Of a stretch of DNA of 40,985 bases, positions 1 through 40,985 are shown one piece after another. The notes below the pieces were generated by a model. That model was not told the origin of the DNA. It made no database searches and saw only the letters and a list, made by a program, of their open reading frames with translations. The DNA is from Chthonomonadales bacterium. GTDB lineage: Bacteria; Armatimonadota; Chthonomonadetes; Chthonomonadales; CAJBBX01. Each line of letters begins with the position of its first letter. Positions within the stretch are counted from its first letter, which is position 1. Location: the NCBI GenBank assembly GCA_027459625.1, contig DAIDHP010000036.1, positions 1-40,985 on the forward strand, given 5' to 3'. The translations under genes were made by a program, and so were the position numbers.

Positions 1-662
1 CGAACAGAGATCTCTCAAAGGGAAGGACTCGCCCATATCCGTTTCAAAGCCTGAACGGCATTATTCCTGATTCGAACTGTAGATCAATACGCCGAGGATG
101 GAGTTAAATTGGTTTCAAAGCCTGAACGGCATTATTCCTGATTCGAACCCCAGGACAGGGAAGATTTACAAATCATCGCCGAAATGTTTCAAAGCCTGAA
201 CGGCATTATTCCTGATTCGAACGCCTGGAACAAGACTGTTTACGGAGACTCTGCCGCAATGTTTCAAAGCCTGAACGGCATTATTCCTGATTCGAACTGC
301 CAAACTGCAAGTGAGGCACCTGAGGAAAAAAGGGTTTCAAAGCCTGAACGGCATTATTCCTGATTCGAACGGCGGTGGTCTCCGGCGGAGAGGCCAATAG
401 AAACTACGTTTCAAAGCCTGAACGGCATTATTCCTGATTCGAACGAAGTCTCATTGAATCAGGACGGGAGTATTACCGTCGTTTCAAAGCCTGAACGGCA
501 TTATTCCTGATTCGAACGCCCGGCCGGGAAGGCAGTGGTTGTCTACGTTGTGTTTCAAAGCCTGAACGGCATTATTCCTGATTCGAACGACTTAATCGAG
601 GTAGCAGACGCCCAGAATGAAACAAGTTTCAAAGCCTGAACGGCATTATTCCTGATTCGAAC
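1..662 (-). CRISPR. CRISPR array, 37-bp repeats, truncated at the left edge
   Basis: Nine full, identical 37-bp repeats start at 41, 112, 186, 261, 334, 408, 481, 552 and 626. The last 5 bases of another repeat lie at 1-5, so the array continues beyond the window. The nine spacers are 34-38 bp. Read on the minus strand the repeat begins GTTCGAATCAGG and ends GGCTTTGAAAC. The final eight bases, TTTGAAAC, resemble the usual ATTGAAAC 5' handle of type I/III crRNAs, so I infer minus-strand transcription, the same direction as the cas operon, with the leader at 663-832. No repeat is degenerate, which fits a recently active, leader-proximal end. No Cas6 gene is seen in the window, so the crRNA processing enzyme must be elsewhere or another nuclease must do the job. 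Confidence 0.98.
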
Positions 663-832
663 CCTCAAGCGTGAATTACACGCTCATTTGCGCTAACCTC
701 CCAGCCATGAATTTGATTTCCCATGATTCCATCCATTTTACCCGCGAAAACATGAATTTCACGTTCAATTATTCTGCGCTAACCCCCCCCGTTTTTTGCG
801 CTTTGCAGGGTTAGCGCAAAAGTTTGCGCCAG
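663..832 (-). promoter_or_regulatory. Probable CRISPR leader, with an inverted repeat
   Basis: This 170-bp gap between the cas2 stop and the first repeat has no ORF and is AT-rich in parts, as expected for a leader. It holds the 10-mer TGCGCTAACC at 689-698 and 775-784, and its reverse complement GGTTAGCGCA at 809-818. The last two can form a hairpin with a 24-base loop just after cas2. A run of eight C follows the second copy (783-790). The hairpin may serve as a partial operon terminator, and the repeated 10-mer may be a leader anchoring site for Cas1-Cas2 or a host factor. Both roles are inference from position only. Confidence 0.6.
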
Positions 833-1123
833 CTAAATAATACGCGCGCCATCCCTTTCGATGTAAAAGGGTCGCCCCAGTGTGCGCACCTTATCCAAAC
901 AGCTCATACATAAAAAGTATACCCGAAAGCTGTCATTTTTGTCAACATATGTTTTTGCGCGATCCAATACGGTTTTTAATTCATTTTCGGACAAGTCGGC
1001 TTCGAATACGCTCAGTTGAAGTCTATCGCCATAGTCCAGCAGCATCTCCGCAAGTTTATGTCTCTTTTTATCATCCTCTATGTCATAGCAGATGAGGTAT
1101 CTTGCTCTGCTCTGTCCGGGCAT
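833..1123 (-). CDS. cas2: CRISPR-associated endoribonuclease/adaptation protein Cas2
   Basis: At 96 residues this has the usual Cas2 length. The N-terminus RYLICYDIEDDKKRHKLAEM shows the conserved first strand ending in an acidic turn, with Asp14 as the family metal-site residue. The mid-protein segment RLQLSVFEADLSENEL is the typical second strand (QxSVFE). Cas2 forms the dimeric core of the Cas1-Cas2 integrase that inserts prespacers at the leader end of the array. The start is supported by GGAGGA about six bases upstream of the ATG. The gene follows cas1 by 11 bp and is the last gene of the operon, directly beside the leader and array. Confidence 0.96.
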   Translation of the reverse strand: MPGQSRARYLICYDIEDDKKRHKLAEMLLDYGDRLQLSVFEADLSENELKTVLDRAKTYVDKNDSFRVYFLCMSCLDKVRTLGRPFYIERDGARII

Positions 1124-1134
1124 TTTCCATCCTC

Positions 1135-2139
1135 CTAATAAAATACATATGGCTGATAGTCGCTGTTTCCCAAAATCGTTTCTTTCATGCGAAATGCCTG
1201 ACGATTGAATAAATCTCCATATGTGGAGGGCTTTTCTTCCGCTCCGTATTCGCGATTTACAAATTTTGACTGCAGCGTCTGATGGTAGAATTCAAAAAAT
1301 CTTTTTCGCCCTTTCTCATTCAGAAAAACTCCAGCTTCACCCCGGTTGTCAAAATCATTATTCACCAGCACTCTGCGATTGATGATGCTTAAAACAAGCC
1401 GGTCTATTACAGGCTGCCTGAATTCCTCCACTAAATCCAGAGCCAGCGAAGGTCGTCCATATTCCATCTCATGAAAAAAACCAACCTGCATATCCAGCCC
1501 CTGCCCCGCGAGCGCTCCCGCCATCTCCGTGCAAAGCAGTGTGTAACCAAAACTGAGCAAAGCGTTAACAGGATCTTTCGGTGGTCTGCGTGACCTGTTT
1601 AGAAATGTGAACTCAGTTCTAACCATGCGTCCAAAGACGCTGAAGTATATCTTAGCCGCTTCTCCTTCCGCTCCCATTAGTTCCGCGATGCTTTTGCGTG
1701 CTTTCAAAGATTTTCTGCAATCGTCCATATTCTTGATAGCATCAGCTATGTTCTCGTCCGGATGATTCCTATTGTATCTCTGGAGTATGAACCGTGAATT
1801 GCGAATTTTAGCATCTACAATGGTTTCAGCTATACACATTCTAAAGTCCATATCGTCATATCGCCGGAATTGCGCCATTTTTATGAAAATATTTTTACTT
1901 TCCGCAGGCTGAAGCCTTCCGCGAAACCTTCCTCCGAAGGATAGCAAAACAGTCTCGATTCCACCATCCAAAATTGCAGCCATTGCAGGAGCGGATAGTT
2001 CCACATTTCCGTAAAGAACGATGCGTTCCAAGTCACGAAGATGAATCACATCAAGAATTGTGTCTCCTTTTACCACCTTAAGGCGTTTTCCTATAAGCCG
2101 AATGCTGGAGCCTTGCTCATGCAGATATAAGGTGATCAA
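1135..2139 (-). CDS. cas1: CRISPR integrase Cas1, TTG start
   Basis: The 334-residue protein starts with the typical Cas1 strand ITLYLHEQGSSIRLIGKRL and the repeated strand-turn pattern of the N-terminal domain (ERIVLYGNVELSAPAM). The helical C-terminal domain holds the metal site: Glu in LMGAEGEAAKIYF (about residues 155-167), His in GFFHEMEYGRPSLALDL and Glu in the following LVEEFRQPV helix. Cas1 catalyses both transesterifications of spacer integration. The start codon is TTG and overlaps the TGA stop of the upstream RT-primase gene as TTGA, with GAGGA nine bases upstream. This suggests translational coupling of Cas1 to the RT-primase. In many type III loci RT and Cas1 are fused; here they are separate but coupled. 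A YIPY-type start with ATG is not available nearby. Confidence 0.96.
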   Translation of the reverse strand: MITLYLHEQGSSIRLIGKRLKVVKGDTILDVIHLRDLERIVLYGNVELSAPAMAAILDGGIETVLLSFGGRFRGRLQPAESKNIFIKMAQFRRYDDMDFRMCIAETIVDAKIRNSRFILQRYNRNHPDENIADAIKNMDDCRKSLKARKSIAELMGAEGEAAKIYFSVFGRMVRTEFTFLNRSRRPPKDPVNALLSFGYTLLCTEMAGALAGQGLDMQVGFFHEMEYGRPSLALDLVEEFRQPVIDRLVLSIINRRVLVNNDFDNRGEAGVFLNEKGRKRFFEFYHQTLQSKFVNREYGAEEKPSTYGDLFNRQAFRMKETILGNSDYQPYVFY

Positions 2140-4805
2140 GAATTACGATCCTCACCTTCTTCATGAATGTCTTTTTCTTCGCTCATTGCGCTCTCTTCAA
2201 ACATATCGGACAGCACCTGCCGCATCATTTCCAAATCTTCATCTGACTTCTCTTCAATAGGTCTGGATAATGAGCGGGGATGATTTGATTTTCCAATAGG
2301 TTTTGGCTCACTTGCCAGTAAATCCAGAGGAGAATGGAGTTGAAAACTGCAATTGCATATTATTTCATCATTATCCTCTTCCAGCCATTCTTTAATACGT
2401 CTGCATGTAATGCAGGGGTGACTTTCATCAAGAGAGGCTAAGTATTTTTCCGAGACGGTTTCCTTGTAGTTACTGCATGCCGACAAACATTTGCGCAGGT
2501 ATGTCTTTCCTTCTTCACCCATACGCCCTAATGTGTATAAGAGAATGAGTCTTTGGATATGTCTTAGATGCCCGAGTGAAAAGGCTCTATCTGCCAGTGT
2601 TCGTATTACTCCGCAGCCATCCAGGAGTTTAAAAACGGAACCGCGGATTGCAGCGGATTCCTTTTCTAATCTTGCTGATTTTGGCTGGCTACGATCTTTC
2701 AGTTTATGGATATAAAGTTGAGCGTTTTCGGCGGAGATGCTTCTCATTTGTTTTAGCGCCCTATCTAGGCTGGGAATGAACTCTCCATCATCCGTTAGAA
2801 ATAAGCATCTCCTTCCGCTTACTGGATGTACGCCAAAGGGAAGTTTAATAGCATCGCCCAGTTCGGGTCCCGTCCATTCGGTATGCCTTGGAAATACTTC
2901 GATATGCACGCCCTTTTTCAAATCCGCCGTTAATTCCGAAAGAATCAGCCTGGCGAGACGCCTTCCTGTTTCAGCGGAAATCGGCTCCGAGAAAAACAAC
3001 CAGATGTGGTATCCTTTTTTTCCACTGTATTCAAGAGAATGAGGAATATCCAATTTTCGGCATACTTCACCGATACTTTCCGAAACCAATCCGGCTTGCT
3101 TTGTATGATCTTCCTCCATGCAATCCTTGGGATGTATGCCGGGGGCGGAATCGACATCAATGACCACCGTTCTTATTGTTCCATCAAGCCTAAGCGGATA
3201 TATGGATAGCGTCTCTTCTCCTGCAAGATGTTTCCTAAATATATCCGAGGTTATATGCCCTGAACAAGATAAGAAAGATATATTATTTCCATTATGTCCC
3301 AGATAAGCAAATACATCTTCACGTCCTGAAAAGAAGGAAAGAAATGTCTGAATATCATCATCCGATATTTTGGAGATTTCCATTACGTCTGATTCATCGT
3401 TATGAATGATCTGTTCAGTTGTAAGGATAAAAGGAGTAGAATCTTTCCGATAATAATTATGCCAGCCTCTAATAATTGCGGGGGATTGATCCGGACTAGC
3501 CATAACCAGCTTTTCATTAAGTCGAACAATAGAAGCCGGGGAAGGTTTTCTTCCCGAAGCGTCGAAACGGAAACCAAGGAAAGTAAACCCCGCATGGAGG
3601 TGCTTTATGAAAGTTTTATCTGGTTTTAAGGATAATCCCAGTTTCGATTTCAAAAATCCCTCGGTTTCCGCCAAAGCCAGTTCGGCTTCTCCTTTTGCGC
3701 CGCAAATAATAACCATATCATCGCCATATCGAATGAGATTGCACCCAATACTTATCATGTGTTTATCATATTCTGCGAGAAAGAGATTGCTGAATAAGGG
3801 TGATGTGGCAGCGCCTTGATGTATTCCTTTATTCGCTTGCTGGTTTCCGGATGAAATGCATCTGGATATTAAAGTCAGAGTGAATGGATCCAATACAAGT
3901 GAGGATAGCTTATCCAATAAAATCGCATGTGAAATCGAGTCGAAAAACGAGTCAATATCTGTTTCCGCCACCCAGTTCTGTCCACTTTTTAATAATCCTT
4001 CAATAGTTGAGAGTGCATGGTGTGCGCAGCGTCCCGGTCTGTATGCATAGGAACAATCCGGCAGCAGCGGTTCGATGAGGGGCAGCAAAGCGGCATGCAA
4101 TGCCTGCTGAACAATCCTATCCTGGATCGAGAGTATAGCTATGGTGCGGGCGCCGCCAGATCTTTTTGGTGTTGTAAACAACCGCGGCGGGAGGGGAGAA
4201 TACGTTCCTTTTATCAGCATGGATCTTAGGTTTTCCAGTCTCTTGCCGGCGTTCTCCGAATAGTCTCTGATTGACACATCATCAGGGCCTGCAGCTCCAT
4301 GATTTAGCTCCACACGATGCCAAGCTTTTAACAACGTATCCGGATTAGTGATGAATTCCTTTAGACTTTTCGGTGATGTATTTCTTAATTGATTTCTATG
4401 GGGAATCGTCGCAGATGGAGTGGTCTTAAGGTTTGGCGTTTCGCTGGTCTTAGATGGGTTTAACTGAAGCATTAAAGATGGACCCAAGCCAACTGTATCG
4501 CCGGAATGGATTTCACAGGTTTCGCGATGATGAAGCCAATGATCGTTCACACGAGTACCATTTACACTATGATCAGTTATTACGAGATGTCCTGAGGAAA
4601 AAGAGATGGTGGCATGATCTCTTGATACGGCGGGCGGATCATCAGGGTCTAAAAGCGGACTTCTGCTGCGCCCTCCCCTCCCAATAATCATAGGAAGATT
4701 TTGAATGGCAATTCGCCTGCCAGCTTCAGGGCCATTCATCACATAAAGAGCAAGAGGAGCAATTACATATGTATCGCGATTATCATTTTCATCCGCCATT
4801 AGCAT
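2136..4805 (-). CDS. FHA domain-reverse transcriptase-archaeo-eukaryotic primase fusion (RT-CAPP-like)
   Basis: The 889 residues form three modules. Residues about 20-115 are an FHA domain, with GRG at 42-44, SRDH at 61-64 and NG at 82-83, the canonical phosphothreonine-binding positions. A Thr/Pro/Ser-rich linker follows (118-145). Residues about 150-460 are a group-II-intron-like RT: ETDIDSFFDSI (motif A, Asp283), QGAATSPLFSNLFL, RYGDDMVI (Asp362-Asp363, YGDD) and a maturase-like GWHNYY. Residues about 480-700 are a primase-polymerase: VIDVD (Asp550, Asp552), YSGKKGYHIWL (His600) and KLPFGVHPVSG. After 720, a helical Cys region (C731, C773, C777, C798, C801) resembles the PriL-type Fe-S/Zn module, and the tail is acidic. 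RT-CAPP fusions next to cas1-cas2 are known (CRISPR-associated prim-pols); the FHA addition is unusual. A role in RNA- or primer-derived prespacer synthesis is inferred. The start may be ATG at 4805 or 4799; the GGAAGGGG site suits the second better. Confidence 0.93.
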   Translation of the reverse strand: MLMADENDNRDTYVIAPLALYVMNGPEAGRRIAIQNLPMIIGRGGRSRSPLLDPDDPPAVSRDHATISFSSGHLVITDHSVNGTRVNDHWLHHRETCEIHSGDTVGLGPSLMLQLNPSKTSETPNLKTTPSATIPHRNQLRNTSPKSLKEFITNPDTLLKAWHRVELNHGAAGPDDVSIRDYSENAGKRLENLRSMLIKGTYSPLPPRLFTTPKRSGGARTIAILSIQDRIVQQALHAALLPLIEPLLPDCSYAYRPGRCAHHALSTIEGLLKSGQNWVAETDIDSFFDSISHAILLDKLSSLVLDPFTLTLISRCISSGNQQANKGIHQGAATSPLFSNLFLAEYDKHMISIGCNLIRYGDDMVIICGAKGEAELALAETEGFLKSKLGLSLKPDKTFIKHLHAGFTFLGFRFDASGRKPSPASIVRLNEKLVMASPDQSPAIIRGWHNYYRKDSTPFILTTEQIIHNDESDVMEISKISDDDIQTFLSFFSGREDVFAYLGHNGNNISFLSCSGHITSDIFRKHLAGEETLSIYPLRLDGTIRTVVIDVDSAPGIHPKDCMEEDHTKQAGLVSESIGEVCRKLDIPHSLEYSGKKGYHIWLFFSEPISAETGRRLARLILSELTADLKKGVHIEVFPRHTEWTGPELGDAIKLPFGVHPVSGRRCLFLTDDGEFIPSLDRALKQMRSISAENAQLYIHKLKDRSQPKSARLEKESAAIRGSVFKLLDGCGVIRTLADRAFSLGHLRHIQRLILLYTLGRMGEEGKTYLRKCLSACSNYKETVSEKYLASLDESHPCITCRRIKEWLEEDNDEIICNCSFQLHSPLDLLASEPKPIGKSNHPRSLSRPIEEKSDEDLEMMRQVLSDMFEESAMSEEKDIHEEGEDRNS

Positions 4806-4827
4806 TGACCCCTTCCGAATAGAGGAA

Positions 4828-6057
4828 TTACCTGTGTCTGGAGGATAGCTTTACTCTTAAAAAAAGATATGCAACGATCAGAATAAGAATGAGAAATGAT
4901 CCAGATATGGCAATTGCATTGAGATGATAATTTACCCAGCTATAGGCCATACGCAGAAATGTGTTCACAATTATAAAAAAAAACAAGGTGATAAGCAGTG
5001 CGTCAATCGGATGTCCACATGAGAACCTAATACCTTTCCAGGCGCATTTGCTTACGGCATATGAAAATCGCCATATTTTGCGTATTAGCCACTTCAGAGT
5101 ATTGATTGCTATATTCGCAAATGTGAGCTTTGATCTTTGGAATGCATCAGGATGTGCCAGCGCCATTTTAAGCTGTCTGGCGGACTGAAATCTCCTTGAA
5201 GGATTGATCTCCATGGCCGCTGCAATTACGGACTCGAGCCCACCCCTGATTTCGGGACGATAAATATGCGGAGGAGCATATCTGCCTGCGATTAATGCAC
5301 GATCATTGGCGAATGGTAAATTTCCAGTGAGGCACTCATACAGAACACAGCCCAGCGAAAAAACATCGGATCGTTCATCGATAATTCCCTGGAGTGTTTC
5401 CGGCGCGTAATAACCTGGAGTTCCAACACGGCACTCCGGATTCCTTACAAGGATTCCATATACATTAAAGTCCATTAACAATGCAGCGCCGCTGCCAGTC
5501 AGCCATATATTGGAAGGTTTCACGTCTCCATGTATTACATGTTTGTTCAAGTTAAGGTAATCAAGAGCGCTGCATATCTGCCCAATGCAAGATATTGCGG
5601 AATAGAATGGCATTTGCCCGTAACGATCCAACACTGCGCGCAAGTCCGCTCCGGGATAAAGCGGCATTACAATATATGTTACGCCCAAAAGCGGGTCGGA
5701 TCCAGCATCATAGAGTGGCATTAAATTGGGATGTTGTGAAACACTTTGAATTCGAATCTCGTCCATTGCGAGCATGCCGCCATGGACTGAATCATACATT
5801 TTAACGGCAACCCAACGATGAAGCAACATATCGAATGCAGAATGTACGGATGCAAAGCCACCACAACCAATACGCTGGGCGATTCTGTATCTGCCGGCGA
5901 GGATGTCTTCCGTATTTACAAATGATTTGCCTGGTTCAGCTTCCTGCGGATTGACGGCGACGCGATGAGTTCCTCCTGTGGCGGCGTTCCCATACCACGC
6001 GGTAAGAAGATCATCGTCATCCGACATGGGGTTCATATCATCGTTCCGGAACTTCAT
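4828..6057 (-). CDS. Membrane-anchored Ser/Thr protein kinase (Hanks type) inside the CRISPR operon
   Basis: The kinase domain shows a Gly-rich loop IGCGGFASV, the VAVK lysine, an HGDVKPSN catalytic loop (HGD in place of HRD), LLMDFN (DFN in place of DFG, the metal-binding Asp kept), GTPGYYAPE and DVFSLGCVLYECLTG. The catalytic Lys, Asp and Asn are all present, so activity is likely. After a basic linker, two hydrophobic segments close the protein (near IDALLITLFFFIIVNTFL and AISGSFLILILIVAYLFL), placing the kinase domain at the cytoplasmic face of the membrane. No extracytoplasmic sensor follows. I place the start at 6057 because GGAG lies six bases upstream; an upstream ATG at 6129 adds 24 residues but lacks a good ribosome site. 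The gene lies 22 bp before the FHA-RT-primase gene, so the FHA domain is the obvious reader of its phosphorylation. Confidence 0.93.
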   Translation of the reverse strand: MKFRNDDMNPMSDDDDLLTAWYGNAATGGTHRVAVNPQEAEPGKSFVNTEDILAGRYRIAQRIGCGGFASVHSAFDMLLHRWVAVKMYDSVHGGMLAMDEIRIQSVSQHPNLMPLYDAGSDPLLGVTYIVMPLYPGADLRAVLDRYGQMPFYSAISCIGQICSALDYLNLNKHVIHGDVKPSNIWLTGSGAALLMDFNVYGILVRNPECRVGTPGYYAPETLQGIIDERSDVFSLGCVLYECLTGNLPFANDRALIAGRYAPPHIYRPEIRGGLESVIAAAMEINPSRRFQSARQLKMALAHPDAFQRSKLTFANIAINTLKWLIRKIWRFSYAVSKCAWKGIRFSCGHPIDALLITLFFFIIVNTFLRMAYSWVNYHLNAIAISGSFLILILIVAYLFLRVKLSSRHR

Positions 6058-6186
6058 GATTCGCTCCATTGCTGCGGACAAATAAAAGCCTGGATCGCTT
6101 GATTCCCAGAAACACCGCGAAAAATCCATATGCCGAAATCCATTATAAGATCATACGCGCATAAAGATGATGTAAAGGGAATTATT

Positions 6187-7341
6187 TCAGCGTTGATCTT
6201 CCAGCCATGCATTCAGCGCTGCGACAGCCGCGTTCTTCTGGCCATCCGTTATTGCGGAGGTCTCCACAATGAATTTGACCGTATAGGTTCCATTGGACTT
6301 AATGCCTTCAACACCTTTTGCGCTAAGATGGAAATGGGTGCGTGAGGATAGATCGCCATTGTATTTCCATGTGTAGCACTTTTTTACAAACCTCAACTCG
6401 TTGGTGATCTTTTCCATAAACTCCCTAATTTCCGGATGCGACTTCATATTTCCGCTATCCTCCCATTGGGGTTTCTTTTTCTGTTCTTCTGGAACATCTG
6501 CAGGCAGAACTGAATCTCGTTCCGTTTGAAAACGATCTTTGAAGGTCTCCTGAAAAATAAGTCCCACCGGAGAAAGCTCGATATAATCCACGCCATCTAT
6601 TTTACTTCGCTCTATGAAGGATTCCACTCTATCATCCCCTTCCAATATCTCCTTATAATCCGCAGCCTTCACCATATCGGCGGTTCTCGAGAGATCGTAA
6701 AGCATGCCCGTGGTGCGCATCCATAGCTCGTAATCCAAAGCGATTGGCATGGGGGGAAATTCAATCACTTCATTGAATCGCTCATGTTTGTAGTATACCG
6801 GCACGTTGATCGCCTGACCTATAATCGTGGCGATTGCCACCTGAGCTTTGTACCCTCCTGTGGCGTTGATGCCGCATTTCTGATATTTGTTGTCAAGGAT
6901 AATCTTGCACATTTGCTTTGCCAGATTTCTCAGTCCGGTGGTTCTAAACAATTTAGGTTTTTCATCCTGAAGACCATCTATCTGAACAGCTTTTGCGCGT
7001 TCACCGTAATAACTGCAAAGCGTCGTGGCGATATTCCTGCCATTATCCGTATCGGAATGCAGGAAAAAAAGTTTCGTTTCTGAATTGATAATCTCTTTTT
7101 CGCTCAGTCCATAAAGTGAATTTATCTCCGCCCCGCAGATTCTATCCTTCCCATCAATCTGACGCAAAGCTGTACCCAGCGCATTCCAGTCGGACTGATT
7201 GTACGGTTCAGCGAGCGAAAGGTACATTCCAGATAGATCCTTATCGTTATTCGCAGCGTTTACATCCAACCCTTTTTTAAGATTTTCCATGTTTGGGAAA
7301 AACATGCTCGTGCCTACGGTGCATATCATTAGTTTAAGCAT
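6187..7341 (-). CDS. CARF-domain protein (APE2256-like), possible RelE-like C-terminus
   Basis: The N-terminus MLKLMICTVGTSMFF is a CARF first strand-loop and NATGGYKAQVAIATIIGQ (about 160-177) is the second conserved ligand-binding loop, as in the APE2256/ring-nuclease clade that binds cyclic tetra-adenylate. A middle segment near YIELSPVGLIFQETF looks like a winged helix. The last ~90 residues (KKCYTWKYNGDLSSRTHFHL onward) are short and strand-rich. By analogy with Cami1, a CARF-RelE effector that cuts ribosome-bound mRNA, this could be a RelE-fold ribonuclease, but catalytic residues are not certain. The alternative is a ring nuclease that degrades the signal. An upstream in-frame start at 7389 exists; 7341 is preferred for its AGGAGG six bases ahead and because it puts the CARF strand at the N-terminus. 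Confidence 0.85.
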   Translation of the reverse strand: MLKLMICTVGTSMFFPNMENLKKGLDVNAANNDKDLSGMYLSLAEPYNQSDWNALGTALRQIDGKDRICGAEINSLYGLSEKEIINSETKLFFLHSDTDNGRNIATTLCSYYGERAKAVQIDGLQDEKPKLFRTTGLRNLAKQMCKIILDNKYQKCGINATGGYKAQVAIATIIGQAINVPVYYKHERFNEVIEFPPMPIALDYELWMRTTGMLYDLSRTADMVKAADYKEILEGDDRVESFIERSKIDGVDYIELSPVGLIFQETFKDRFQTERDSVLPADVPEEQKKKPQWEDSGNMKSHPEIREFMEKITNELRFVKKCYTWKYNGDLSSRTHFHLSAKGVEGIKSNGTYTVKFIVETSAITDGQKNAAVAALNAWLEDQR

Positions 7342-7385
7342 CAAATGCCTCCTGGATGGCGGATAATAACGTTCGAGTGATACGG

Positions 7386-9716
7386 TCATTTTTTATATTC
7401 GTATATCTTAAATGGTTCCTTATCATCCCATATAAATGTAAATCTTATGTTTTTAGCGCTTTTCAAAGATATTTTGCCAATGTAATCCACGCTGTCCTGC
7501 GTGAGTTCGCCGGATATTTCATTCTCTATCCATTGCCTCACCGTTTTGCAATTGGAGATTGAGGATGCCTGTTTTTTTGCATAGTTCACGTCATCAAGGT
7601 CTTTTCGCAGATTCTCATCCTCCTGCAGGGTGATACGATAGCTCCAGATATCGTCAGAGAAGTCATCATCCGGCAGAATAACGATGCTTTTCACCGCAGC
7701 GTGTTTTAGGAAATGCACCTCTTGCCCGGATCGTATTATAAACTCATCAAATTCTCTTGCCATCTCCAGCCAAAGCTGAGCGGAAAGAATCTCTTCGGGT
7801 TTAAACGAAACGGCGCCAAGCTTACCAGCGTAGTTCAATGCGCATATTTTTCCGAAATATCGGCGAGTATACCAAAAATTATCCCAATATTCTTTATCCA
7901 ACCCAGTTGGAATATCTTTTGTATGCTGATCCAACCATATGTTTAGTTGATCCATAAAAGTAGCAGCTATCCATTTATCAACCTGCATATCGCGTTTCGG
8001 TAAATTTTTTATGCATCCGGCGCTGTTAAACAGATACACTTGCTCACGCAATCGGATTTTGAATGTTTTGGCATCATATTCCAATTGTTTGCCGGATATC
8101 CGCCACTGTGTCTCCGCGCCCACCCGATTAAGTTGATTATCGCATCCATCTATCAATCGCATCAGCACCACAAGTTTGGGAAAATCCACATCCGAAAGCT
8201 TACATGAATACTTTAGCGGGGCGGGATATGTTTCACATAGGTAAGGGCATGTTATAGAGTCAACCTTGTTCCAACCTGTGGACTTCCTGTGATAGATACA
8301 CAGATGCTCAATTGCCCGGGAAATATCTTTACCACCTTCCCAATTAATTTGCGATTTAAGTTTCTCATTGGTCAGTCTGTGATATGCCAGAAAATGGTGC
8401 AGATTGCGAATTTCACTGCGAAACAAGGGTATATGGGCTCCGGTGTCTTCAATGCATTTCCCATTTAAATCCTCTTTGAGATAAAGACGATCCAAGGTGT
8501 GTCCGCAATCATGCAGGATAATTGCGCCGAAGAGAATGATGCGCTCGTTGTCTGTTAAGCTATCCGAAATGGGTGTGAGGAATTGCTGCGCCAGACGCAT
8601 GAGATCATAGTGGTGATCGGCTGAATGGTTTGCCGCCATGGGTAGCTTATCCCCCTGCCAGATCATCGGGCCAATGGTGGAGGAAAGATGTGATAAGACA
8701 TCCCTCCAATAATCGTTGATTATGAACTGTTTTAATATTTTTTCCGCATAGTGTTGAAAGTGGTTTTTGTTTCGACTTTCCCGAAACCCATCCTCCAAAA
8801 TGCGACTGATGGATTTGTCAAATGAGTTACCGATTTTATCATTTGCGACGGATCGCATCCGCAGACTTAATGCGCGTTCATATATTTCAGCCCATTTTTT
8901 ACTCGATTTTTTCCCGAGCACCGTGGCATCGAGGAGCACTTCCTCCTGCAGCCAGGCATCGTTATCCGCACCCACGGGATAATCCGGGATTTCCACGATG
9001 TTGGGGGTGGATTCATGCAGATAATGAATCCGGGTATCCTCATTTCGCATAAGCTGGGATACCAATGTGGATGTAACGATAGCTCCTTTGAACCCCCCGG
9101 TAGGATTAGTAATCACTGTAGATTTACGAGATTGCATTAAATCCCTCAAAGTCGCAATAAGATTTGGCATTCCATTGCTGGTGAAGGTATCGCCAATGAC
9201 TTTCAGCCCGGGAATAATAATGAGCCCCTCATCACGCTCCGGCACGGAAAGTGAGGTACCCTCAAAGGTGTGCGTTGGTGACGTTTTGGCAAGTGGGAGT
9301 GGCGAATACGCTCCTAGATAGCAATTCGATTTGCGTATTGATTTAATAGAATCCCGCATAATCCGAGCGCATCGATAACCATCAAGAGTGTCTGATGATA
9401 TGAATACAAATTCACATGGAAAATATTCCGGATAATTTTGGGACATTATAGACATACATGTGATTTCCACCGGAAGGACGTTCCCTGGATTTACAAAGCC
9501 TTGCCTTACCAGATTTTTTTTGATCATATCCCGAGCGAGAAGCTTTTTGAAATTCTTCGAGATGATTTTATAGTCATTCGAATTCATTGAATCATTCAGG
9601 TCGCTTATACGCTTATCTGAGCCTGCCTCCTTTCTTGCATTTCCTATGAGAGACGTTCCGACGGTTAAAATCAACAGTGTCTTCTGATCTTGCCCCTGCG
9701 TTTCATGTTGGCTCAT
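7386..9716 (-). CDS. CARF-HD domain fusion, type III signalling effector
   Basis: Residues 12-250 form a CARF domain with ILTVGTSLIG (15-24), VFISSDTLDG (104-113), NPTGGFKGAIVTSTLVSQL (204-222) and IHYLHEST, the same clade as the neighbouring CARF protein. Residues about 360-560 are an HD phosphohydrolase domain. Visible are HSADHHYDLMRLA (His364 or His368), ILHDCGHTL (His402-Asp403), CIYHRK (His476) and RLIDGCD (Asp523), giving a full metal-binding set. The remaining ~200 residues are unassigned. CARF-HD proteins are listed among predicted cyclic-oligoadenylate effectors; the HD domain could cut nucleic acid or hydrolyse nucleotides, including the signal itself. The gene starts 5 bp after csx15 stops, with GAGGTG as ribosome site, and its end is close to the next CARF gene. 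Confidence 0.88.
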   Translation of the reverse strand: MSQHETQGQDQKTLLILTVGTSLIGNARKEAGSDKRISDLNDSMNSNDYKIISKNFKKLLARDMIKKNLVRQGFVNPGNVLPVEITCMSIMSQNYPEYFPCEFVFISSDTLDGYRCARIMRDSIKSIRKSNCYLGAYSPLPLAKTSPTHTFEGTSLSVPERDEGLIIIPGLKVIGDTFTSNGMPNLIATLRDLMQSRKSTVITNPTGGFKGAIVTSTLVSQLMRNEDTRIHYLHESTPNIVEIPDYPVGADNDAWLQEEVLLDATVLGKKSSKKWAEIYERALSLRMRSVANDKIGNSFDKSISRILEDGFRESRNKNHFQHYAEKILKQFIINDYWRDVLSHLSSTIGPMIWQGDKLPMAANHSADHHYDLMRLAQQFLTPISDSLTDNERIILFGAIILHDCGHTLDRLYLKEDLNGKCIEDTGAHIPLFRSEIRNLHHFLAYHRLTNEKLKSQINWEGGKDISRAIEHLCIYHRKSTGWNKVDSITCPYLCETYPAPLKYSCKLSDVDFPKLVVLMRLIDGCDNQLNRVGAETQWRISGKQLEYDAKTFKIRLREQVYLFNSAGCIKNLPKRDMQVDKWIAATFMDQLNIWLDQHTKDIPTGLDKEYWDNFWYTRRYFGKICALNYAGKLGAVSFKPEEILSAQLWLEMAREFDEFIIRSGQEVHFLKHAAVKSIVILPDDDFSDDIWSYRITLQEDENLRKDLDDVNYAKKQASSISNCKTVRQWIENEISGELTQDSVDYIGKISLKSAKNIRFTFIWDDKEPFKIYEYKK

Positions 9717-9720
9717 CTAT

Positions 9721-10110
9721 TCACCTCGTTCGCCTCGCACTCTCACGAATTTCATTTAGGTTCAGTATCTCCGCCAGATCAAATACGGGGGGTGTCGCTC
9801 CTTCGCGCGGTTTCAGGCGTATGACAGTGGGAAAATGGCCAATGCGGCCATGCAGGTTAGCTAACATCAAAGCGGAAATCACATTTAAGGATGGAAGGTT
9901 TATCAAAAACCGTTCCGTCTGCCATTGATTCCCGCTGATAGGAACGCTATCCAAAAGTGCGTTCACCTGCTCCGCAAATGGCGCCTGGTGGTCAAACTGA
10001 GCCGTGGACTGGTGTGCGATTTCGATATCGCACCCGAGGCTCTCCCGGATTTGATATAGCTGCTCCTCGGTAAAAGGATGAGCGAAGTTGATAATCCTTA
10101 CGGAATTCAT
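9721..10110 (-). CDS. csx15: CRISPR-associated protein Csx15
   Basis: This small protein of 129 residues starts MNSVRIINFAHPFTEEQLYQ, the characteristic Csx15 N-terminus (NFxHPxTxxQ), followed by a predicted Rossmann-like alternation ending in SALMLANLHGRIGHFPTVIR. Csx15 is a type III accessory protein grouped with Csx16 and Csx20 as small CARF-related proteins thought to bind or degrade cyclic oligoadenylate. Its place between the RAMP genes and the two CARF effectors fits a signal-damping role. The start at 10110 has a perfect GGAGGA six bases upstream; the longer frame from 10125 would overlap the RAMP gene and lacks such a site. Confidence 0.8.
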   Translation of the reverse strand: MNSVRIINFAHPFTEEQLYQIRESLGCDIEIAHQSTAQFDHQAPFAEQVNALLDSVPISGNQWQTERFLINLPSLNVISALMLANLHGRIGHFPTVIRLKPREGATPPVFDLAEILNLNEIRESARRTR

Positions 10111-10121
10111 GATTTCCTCCT

Positions 10122-12431
10122 TCATTTAGTAGGATCATATGGGAGCTTGGGATTTGGATCTGTGAGCTTTGGCAAGGATAATTGTTTCGACTTATTTTTA
10201 TCATTGTGTGTGAACCATTCAAAGATATCCATGGTGCGATCACAAGACAGCCTGGGGTAGTGCACCTCATTGTGAGGAAACCCCTTGCTCGACTTCAGAA
10301 ACGCATTCAGGATATCACTTCCTTTAACCTGATTATTTTTATTACCATTGTTGGGTAACCAAAGGAATTGCTGGAACTGATCAACAAAGGCGTTCTTAAT
10401 ATCCTCAGCGGAGTTAGCGGTTTGCAAAACGGCGTTTAAGTCGCTGTAATATGCTGTCATTTGTATCGTGTCGGCGATGATGGAATTGCTATCATCCATT
10501 TCGAGCCTCACGCTGCCGAATCCAAGCGGTTTGCCTCCTCCCAGTTTATGAAAATGCTCATCGGGCATCTTCAGCAGCCAGATCAGCGCACCTAGTTCAA
10601 ACTTGGAAAGGTTGCTGAAATAAATATCAAACTTAAATACGGAGCCGTGATTCACCCAGCCTTTTATGGAACGATTTTGATCCGTTCTCTCCTTATCCCC
10701 TGGCGGCTGTCTGTAAAAGCATGTATTATTATTATTATTCGAATTCCAATATTCCTTATCGTACCATTGATGCGGGTAAACCTTTCGCCCGCGTATTTGC
10801 TTGCCGTTTTTATACGCCGCGACATCCCTTGAGATTTTGGATTTTTGCGGATCGCCATTGGCGTCTCCAAGATAGAATCTGCTCTGAGCGTGCTTGGGAG
10901 CAGCAAGATTGGCAAGCGGAAATCCTGCAGGATCAAAACCATTTTGCTCAAACTGAACACACTTGACATTCCCAATGCGCAGATTTCCCTTATAGGCGTT
11001 TTTCGCTTTATGGTCCTTAATATTGGCGTTCACCCAGCCAAACACCCTGTCTGCGGGGGAGAGTTGGTCGTAACAGGTGGCGGGGAGATGATTCCTCTGC
11101 TGCGATTTCTCTATGACCTCCAATGGTGTGTTTGGGCTTACATGGCGGGATATCTGTACGGGATAAAGATTTTTCAAACAAAATTTATGTTTAGCTGCAT
11201 TCCATTTTACTTCTGCATAACATAGTACACCATCCGTTAGTTTCATTCCCGCAAAGTGTTTGGACCACTCGCATGCACTGCATTTACTAGTTAATACGGA
11301 AGGACCTGAGGGTGGTGATTGTTTAACAAATTCCTCGTTTTCCCTATAATTCTTGATTAGTACATCCCATTTTCCCATTGCTCCACCAAGGGGGAGAGTA
11401 AGGCTGCCTATAAGTGTTTGTTCTATACTAGAATCATGAAAAAAAATCCGTTCATAATGCTTGTTTTCAGCATTCGGCCCTGATTCGAAAAAATAACCTT
11501 CATGCCAACCCGTGCCTGTGTGGGGGGATGTACTTAAATTATCTACATTAAAAAAATCGTAATTTAAATGGTTTAGTATTGTGATTTGAATCCAAACCTT
11601 ATCTCCATGGCTCAGAGTAGGTATGCCTGGGATTACATTCTTTGTATGCGGATCATATATGTTATAAAATGCAGCATACATCAGATTATTGTTTGGCTTA
11701 CCATTCCTTTGAATTGTTGATTTACCGGGTAACAGCCGCACTCTTAACCCCCCCCCCACCCCGTTTTCAATCCTCGCCGGCACAAGCTTTATTGCATCAT
11801 TAGTGGCGCCTCTGAAGCCCGTAACATCCTTGTAATCGTTGAACACTCCCATTCGTGAGTTGGTGATCGCCTCATAAGCGGAGCGCAGCATGCCCTTCAC
11901 GCCGGTAGGGGCGATGTATGGTTTGCCGTCCACCATTCTCAGGGGATATGTATAATGATCTTTTGGACTTTCAGTTTTGTGCTGCGCATCCGGCAATAGC
12001 AGGGGGGTTTCGACCGTCATCGTCACCCGCAGCCTGCCATGATACTTACCCTGAACATATATACCATGCGGCGGCGGGGGGGAATCCCCTATAATTTGAT
12101 CATCTGTCTTTCTTGGAGGCATTGGAATGAAATAATAGGGGTTGTAGAAGTAACCAGGCGGGGTATTGCCGGCTGCAGGGATATTAGCGGATTCAAGGGT
12201 ATTTCCGGGTGCAGGGATATGCGGTGGTATTTTTTCCCCTTGTGCATCTTGATCACTGAATAAATGAAGTATCAGCCCTTTATCATTCCATTCACATTTA
12301 TATTCACCCGCCACAAGATTTCCTGCGATAACAGTATTTATTTCTACTTCTTTCGGTTTATTTTGTTTTTCATTAAAATAGGATATGTATGGTATTCCAT
12401 TCCGTCTTGTTAGAGTAACATCTCTAATCAT
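10122..12431 (-). CDS. RAMP (Cas7-like) protein of the TIGR03986 type
   Basis: The 769-residue protein has a RAMP body. YHGRLRVTMTVETPLLLPD is the first strand (about 125-145), DGKPYIAPTGVKGMLRSAYE the conserved Pro-Gly-Lys-Gly turn, and LGGGKPLGFGSVRL the C-terminal Gly-rich loop. A CxxC pair (CSACEW) in the middle may bind zinc. The first ~110 residues are an added N-terminal domain. It should be a backbone subunit of the type III effector that binds crRNA and target RNA, comparable to the large insertion-bearing Cas7 of III-D complexes. The gene overlaps csx19 by 8 bp. It carries a run of ten C/G at 11748-11757, within the GVGGGLRV segment, which could slip. Ribosome site GGAGGTG precedes the ATG. 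Confidence 0.85.
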   Translation of the reverse strand: MIRDVTLTRRNGIPYISYFNEKQNKPKEVEINTVIAGNLVAGEYKCEWNDKGLILHLFSDQDAQGEKIPPHIPAPGNTLESANIPAAGNTPPGYFYNPYYFIPMPPRKTDDQIIGDSPPPPHGIYVQGKYHGRLRVTMTVETPLLLPDAQHKTESPKDHYTYPLRMVDGKPYIAPTGVKGMLRSAYEAITNSRMGVFNDYKDVTGFRGATNDAIKLVPARIENGVGGGLRVRLLPGKSTIQRNGKPNNNLMYAAFYNIYDPHTKNVIPGIPTLSHGDKVWIQITILNHLNYDFFNVDNLSTSPHTGTGWHEGYFFESGPNAENKHYERIFFHDSSIEQTLIGSLTLPLGGAMGKWDVLIKNYRENEEFVKQSPPSGPSVLTSKCSACEWSKHFAGMKLTDGVLCYAEVKWNAAKHKFCLKNLYPVQISRHVSPNTPLEVIEKSQQRNHLPATCYDQLSPADRVFGWVNANIKDHKAKNAYKGNLRIGNVKCVQFEQNGFDPAGFPLANLAAPKHAQSRFYLGDANGDPQKSKISRDVAAYKNGKQIRGRKVYPHQWYDKEYWNSNNNNNTCFYRQPPGDKERTDQNRSIKGWVNHGSVFKFDIYFSNLSKFELGALIWLLKMPDEHFHKLGGGKPLGFGSVRLEMDDSNSIIADTIQMTAYYSDLNAVLQTANSAEDIKNAFVDQFQQFLWLPNNGNKNNQVKGSDILNAFLKSSKGFPHNEVHYPRLSCDRTMDIFEWFTHNDKNKSKQLSLPKLTDPNPKLPYDPTK

Positions 12432-12966
12432 CTCTTTTCACCTCCAAACTTATAAGCCTTTCATCGAATACTGCGAAATTGCCACAGGGATAATCATTCG
12501 AGAAGTATTCACGCGTATTGAGCTGCACATACCGATTTGCTTGCACTTCGAAGGGAAGAGGAATCGTTCCAATCCGCGCCGAGGATACTCCGCCCCAACC
12601 ATTGGTGAATACCCCCGCCCCCTTTCCCCATAGCATGTAGTGATTTTCATCTGTTTCCACCGTATATTTATTCTTATCCCATTCGCCTTCCAGAATTTCT
12701 TCTTCGGCCTCTGTCAATACGGCGATTCGGGAATCCTCAAGCCATCTCAATTCCCAGTTCTTCGTGAAGACACGCGCCTCGTAGACATCGGTGATGGTGC
12801 AGTCATCTGTATGATTAACAAGCTTACCCGCCTTTAATTCTGCGAGAACGCATTCGGTTCGGCCGTAGAGCAGGGCGTAGCCATTCTGAGAAGTATTCTT
12901 CATTTTGGATAATGCTTCACTAAGCGTCATTATATCTTTGCTTATATAACAGATCAGGCTGCACAT
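12424..12966 (-). CDS. csx19: Type III-D accessory protein Csx19
   Basis: A 180-residue protein matching the Csx19 pattern: an N-terminal helix (TLSEALSKMKN), GYALLYGRTECVLAELKAGK near residue 30-50, then ARVFTKNWELRWLED and MLWGKGAG further on. Csx19 is a marker of subtype III-D and in the III-Dv complex is a structural subunit near the Cas10 end. The ATG at 12966 has GAAGGAG upstream and overlaps the preceding RAMP gene by 13 bp; a second ATG at 12930 lacks a ribosome site. Its presence is the main reason for calling this locus III-D rather than III-A or III-B. Confidence 0.8.
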   Translation of the reverse strand: MCSLICYISKDIMTLSEALSKMKNTSQNGYALLYGRTECVLAELKAGKLVNHTDDCTITDVYEARVFTKNWELRWLEDSRIAVLTEAEEEILEGEWDKNKYTVETDENHYMLWGKGAGVFTNGWGGVSSARIGTIPLPFEVQANRYVQLNTREYFSNDYPCGNFAVFDERLISLEVKRDD

Positions 12967-14561
12967 GTTTTTTCTCCTTCCCTCTTCAGCGCTTCTAATG
13001 CTTCATTCCATGCGCTTTTCAGTGCGACCATATCCATTTTCGTGAAAATCACCCCATTTTTGATCTCACAGTCCAGCCCGCCGCCCGTTATCTTGATATT
13101 GGTGACACTTATATCCCCCATGCCTCTGTTCACGGCGAATCCAAGCGGGATATCCCCTCTGGAAAAATCACGAAGCGTAAAAAGCAGGAGCGCATGGCAC
13201 GCTGCAATCGGATTCAGGTTGGCGTTTGATTGCGCATTCGCCGGGTGGCTATTATCCGAGTTGTTTGCAATGGAATCCGCGCAGGACGCCATCGCTTTCC
13301 TCAAACGGCTTGTATCCACCACAATCCTAATCGGTTCCCATTCAGCCAGGTGTGGCTCCAAAACTTGGTAGAGCGCGCTCTTGTTCACCGCATTCGTCCA
13401 TCTGTCTATGGCGGTGTGATACGCTTCCTGAAAACGTGGCTTGCACCTCTTATCAACAACATTATTCAGAGCCTCCTCGTCCGTGGCGTTGGCAACTTCA
13501 ACCCATTCACTTGAAGGGATTTTCTCCACGCCATAACAATCCGCGAAGCTGGCTGATCCTGAACCGGGTTTTATTTTGTACACCCGCACTGATAACGAAA
13601 GATGATTTTCAGGATCATGGGAGGATGAGCTATTCTCGGTTTCCGCGGCCGCCCCAAACAGCAGATCAGCCAATGGCGTTTTCACTTGATCAAGAAAATC
13701 AATGGGGATAGCGTCATCCCCAAGCATTGTGCGCACGATCTTCTCCGCTCTCGTACGCATAGCCCCCTTTATGGATGATCCAGGCAACAATAGGGCAAGC
13801 TCCCCCTTTTCATTCGTCGGCTCCAGCAGCGGAATGGAATCAACGACTATGCCATCATACCCGGCACGCACCATCATGGGTCCTGCCGGATTCCAATTAA
13901 TATTAATTATTACGCTTCGCGAGATATCCGTTTGGTCAACCGGAACATCCACTCCGGCTTTATCGCTTAGAAAAGCGATCATACCCTCCCTGGTTCCAAT
14001 ATCGAACTTTTTCAGGGATGCCTCTTTTCCTTGTGCAATTTTCACTTCGCCCAAGCCGCGCGTTTTGCATGCGCCAAACCGTATCAAACCATGCATTAAG
14101 CCATTCGCCAAATGCTTCAGCATTGATTCGCAACCGCTGCAATCCCCTCCCTCCGCAATATCCACCGTTATTCCAATGGTGAAGCGCGATCCCCGCGGAA
14201 GGACCGTCATATCATATTTGGCCTGGTACGCGGCCGTACCTGTAACGCGGTTAATGCCAACTCCATCGCGTATCTGCATAGATGAGCCGGATGGGAGGGT
14301 GATTATTGCATCCTCCATGCACACCGAAGAGGCGGATCCTGTATCCCCCTCACTCCCCCAGAACGACGTATCCATGCTTTCCCTCGCAAGCCATGCCTTT
14401 ATCGCTCCCACCAGACTGGTGCCGGGTATATACGGTTTCCCATTTCCATTCAAAGCCACCGTCATATCCTCGAATCCGGATTCCAGTCCGCCCACATGGA
14501 TAGCGGTCTGCGCTTCCAATCTCGCTTTCAAGACATATCTACAGCTAAGCTTCCTTGGCAT
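12954..14561 (-). CDS. Double Csm3/Cas7-like RAMP protein
   Basis: Two Csm3-type RAMP domains lie in tandem within 535 residues. The first has AQTAIHVGGLESGFEDMTV, KPYIPGTSLVGAIKAWL and a Gly-rich loop GACKTRGLGEVKI. The second has MVRAGYDGIVVDSIPLL, ALLLPGSSIKGAMRTRAEKI and GFAVNRGMGDISV. Each has an Asp where Csm3 keeps its target-RNA-cutting residue (FEDMTV and VVDSIP), so two cleavage sites at about 6-nt spacing are expected, as in the Cas7-2x subunit of III-Dv. I prefer the ATG at 14561, with AGGTGA upstream, over a TTG start at 14603 that lies deep in the csx10-like gene. It overlaps csx10 by 17 bp and csx19 by 13 bp. Confidence 0.88.
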   Translation of the reverse strand: MPRKLSCRYVLKARLEAQTAIHVGGLESGFEDMTVALNGNGKPYIPGTSLVGAIKAWLARESMDTSFWGSEGDTGSASSVCMEDAIITLPSGSSMQIRDGVGINRVTGTAAYQAKYDMTVLPRGSRFTIGITVDIAEGGDCSGCESMLKHLANGLMHGLIRFGACKTRGLGEVKIAQGKEASLKKFDIGTREGMIAFLSDKAGVDVPVDQTDISRSVIININWNPAGPMMVRAGYDGIVVDSIPLLEPTNEKGELALLLPGSSIKGAMRTRAEKIVRTMLGDDAIPIDFLDQVKTPLADLLFGAAAETENSSSSHDPENHLSLSVRVYKIKPGSGSASFADCYGVEKIPSSEWVEVANATDEEALNNVVDKRCKPRFQEAYHTAIDRWTNAVNKSALYQVLEPHLAEWEPIRIVVDTSRLRKAMASCADSIANNSDNSHPANAQSNANLNPIAACHALLLFTLRDFSRGDIPLGFAVNRGMGDISVTNIKITGGGLDCEIKNGVIFTKMDMVALKSAWNEALEALKREGEKTCAA

Positions 14562-16944
14562 CACTTTCACCTTTCGCCCTTTCACGGATTTCGCTCCTGA
14601 CAATTGCGTCTATCAGGCTCTTAACCGCATAATACCAGAGCTTTTCCTTCAGTCCTGTTTTCTCTTCTTCCTTACTGAATGTAATTAATATGGAATCCCA
14701 GGGTATTGAATCCTCCAGGCACTCCCAAATAACTTCTCGATTGTTAGTTATATAAGTGGTTAAAACGGGCTGATTAATGTTGGCGGTAATTCCAGAATTG
14801 ATGAAGTCAGTATTTAGTCCATTAAGCAACGCAGTTTTACGGATGGAATTTTCTGGCCATAGGACTTTATGTTTATTTCTTTTTCCAATTGAAATTAACC
14901 AGGAACATAATTGCTGGCTCCAACTATCATAATTCTTACCATCATCCGCAAGCCTCATCGTCCACATTCTCATCGCCTCGAGTTGGGAGTTATTTGGACT
15001 TTTTTCATTAATCGCCAAGCATTCTCTGCGCTTATTCAAATCTGCAGCAAAGGAGATAGCCGCATCGGATATGAGATTTTTCAATGCGGAAACCTGGATG
15101 GTTTCAACAATGGTTTTATTCTGCTCGTCTAAATCGACTATGCTGTCATCACTTTGTGATTCTTTCTTTTTTATGGTTATATCCTTTTTTATCTCAGGAT
15201 TGAATAAAACACGCCCATACCCCTCCGCTGTGCGCTCTCCGATGCCATTCAATTGAATTTCACGGAGAATATCCGTATTGATTGTTCCCATTACATTGAA
15301 TTCAACATAAGTCCCCGCCTTTAATCCCACAAGCGAGGGGCGAGGAAGGCCCCAGCTTGTCTGCCATGAATCCAATCTCCGCTGCCTGGCGCTGCTTTTT
15401 ACATATTGATCATCATCGATAACTGTAAGTGTCACTTTATTGGTTCTATCATCAGGCGAAGTAGGCTCGGATACCGATTCTGTCGATGGCGCGGCGGCAG
15501 ACGCATTCAGTCGAGTTTCCATTGCGTACTTTAAGGCGGTTACAGTCGGGGTTAGACGAAGCTTGGAATCCCTGAGCAGAACATCCGATACAAGCCACAC
15601 TTTGAGTGTGTCCCCTTCGCATATTCTGATGTCCGATATCTCGTCATATGACTCAATGCGAATGCTGCAAAGGCCGTATTCCGCATGTTTAGCGCTTCCG
15701 ATGCGCACGTCATCCCAATGCTTATTGTCGAGATCATCTTTGCGTATGCTCAGGAAGGCGATAAATTCCGTATTTGGAGCGATTGATTGCATGGTGTACA
15801 CGCCGTTGTCCTCAGGACGTTGAGTGCGATCGACCACAACGTTATGTGTAACAAGTGACAGATCAATATCCGCATACTGCATATTGCCGTTCTCAAGAAG
15901 AACGTACTTGTCTCTAATCTGCTTCAGTTGGCAGCTAAGATCTTCAATCTCCTCAGCCCTATTGTGGATCTTTTCAGCATCGTTCTTTTCTTGAAAAAGA
16001 CAAAGAGGAGAGGGTAAAGTTCGATTTTTTTCGGTCGAAGGGTTTGCATTTGTAATCGATAGACTGTTTTCTTTTAACTTCGTCGATACAAATCCAGCGC
16101 CAAGCTTGGAGGATAGTATAGGGAGGATGTAGGCTCCAGGTATGAAGTCCAGCGTTTCCACAATATTCCCGGTGGTTTTTGACATGATGCATACCGGAGA
16201 TAGGGTGCGGATGATTAATTTATAGGTGTGTATCTCCGCAGTATTTTGATCAGACTTATTGATAACTGAATTGCATCGAGTGGGTTCACAAATATTATTC
16301 TCCTCGAGGCATTTCAGCCAATTATTGTATTCAGGTATCAAATTGAATTTACATTTACCGGGACCTCTACGACGTTTGCCCCCAATACGCTCTGTCCATT
16401 TGCATCCGGAATGAAGGAGAGCCAATGCATTTTTTTGGGTTTTGTCATTATATTCGCACAAATCAAGCGATACCAGAGCAATAAGTTTCGCTCCCTTGCG
16501 CGCCATCTCCTCAAACCTTAAAAAATCCGCCTTTGCCATACCTGTTTTCGGGTCAATGCTGACACCGGGTTTGATGAAAGTAAGTTGCGATGTGAGCAGC
16601 GGTTTGTTTTTCAACAACACTCTTATTTTGTCCGAGTAATATGCGGAATTAATTTTGAGAGCTGCAGGAGTCGGCATATCCAGTATCCCGCTTGCCTTAT
16701 TTGGCGCAGGCTGACTTCCGAAGAGAATATCCACATATGTCGGCCAATTACCGCCTAAGGATTCCGCCACCGTCTCGCATGAATCCCGTAAAATTCCATT
16801 GCATGTCTTCCCGGGAATATAAGGAAATCCGTATTCATCCTTTCTGACAAGGCTATCGGTTCCTCCGGATCGCCCCATCCCCACACCGATATGCCAATCT
16901 GAAAGCATCTCAATTTGAAGGGTCAGGCTCTTATCATCGCACAT
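14545..16944 (-). CDS. csx10: Csx10-like RAMP protein (Cas5-type, extended)
   Basis: The 799-residue protein opens with QIEMLSDWHIGVGMGRSGG, then VRKDEYGFPYIPGKTCNGIL, the hallmark of Csx10 (LSDxHIGxG, xxPxIPGxxxxGxLRD). A Gly/Arg-rich loop (KRRRGPGKCKF) ends the first RAMP domain. A second region ends in GIGERTAEGYGRVLF, another RAMP Gly-rich loop. The last ~190 residues are mainly helical and could stand in for a Cas11 small subunit, which is otherwise missing from the operon; that would parallel the Cas7-Cas5-Cas11 fusion of III-Dv. The protein should cap the crRNA 5' handle in the effector. The gene follows cas10 by 10 bp with AGGAGCG as ribosome site. Confidence 0.85.
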   Translation of the reverse strand: MCDDKSLTLQIEMLSDWHIGVGMGRSGGTDSLVRKDEYGFPYIPGKTCNGILRDSCETVAESLGGNWPTYVDILFGSQPAPNKASGILDMPTPAALKINSAYYSDKIRVLLKNKPLLTSQLTFIKPGVSIDPKTGMAKADFLRFEEMARKGAKLIALVSLDLCEYNDKTQKNALALLHSGCKWTERIGGKRRRGPGKCKFNLIPEYNNWLKCLEENNICEPTRCNSVINKSDQNTAEIHTYKLIIRTLSPVCIMSKTTGNIVETLDFIPGAYILPILSSKLGAGFVSTKLKENSLSITNANPSTEKNRTLPSPLCLFQEKNDAEKIHNRAEEIEDLSCQLKQIRDKYVLLENGNMQYADIDLSLVTHNVVVDRTQRPEDNGVYTMQSIAPNTEFIAFLSIRKDDLDNKHWDDVRIGSAKHAEYGLCSIRIESYDEISDIRICEGDTLKVWLVSDVLLRDSKLRLTPTVTALKYAMETRLNASAAAPSTESVSEPTSPDDRTNKVTLTVIDDDQYVKSSARQRRLDSWQTSWGLPRPSLVGLKAGTYVEFNVMGTINTDILREIQLNGIGERTAEGYGRVLFNPEIKKDITIKKKESQSDDSIVDLDEQNKTIVETIQVSALKNLISDAAISFAADLNKRRECLAINEKSPNNSQLEAMRMWTMRLADDGKNYDSWSQQLCSWLISIGKRNKHKVLWPENSIRKTALLNGLNTDFINSGITANINQPVLTTYITNNREVIWECLEDSIPWDSILITFSKEEEKTGLKEKLWYYAVKSLIDAIVRSEIRERAKGESDAKEA

Positions 16945-16954
16945 TTGTTCGCTC

Positions 16955-18412
16955 CTATCTTCCCATCAATTGGGACAGTTCCATCGCATCGATCAACTGT
17001 GAGACATTATTTTCCCCGTCACAGGTGAATAGGTTATCTCCGATGACATCCTTCAGCCCCTCGCACTTATCCTTCGATAGTTTGTAGCTAGCCTCCGCAA
17101 CAACTGAGCCAGCGAACATATATTCGCGAAGAGCATGCGTCTGGTTACTTGGCACTTTATATTTCCCATCTGAGTTCCTGCTATTAAGGTCCTTTGCGAA
17201 AGACTTCAATTTCTCCAAGGAATGAGCTTTGCCCCATTTATCAGTTTGTTCTTCAATTAGATAAGGGCCTCCATACAGGCGATCGGTGCCGATGGTTAGT
17301 TCGCGCCTTATACTTTCGAGGCTGGTCGGGGAGCTGTCATATACGACATGAAAATCCAACGCGGAGACACTCTTATTTTCGTATTTGGTTTTCACCTTTT
17401 TGGCTGATACCACCAATCCCTCCGCGATGTCGTAGGCGACTGAAAATGGATAATGAGGCTTCACCACTGCGATCCCTGCGCATGCCGTGGCGCCGCAGGG
17501 AAGTATGGATTTTATAACCTCGTTGCTCTTTGTATTATCCTGAAACGCTTTCAGGTATGATTCCGTGAAGGTTACGGCATTCTTGCCAAGACATAACAGA
17601 GTCAGATCATCCCCGCCGAAAATCAAAGGAATAGCTCTTACCTGATGATCATTCTCCTTGATCTTCATCAAAGCTTCCTTGCAAGCGTCACGCGCGCAAG
17701 TATCCAATGACTCGGAGAAGGCCTTTAGTTTCTTGATATAATCTTCATCATTTGTAGATTTAGCGTAATCTTCGAAGTTCATAAATATCTGGCCCATCCC
17801 ATTGCCATCGGCATGGACAACAGCAAGCCATTCCCCCTGCTTTGTCAAGTCCTCGATATCCTTTGGAAATTTCAGCGAGGGGAATATTTCCTCCAATCGG
17901 TCATATGCGCAATTTGCGGCATTTCGTTTAAAAAAACTGACTTTCGAAAGTCTGCGAGTATCATCACCCACTTTTATTTCCTGATAGGCGGGAAGACCAC
18001 TGGATGAACAGATGTCAAGGATGGGAATCTGTTGGAATCTATAATGCACTCCGGGAATTTCAGAACGAATGGATGCTATTTTCCGGTGAACTTGAGGTAT
18101 CGCTTTGTGAATAGAACCCTCTTCGTATTCGACATAAGCCCCGGTGATATCCAGACCAGGAGCTTCCTTGAGCGCCTTCAGGGTGATGCTCCCGATGAAG
18201 GCTTTGGCTGCATCCTCACACTCCGTGCGCAAATAGGCTTTGCCCGAAGAAGCAAGCAACAATACAACTTTGGGATATTTCGACACCTCCGTTTCAACCC
18301 ACTCCTTACAACTGATGAGTGTCAAATAGGATGCTCCCACGTTCTCCCTCAGACGGTTTGTTGCAAAGATATAGCCTTGGTTGCCGGAGGTTTCCATCAA
18401 TATCAAAAACAT
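16955..18412 (-). CDS. cas10: Cas10 large subunit, compact, GGDD present, no HD domain
   Basis: At 485 residues this is much shorter than typical Cas10 (about 700-900). It begins MFLILMETSGNQGYIFATNR directly with the first palm region, so the N-terminal HD nuclease is absent. The cyclase palm carries WLAVVHADGNGMGQIF (Asp202) and IPLIFGGDDLTLLCL (GGDD at 266-269), the residues that make cyclic oligoadenylates from ATP. Downstream, ATACAGIAVVKPHYPFSVAYDIAEGLV is the usual Cas10/Cmr2 helix region after the palm. It is the first gene of the operon, with GAGAGGA upstream of the ATG and a 152-bp gap to the preceding nucleoside hydrolase gene. Without HD, defence must depend on RNA cleavage and CARF signalling. 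Confidence 0.93.
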   Translation of the reverse strand: MFLILMETSGNQGYIFATNRLRENVGASYLTLISCKEWVETEVSKYPKVVLLLASSGKAYLRTECEDAAKAFIGSITLKALKEAPGLDITGAYVEYEEGSIHKAIPQVHRKIASIRSEIPGVHYRFQQIPILDICSSSGLPAYQEIKVGDDTRRLSKVSFFKRNAANCAYDRLEEIFPSLKFPKDIEDLTKQGEWLAVVHADGNGMGQIFMNFEDYAKSTNDEDYIKKLKAFSESLDTCARDACKEALMKIKENDHQVRAIPLIFGGDDLTLLCLGKNAVTFTESYLKAFQDNTKSNEVIKSILPCGATACAGIAVVKPHYPFSVAYDIAEGLVVSAKKVKTKYENKSVSALDFHVVYDSSPTSLESIRRELTIGTDRLYGGPYLIEEQTDKWGKAHSLEKLKSFAKDLNSRNSDGKYKVPSNQTHALREYMFAGSVVAEASYKLSKDKCEGLKDVIGDNLFTCDGENNVSQLIDAMELSQLMGR

Positions 18413-18564
18413 AATGCAGTCCTCTCTTCATTTACAATTTAATTGCGAGAGCAATTATCGGAATTCGGAAATAAATACAGAGTGAACGCGCCATCCATCA
18501 GGCATGCGGAATGTCCATCGCCATTTGCGCGGAGCAATCATCGCGAAACTCACATATGCCTCCC
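18413..18564 (-). promoter_or_regulatory. Likely promoter region of the cas operon, with a palindrome
   Basis: This 152-bp gap is the only sizeable one upstream of cas10 and should carry the operon promoter. A 16-bp palindrome, AATTGC-GAGA-GCAATT, lies at 18441-18456, about 30 bases before the cas10 start. On the minus strand a GATAAT-like -10 box overlaps its upstream flank. The palindrome could be an operator or a short mRNA hairpin. No strong -35 box is obvious, so the promoter call rests mainly on position. Confidence 0.35.
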
Positions 18565-19596
18565 CTATCCGAAGCATAACTCCTTGAATCTGCGCAGGAA
18601 CAAATCTCCATTCACGGATAGAATCACCTTGACATGAGGCGGTATGCCGGCAACGCCGAATTCTCGCAGGATATTCAGATCGGCCCCATCAATGCGGCTT
18701 AACACCTCCAAGCAGGTGGGATTGAGCCAGGGGTTTCGAGGGCGCCGATCGATGATCGTCATTCCCTGTGCGGCGCCATCGGTCACCACATTCACGTGAT
18801 GAAGTTCGGATTTAATAATGATATCCGGCCAAATCGCCACCCCCACCGCAAGTGGATCGTGCAGGTAGCATCCATCAAAGTTTTCCTGTCTGCGGTAAAA
18901 ATCCATGTACATTCCCGTTATCGCTTTAACGAAAGCACCGATATCGGAGGGATTTCGAGTAACTTCCTGTTCAATCTCCTCTCTGCCCAGAGGACATTGC
19001 ATGCATGCGTCAAGACCCACAACCGTCATGGGCACACCGAATGAAATAACTTCCTGTGCAGCGTCCGGATCGCAGAAAGCGTTGAACTCGGCGACCGGCG
19101 TAATATTGCCGGTGGTGGCGAAAGCGCCGCCCATCCAGAATATCTCCTTGATAGCTCGCATGGCCTCCGGATCCTTGCTGATAGCCAGTGCGATATTCGT
19201 CAGGGGACCGGTGACGATAATCACAAGGTCCTTCGTCCAGCGACGCGCTGTGTTCAGGATTATATCCACTCCATTCTCCGCAGCCAGTTCGGAGAGTAGA
19301 GGGTCGGGGTATGTATCCTGCACCCCGCCGAGGCCGTCAGGACCATGAATTCCCCCAGCCCGAAACGGGCTTCGGCGAACGGGGCGGGAAGAGCCACGAG
19401 CGACGGGAATCCGATGATTGGGATCAACGATCATCATCGTTTTAAGCGCGTTCAAGGCGCATTGATCCAGCCCCACATTTCCTCCGCAAATCGTGACCGC
19501 CTTCACATCAAGCATTTTGGATTTTAGCGCGAGGATAATCGCCAGCGCATCATCAACACCGGGATCCATATCAAGTATGACGGGAATTCGATTCAT
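18565..19596 (-). CDS. Nucleoside hydrolase (inosine/uridine-preferring family)
   Basis: A 343-residue protein with the diagnostic N-terminal Asp cluster IPVILDMDPGVDDALAI (residues 4-20), which binds the catalytic calcium and ribose. Family features continue with GGNVGLDQCALNALKTM, HGPDGLGG, IIVTGPLTNIALAI and NAFCDPDAAQEVI, followed by the C-terminal HDPLAVGVAIWPD with the conserved His-Asp. It hydrolyses the N-glycosidic bond of ribonucleosides for base and ribose salvage in the cytoplasm. It sits alone upstream of the cas operon on the same strand; read-through into cas10 is possible but there is no functional link visible. Confidence 0.95.
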   Translation of the reverse strand: MNRIPVILDMDPGVDDALAIILALKSKMLDVKAVTICGGNVGLDQCALNALKTMMIVDPNHRIPVARGSSRPVRRSPFRAGGIHGPDGLGGVQDTYPDPLLSELAAENGVDIILNTARRWTKDLVIIVTGPLTNIALAISKDPEAMRAIKEIFWMGGAFATTGNITPVAEFNAFCDPDAAQEVISFGVPMTVVGLDACMQCPLGREEIEQEVTRNPSDIGAFVKAITGMYMDFYRRQENFDGCYLHDPLAVGVAIWPDIIIKSELHHVNVVTDGAAQGMTIIDRRPRNPWLNPTCLEVLSRIDGADLNILREFGVAGIPPHVKVILSVNGDLFLRRFKELCFG

Positions 19597-20770
19597 GTAT
19601 GTGACTCCTTATTTAGAGATATCATGCCGAGGATCAAGGTCATTTCGCAATAAATATTAGCATGAATAAGTACAGGGATTTGCTTGTTTTGAACCACGTC
19701 TGAATTTCCAGCGTGCATTGACTATGTATGAATAGCAATCTACGTTTCGAGATGTTAATGGATAGAAAACTCCTTCCATGCTGGCTTCTTACGGTGCGCG
19801 GCGAAACACAGTTGTTTTAAGCATACCCATAATTCGTATATTTCCCAACATATCATGTACGATTAATTGTACCTATAGACTTTGATATAATTCCATTTAT
19901 CATAGTCTTATAATCAAAAAAGCGGTTTTTTCTTTCGTATAGGGGTCAGTCGAAAACAAGCTGAACCGCTATCAGGTAATGATCGTCATGAGATAACTTC
20001 GATTGCCTCATCCTCTCGCTGTGGTCGGCACTGCTTGATAGAGAGTGTTTATCCCCTTCATACGGCTGTTTGTTAACAACATGGTAAGTAATTGGATATT
20101 CACAACATACAAGCCTTCATCGTGTTTGTCAGCTTTTTCGTTTATAAGAAAACTCGCAATCGAATAAAAAATCATTGCACATTTATTTCCTGTATTGATA
20201 GACTTTTTCCAAAGGAGCCTTAGATCCTATGGAAATGTGGAGGTTACTCCTTCAGGCAGCTCTCACACACGAGTGAATCAACCTTTGTTCCTAACACTAT
20301 TACAATTTCAGGAGTTCATGGCAGTGACTTCGATGGAATCTTAGCGCGGAGATATGTTCGTCGTTCGAGGAAGTTCGGATGTCGTGAATGGCTGCAAAGC
20401 GTAGATATGACTTGTATTCTTCGAGTTTTCGGTTTGTGCGAGTGGAATTTTCGTTGGGTGGCAGGATGAATATGATGCTCCATGTTTTCATGGTCAAATT
20501 CAACATTGGTTCTGGGATGAAGTGGAACAATCCGGTCATCGGGGGCGCAAAAAAAATCCTCTGAATCATCATGGTGTCAGACATTTACAGGCCATAGGGT
20601 TAAAGAATTATGATCAATAGCTATGACTATCCATGATATGAGGAGTTGAATCTAGAATCATATATGCATAGGGCTTCAACTCATCTGATTTCAACGGATA
20701 TTCAAGTCGGATGCGAAACAGTATTTTATTTCTCTTTTTGATTCCTCCATAATGGTAATTTAGTGTATCA
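19597..20770. other. Non-coding stretch, no recognisable gene
   Basis: I see no convincing gene here. The longest frame is a 94-codon minus-strand ORF (20300-20584) without a ribosome site or recognisable similarity. A short region near 19912-19935 has an A-run then a T-run around GCGG, but no clear terminator hairpin. The stretch is AT-richer than its neighbours and may be decayed DNA. The promoter of the nucleoside hydrolase should lie close to its left end. Confidence 0.5.
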
Positions 20771-21823
20771 TCACCTTCCCGTAACCTTTATCCCCTCGTC
20801 CAATGCGATGAGGTAGTTCTCCACGGGCATGTAGTCGGTGAGGGAATTGCCGGTGCCAAGAGCGTAGAAGCCGTCGTTATAACACTTTTCGATTTTTTCG
20901 CGAGCGTATCGTCGGATCTCCTCCTCCGATTCACGGCAGAGGAAGTCTACGTCCAGTCCGCCGAGCGGCGTGCAGCGGTCACCGTATTTCGCCTTGAACT
21001 GCTCCACGGGCATGATGGTCTCTTCGAAGGAGTGCTTCGCATCAATCTTGCAGTCGGTGATGATTTCGTCATACACCTCCCCGAGATTTCCGCAGGAGTG
21101 CAGGATGAAAGGCAATCCGTGATCATGCGCCGCTTGAACCATCTTCTTGTAGGTGGGGAACACCAGTTCATGCAAATCCTTGGGCTTTAGGAACGTGGCG
21201 GTTTTGAAACCCAGATCGTCTCCTTGGCGCAAGGCGCAGATGCCATCCATGGTAGACAACTGCCTGTCCGCGCTGATGTGGAGGGAGCCTATGCGTTCGA
21301 AAACAAGACGCACCAGTTCGGGGTTGTCAAACAGAAGCAAGGAGAGCCCCACAACCCCCAACATGTAGGTTGCCCACTCATAGGGGCCGGCTCCCACCCC
21401 TCCGACAATCTTGACTCCCTCCGGCAGCATCTTCGCCACCGTCTCGAAGTGACGAAAGTCAATGGGGTTGCTTTCAACGGGCCAAGGATACTTTTCATAC
21501 TCCTCCATGGAGGTGATGCAGACATGCTCCTCGCTACCCGCAGAGACCGCGCCGGCTTTGTGATCATGCGTGGGCAACGGGCAGTTTAATCCTATCTCCA
21601 TGGGGATGACGTCGTATCCCATGCTCATCCAAAAATCAACGTAGACGCGCCAATACTCGTCCTCATTCGGGTTCATCCTGTCAAAAGGTCTGCCTGTTTG
21701 ACGAGCGATGAATCCCGGGCTGGCGAGATGCTCGTAGAAAGGCAGATGGGATGGTTTCTCCTTTCTCCGGAGAATCTTTAAAAACTGAGTGTAATCCGGC
21801 TGGCGTTTGATGGTCCTTGGCAT
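20771..21823 (-). CDS. Uroporphyrinogen decarboxylase (URO-D) superfamily protein
   Basis: The 350-residue protein has the URO-D/methylcobamide methyltransferase barrel pattern: GGVGAGPYEWATYMLGVVGL near 140-160, LRQGDDLGFKTATFLKP, FILHSCGNLGEVYDEII with the metal-type His-x-Cys-Gly, and the C-terminal GGLDVDFLCR, GFYALGTGNSLTDYMPVENY. It is more like the divergent URO-D-like proteins of environmental bacteria, often next to sugar-catabolism genes, than true HemE, as it lacks the HemE N-terminal signature. Substrate is unknown. It lies 29 bp after the DUF4832-type gene and is probably cotranscribed with it. Confidence 0.85.
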   Translation of the reverse strand: MPRTIKRQPDYTQFLKILRRKEKPSHLPFYEHLASPGFIARQTGRPFDRMNPNEDEYWRVYVDFWMSMGYDVIPMEIGLNCPLPTHDHKAGAVSAGSEEHVCITSMEEYEKYPWPVESNPIDFRHFETVAKMLPEGVKIVGGVGAGPYEWATYMLGVVGLSLLLFDNPELVRLVFERIGSLHISADRQLSTMDGICALRQGDDLGFKTATFLKPKDLHELVFPTYKKMVQAAHDHGLPFILHSCGNLGEVYDEIITDCKIDAKHSFEETIMPVEQFKAKYGDRCTPLGGLDVDFLCRESEEEIRRYAREKIEKCYNDGFYALGTGNSLTDYMPVENYLIALDEGIKVTGR

Positions 21824-21852
21824 TGTTTGGTTCTCCTTATGTGCATCTCCTG

Positions 21853-23283
21853 CTATTTCAAGGTAATCGTACCCACTTTGTATCTATGATTTCCGTCATC
21901 GTTGGGCAGGGGCAACGCTATTCGCGGCGTGCCGTCCCTGTAACCCACGGAGACGTAAAGATTGTAGGTTCCGGGAAGGGTTGTGGGGGCGTATAGCCCC
22001 GCTCTGAACTCCGATCGGTGCGGGGTCTCCGGCGCTTGGTTGGGCGGACCAACTTTCAAACTGCGCATGTCGAGCGTATCATCGGCGAGCGCCGCGACTA
22101 TGCCCCCTTTGTCGTCCTTGATGGTTAATGTCATGAATCCTCCCGGATAGCACGGCGCCACACCGGCGTTCGCCCAAACTGATTTGACCGTGAAGGGTTT
22201 TCCAATTGTCACGACCTTGGGCCAATCGATTTCACGAAGCTGCAGTCGGTATCCGAGCCGAAGATTGATCTTGTTGATGGTGTCTCTATTCGCCTCAAGG
22301 AACTCATGCGGCCACCAGTGGATGGAAAGATAGCTGGCGTGATAGTCCTCCACCGCCTTTTCCAGCAATTCGCCGCTCCACGCGCCTCGCTCCTTGGATG
22401 ATCCGTAATGCTCATGTTCCAGTATGACAGGCAGTTTCGGCCAAAACTCCTGTGCAAGCTCGGAATGGTACCAGGAGTTAGGCGGCGGCTGCACGAGGAT
22501 GCTGTCATCGCGCAAGGTGACGCCCCTCTCCAAACCATAGTCGGCTAATGGCAGATGTGCGCCTGGTGTTTGTGGACCGTTGACATCGTCATTTAGAACC
22601 AAAAGCGTGTGATGAAAATGCTTCAAATAGAGATTGATGTGCTCCTTGACGATCTTTTGCGTGCGTACGGGGGAAACCTGAGAGCTCATCATGGTGTGTC
22701 CCTCGCCCCACAACCCGAATGAGCCGATATCCACGAAAGCCACATGCGGGTTGCCGTCGTACCTTTCACCCATCGCCGCGAGGAAGTCGTCCAGTTTTTT
22801 CAGAAAAACCGGATCACCGAAATTGGGATCGATGATGGAGCCGTTGGGCGTGGGACCCTTGCCAAACTCATAGGGGACCTCCTTCGCGCCATCCTTGAAG
22901 ACCCACTCCGGAGTAGCGTATTTCAACCAGTTTTCGGAACAGGTGATCCGAAACGCCACCTGCTTGCCCTTTTCGATCCACCTCTGCGCTGGGGTGTCCA
23001 GCATCGCCCAGTTGAAACGACCCTCCTGAGGTTCCACATACGCCCATGGCACGCGAAGGTAGACGACGGAAAGGCCTGGGAAATCATCCACGGTATCGGA
23101 TGGAGCGAGTTTGGAGCCGTAGTTCGTGGGGATGTTCGAGTAGAACATCAGGGTCCAGCCCATTGAGGGGTTCACCAACGCCTGCCCTGTGTCCTTCGGA
23201 CGCAAGGTGTTGTATTGGTTGTCGGCGAGGGATGGAACGTTTAAAATGGCGAGGATGAGAACGCCAATCAGGAATTGGTTCAT
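21853..23283 (-). CDS. Secreted DUF4832-type TIM-barrel protein (putative glycosidase)
   Basis: The protein begins MNQFLIGVLILAILNVPSLA, a signal peptide, so it is exported. The segment LVNPSMGWTLMFYSN, followed by VYLRVPWAYVEPQEGRFNW and VAFRITCSE, is the usual start of the DUF4832/GH-A-like barrel, and VAFVDIGSFGLWGEGH contains a likely acid/base Glu. A C-terminal beta-sandwich (VKSVWANAGVAPCYPGGFMTLTI) matches the DUF4832 module. I chose the ATG at 23283 since AGGAGAG lies directly upstream and the signal peptide starts there; the frame extends to 23319. A role in carbohydrate breakdown is inferred from architecture; no substrate is evident. Confidence 0.85.
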   Translation of the reverse strand: MNQFLIGVLILAILNVPSLADNQYNTLRPKDTGQALVNPSMGWTLMFYSNIPTNYGSKLAPSDTVDDFPGLSVVYLRVPWAYVEPQEGRFNWAMLDTPAQRWIEKGKQVAFRITCSENWLKYATPEWVFKDGAKEVPYEFGKGPTPNGSIIDPNFGDPVFLKKLDDFLAAMGERYDGNPHVAFVDIGSFGLWGEGHTMMSSQVSPVRTQKIVKEHINLYLKHFHHTLLVLNDDVNGPQTPGAHLPLADYGLERGVTLRDDSILVQPPPNSWYHSELAQEFWPKLPVILEHEHYGSSKERGAWSGELLEKAVEDYHASYLSIHWWPHEFLEANRDTINKINLRLGYRLQLREIDWPKVVTIGKPFTVKSVWANAGVAPCYPGGFMTLTIKDDKGGIVAALADDTLDMRSLKVGPPNQAPETPHRSEFRAGLYAPTTLPGTYNLYVSVGYRDGTPRIALPLPNDDGNHRYKVGTITLK

Positions 23284-23538
23284 GATCTCTCCTTTCGAAA
23301 CACGGACGCCGTCACGCATGTCGAATGGCTTTGAAGCAACAAAGTGTGTTTTAAAAGCGTCTTGGATAATAGTTTAGTCCATATATCCCCTTTTTTCACC
23401 ATGTGAAGTGACGAACGTAACGCGCTGAAAGCTGTATTTGTTGTGAGAATTGGGATTCGAAACAGGATGGATTAATGGAAATGTAAGTCCATATAACACG
23501 TACGATTTTGTTGGACAACACAGATTTCCCACGCCTGC

Positions 23539-23638
23539 GCGAAAGTGTATCCGAGCAGCGAACGCAGTGAGCGCGGGTAACCCCCGCCGTCAACGCCAAT
23601 GCGAAAGTGTATCCGAGCCGCGAACGCAGTGAGCGGGT
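23539..23638. repeat. Two direct copies of a ~38-bp dispersed repeat
   Basis: Copies at 23539-23577 and 23601-23638 both read GCGAAAGTGTATCCGAGC and then GCGAACGCAGTGAGCG, differing at a few positions, and start 62 bp apart. The core GAACGCAGTGAGCG also occurs inverted at 26227-26254 (near identical) and 23834-23867 (diverged). The family is therefore spread over 2.7 kb of gene-poor DNA and is probably a genome-wide intergenic repeat. Confidence 0.8.
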
Positions 23639-23833
23639 GTCCCCCCGTTAAAGCACCCCGCCCGCACGAAAGTGAACTTCCGCGTTGAAGAAAACGAAAT
23701 CCCCCAAGGGGATTTCCCAACCCTCCATGGTTTTGTCAGCGCAAACCGGAGATTTATCTCCGGGTATGGGTGTTCACGGCATACCCGACACCTCAGCACC
23801 CGACCCATGGGGCATGTCGGGTAAACATATCAT

Positions 23834-23867
23834 GCACGCTCACTGCGATCGCGGCTTGTATCGGGCG
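23834..23867. repeat. Diverged inverted copy of the dispersed repeat
   Basis: The sequence GCTCACTGCGATCGCGGCTT followed by GTATCGGGCG is the reverse complement, with some changes, of the core at 23611-23637. It is followed by GTATGATAGTCAAACAAC, which resembles the downstream flank of the copy at 26227 (GTGCGGAGATCAAACAA), so the repeat unit may be longer than the core. Confidence 0.6.
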
Positions 23868-24293
23868 TATGATAGTCAAACAACACCCGCGACCGGTCAT
23901 CCGATACCCAATATCCGGCAATGGAGCGCGGGGAGTGCCGCGCTTGGATTCCATAGCCTCCGCACCCATGACGCGCTTCGCCCCGCACGCCTTAAAAAAT
24001 CTTTCTACGCCATTTCCGCATTGCGTCCTCTGGCGTGAGTTTATAGTTAGCGGTGCATGACATCACCTCGATTACGAGGCGCCTATAAGCATTATGTTTG
24101 CGGTGATCACCATAGTGTCATTCATCCTGAAAACAGATGTTCCAAAGGTTCACCGCAAGACCGCCGTTCCTCTCAAAGGAAAACGGGGTTTTCGAGCAGG
24201 ACGGTTGTCTTACCCGCGTTGTCAGCGCTCCATCAACGGAAGACAGGTACTGTTATAATAAAAATGTCAGATATGGAGTTTTGGAGAGAGCCC

Positions 24294-24647
24294 ATGGAAA
24301 TTCATGAAACCGATTTATCGAATGATGATTATCCCAGGTGTGCCAAGTGTGGCAGTCATAATCTGGGTAAGACGATCAAGCACAGATATGGATTCGCCAC
24401 GTTTCTGGGCATCTTAAGCACCATTCTGTCAACCTACACTTCTATTAATCTCGGTTTTAATTTGGGATTCATACACGATTTGCACAAGGGCGACTACTGC
24501 AAGAACTGCGGTTCATGGGATATTTTATACGAACCTCCTAAGAAGAAGGTCAAGCCGGAATACCTACCTGACGCTATCGTGGCGTGGTCGTTGTTTGCCG
24601 TAATGATATTTCTAACGTTAATGTTTTTGATATTCGCCATAAGATGA
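24294..24647 (+). CDS. Small zinc-ribbon membrane protein, function unknown
   Basis: A 117-residue protein with two CxxC knuckles, YPRCAKCGSHNLG near the start and GDYCKNCGSWD about 50 residues later, forming a zinc ribbon whose two halves are separated by a hydrophobic stretch (TFLGILSTILSTYTSINLGF). A second hydrophobic segment, AWSLFAVMIFLTLMFLIFAI, ends the protein. The start at 24294 has GGAG seven bases upstream; an in-frame ATG at 24264 and longer upstream frame lack ribosome sites. I do not recognise a named family. Confidence 0.65.
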   Translation: MEIHETDLSNDDYPRCAKCGSHNLGKTIKHRYGFATFLGILSTILSTYTSINLGFNLGFIHDLHKGDYCKNCGSWDILYEPPKKKVKPEYLPDAIVAWSLFAVMIFLTLMFLIFAIR

Positions 24648-24883
24648 GCGTGAGATGAAACAAATCACGTTGACTTGGAATAAGGAAGAACCTCTGTCAA
24701 GTTTCTTCATGACGTTGACAAGGGGTCATTTTAATATAACAGCGTGGAATTGGAACAAAGACGGACGGCAAAGAGTACCACCGAGGTTACCGTCTTGGAA
24801 TATTATGTGACGCCCGTCGTCTAAACAAGGATAGTCGAAATAGCCGCATCCTGGTGCGGAATGGTCATAATGGAGATGATGCC

Positions 24884-25003
24884 ATGAAAGATAAAGACGG
24901 AGTGAACTCGTTTCTGATAATCATGGGGGTTCTCCTTCTTCCCATTTTTTGGCCCATATTCGCTCTATTAATTCTTGACAGAATACTTAGGAGAAAACAA
25001 TAA
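24884..25003 (+). CDS. Possible 39-residue single-pass membrane protein
   Basis: A short frame, MKDKDGVNSFLIIMGVLLLP followed by IFWPIFALLILDRILRRKQ, with one long hydrophobic segment and a positively charged C-terminus that would stay in the cytoplasm. GGAG lies eight bases upstream of the ATG. Its size makes the call uncertain, and no family is recognised. A 51-codon frame at 24655-24810 between it and the zinc-ribbon gene is less convincing. Confidence 0.45.
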   Translation: MKDKDGVNSFLIIMGVLLLPIFWPIFALLILDRILRRKQ

Positions 25004-25392
25004 GATGGTTATAAATGATACAATGGGAGGAGTTGGAGGTGAGAATTTGATGGAAATTCAGACCCGCATTGAAACGAGGCGCGTGATGAATTAGTTCCGG
25101 ACCTCCATGGTTGTCATAACCCTTAGATGAAAGGCGGTAAAGTGTAAACGTTTAAATGGAACCAGTGTGGAAATGAAACAATATCCTTCACGAAGCCATA
25201 AGCGTATGGTTCGCTCCGCTTACATTTTAGATGGAGCCATTACCGAAGTGTAGGGTTGAATCGATGGTCGGGTTTCGGGTTGAAAGTTCATGGCTCGACG
25301 CAGGGTAAAGGTTCCATCTCACACTATAGCTGAGGCGTTATAGGTATATCTGCAAGAAGCATAATTTATCTGCAATCGTGGCGTCTGTATAA
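25004..25392. other. Gene-poor stretch, possible remnant of a zinc-ribbon gene
   Basis: No intact gene is seen. Around 25165-25210 one frame reads FKWNQCGNETISFTKP before a stop, which looks like one half of a zinc ribbon with a Cys lost. A partner half is not in frame, so a decayed short gene is possible but weakly supported. Confidence 0.3.
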
Positions 25393-25518
25393 GCGCACGG
25401 AGGCGTTTCAATAGCCACCATCGTAACATTTCTTGAGATTCCGGTTCAAGGAAAGAGTATATCATTCGTTCTGCAAAATGGTCAACTTGGCATTTCCAGT
25501 TCTGCATCCAGCGTTTTC

Positions 25519-25854
25519 ATGATGCCTAATGGGAGTTATACCGTTATCACCCAGAGCGGGTCCAAGTTTGTCGGTTTCCTTGGGGCAGGCAATCAGACAT
25601 TGTGTTATCCGCCCCAGCCATTTCCTCAAAATAACATGCAAACCGGAGTAATACCTGACTGGGCGGTAATTTTGCTACTTCTGTTGTCCGCGCCAATAGG
25701 AATTATTTTCATGTGGTGGATGACACGCTGGAGTCTTACGACAAAGCGAGTCATTACTGGCATCTGGATTGCCTTGTTAATTTTATCATTCATCATTATG
25801 ATGATCCCGATTATTATGTCTATTATTTTAAATAGCACCCCTCCCCCAAGCTGA
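25519..25854 (+). CDS. Small membrane protein, possibly 5'-truncated
   Basis: A 111-residue product with two hydrophobic segments (DWAVILLLLLSAPIGIIFMW and VITGIWIALLILSFIIMMIP). The frame is open from 25393 with no ATG before 25519, and the upstream residues (GGVSIATIVTFLEIPVQGKS, then FVLQNGQLG) look protein-like. The true start may thus lie upstream and have been lost by mutation, making this the tail of a broken gene; otherwise it is a short hypothetical protein. No good ribosome site precedes 25519. No family recognised. Confidence 0.4.
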   Translation: MMPNGSYTVITQSGSKFVGFLGAGNQTLCYPPQPFPQNNMQTGVIPDWAVILLLLLSAPIGIIFMWWMTRWSLTTKRVITGIWIALLILSFIIMMIPIIMSIILNSTPPPS

Positions 25855-26458
25855 GCCCTCGGGTTCGGTTCACGCACGGAGAATGATTCCGCAAGCATGA
25901 TTTCAGGGATTTCACGTATAATTCCCCCTTGGAGCGGGATTAATATTGACACATTGGCTCGCGCCGAAGAGGTCACTGGTTCATAACTTGCATCAACGAT
26001 GTCCCCGTCCTTCAAGTACGCTGATACGGATGAGGAAGACTAATATACCACTTCCACCAACCACATTGTTACGAATTATCAAACTTGTTTTGATTTATCA
26101 TGGCAATATCGTAACGCGTCGCGCGGGTTGCCTCGTCGTTTTTTTGGGGGGACATCCTTTCATTCGGCGTTAGTCATGCATGGGATTCCCGCGCCAATTC
26201 CTCTGCGTGATGGGCAATCGCCACATGCCCGCTCACTGCGTTCGCGGCTCGGATTGGGCGTGCGGAGATCAAACAATAACTGGTACGTAATAGCGGGTTC
26301 CCGTAGCCCGATGTTCAAGCCCACTACGATACTCCAATATCGTTTTTCCGGAAAATCGAAGATTCCGTGAATATTGGCGAACTGACCCTAGCACTCAAGG
26401 ATATGCATAATGTGAGTTGGTATATTTGTGATCCGGGAGGGGATTTGCGGAACTTCCG
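25855..26458. other. Intergenic stretch with an inverted dispersed-repeat copy
   Basis: No believable gene in about 600 bp. The copy at 26227-26254 of the dispersed repeat is the only structure I see. Confidence 0.5.
26227..26254. repeat. Inverted copy of the dispersed repeat
   Basis: GCTCACTGCGTTCGCGGCTC followed by GGATT is an almost perfect reverse complement of 23611-23637, 2.6 kb away. It shares part of its downstream flank with the copy at 23834. Confidence 0.75.
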
Positions 26459-27460
26459 TTAGTCTTGAAAATCCATCACCCTCCTGCACGCCTCCTTAGG
26501 CTGGTGGTTTTCGTCGAACAGGAGCGGCCAGTTCTTGCGTCTCCGAACGGGGAAATTATCCAGCCATGTTGCGTCATCGGCAGCCCCCCAAAGCGTCACG
26601 CCCGTAATCGCCGCCTTGCATTCTCTCAATGTGGCGAATATTCTCTCGTACCGTGTCGCTTGATGATCCATCATCTCCTTGGTGGGCTTTCGTAATTCGC
26701 ACGGGCCGTCCTCCCTCTCGTATACGGAGAGGTCCATTTCGGTAATCTGAACCTTAATTCCCAACGAGGCGTAGGTCTCGATGGCGAGCCGAATATCCTC
26801 CGCTTTTGGGTGGGAGGGTCCGTAATGCGCCTGCATGCCCATGCCGTGTATGGGGGCGCCTCGTTCAAGAAGATTTTTCAGCAATTGCGTAATTTTGCGC
26901 ATTTTTGCAGGGTTCGTTTCGTTATAGTCGTTATAAAATAGAAGAGCGCTGGGGTCGGCTTCGTGAGTGAATTGATAGGCTTTCAAGAGGTAATCCTCGC
27001 CGATGATCTCCAGCCACTTGGTTTTGCGAAGGATATCCTCTCCTTCGTCTGCAACAGCTTCATTCACCACGTCCCAGCAGTAAACCGAATTCTTGTAGCG
27101 CCCGACGACGGTGTGTATATGCTCTTGCATCCTCTTCAAAAGAGTTTCACGCGAAACCGGGGTGCCATCCAGGTTTTCAAAAACCCATTTGGGCGTTTGG
27201 TTATGCCACACCAGTGTATGACCGCGCATTTTCATCCCGTTTATTCGCGCGAAATTTGCGAGAGCGTCGGCATCTTCGAAGGCGTAACGATCCGGCTCGG
27301 GATGGATCGGCTCAAACTTCATGCAGTTCTCCGCGGTAATGCTGTTATACTGGGTGGAAAGCAGATCCGCATGCGTGCGGAGATGCCTCGGACCTATCGC
27401 CGCCCCGATGGGGAAGTAAGCTTTGTATGCTTTGGATAGAGAGGATGTGGAGATACTCAT
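26459..27460 (-). CDS. Endo-1,4-beta-xylanase, glycoside hydrolase family 10
   Basis: A GH10 domain fills the whole 333-residue protein: FNSITAEN-type segment (QYNSITAENCMKFEPIHPE), RGHTLVWHNQTPKW, YCWDVVNEAVAD with the acid/base Glu (about residue 134) and VQITEMDLSVYE with the nucleophile Glu (about 241). It cuts beta-1,4-xylan. There is no signal peptide and no carbohydrate-binding module, so it may act on imported xylo-oligosaccharides inside the cell. I use the ATG at 27460, with AAGGA eight bases upstream; the frame also allows a TTG at 27466. Stands alone between gene-poor DNA and the restriction-modification remnant. Confidence 0.95.
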   Translation of the reverse strand: MSISTSSLSKAYKAYFPIGAAIGPRHLRTHADLLSTQYNSITAENCMKFEPIHPEPDRYAFEDADALANFARINGMKMRGHTLVWHNQTPKWVFENLDGTPVSRETLLKRMQEHIHTVVGRYKNSVYCWDVVNEAVADEGEDILRKTKWLEIIGEDYLLKAYQFTHEADPSALLFYNDYNETNPAKMRKITQLLKNLLERGAPIHGMGMQAHYGPSHPKAEDIRLAIETYASLGIKVQITEMDLSVYEREDGPCELRKPTKEMMDHQATRYERIFATLRECKAAITGVTLWGAADDATWLDNFPVRRRKNWPLLFDENHQPKEACRRVMDFQD

Positions 27461-27645
27461 TTTCAAAATCCTTTATAAAAGTTCAGAACCTTGCTAAGTG
27501 GATGAGATAAGACTCAACTAAGATTACCTCATTCCAAAACCCATTCAGACCTTTCAATGGAGGATCATCCATGACATGCCGTCATACATATGCGCTATAA
27601 TACAAAGACACAATGCGGATATCCTATTGCGAATTCAAGGGACAT

Positions 27646-28589
27646 ATGGAATACGATACGATACAAAATGTGCTGCTCACAGGGGATTGCAAGGATTTGC
27701 TGCGGTCAATCCCGGATGATTCCGTGGATTTGATAGTGACCTCTCCGCCATATGCCGACCAGAGAAAGCATACCTATGGCGGCGTTACGGCAGGTCATAA
27801 TTCACCATCAAATTTGCATTCTGCCAGAGAAAGCATACCTATGGCGGCGTTACCCCCGATGAGTACGTGGAATGGTTTCTCCCAATCGCCATCGAATTGA
27901 AACGGGTTCTGAAGCGAACCGGTTCATTCATCCTGAACATCAAGGAGCGCGTGGTGGCGGGGGAGCGTCACACCTATGTGCTGGAACTGATTATTGAAAT
28001 GAGAAAACTGGGATGGTTTTGGACAGAGGAGTATGTCTGGCATAAGAAAAACTGCTATCCTGGAAAATGGCCAAATCGCTTTCGTGACGCTTGGGAACGA
28101 TGCTTGCATTTTACCCTCGGAAAAGACTTCGCGATGTATCAGGAAGAGGTCATGGTGCCTATGGGCGATTGGCGTCATTCGAGACTGCAAAATCTCAGCG
28201 AGACGGATATGCGTCGTGATAATTCAAAAGTCATGAGCGGGTTCGGCAAGAACATATCCAATTGGCTGGGCCGAGAGATGGCGTACCCCACAAATGTCCT
28301 TCATATGGCTACCGAGTGCGCCAATAGGAATCACAGCGCCACATTCCCCGTGGAACTTCCCTCTTGGTTCATCAAGCTCTTTACCAAACCAGGAGATATT
28401 GTCCTTGATCCTTTCATGTGATACGGAACAACCGCGATAGCTTGCGTGCAGCTTAGCAGACGTTACATCGGCATGGAGATGAATGAAGAATACATTGCCA
28501 TTTCGAAGGAGCGATTGAGGGCAATAGAGAATGGCACACCCGATTTATTTGCAACGGGTGAGGCAAAGGATATTTATGAAATCAAATGA
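27646..28589 (+). pseudogene. Broken DNA methyltransferase (N4/N6 type) of a restriction-modification pair
   Basis: Three reading segments together give a beta-type DNA methyltransferase: DLIVTSPPYADQRKHTYGG (motif IV SPPY) at the N-terminus, then VEWFLPIAIELKRVLKRTGS, and the SAM-binding motif DPFM-x-YGTTAIAC near the end. Two lesions break it. A 65-bp insertion after 27788 shifts the frame; removing it rejoins GGVT to PDEYVEW perfectly and gives a 292-residue protein. A TGA at 28419-28421 replaces the conserved Gly after DPFM (GGA to TGA is a single change). ATG 27646 has AGGG upstream. The remnant overlaps the restriction enzyme start by 14 bp, as in active pairs. Confidence 0.9.
27759..27853. 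repeat. 30-bp direct repeat flanking a 35-bp insert inside the methyltransferase
   Basis: Copies at 27759-27788 and 27824-27853 are identical (beginning CCAGAGAAAGCATACC, ending GGCGGCGTTAC). Between them lie 35 bp (27789-27823, beginning GGCAGGTCATAATTC) that do not belong to the gene. One copy plus the flanks gives an uninterrupted methyltransferase frame, so the other copy and the 35 bp were added together. The layout is repeat-spacer-repeat, and 35 bp is within the 34-38 bp spacer range of the array at 1-662. Confidence 0.9.
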
Positions 28590-29289
28590 GCTTGAAGAAA
28601 TCATAACAGCCGCTCTTGAAAACTTTTACCATCGTCGGATTGATAGATTATCTAAACTTAGATTAAAAGATACTTTAAGAAAAAAGAACCCCTATCTGTT
28701 TCGAGCCATTGGCGTGTATAAAGCCGATGAGATCGTGGAGTTGATTCTGCAAGCCTATATGTCTTCTTCAGATGAAACAATATTCGGGGATGCTTTTTTC
28801 GAACCTATTGCAAAAAGCGTGAGCGGTGGAATGGTTTCCCCAAGTGAAGGGGTGGATATTGTTATCGAGACCGAAGAAATATACAAGGCTATATCGGTCA
28901 AATCGGGAACGAATATTTTTAATGCAAGTCAATCCAAAAGACTGGATGATGAATTCGGGAAACTTCGTAGTCGCACCATGAAACTGCACAAGCAGTTTGA
29001 TGTGGTGCTTGCTCATTCATACGGGCATATAGGCGGTACGCGCAGCACCCAATATATTTACCGCAGAATAGCGGGGTAGGCTTTCTGGGAGGAAATCACA
29101 GGCGATCCGGAATTTTATTTGAAGCTTTGCCATATGATGAAAGATTTGCCTTCCGAGCATCGTATCACATATGAAAAAGAGCGAGGCAAAACGGTTAATC
29201 GTCTCACACGAGAGTTCCTTCAGGATTTCTCCACGCCGGATGGAGGGATTGACTGGGATACCCTTTTGCGTTTTAACAGCGGCAAATAA
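28576..29289 (+). pseudogene. PmeII-like type II restriction endonuclease, interrupted by a stop
   Basis: The intact part runs MKSNELEEIITAALENFYHR to YIYRRIAG, then a TAG at 29077-29079; the same frame continues AFWEEITGDPEFYLKLCHMM to a TAA at 29287-29289. The family has Gln at this place (AGQAFWE), so a single CAG to TAG change explains the stop. The PD-(D/E)xK core is visible as EGVDIVIETEEIYKAISVKSG region (Asp, Glu and Lys spaced as in the fold). Full length would be 237 residues. It overlaps the methyltransferase remnant. Loss of the nuclease together with its methylase means the system is dead unless the stop is suppressed. Confidence 0.85.
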
Positions 29290-29554
29290 TTCTTCATTTA
29301 ACTTTGGTTTGCATTTCCAGATATCCTAGTCTCCTATCCGCAACAAATGTTATCCCATGTAACGATTTATAAACAATGGTATCATTTATTAATCCTCCGA
29401 ATCATTTCGCCAAATCAGCCATACCTTTGCGAAAATCGCCACACCATAAGCTACCATGCTCGTTTGAATTTCCCACGTATAACAACTCGGTAAAAATAAA
29501 GTTTGTTTGCCATAATATGGTTTATATTTGGAACATTGAAAGAGGGAGACGAAC

Positions 29555-31210
29555 ATGTCCGTGAACGTGGATCTTTTTGAAGGAATTAAAGAGTGCACCG
29601 CCGAAGAGCAATCGCTTTTCGCCGCATTGCTTGAACATGGGCATCTTGGAAGGATCATAGGGCCTATACTGATTAAAATGGTATCACCTTTTTTGAAACG
29701 ACTGAATCTCTCGTTCTCGGAGGTAACATTCGAGGAGATAATACAAATTTCAAAACAAGAATACCTCAAGCTAAGCGTGGACGATCGTATCAAAGCAATT
29801 ATTGAAATGATTACAAAACGATTGAGATGCACACGTGAAACCGATCCGAGGGTTATCTCCCTGCTGGTGATGCAATTTGTCGCACGGAACTATGGAATTG
29901 ACGAGATGGCTCTTCCAAAGGACATGGCTTATAGGATTATGATGGCATTCTTCGATAAGATGGAGAAAGCCTACAAGAAGGCTTGGGAGAATGCCAATGA
30001 CGCCCAACGCAGAGAGATGGACGAGAAAATAGAAGAGCGAATTAATCAGATGAGCGACAGCGAAAGGAGAGCTATTCAATCGGCACTCAATTTGGATAAT
30101 CTTAGCGCCGCCACCATTCGCAATGTGATCATCAATACCAGCCCGACGGTTCTTCTTTCCTCGGTCGTCAGTGTCGCCGGGTTCAGCGCATATATGGCGC
30201 TCTCGATAATGGTTCACGCCATCTTCACCACTGTTTTAGGAATAACGCTTCCCTTTGGGATATATATGGGATTATCGACCGCGCTCTCGACTCTTTCAGG
30301 TCCATTGGCTCCGGTGTTAATCGGCGGGGGGGCGTTGATAGCATGGATAAAATCAGGAAAAGAGTTAAACAGGAATTTAATAGAGATGGTGATGGGAATG
30401 GGGCTCGCACGGAGCTTCCTTAGAGGTGATTTTAAACCAATAGAAGACAGATATCTCTCCTACTATGCGGAATCCGATAAGTTAGCATTCATCGAGGAAA
30501 GCGAAAGCTTGGAGAATATGAGACGTGCAATTGCAACAACCGAAAAGGATATCCGACGGCAAGAGAGCGAGATAAATAAGACTAAGTCGCTCATATCCGA
30601 TTTGAAAGAGAGGCAAAATCATTCCGTCGCACTCATTGAAAATTATAAAGGCGATATCGCAACAGCCGCCAAGCTCATCGAAGCCAGTAAGCACGAAAAC
30701 CTTATCAAGCAATCCGAGGATATCGAGGACTTGAAGCGTCAATTGGAACAAGCTAAAAGTGATAGCGAGACAGCCTTACGACTTGCCGAGGAGGAAGAGA
30801 GAAAGCGAATTAAGTCTGAAAATCAGATAATGGACAGTGAAGAAAAAATTATAAAGCTTGATGAAGACAAACAAAAGCTTCAGAAGGAATTACAACGTTA
30901 CCAATACAATGAAAAAGGATTTATAAAAAAACGTGAAGCGGAGATGCGTTTTAGATACGAAGCAATATATACAAACATCTCGATTTCCAAAAAGGCTTAC
31001 AATTGGCTGGCTTCTCAAACCGATTTGGGGATTGTGGTTGCCGCTGAGAAGGCGTTTTACGAATACAATAACGGCAATTTCATCCTTCATGAGAGAGGGA
31101 AAATCGCCGGCTCCTCCTATTATCACAACAGCTTCGGCCCCAAGGACGCTTACAGGGTCTATTATCGTAAGTCGAATGGAAAAGTATGCATCGCCGACAT
31201 AGGGCATTAG
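29555..31210 (+). CDS. YaaW-like protein with long coiled coil and possible RelE/ParE-fold C-terminus
   Basis: Residues about 5-290 resemble the YaaW family (MSVNVDLFEGIKECTAEEQ start; AATIRNVIIN; then hydrophobic, Gly-rich 195-265 including LSTLSGPLAPVLIGGGALIAW), which may insert into or pack on a membrane. Residues 310-460 are a strong coiled coil of charged heptads. Residues 465-551 look like a RelE/ParE-type toxin fold: a helix-rich start (SISKKAYNWLASQTD), then AYRVYYRKSNGKVCIADIGH at the very end, close to the family pattern YRVxY...G.I.I..IGH. This three-part layout is unusual. If right, a nuclease or related domain is held on a coiled-coil stalk; a role in defence or toxicity is inference. 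GGGAG precedes the ATG. Confidence 0.6.
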   Translation: MSVNVDLFEGIKECTAEEQSLFAALLEHGHLGRIIGPILIKMVSPFLKRLNLSFSEVTFEEIIQISKQEYLKLSVDDRIKAIIEMITKRLRCTRETDPRVISLLVMQFVARNYGIDEMALPKDMAYRIMMAFFDKMEKAYKKAWENANDAQRREMDEKIEERINQMSDSERRAIQSALNLDNLSAATIRNVIINTSPTVLLSSVVSVAGFSAYMALSIMVHAIFTTVLGITLPFGIYMGLSTALSTLSGPLAPVLIGGGALIAWIKSGKELNRNLIEMVMGMGLARSFLRGDFKPIEDRYLSYYAESDKLAFIEESESLENMRRAIATTEKDIRRQESEINKTKSLISDLKERQNHSVALIENYKGDIATAAKLIEASKHENLIKQSEDIEDLKRQLEQAKSDSETALRLAEEEERKRIKSENQIMDSEEKIIKLDEDKQKLQKELQRYQYNEKGFIKKREAEMRFRYEAIYTNISISKKAYNWLASQTDLGIVVAAEKAFYEYNNGNFILHERGKIAGSSYYHNSFGPKDAYRVYYRKSNGKVCIADIGH

Positions 31211-31435
31211 AACATTCAGAATGAAAATATCACGTGGCTTAGAGCGAATCCGAACGCCTGTTGAACGGGGAAATAAGATGAAACCGCATCTCGTCTCGCT
31301 ACGTCATTCCATAGAGGATATAAATATTTGTACGCGTTGGGGAAGGATATTTGACCACCTTTTCCCATAGCGACATCCGGCGGTATTTGGAGGTGGATAT
31401 GCATACTTCCGCTGATATCTTATATGGGGGATGAA

Positions 31436-31891
31436 ATGAAAGAGGTATTTCCTATTACGCCGTCTAATAGCGGTTGGCAATGGATTTTTCTGGTTTTGTT
31501 GATTGCGCTTTTAGGGTGGTTGGCGTTTATTCTCATCTCGCCGAACAAGGGATCGGTGGAGTTGGAGAATCAGAGCCTGCGCTTGCGTGTTCCCATTTAC
31601 GGAAGATCAATCCCTATCACGGAGCTAAACGTGCCTGAATCGCGCGTGGTTGATTTGAGCGTTGAGAAAAACCTGCGATTGAAATGGCGCACCAACGGGA
31701 TCGGCATGCCACGCTACCTAGTGGGATGGTTTCGATTGAATGACGGGCAAAAGGCTCTCGCGGCGGTAACAGACCCGCATCGAGTGGTCTATATTCCCAC
31801 AAGGGACGGCTATTCATTACTTGTGAGCGTCTCCGATCCCAACGGATTCCTCGAAGCGTTGAAAAAGCAGGCGACGGGCGGGGGATTTTAA
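31436..31891 (+). CDS. Small membrane protein with bacterial PH-like domain
   Basis: About 151 residues. A transmembrane segment (WIFLVLLIALLGWLAFILIS) near the N-terminus is followed by a beta-rich domain: LRLRVPIYGRSIPITELNV, then LKWRTNGIGMPRYLVGWFRL, and YIPTRDGYSLLVSVSDPNGF at the end. This matches the bacterial PH domain of the PF10882 type, of unknown function. I choose the ATG at 31436, preceded by GGGGGA; an ATG four codons upstream lacks a ribosome site. Confidence 0.7.
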   Translation: MKEVFPITPSNSGWQWIFLVLLIALLGWLAFILISPNKGSVELENQSLRLRVPIYGRSIPITELNVPESRVVDLSVEKNLRLKWRTNGIGMPRYLVGWFRLNDGQKALAAVTDPHRVVYIPTRDGYSLLVSVSDPNGFLEALKKQATGGGF

Positions 31892-32044
31892 ACTCTCCCC
31901 TTGCTGTCATCCCATCCCAAAAGAGCGCTTTGGCAGGGATATCCCATTGAAGAGATTGGGTCTGCGCACTTCCCCGCCATGAGAGAGATTTTGGCATCCT
32001 GAAGGTGTATACTTCCTATATCAGCTTTCAAGGAGAACAGAATC

Positions 32045-35000
32045 ATGCGCACTGGATGGCTTCTCGCCGTCGTGGTTATTCTACTCTCGGTTCCAATTAT
32101 CCGCACCTACGGTCAAGGTGTGCACACCCCTCCGATTGTCATCAAGGATGATTTTTCCTCCTACGCCCAAGGTTCCGGCGCGAGCAAGAATTGGGATGTC
32201 CAAAGCGGGAATTGGGAGGTGCGCAACGGTTCGTTCGATAGCATGGACGGCTGGAAAACCTTCGCAACACCTGTAAATGCGCCATATGCAAAGCGGATGA
32301 CCATCCAGGCGACGATCACCTTGCATAAGCCCGCTGGAACCAGTTGGAAGTTGGCGGGTTTGGCTTTTGTGTACGACGATAATAACTATTGGCATTATAC
32401 GCTATGCGAGCGTCCGGATAACTTGGGCGACGGTCATTTCTGCGAACTGGCGGAATCGTATCGAGGCAACTGGCTTGCGCAATCCGCTACGGGTACCGCT
32501 TTGGAGATGACCGCCAACGAGGGGGCGAATTTCAATTGGCGATACGATCATCCTTATCGATTCAAGCTGACGATTACTCCCATAGGCATTGACGGCACGA
32601 TCAGTGAACTTGACGGCACGGTGCGATGTCATCAGGCGTATCGCTTTAACAACGCCGCTGTCACGGATGGTCGCCCGGCATTAACGGTCGATTCCGAAGT
32701 CGCCTCCTACTCCGAATTCAGAGCGGTCATCACCGAAAAAGGGGCCACCCCTCCGAAACCGGTATTTCCGCCCTATCACGCCCTTCATCCCGGCGTTTAC
32801 GTCGGTAAGAAAACCGGTTATTTTCACGTGCAGAAACTTCATGGCAAATGGTGGATCATCGACCCGTCGGGGCGATCGTTCTACGCCGTGGGAACGGATC
32901 ATGTGAACTGGAACATGATCTTTTGCGAGAAACTGGGTTACGCTCCTTATCACAGAAACATTGAAAAAGAGTTTGGGACTGAGGAGAAATGGGCTGAGAA
33001 CTCCGTGCATCGGTTGAAGGAATGGAATTTTAACACCCTTGGAGCCGGTTGCAGTGCGTCCACATATTACAAGGGGCTGCCTTACACCGCTTTCCTTAGC
33101 CTTGGAACCAACTTCTCACCGATTAGCGATATCGCGCCAAAAACCACCTGGACCGGTTTCCCCGATGTTTTCGACCCGATGTTCCCGAAGTATTGCCTGC
33201 AACAGGCGCGCCAGCAGTGCACCCCTGTGAGGAACGATCCCTGGTTGCTGGGGTATTTCCTGGATAACGAGTTGGAATGGTTCGGAAAGGACGGCGCGCA
33301 GACCGGCCTAGTCGACGAAACCTTCAAAAAGCCCGCCGATCATCCCGCTAAAATCGCGTTGATGAAATTTCTACGGGCGCGATATCCAAGTATCGAGGCC
33401 CTCAATGCGGCTTGGGGCTTGCATGAAGCCAGTTGGGAGGATTTTGCGAACTCCGTCACACCGCCCAAGGTGACAAACAAAATCGCCATTCGCAACGAAA
33501 TGGATTTCGTGAAGCTGATCGCCGAAAAGTACTTCTCCATCACCACCAAGGCGATTCGCGAGGTCGATCCGCATCATATGATACTCGGATGCCGTTTTGC
33601 GGGTACCATGCCGGACGGCGTTATGTCGGTTGCGGGCAAGTACTGCGATATTGTGAGCGTGAATTATTATGGCAGAGTGGATCTTTCCAAGGGATACAGC
33701 CCGGACATGCCCGGCATCATGCGCAAGTATTACTCAGAGGCGAAACGTCCATTAATGCTGACGGAGTGGAGTTTCCCGGCGTTGGATGCGGGATTGCCCA
33801 GTCAGCACGGGGCGGGGCAGCGGGTGGCGACGCAGAAGGACAAAGCGTTTTGCTTTGGGGTTTATCAGCGTTCGTTGTTTGATCTCCCGTTCATGGTGGG
33901 TTCCGACTACTTCATGTGGGTTGATGAGCCTGCGTTAGGGGTCTCATCCTCGTTCCCGGAGGATAGCAATTACGGACTGGTGGATGTCAACAATCGTCCG
34001 TGGGCGGACCTCACCCGAATGGCGACACGCATTAACGCGATGGCGCAGCAAATACACGCAGGAAAGACCGCCAAACTCACTGGCAAGATATTCCGCAAGG
34101 CGAATGGAACACCCGTGGTGCGCATCATGAATGTAGGTGCTGCGCGTGCTTCCTTCAATGTGGATTTTATGGTTGGGGCGCAAAGCTTCATGAAACACTT
34201 ATCTCTGTCTCCCGGCGAAAGCAGGGATATCCCATTGCATCTTCATGGATCGGCGTATGTCCAAGTGAATATCGATCCCAAACAAGAGGCTACGGTTTCC
34301 GAGATTGAAACAAATCGGTTTGCGCAAACGCTGCTCGACCCGAAATTGAAAAAACCTTGCGTTGTGGTTGTGAATAGATCCGATGTTGAGTTGGACAATG
34401 TTCCCGTCTCCTTCCCTCTTGAGAAGCTTAAGGGGGAATGGACCATTGCGAATGCTGCGTCGAAAGGGATTAAATTTCAAACGGACGATCTTCCAAACGG
34501 TCCGGAGATAGCGATGCTTCTTCCGCGACTCCGCCCATATGGCATCATCGCCTTGCCTCTCATGCACGGAGAGGGGAATCCCTCGCGAAAGACGGAAAGC
34601 GGCGACGAGAGCTTTGTCATACCGGGAGTGTTAACTTTAACCCATACCGCCGGAACAGGCAGCTTTTTTGATACGGTGAGGCTTGGGAACTCTTCACTGG
34701 GGAGCTTTGGGACGCTGGTGCATGAGACGGGAGTTGCAAACCAGTGGATCGCTCCCTCCTCCGTCAGTGAGATAACGAAATTCAGCGGACCGGTTCGCAC
34801 CGTGCTTATCATGACTGCGGATCATAAAAGTGCGTTGGCGGGCTCCGATGGGGATTACCAAGCCACTTTTTGCTTGGATACCTATCCGCAGGAGAGTTGG
34901 TTTGGCGCACGGCTGCTTCGATTAAAGAACACGGACACATTTCCCTGGCGGTGCGAATCCTATTTCATGTATCCCGTATCGAATATCCTCGGTGACGCCT

Positions 35001-35317
35001 CCGGGGATACGCCGCATTCCATTGATAACGTCCAAGTGTGGAACAACCCCAAGGCGGGGTTATCCTACGGGGCGCTGTTCGATATCCGCCACTTTACAGG
35101 CTTTTTCTGGAAGGACACTCCCGACGGGAAGAGCGAGCATGCGGATATCTATCGGAATTTAAATATCACCCTCGCCCCTGGCCAAGAGATAAAAGCCACG
35201 CCGGCGGATACGGAGGTCTATGTATTTGGCGCGACTGCGACGGAGAAAAACCTTGGCGGAGCGGTTTTGCCCCGCTTGCGGGCGTGGGAGAAAATCAGGG
35301 TGATAACGCTGCCGTAA
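32045..35317 (+). CDS. Large secreted glycoside hydrolase (clan GH-A barrel, agarase/GH42-like)
   Basis: The 1090-residue protein starts with a signal peptide (MRTGWLLAVVVILLSVPIIR). Residues about 35-235 form a concanavalin-like sandwich (FDSMDGWKTF, then YDDNNYWHYTLCE). From 260 the sequence KWWIIDPSGRSFYAVGTDHV starts a TIM barrel as in beta-agarase (GH50-like) and GH42-type enzymes; LGYFLDNELEW holds the acid/base Glu (about 409) and PLMLTEWSFPALD the nucleophile (about 574). The last 400 residues are beta-rich accessory domains. It should act on an algal or plant polysaccharide outside the cytoplasm, which fits the two sulfatases nearby. AAGGAG supports the start. The exact GH family is uncertain. 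Confidence 0.85.
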   Translation: MRTGWLLAVVVILLSVPIIRTYGQGVHTPPIVIKDDFSSYAQGSGASKNWDVQSGNWEVRNGSFDSMDGWKTFATPVNAPYAKRMTIQATITLHKPAGTSWKLAGLAFVYDDNNYWHYTLCERPDNLGDGHFCELAESYRGNWLAQSATGTALEMTANEGANFNWRYDHPYRFKLTITPIGIDGTISELDGTVRCHQAYRFNNAAVTDGRPALTVDSEVASYSEFRAVITEKGATPPKPVFPPYHALHPGVYVGKKTGYFHVQKLHGKWWIIDPSGRSFYAVGTDHVNWNMIFCEKLGYAPYHRNIEKEFGTEEKWAENSVHRLKEWNFNTLGAGCSASTYYKGLPYTAFLSLGTNFSPISDIAPKTTWTGFPDVFDPMFPKYCLQQARQQCTPVRNDPWLLGYFLDNELEWFGKDGAQTGLVDETFKKPADHPAKIALMKFLRARYPSIEALNAAWGLHEASWEDFANSVTPPKVTNKIAIRNEMDFVKLIAEKYFSITTKAIREVDPHHMILGCRFAGTMPDGVMSVAGKYCDIVSVNYYGRVDLSKGYSPDMPGIMRKYYSEAKRPLMLTEWSFPALDAGLPSQHGAGQRVATQKDKAFCFGVYQRSLFDLPFMVGSDYFMWVDEPALGVSSSFPEDSNYGLVDVNNRPWADLTRMATRINAMAQQIHAGKTAKLTGKIFRKANGTPVVRIMNVGAARASFNVDFMVGAQSFMKHLSLSPGESRDIPLHLHGSAYVQVNIDPKQEATVSEIETNRFAQTLLDPKLKKPCVVVVNRSDVELDNVPVSFPLEKLKGEWTIANAASKGIKFQTDDLPNGPEIAMLLPRLRPYGIIALPLMHGEGNPSRKTESGDESFVIPGVLTLTHTAGTGSFFDTVRLGNSSLGSFGTLVHETGVANQWIAPSSVSEITKFSGPVRTVLIMTADHKSALAGSDGDYQATFCLDTYPQESWFGARLLRLKNTDTFPWRCESYFMYPVSNILGDASGDTPHSIDNVQVWNNPKAGLSYGALFDIRHFTGFFWKDTPDGKSEHADIYRNLNITLAPGQEIKATPADTEVYVFGATATEKNLGGAVLPRLRAWEKIRVITLP

Positions 35318-35410
35318 CGTAATCACAGGAACGCCGTCGCATAGATTCTGTTCAACTGAGGCGGTGAATCCTGTGGATGGAGGGGCGACGCACGCGCCGC
35401 CCCAAAGGAA

Positions 35411-36634
35411 TCACCATGGGCAGGTTTGGTATTCCGACCACACTCGGTGATAAACACCTCGTGTCTCCTGTGCGATTCGATCCCAATTATAATAATCCCG
35501 AACCACACGTCCGGCGTTCATCGCCATCCATTTCGCATGCTCCGGATCCTTCAAAACCCGGGTGATTCCCCATGCGAGGCTGTCGGGATTGTTCAGCCAT
35601 GTGATGGTTCCTGTTACGTCGTGCTCCACTACCTCCCTTAGCCCGCCTGAATCGGATACGACAACCGGAACTCCCGCCGCCATCGCCTCAAGCGCGACAA
35701 TCCCGAAGGGCTCGTAGAGGCTTGGATACGCCGCGACATCGATCACTTTGTACAGGCGTAAAAGGACGTCGTCCGGAATGAATCCGGTAAGAAAAATATC
35801 CCAGCTCAGTCCCATGCGGTGAGCAAGTTCAAAAAGATGGTCCCGATACCCCCCGCCGACGATAACCAGCTTCACATCATTGTATTGTTCGCGTATTTTC
35901 GGCAGAGCTTCGATCAGGAGATGCGCCCCTTTTTCACGCACCATGCGACCCACAAAGAAGATGATCTTCTCGTTTGGAGCCGCATATTGTTTGCGGAACT
36001 CCGCAGCCTCTTCGGGCGGGAAGGGGAAATCAAACTTATCCGCATGGACGCCGTTGGGTATGATATCGATCTTGTCCGAAGGGGTCTGCAATGCGAACTC
36101 CACTTCGCCTTTCATGAACCCCGAACATACAATTACCCGCCAACTTTCATAGGTGAGTTGCCACTCCACGGAGTGGATGTAATGAGAGATATTGCTGTGA
36201 ATGCCATTGTTTCTGCCAAACTCCGTGGCGTGTATGGTGGAGACGAGGGGAAGATGGTAAGCGTGTTTGAGTGCGGCAGCGCTGAAGTGCGCCAGCCAGT
36301 CATGTGCGTGGATTACGATGCCGTCCTCTGCAGGAATCTGTTTCAAATTCCCGTCCGAGGTCCATTCACGAAGAAGGGCGTCCGCTCTCACCCGCATCGC
36401 GGCGTTGAGTTGCTGCACCCAATGGATGAAGTTATCCGCTGGAGCGTAGGGGGTAACGCGATGGATATGAACGTTGTTGTAAGTTTCCTCCATGGGGGCG
36501 CCGGGGAAATCGCATGTCACCACATGAACCTCGTCCCCTCGTTTCGCTAACGCCCAGGATATTTCCTCCACATGGCGCGCGATTCCACCTACGATGTTCG
36601 GGGGGTACTCCCAGGACAGCATTAGTATTTTCAT
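35411..36634 (-). CDS. Glycosyltransferase family 4
   Basis: The 407-residue protein begins MKILMLSWEYPPNIVGGIAR, the typical GT4/glycogen-synthase-like N-terminal Rossmann entry, with the GGIARHVEEI acceptor loop. The C-terminal half has IIFFVGRMVREKGAHLLIEA and YPSLYEPFGIVALEAMAAGV, the nucleotide-sugar-binding E-x7-E motif, then PVVVSDSGGLREVV. It transfers a sugar from a nucleotide donor, retaining the anomer; the acceptor is unknown. GAGAGGAA precedes the ATG. No close partner gene. Confidence 0.93.
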   Translation of the reverse strand: MKILMLSWEYPPNIVGGIARHVEEISWALAKRGDEVHVVTCDFPGAPMEETYNNVHIHRVTPYAPADNFIHWVQQLNAAMRVRADALLREWTSDGNLKQIPAEDGIVIHAHDWLAHFSAAALKHAYHLPLVSTIHATEFGRNNGIHSNISHYIHSVEWQLTYESWRVIVCSGFMKGEVEFALQTPSDKIDIIPNGVHADKFDFPFPPEEAAEFRKQYAAPNEKIIFFVGRMVREKGAHLLIEALPKIREQYNDVKLVIVGGGYRDHLFELAHRMGLSWDIFLTGFIPDDVLLRLYKVIDVAAYPSLYEPFGIVALEAMAAGVPVVVSDSGGLREVVEHDVTGTITWLNNPDSLAWGITRVLKDPEHAKWMAMNAGRVVRDYYNWDRIAQETRGVYHRVWSEYQTCPW

Positions 36635-36778
36635 TATTTCCTCTCCGGATTCAGGGGGTGTGCGGCATTCAAATGGGCAATATGTTTTTAATGCTTACCC
36701 GCTATTATACCACCCGCAATATCGTCCAATTCAGATTGGCTGCACATATCCGGTTCTTTCCTCCGCCATCCCTTGACT

Positions 36779-37444
36779 CTACTCCTTCGGAATTTTGACG
36801 AAGTCCAAGCCAACCGACGCAAGGAACGCCTTGGCGAGCGCCATGTGCCCGATATGGTTTGGATGCACCCTATCCCAGGCGATAGCGTTCGCGTGATAGT
36901 GTGCCAGGATTTTGATCATTTCGGACTGAGTGTCCACGAATATCGTTTGATGCCTGGTGGCAATCTCCCGTACGATCGCACCATACTGATCCATTCGTTT
37001 TCGCATGGCGTCCTCACAATTTGGTTCCAGATAATAAGGAGTCATCATCACGATCCCTTTGACGATCGGTTTCGTTTGAACGACTAGTTCTTCGAGAGTG
37101 GCTGAATACTCTTCCGGATATACATGAATCTCCTTTTGACGAGGGCTGTCGAACTGCCTCCAAACATCGTTGATTCCAATCATGATGGTAAGCCAATTCG
37201 GTTTTTGCTCGATCACGTCTCGTTGCCATCGCATCTTCAAATCACGAACGGTATTGCCGCTCAGCCCCATGTTCACAACGCGAATCGAACGTTCAGGATA
37301 AAGAGTGGTGAGGATGGAATCCACCAATGTCACATATCCATTCCCCAAAGCGTTGAACAGTCCTTCTCCCACTGGCTGCGCGCGTCCGCAATCCGTGACG
37401 GAATCCCCTATCATCACCAATTTGTCGTTTTTCTGTAAGATCAT
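36779..37444 (-). CDS. SGNH/GDSL hydrolase
   Basis: All four family blocks are visible in 221 residues: VMIGDSVTDCGR (catalytic Ser), NMGLSGNTVRDL (Gly), MIGINDVWRQF (Asn) and WDRVHPNHIGHMA (Asp and His). It is an esterase, probably a carbohydrate acetyl esterase or lysophospholipase-like enzyme, with no signal peptide. AGGAGG precedes the ATG. It lies upstream of the GT4 gene and downstream of the sulfatases, all on the minus strand. Confidence 0.93.
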   Translation of the reverse strand: MILQKNDKLVMIGDSVTDCGRAQPVGEGLFNALGNGYVTLVDSILTTLYPERSIRVVNMGLSGNTVRDLKMRWQRDVIEQKPNWLTIMIGINDVWRQFDSPRQKEIHVYPEEYSATLEELVVQTKPIVKGIVMMTPYYLEPNCEDAMRKRMDQYGAIVREIATRHQTIFVDTQSEMIKILAHYHANAIAWDRVHPNHIGHMALAKAFLASVGLDFVKIPKE

Positions 37445-37490
37445 TCGCTTTCCTCCTGTGATTTCAAATTCTTGTCAAATGTCTTTCCGA

Positions 37491-38894
37491 TCAATCCAAT
37501 GCGCTTTCCGGGTTGGGCGGAATATAATCCGGATTGGGCTTCGGGATTTGCGCCTCCACCTTCTCGCGCCATGTCACGAGTTCGCGGTGCATCACCGAGG
37601 TTAGAGCAGGCAGTTCCTTTGCGAGATTGCGTTTTTCGCTGACATCGTTCGCCAAATTGTATAACTCCAGCCTGTTATCCTCGTAAAATTCGATTAGCTT
37701 GTAATCCCCTTTGCGTATCGCCGATGCGGGGGTCCCGCCTTGATTTCCATAGTGGGGATAGTGCCAGAACAACGGACCTCTTTTACGGGAGTTGTCTCCC
37801 TCCAAAAGCTCACGGATGCTCGACCCATCCGAGTGTTGCTCCGGTATAAGGGGGATTCCCGCCACATCCAGGAAGGTGGGATAGAGGTCCGGGCTGATGA
37901 TCGGTTCATGGCAGACGGTTCCGTGAGCGATTTTCCCCTTCCATTTGATGATGAAAGGCACTCGGGTTCCGCCTTCATACATCCATCCCTTGCCCTCGGA
38001 CAGCGGATAGTTGCATGTGGGCGAGCTTTCGGCTGTCGATAACCCGCCGTTATCCGAAGTGAAAAGGATGAATGTGTTTTCAGCCTCCCCGGCTTCATCT
38101 AGGGCGTCAAGAAGCCGACCCACGTTCCAATCCAAGTTACGGATAAGGGCAGCGTATATGGGATCGGATTGGAACCGGCGGCGCACCACTCGCTGATTGC
38201 GCTTATGATCGCACGGGAAATGTTCCCCATCCTCGAACGGAGATTGGTCGTTCAGTCCCATCGCGAACGCCTTTTTGGTGAAGTAGTTGATATCCTCGCC
38301 GGGCGCCGATAAAGGGATATGAACAGCGTAATGACATAAGTTGAGATAAAACGGACGGGAATCCCTGTTTTTAATGAGCCTTATCGCCTCGTCAGTGAGC
38401 CTGTCGTTCAGAAACTCTCCATCGGGTCCCTCCTCCATTCTGGGGTTACGATAGGGAGCGAAGTAACTATATTGATGCCCCCAACTGCACCCACCGACAT
38501 TCACCTCGAACCCATGGTTTTCGGGATAGTAGGGTTCGTCCCCCAGATGCCATTTACCGATATGCCAAGTGGCGTATCCCTCCCTGCGAAGGACCGAGGG
38601 GAGGGTTAGTTCCGAGAAGGGAAGGTAATGGATGTATGGAACCTCCAACAGCTTGCCCCGCTCCTGACCGACCAGGAAATTGGTCAGACCCAAGGAGGCG
38701 GGGTATTTGCCAGTCATGATGCTGGCTCTGGTGGGGGAGCAAACGGGACAGGAGGCGTAGGCGTTGGTGAATTGCATTCCTTCCGACATCATGCGGTCTA
38801 TCCTCGGAGTCTCATAGAAAGAACTTCCGAAGCATTTCAGATCGGTCCATCCCATGTCATCGATCAATATGGACACGATATTGGGCGATTTCAT
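37491..38894 (-). CDS. Sulfatase (arylsulfatase family)
   Basis: A 467-residue sulfatase starting NIVSILIDDMGWTDLKCFG (metal-binding Asp12, Asp13). The formylglycine motif is VCSPTRASIMTG (Cys52 to Arg56, C-x-P-x-R), converted after translation by a formylglycine-generating enzyme. Later landmarks are WHIGKWHLGD (active-site Lys-x-His) and FILFTSDNGGL (Asp-Asn metal ligands). It removes sulfate esters, likely from carbohydrates given the neighbours. No N-terminal signal peptide is visible, so a cytoplasmic or unusual export route is likely. It is separated from the next sulfatase gene by 9 bp, so the pair is an operon. Confidence 0.95.
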   Translation of the reverse strand: MKSPNIVSILIDDMGWTDLKCFGSSFYETPRIDRMMSEGMQFTNAYASCPVCSPTRASIMTGKYPASLGLTNFLVGQERGKLLEVPYIHYLPFSELTLPSVLRREGYATWHIGKWHLGDEPYYPENHGFEVNVGGCSWGHQYSYFAPYRNPRMEEGPDGEFLNDRLTDEAIRLIKNRDSRPFYLNLCHYAVHIPLSAPGEDINYFTKKAFAMGLNDQSPFEDGEHFPCDHKRNQRVVRRRFQSDPIYAALIRNLDWNVGRLLDALDEAGEAENTFILFTSDNGGLSTAESSPTCNYPLSEGKGWMYEGGTRVPFIIKWKGKIAHGTVCHEPIISPDLYPTFLDVAGIPLIPEQHSDGSSIRELLEGDNSRKRGPLFWHYPHYGNQGGTPASAIRKGDYKLIEFYEDNRLELYNLANDVSEKRNLAKELPALTSVMHRELVTWREKVEAQIPKPNPDYIPPNPESALD

Positions 38895-38903
38895 ACCTTG
38901 CTC

Positions 38904-40397
38904 CTATTTTTTTCTCGTGGCTTCTTTTATTTCCAACCCAGTGTTGTAGTCCAATTGGCGGGGCTCGTACTCCTCGTTCTCTCTTTGATGGGTCATTCCG
39001 GTGTAGTCCCACGTCTCAGGTCTGGCGTCCTCCCTCCAAGGGCGCCTCTCCCAATAGTATCCTCGAAACGGATCGCGTGAGCGGTTCATCCAGTCCAACA
39101 GTTGGTCGTGCAGGCGATTACGGATATCGCGATAATTCTTAGAGGCGATTAGGTTATGCATCTCACATGGATCCTCTTCGAGATCGTATAGTTCATCGGT
39201 CGAAAGCAGATTGATCGCCAGTTTGTATCTGCCGTCGAAGATGCAGCGAATGGGCTGAAAACCGCCGAATCCATCATGATCCACCTCGTATCTTCCAAAT
39301 TCAATGAAGATATCTCGGTTCGAAGAGGCTCCGGGATTCAGGAGAAGTGGAAGAATGCTCTCCCCATCTTTCCATTGCGGTGCTTTCAGTCCAGCCGCAT
39401 CCATGAGTGTTGGCGTTATATCGATATGCGATACGGGGGTTGGAAGAACTGAGCCGGGTTCAATGACGCCGCGCCATCGCATCAGGAATGGGATATGAGT
39501 TATCTCCTCGTACATCGCCGGTCCTTTGTTCCAAATAGAGTGCGAAGCGAGCATGTCGCCGTGGTCGGAGGTGTACAGCACCAAGGTGTCTTGGGCGAGG
39601 CGGTCAATGGTGTCCAAAACACGGCCGATCTCCCAGTCAACAAAGGAGTTGCACCCGAAATAATCCGGCATGGATATTCGCAATGCATCCTTATCCTGTT
39701 TCAAAGCATTTCCCGCCCAAGCGCGATGGTGAGCGGGCTTGTCCTCCAAGGTGTCCCAAACATTGGGGGATTTTGGGAATAGGTAATCGCGGTACATGGA
39801 TGAAAAAGGCTCCGGGCAGAGGCAGGGTCCATGCGGTTCGTCGAAGGAAAGAGTAAGGAAAAAATCCTCGGAGTGATGCTTTTCCAAAAAACGAATGGCT
39901 CTATCCGCGCAGCGATACCCGAAGGTGTAATCTGCGGTGAGTGAAGGATCGCGATTCGTCTCCGTGCGGCGTGACCGAAGTCGGTCTTCGGGGGATAGCT
40001 CCTCCAGATAGCAACGCATGTCATACCAATATTCCGGATCCCAGCCATCCGGACATCGACCCAACCCGAAATAGTCGCCTCCATCCAGGTGCCATTTACC
40101 GATATGTGCTGTGTGGAAGCCGTGGTCTTGCAATCGTTTCGCCAAGGTTGGAACGTTATCTCCAAGAGGGGCGCAATTCGCCCATACTCCGTTTGAATGC
40201 GGATAGAGGCCAGTGAAAATCGCGGAGCGGGCGGGGGCGCATACCGGCTGGCAGGTGTAGGCTTTGTCAAATCTCACGCCCTCCTTTGCGATGCGGTCGA
40301 GATTTGGGGTGAGAATTGCGGGGTAACCGTAGCATCCAAGCATGTCTCTGCGCTGGGTGTCGGTCATGATCAGGATGATTTTATGCGCTTGGGGCAT
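38904..40397 (-). CDS. Second sulfatase of the pair
   Basis: The protein begins MPQAHKIILIMTDTQRRDML; DTQRRDMLGCYG and CQPVCAPARSAIFTGLYPH carry the metal-binding Asp and the C-x-P-x-R formylglycine motif (Cys53). AHIGKWHLDGGDYF, LSFDEPHGPC and LYTSDHGDML are the remaining active-site segments; Asp-His in place of Asp-Asn suggests a different subfamily from its partner. The ATG at 40397 has a perfect GGGAGGA five bases upstream; the frame extends to 40460 without a ribosome site. It is the first gene of the two-gene unit. No signal peptide is evident. Confidence 0.95.
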   Translation of the reverse strand: MPQAHKIILIMTDTQRRDMLGCYGYPAILTPNLDRIAKEGVRFDKAYTCQPVCAPARSAIFTGLYPHSNGVWANCAPLGDNVPTLAKRLQDHGFHTAHIGKWHLDGGDYFGLGRCPDGWDPEYWYDMRCYLEELSPEDRLRSRRTETNRDPSLTADYTFGYRCADRAIRFLEKHHSEDFFLTLSFDEPHGPCLCPEPFSSMYRDYLFPKSPNVWDTLEDKPAHHRAWAGNALKQDKDALRISMPDYFGCNSFVDWEIGRVLDTIDRLAQDTLVLYTSDHGDMLASHSIWNKGPAMYEEITHIPFLMRWRGVIEPGSVLPTPVSHIDITPTLMDAAGLKAPQWKDGESILPLLLNPGASSNRDIFIEFGRYEVDHDGFGGFQPIRCIFDGRYKLAINLLSTDELYDLEEDPCEMHNLIASKNYRDIRNRLHDQLLDWMNRSRDPFRGYYWERRPWREDARPETWDYTGMTHQRENEEYEPRQLDYNTGLEIKEATRKK

Positions 40398-40460
40398 CCG
40401 TATCCTCCCATGGAATGACGTTGCAAATCGTGAACATATCTCAAATATACTACCCGTCAA

Positions 40461-40835
40461 ATGGCTGGGGTTGGAAGGGGCGCCGGGTATCAGGGGTTAG
40501 GCTATGTGGATCGCACGCCGTGGCGTAAAGCCATTTGCTCACTATGCTCCATACGCACTTTAAGTTAATTGATGAGGGGGGCAATCTTGTGTGCGAAGAT
40601 CACGAGACATAAACAACTATCGTTGCGCCGAGAATGGAGTCGCGGCGAATCTATTTGTTTCTTTTCCAGAGGTTTTTACGTTGCTAATATCAGTTTGGCG
40701 CACGAAAAGGGATGAGAACTCCTGCTTTAAGTGCGCCAAACTCAAGAGTGATCATTGTTCGATCGGTTCGAAATTCGTTAACTGATCGATATTACTGTCG
40801 GGATCAAATTGGTGGGTTCGCGCTGAGCCAAACTA
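40461..40835. other. Intergenic stretch with a perfect inverted repeat
   Basis: No convincing gene. AGTTTGGCGCAC at 40692-40703 and GTGCGCCAAACT at 40731-40742 are perfect 12-bp inverted arms with a 27-base loop. This could be an operator for a regulator, an RNA hairpin or an end of a small mobile remnant. A 64-codon plus-strand frame at 40591-40785 covers it but lacks a ribosome site. Confidence 0.5.
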
Positions 40836-40985
40836 TCAATTCAGACCCAAATCCGCCACCGCTTTCGCCTCCACCGCCTTCAACGCGAGGGCGTCCAACT
40901 CGGACGCGCTGTCAATCCCCTCAATTCTCCTTGCCAAATCCTCCGGCACGGTCCCGAACCGATGCCTCAGTAAAAGCAGCAGTGT
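40836..40985 (-). CDS. 3' end of a DUF4351-like gene, cut by the window edge
   Basis: The last 49 codons of a minus-strand gene are visible, with a TGA at 40836-40838. The residues LLRHRFGTVPEDLARRIEG, then SASELDALALKAVEAKAVAD, match the DUF4351 helical tail found at the C-terminus of Rpn-family/PD-(D/E)xK transposase-like nucleases. Such genes are often mobile-associated. The catalytic part would lie to the right of the window. Confidence 0.7.
   Translation of the reverse strand, partial: TLLLLLRHRFGTVPEDLARRIEGIDSASELDALALKAVEAKAVADLGLN

Follow-up and report, generated by a model that had tools for sequence, protein, structure and literature searches.

Results

Gene organization of the CRISPR locus

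In the window, which is the whole 40,985-nucleotide stretch of Chthonomonadales DNA that was analysed, the minus strand of positions 1-18412 was found to form one CRISPR locus. In the order of transcription it consists of cas10, cas7-type RAMP genes with csx19, csx15, a CARF-HD gene, a CARF7 gene, a kinase gene, a gene joining FHA, RT and AEP domains (FHA-RT-AEP), cas1, cas2 and the array; all gene coordinates given for the window refer to the minus strand. The array (30-664, no strand assigned) was identified with a repeat search and has nine 37-nt repeats (GTTTCAAAGCCTGAACGGCATTATTCCTGATTCGAAC) at a spacing of 71-75. A search with the array region for phage targets of the spacers gave no match. 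The cas2 gene (833-1123, 96 aa, Pfam 5.7e-20) follows cas1 (1135-2139, 334 aa, TTG start, Pfam 4.1e-95) after 11 bp, and cas1 overlaps the stop of the FHA-RT-AEP gene (2136-4805, 889 aa, Pfam and NCBIfam matches) by 4 nt (TTGA). The kinase gene (4828-6129), the FHA-RT-AEP gene and the overlapping cas1 were present where the original prediction had placed them, with a gap of 22 bp (4806-4827) between the first two. Promoter-like matches in this cassette were not above chance.

The genes transcribed ahead of the kinase encode a CARF7 protein (Cas_APE2256, 6187-7389, profile matches), a CARF-HD effector candidate (7386-9716, Pfam Cas_APE2256 and HD-CE) and type III-D-like effector proteins (9721-18412), the latter comprising csx15, csx19 located among three cas7-type RAMP genes, and cas10. 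Csx19 is a marker of type III-D systems, and the locus was called type III-D-like because both Csx19 (TIGR03984) and the III-D Cas7 profiles matched. Cas10 has a GGDD motif at residue 266, and no HD domain was recognised in it. Two tandem CARF proteins, one of them the CARF-HD protein, are thus encoded upstream of the kinase (6187-9716), and together with a GGDD-bearing Cas10 in which no HD was recognised their sequences suggest cyclic-oligoadenylate signalling.

The FHA-RT-AEP protein

Pfam matches on the 889-aa protein were FHA (3.4e-10), RVT_1 (1.2e-30) and AEP-TOTE (3.6e-31), and the NCBIfam profile for CRISPR-associated primase-polymerase (PrimPol) type A1 matched residues 475-863 (2.9e-67). 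The FHA domain spans about residues 20-110, followed by a linker (109-145), the RT (about 147-454, with RYGDD) and the AEP/PrimPol part with a C-terminal domain (about 475-865). The RT YxDD and the AEP DxD and SGxxGxH motifs are retained in the alignment. RT and AEP primase-polymerase are thus found in one polypeptide, and its gene adjoins cas1-cas2 within an array-bearing type III locus; the same holds for a related locus in genome G078, which has its own array. By its domains and context the protein is predicted to be a CRISPR-associated RT-primase (RT-CAPP).

The FHA domain (4482-4688) was identified by Pfam, by alignment with GarA and OdhI and by a genome hit. It has the GR, SxxH and NG pocket residues of a phosphothreonine reader (G42-R43, S61-R62-x-H64, N82-G83-T84), and R43, S61, R62 and G83 are common to all three FHA proteins aligned. 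An AlphaFold2 model of the whole protein had a mean pLDDT of 70.7, with a good core and a poor FHA domain; it was used solely for the linker, which is modelled as disordered. The linker had been described as Thr/Pro-rich at about residues 118-145 and proposed as a phosphorylation target. The composition was confirmed in the window; the conservation was not, as the corresponding part of the G076 protein has a single Thr. Phosphorylation of the linker is unsupported because its Thr residues vary between loci.

The membrane kinase

The kinase reading frame extends over 4828-6129, and the protein probably starts at Met25 (position 6057, the end coordinate of the original prediction), since this residue aligns with the start of the G078 kinase (MKFRND / MSFRED). 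Pfam Pkinase matched with 7.5e-33, and PknB aligned best, over residues 65-324. VAVK, E124, HGDVKPSN, DFN and APE are found in all three intact copies of the kinase, each of which retains the catalytic Lys, Asp, Asn and the metal-binding Asp of Hanks-type kinases. Many Hanks-type kinases, but not all, have an RD motif with a phosphorylatable activation loop. Here HGD, DFN and a short activation segment were found instead, and the window kinase has no Ser/Thr ahead of the GT of the P+1 loop. Activity is possible in non-RD kinases; DFN in place of DFG counts against taking it for granted, and kinase activity is only predicted.

Two hydrophobic helices (residues 374-392 and 406-424), about 14 residues apart, end the protein as a membrane hairpin. 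Outside the kinase domain no Pfam match was found, and no extracytoplasmic domain, PASTA or other sensor, was recognised. In most other Armatimonadota kinases that were compared, the motif is DFG, the segment is longer, and a single membrane helix is combined with a long C-terminal part. Because the hairpin and the short segment contrast with these, the CRISPR kinase appears to be anchored and to have no sensor for outside signals. The response to infection or to an outside signal proposed earlier for the system finds no anatomical support in so short a hairpin without a sensor domain.

In the N-terminal tail of the kinase, T43 of a TAW motif (T43-A44-W45, codons 5995-6003) was the sole Thr outside the kinase core that is invariant in the three FHA-associated kinases, and the motif is absent from the related kinase of G065, whose locus has no FHA. 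The alignment and a shuffle test make it a candidate docking phosphosite. In shuffled tails some shared 3-mer occurred in 2.2% of the trials and a W-containing one in 0 of 20000; the motif, including the restriction to W, was picked post hoc from three sequences, and it is therefore a lead only. An AlphaFold2 model of the kinase with three-sequence input (mean pLDDT 38.8) was not used.

Distribution of the kinase and the FHA-RT-AEP gene

When 291 Armatimonadota genomes were searched with the AEP part, RT-AEP loci turned up in the window genome (G000), G076, G078, G040 and G065. In three genomes of different families (G000, G076 and G078) an FHA-RT-AEP-cas1 cassette adjoins the kinase, so that the search for other such loci called for in the original prediction gave two further genomes. 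The order is cas6 (assigned by eye), kinase, FHA-RT-AEP and cas1 in G076, and kinase, FHA-RT-AEP, cas1, cas2, an eight-repeat array and then III-D-like effector genes in G078. As the interference genes around kinase and FHA-RT-AEP-cas1 vary between loci, the kinase travels with the adaptation cassette.

A profile built from the three kinases was run over the same 291 genomes and gave three matches at 740-765 bits (the intact loci) and one at 301 bits (G065), the next best being 191. The subfamily is thus found in four genomes, always beside RT/AEP, and absent from 287. Apart from the three intact loci, a full-length member occurs in the phylum only in G065, beside a degraded RT/AEP-cas1 locus without FHA. 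No such kinase was found beside 13 FHA-less RT-AEP loci within the reach of their contigs, and those genomes with an FHA-less RT-AEP that were searched had generic kinases only (best 163 bits). It had been proposed that the pairing would be accidental if kinase and FHA-RT-AEP occurred without each other at random; across the 291 genomes they are not randomly distributed, and the pairing exceeds chance and is not accidental.

In the G065 locus (L029:709-4788) the kinase is followed by an in-frame TGA and by hydrophobic helices that continue in frame into an RT without its first half; AEP and cas1 come next. The locus is either a pseudogene or a misassembly (MAG with 7% contamination). In G007, which belongs to the family of the window genome, and also in G011, an RT ending in the CAPP C-terminal domain, with no AEP primase domain, was observed (L030:7130-9871 and L030:5064-6377 in G007). 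The two G007 genes are on opposite strands, and one lies beside cas1-cas2. By sequence they may represent either ancestors of RT-CAPP or RT-CAPPs from which the primase was lost. The window genome also has a second, unrelated kinase-FHA locus with three related kinases and a small FHA protein (G000:C40:5500-19500, L242).

Outside Armatimonadota, FHA-RT-AEP was not found in a narrow contig pattern scan, nor in the sampled phyla of a cyanobacterium, a Planctomycetota MAG, a delta-proteobacterial MAG, Heliophilum and Poribacteria. The combination is rare there, rarity rather than absence being what such samples and narrow patterns show. Among the matches listed for viral contigs and plasmids there was the RT part only and no RT-AEP.

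Among the three intact loci the identity was 54-67% for the kinase domain, 56-66% for RT, 52-61% for Cas1, 37-59% for AEP, 38-49% for FHA and 15-33% for the kinase tails. The catalytic domain of the kinase is as tightly conserved as Cas1, which argues for a function shared with the cassette. The four CRISPR kinases are monophyletic (support 100/98), apart from the other kinases of the window genome, and the three FHA proteins group together in the RT and AEP trees (support 99-100). The three intact loci form one clade and are not independent gains, and therefore the kinase and the FHA may have been gained once.

Membrane helices in related RT-AEP proteins

In five RT-AEPs without such a kinase, N-terminal hydrophobic helices take the place of the FHA domain. 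These predicted membrane-anchored CRISPR RT-primases are from G040 (L002:496-3078), Poribacteria (L034:1521-4664), an archaeal-labelled MAG (L035:320-2923), Desulfovirgula (L036:963-3614) and Heliophilum fasciatum (L041:21-2717). Most of them are adjoined by cas1. Membrane-anchored RT-primases find no mention in the CAPP papers searched. A replacement of the helices by FHA was considered from the RT-AEP trees and set aside, as two AEP trees root differently and leave the direction of change unsure. With hhalign, no homology was found of the RT-AEP helices to the hairpin of the kinase. Membrane docking is not universal, since eight RT-AEPs (L058, L237, L238 and L276-L280) have neither FHA nor membrane helices. 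Just upstream of two helix-less RT-AEP loci, small membrane proteins were observed (L276:1473-3445 in G1078 and L280:7464-7838 in G1450), hinting at membrane association of these RT-AEPs; the former locus also has a gene resembling an NYN-type nuclease.

Discussion

RT-AEP fusions beside type III cas1-cas2 are known as RT-CAPP or CART-CAPP (Zabrady 2021, PMC8211822; PMC10415136), and the protein described here has the same domain order and motifs. The CAPP architectures given in the main texts of these papers are TPR-AEP, RT-AEP and AEP-helicase, and neither FHA nor a kinase appears there; in PMC10415136 the PP domain is described as inactive in the studied CART-CAPPs. Cas6-RT-Cas1 and RT-Cas1 fusions (PMC11014452) similarly combine RT with Cas1-Cas2 and acquire RNA or DNA spacers, but there RT is fused to Cas1, and AEP, FHA and kinase are missing. 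In the main text of a terascale clustering study (PMC10910872) adaptation modules are associated with RVT, AEP and transmembrane proteins, whereas neither FHA nor a pair of kinase and FHA-RT-AEP is mentioned. The words FHA and kinase are both absent from the 2025 CRISPR classification. Full-text literature searches that combined FHA with RT, primase, Cas1 and CRISPR, with incomplete coverage of subscription papers and supplements, gave no relevant paper. We thus found no description of a kinase/FHA layer on CRISPR adaptation, and an unnoticed listing is possible.

A membrane Ser/Thr kinase with an FHA reader is also found in PknB-GarA and PknB-OdhI, the best alignments being PknB for the kinase and OdhI/GarA for the FHA domain. 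In contrast to PknB, the CRISPR kinase lacks PASTA domains and any other sensor, and has a C-terminal hairpin, a non-RD HGD, DFN and a short activation segment. Unlike GarA and OdhI, the FHA domain here is fused to a nucleic-acid polymerase encoded within a CRISPR locus.

The observations cover the genes with their domains, the intactness of catalytic and pocket residues, and the way kinase and FHA-RT-AEP stay adjacent, co-occur and are inherited together; from these we infer that the kinase is active, which Thr it phosphorylates, that docking takes place and recruits Cas1-Cas2, and that spacer acquisition is affected. We propose, with a probability of about 50%, that the membrane kinase as writer and the RT-primase's FHA domain as reader are a dedicated pair that docks the proteins of acquisition at the inner membrane. 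Kinase, FHA-RT-AEP, cas1 and cas2 would form a four-gene acquisition cassette, in which the C-terminal hairpin would hold the kinase in the inner membrane. The kinase would phosphorylate a Thr, most likely T43 in its own N-terminal tail, and this phospho-Thr would be bound by the FHA domain. Such docking would bring the RT-primase, and via it Cas1-Cas2, to the membrane, where incoming nucleic acid could be copied into prespacers. The model is grounded mainly on the relatives, with helices on the enzyme itself in one case and FHA on the enzyme plus helices on the kinase in the other.

The main rival is a phospho-switch, in which the FHA domain would recruit the kinase and the kinase would phosphorylate RT-AEP, Cas1 or Cas2, turning acquisition on or off with the membrane being secondary. 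In mycobacteria and corynebacteria, PknB-type kinases both dock and phosphorylate GarA/OdhI-type FHA proteins, a precedent that gains weight from the alignments of both partners, and co-inheritance and intact motifs also fit a switch. We nevertheless consider it only a tentative alternative, as the Thr residues of the linker vary between loci, the kinase lacks a sensor domain that could time the switching, and no phosphatase was recognised among the scanned operon genes. It could operate alongside docking.

The non-RD HGD, DFN and short activation segment would also suit a weak or dead kinase that binds RT-AEP through a protein interface, with the FHA domain reading phosphates from other kinases, five of which are above the family cut-off in the window genome, or binding without phosphate. 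Such a scaffold is unlikely, since the three copies, although diverged, remain highly identical and have lost none of the catalytic residues, and the FHA phosphopeptide-pocket residues are retained as well. Even less probable is that the CRISPR operon carries the kinase as a separate antiphage effector of the abortive-infection type, with the FHA as a decorative fusion. The PADLOC PD-T4-6 and MADS kinase profiles do match the kinase domain, though generically, and kinases near CRISPR loci, beside vWA systems, are reported in the main text of PMC10910872. Such an effector would hardly stay in the same place, with changing interference genes on one side and FHA-RT-AEP-cas1 on the other, be absent from 287 of the 291 genomes, match Cas1 in conservation and have a membrane hairpin where the relatives carry RT-AEP membrane helices. 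Writer-reader docking is preferred because this one reading covers the adjacency, the FHA pocket, the kinase catalysis, the hairpin and the relatives.

From the interpretation given in the original prediction, the non-random writer-reader pairing and the placement in an adaptation cassette and at the membrane are supported, while linker phosphorylation and the response to infection are not. We put it at about even odds that a dedicated phosphorylation, with the membrane kinase as writer and the RT-primase's FHA domain as reader, positions the machinery for acquisition at the inner membrane or licenses it there, and that the RT-AEP branch is membrane-associated, either by fused helices or by phospho-docking. 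The kinase-reader pair and the helix-fused relatives bear on how cells locate and control spacer acquisition, and they make both phospho-control and membrane acquisition testable with a few point mutants. If true, phosphorylation would be newly linked to the tethering or switching of CRISPR memory formation.

What the first reader, a model, noticed from the sequence alone, without database searches (positions are those of the whole stretch)
2136..4805. Triple fusion FHA-RT-primase/polymerase with a Cys-rich PriL-like end
One chain carries a signalling domain and two different polymerases, one RNA-templated with a YGDD box and one able in its family to start DNA synthesis without a primer. The C-terminal cysteines (731, 773, 777, 798, 801) suggest an Fe-S or zinc site as in primase large subunits. 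An enzyme that primes and reverse transcribes on its own could turn phage RNA into duplex prespacers with no host factor.
Basis: partly seen in the sequence, partly recalled or inferred. Interest (0 to 1): 0.82.

Follow-up and report, generated by a model that had tools for sequence, protein, structure and literature searches.

The report
Kinase-linked RT-primase for CRISPR memory
A bacterial CRISPR locus carries a reverse transcriptase-primase enzyme of a known family that has gained a phosphoprotein-reading domain and travels with its own probably membrane-bound protein kinase, which suggests that the making of new CRISPR memories is under phosphorylation control in these bacteria.

Summary
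Window 2136-4805 (minus strand) encodes an 889-residue protein: FHA, group II-type reverse transcriptase, AEP primase-polymerase with intact catalytic residues, and a Cys-rich C-terminal domain, in a type III-D CRISPR operon directly before cas1 and cas2. The RT-primase part is not new: it is a CART-CAPP (published 2021, 2023). In the fusions tested there the RT domain does the priming and no Prim-Pol activity was seen.

Not found in print is the FHA domain with its partner. A Ser/Thr kinase with a hydrophobic C-terminal tail lies immediately upstream. In 291 genomes of the phylum this kinase family occurs in 4, each time directly before an RT-Prim-Pol; only 5 encode an RT-Prim-Pol. The three FHA versions form one clade across three families; a relative carries hydrophobic segments in place of the FHA. 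Best reading: a prespacer-making enzyme recruited or switched by its own kinase. The catalytic part is well supported by homology; the phospho-control is inferred. The C-terminal domain has four invariant Cys (731, 801, 817, 819); resemblance to PriL is suggestive only. New variant of a known kind.

The parts
2136..4805 (-). FHA-RT-PrimPol-CTD fusion, 889 aa (includes stop); 3' end overlaps cas1 by 4 bases
4770..4784 (-). N-terminal tail residues 8-12, D-x-R-x-T, invariant in 3 of 3 FHA-type proteins; candidate phospho-site (inferred)
4470..4745 (-). FHA domain, residues 21-112; canonical G42 R43, S61 R62, H64, N82 G83 T84 kept in 3 of 3
3441..4361 (-). group II-like reverse transcriptase, residues 149-455, YGDD 360-363
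2721..3356 (-). AEP/Prim-Pol domain, residues 484-695; D550-x-D552, H600, E636
2310..2639 (-). Cys-rich C-terminal domain, residues 723-832; C731, C801, C817, C819 invariant in ten domains
4828..6129 (-). Ser/Thr kinase of a family seen only next to RT-Prim-Pol in the genomes searched; catalytic K110, D202, D220; HGD and DFN in place of HRD and DFG
4837..5025 (-). hydrophobic C-terminal tail of the kinase (residues 369-431), probably two transmembrane segments
   Evidence: Kyte-Doolittle
1135..2139 (-). cas1
833..1123 (-). cas2
41..662 (-). CRISPR array, 9 copies of a 37-base repeat up to the contig end; 23 copies in the genome on three contigs
6187..7389 (-). CARF protein (Cas_APE2256; CARF7/DUF2103-like)
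7386..9716 (-). CARF-HD protein
9721..10125 (-). csx15
10122..12431 (-). type III-D Cas7-like RAMP (TIGR03986)
12424..12966 (-). csx19 (type III-D)
12954..14603 (-). type III-D Cas7-like RAMP
14545..16944 (-). Cas7-Cas5 type III-D protein
16955..18412 (-). cas10 (III-D)

Best explanation
It is a CART-CAPP, an enzyme that makes DNA prespacers from RNA or single-stranded DNA for Cas1-Cas2 in a type III-D system, and it has been placed under Ser/Thr-phosphorylation control. Proposed cycle: (1) the kinase, with its catalytic domain in the cytoplasm and a C-terminal membrane anchor, phosphorylates a Thr in itself, in the N-terminal tail of the FHA protein, or in a Cas protein [inferred]; (2) the FHA domain binds that phospho-Thr, either bringing the RT-Prim-Pol to the kinase at the membrane or switching its conformation, as FHA switches do elsewhere [inferred]; (3) the RT primes and copies invader RNA or ssDNA [shown for relatives, not here]; (4) the Prim-Pol and Cys-rich domains help to make the second strand or hold the primer-template [inferred; no Prim-Pol activity in two tested relatives]; (5) Cas1-Cas2 from the same operon integrate the product [operon shown; activity inferred].
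For: Domains and catalytic residues intact. Same gene order kinase > FHA-RT-PP > cas1 in 3 of 3 FHA-type loci; the complete one (L040) continues cas2 > array > cas10/III-D genes. Kinase family found in 4 of 291 genomes of the phylum at E <= 1e-50, all 4 immediately upstream of an RT-Prim-Pol; RT-Prim-Pol in 5 of 291; hypergeometric P 1.7e-8 without correction for kinship. These four kinases score 225-1007 bits, the next-best kinase in the five RT-PP genomes 113 bits. Canonical FHA phospho-binding residues kept in 3 of 3. FHA identity to the window 40 and 54%, neighbouring linkers 10-22%. FHA proteins are one clade, 100/97, over families f1, f8, f9. The relative without FHA (L041) has hydrophobic segments instead, and in L038 kinase, hydrophobic segments and RT-PP pieces lie in one frame. 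Biochemistry of relatives: PMC8211822, PMC10415136.
Against: No phosphorylation, binding or spacer-acquisition data. The kinase is atypical (HGD, DFN) and could be a weak or pseudo-kinase. Only three intact FHA-type loci were found. The fifth RT-PP of the phylum (L041) has no FHA and no kinase in the 450 bases before it, so kinase control is not general; that contig is short. The kinase could serve interference or cell-suicide signalling rather than adaptation. None of 19 complete spacers matched the phage collection, so what is acquired is unknown.
Confidence: 0.6

Rival explanations
1. Ordinary CART-CAPP; the FHA is a structural or oligomerising add-on that does not read phosphorylation, and the kinase is a bystander or general regulator.
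For: CART-CAPPs work without FHA in the tested relatives (PMC10415136), and two RT-PPs of another phylum show no FHA match. Only 3 FHA-type loci known here.
Against: The phospho-Thr-binding residues are all kept in 3 of 3; the kinase family is tied to RT-PP in 4 of 4 genomes that have it.
Confidence: 0.15
2. The kinase and FHA-RT-PP are a defence effector or abortive module that acts through phosphorylation or cDNA synthesis (as defence-associated RTs and phage-triggered kinases do), not a spacer-acquisition device.
For: The kinase lies between two CARF genes and the adaptation genes; its best PADLOC models are PD-T4-6 kinases; the RT has sub-threshold matches to DRT models.
Against: In 3 of 3 FHA loci, and in L041 and L038, the RT-PP is directly followed by cas1; the CAPP model is over its cut-off.
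Confidence: 0.15
3. The main role of the kinase is as a membrane anchor: FHA docks the prespacer factory on the inner membrane where phage nucleic acid enters; catalysis by the kinase serves only to create the docking site.
For: Hydrophobic tail in the kinase; hydrophobic segments fused directly to RT-PP in L041 and in frame between kinase and RT in L038; kinase-tail motif TAW in 3 of 3 FHA loci and absent in L038, which has no FHA.
Against: Tail and juxtamembrane sequence poorly conserved (18-27%); hydropathy only, no topology data; L038 is a broken contig.
Confidence: 0.1

Closest known systems
CART-CAPP / RT-CAPP (CAPP_A second type): Caloramator australicus CCJ33120, Geobacillus lituanicus
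   Same: RT fused to Prim-Pol and a C-terminal domain, near cas1/cas2 in type III loci; RT and Prim-Pol folds match
   Different: The words FHA and kinase do not occur in either paper's main text; here both are present and the chain is longer (889 against 713 aa)
Marinitoga CAPP (TPR-Prim-Pol-CTD; 7nqd, 7nqe, 7p9j)
   Same: Prim-Pol core Z 26.7; D-x-D, H and E aligned; C-terminal domain with conserved Cys reported in PMC8211822
   Different: TPR instead of FHA-RT
Type VI secretion PpkA-Fha switch (Agrobacterium; PMC3953482, abstract read)
   Same: A Ser/Thr kinase paired with an FHA protein that reads phospho-Thr to turn a machine on; works-like comparison only
   Different: Different machine; TagH model not met (36.1 bits, cut-off 120.25)
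OdhI/GarA-type FHA switches (recalled, not read)
   Same: N-terminal Thr next to an FHA domain, compatible with intramolecular switching
   Different: No measured phosphorylation; OdhI model far below cut-off (18.1 of 200)
Primase large subunit PriL/PRIM2
   Same: H-L-R-H-x2-R and P-x2-C motifs in the same order, and cysteines
   Different: Pfam PriL model not met; profile score only a little above shuffles

Membership tests
CART-CAPP (RT-CAPP) | N-terminal group II-like RT with YxDD | tested here: met
CART-CAPP (RT-CAPP) | CAPP_A Prim-Pol domain (NF040561 cut-off; D-x-D, H) | tested here: met
   227.4 of 200 bits; residues
CART-CAPP (RT-CAPP) | C-terminal domain with conserved Cys | tested here: met
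CART-CAPP (RT-CAPP) | Operon with cas1 and cas2 in a type III locus | tested here: met
CART-CAPP (RT-CAPP) | De novo priming and cDNA synthesis by the RT | not testable with these tools
   known for relatives, PMC10415136
FHA domain | Pfam FHA gathering score | tested here: met
   40.6, 50.2, 31.7 bits against 20.7
FHA domain | Canonical G-R, S-x2-H, N-G residues | tested here: met
   3 of 3; residue roles recalled
FHA domain | Phospho-Thr binding | not testable with these tools
   needs a binding assay
FHA domain | FHA beta-sandwich fold | tested here: inconclusive
   region not modelled, low pLDDT
Hanks-type Ser/Thr kinase (neighbour gene) | Pkinase gathering score and catalytic Lys/Asp/Asp | tested here: met
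   114.5 of 31.7 bits; K110, D202, D220 in 4 of 4
Hanks-type Ser/Thr kinase (neighbour gene) | Usual HRD and DFG motifs (variable in the superfamily, so not excluding) | tested here: not met
   HGD and DFN/DLN in 4 of 4
PriL / PRIM2 C-terminal Fe-S domain | Pfam PF04104 gathering score | tested here: not met
   window domain has no hit; 1 of 10 related domains hits at E 0.36
PriL / PRIM2 C-terminal Fe-S domain | Four cysteines in register | tested here: inconclusive
   hhalign pairs C801 and C819 with PRIM2 cysteines, C731 lies outside the aligned range; score 20.5 against best of 100 shuffles 18.45 and of 67 control segments 16.81
PriL / PRIM2 C-terminal Fe-S domain | Fold | tested here: inconclusive
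   C-terminal helices modelled, but the PDB comparisons are filled by RT and AEP
Defence-associated RT (DRT) | NCBIfam Drt2/Drt3a/Drt4 cut-offs | tested here: not met
   61.0/390, 66.8/200, 34.8/450 bits
T6SS Fha (TagH) | TIGR03354 cut-off | tested here: not met
   36.1 of 120.25 bits

The most novel reading that the evidence does not exclude
A membrane-anchored, phosphorylation-gated prespacer factory: a dedicated kinase senses infection at the membrane and, through FHA docking, switches on RNA-to-DNA copying at the site of entry, so that CRISPR memory formation is licensed by signalling. In relatives the same coupling is made by fusing membrane segments straight to the RT-Prim-Pol.
Probability: 0.3. 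Interest if true: 0.86.

Novelty: new variant of a known kind. Interest (0 to 1): 0.66.

Why it matters
How cells decide when to acquire spacers, and how they avoid acquiring from themselves, is an open question. A kinase that occurs only with an FHA-tagged or otherwise membrane-linked prespacer synthase would be a direct, testable input of phospho-signalling into CRISPR adaptation. It would also offer an inducible reverse-transcriptase recorder. The RT-primase fusion itself is not the news.

Tried and rejected
Rejected: 'new RT-primase fusion' (published type). Rejected: L051 as an FHA-RT relative on a virus contig: reading the locus showed an RT without FHA. No solved relative of the C-terminal domain by profile (best E 0.14, an MCM fragment), nor from one virus-contig member (zinc-finger fragments, E 0.079 and 1.7). 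Folding that domain alone from one sequence failed (pLDDT 44.7). Spacers: no phage match. 132 genomes of another phylum: no match, which by the tool's own note shows nothing. Searches covered the same 6 genomes and returned the two RT-PPs already known. NF040561 rang in 225 of 291 genomes, mostly short matches to the first part of the model; only 3 were over the cut-off, so RT-PPs were counted instead. In the RT tree I dropped RT domains under 200 residues and duplicates, so the broken G007 RT is not in it. PriL as a listed fold: absent from the 50 entries shown, which these lists cannot exclude.
Full report
OBSERVATION. The ORF at 2136-4805, minus strand, is 889 aa. Pfam finds FHA (41-108), RVT_1 (213-414) and AEP-TOTE (484-695), all above gathering. 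NCBIfam finds the CRISPR-associated primase-polymerase model NF040561 at 227.4 bits, cut-off 200. Motifs: GRGGR 42, SRDHA 61, NGT 82, YGDD 360, VIDVD 548 (Asp550, Asp552), SGKKGYH 594 (His600), EVFPR 636. With an 18-row alignment AF2 gives high confidence for RT, Prim-Pol and the C-terminal helices, none for the FHA. VIA-align: GsI-IIC RT 7k9y_A Z 33.1 (340 aligned, rmsd 3.5), Marinitoga CAPP 7nqd_B Z 26.7 (213 aligned, rmsd 2.4), Caloramator CART-CAPP RT 8bgj_B Z 20.7 (190 aligned, rmsd 1.9).

SETTING. The gene lies in one minus-strand run: cas10, Cas7-Cas5, Cas7, csx19, Cas7, csx15, CARF-HD, CARF, Ser/Thr kinase, FHA-RT-Prim-Pol, cas1, cas2, then the array. PADLOC and NCBIfam models point to subtype III-D. 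The FHA gene overlaps cas1 by four bases and starts 22 bases after the kinase gene. The 37-base repeat occurs 9 times in the window and 23 times in the genome, on three contigs; 19 complete spacers were read, none of which matched 50,697 phage records.

RELATIVES. With a four-row alignment as query, 5 of 291 genomes of the same phylum encode an RT-Prim-Pol: G000 (this one), G019, G021, G208 and, broken, G007. G019 (L039) and G021 (L040) have the FHA domain (Pfam 50.2 and 31.7 bits). In all three FHA loci the order is kinase, FHA-RT-PP, cas1; L040, on a one-contig genome, also shows cas2, a seven-copy array and III-D genes; L039 ends inside cas1. G208 (L041) has strongly hydrophobic segments in place of FHA and is followed by cas1. 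G007 (L038) has kinase domain, hydrophobic segments, part of an RT, Prim-Pol and C-terminal domain successively in one frame with two TGA codons, then cas1 and cas2; its cas1 appears frame-shifted too, so I treat the contig as damaged. In 392 sampled genomes of another phylum (that of locus L006, titled a Phycisphaerae MAG), two RT-Prim-Pols were found (L135, L136), neither with an FHA match. The RT tree puts the three FHA proteins in one clade (100/97) although they come from families f1, f8 and f9. This is a guess.

THE KINASE. The window kinase searched against the same 291 genomes at E <= 1e-50 is found in 4: G000, G007, G019, G021, each time directly before the RT-Prim-Pol. If the 4 were drawn at random, the chance that all fall among the 5 RT-PP genomes is 1.7e-8; this ignores kinship, but the four are from four families (f1, f7, f8, f9). 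In the five RT-PP genomes the next-best kinase scores 113 bits against 225 or more. Its catalytic Lys, Asp and Asp are kept in 4 of 4, but the motifs read HGD and DFN or DLN instead of HRD and DFG, so activity has to be shown. A Kyte-Doolittle scan gives a hydrophobic C-terminal tail in all three intact kinases: membrane anchoring is likely, topology untested.

WHY PHOSPHO-CONTROL. (i) The FHA residues known (recalled) to hold phospho-Thr are kept in 3 of 3. (ii) FHA identity to the window (40 and 54%) is near that of the enzymatic and C-terminal domains (43-58%) and far above the linkers (10-22%). (iii) The kinase is exclusive to these loci among the genomes searched. (iv) Two short motifs stand out in otherwise poorly conserved tails: D-x-R-x-T before the FHA and T-A-W before the kinase domain, each in 3 of 3 FHA loci; T-A-W is not seen in L038, which lacks FHA. 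With three sequences these are leads, not tests.

MECHANISM. In published CART-CAPPs the RT domain primes and extends on RNA and DNA. The isolated Prim-Pol domain of one (Caloramator) was inactive, and for another (Geobacillus lituanicus) an RT mutant was inactive, which the authors take as a second inactive Prim-Pol and suppose to be common (PMC10415136 sections 20 and 22 read; other passages). Marinitoga and Dysgonamonadaceae CAPPs without RT are active primase-polymerases, and CAPPs associate with Cas1-Cas2 (PMC8211822 abstract, sections 6 and 15 and passages). In the window the Prim-Pol metal residues aligned with Marinitoga CAPP are intact, so activity is possible but not assured. Shown here: domains, residues, operon, linkage. 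Inferred: kinase activity, FHA ligand, recruitment or switching, role in acquisition.

C-TERMINAL DOMAIN. The same domain follows the Prim-Pol in virus-contig AEP proteins (L186 E 1.4e-10, L194, L191; L186 also has an MCM-like helicase domain) and follows the RT directly, with no Prim-Pol between, in L047/L048 next to cas1 and cas2. Across ten such domains C731, C801, C817 and C819 are invariant, fitting a four-Cys metal site. Against human PRIM2 the profile scores 20.5, above 100 of 100 shuffles (best 18.45) and 67 of 67 control segments (best 16.81), with H-L-R-H-x2-R and P-x2-C in register, but hhalign's probability is only 4% and Pfam's PriL model is not met. The PriL idea is plausible and unproven.

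LITERATURE. Word searches of the held library listed no paper on FHA with a CRISPR RT or Prim-Pol, or on a kinase of CRISPR adaptation; only the listed rows were seen except where noted. The words FHA and kinase do not occur in the texts of PMC8211822 and PMC10415136, nor in PMC6013744, PMC5513706 and PMC5541045. PMC10910872 mentions kinases near CRISPR loci together with vWA genes, and AEP and Prim-Pol among adaptation-linked genes, not this pairing. Preprints of bioRxiv and most subscription journals are not held.

VERDICT. The enzyme is a known kind with a new regulatory part. Confidence 0.6 that the dedicated kinase controls prespacer synthesis through the FHA.

Noticed in passing
L047:1537-3006 (-), L047:5082-6338 (+); same in L048: RT fused directly to the Cys-rich C-terminal domain with no Prim-Pol between, next to cas1-cas2; a second RT-CTD gene lies upstream in the opposite direction. 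Suggests the C-terminal domain serves the RT or Cas1, not only the Prim-Pol.
   Followed up: partly
L186:4836-7961, L191:4971-7754, L194:4911-7778: Virus-contig proteins with AEP followed by the same four-Cys domain, one with an MCM-like helicase: possible source of the CRISPR Prim-Pol-CTD pair.
   Followed up: partly
L041:493-3075: RT-Prim-Pol with hydrophobic, probably membrane-spanning segments at the N-terminus instead of FHA.
   Followed up: partly
L038:661-3735: Kinase, hydrophobic segments, truncated RT, Prim-Pol and C-terminal domain in one frame interrupted by two TGA codons; the contig also has an apparently frame-shifted cas1.
   Followed up: partly
window 27867-29079: DNA methylase gene followed by an EcoO109I-type restriction endonuclease gene, with a 30-base direct repeat just upstream at 27759-27853.
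   Followed up: no
window 23531-23646 and 26228-26254: Dispersed repeats around GCGAACGCAGTGAGCG, direct and inverted.
   Followed up: no
window 7386-9716: CARF protein fused to an HD (HD-CE) domain directly beside a second CARF gene: two likely cyclic-oligonucleotide sensors in one locus.
   Followed up: no
window 29555-31210: 551-aa protein without any Pfam match, beside the restriction-modification pair.
   Followed up: no
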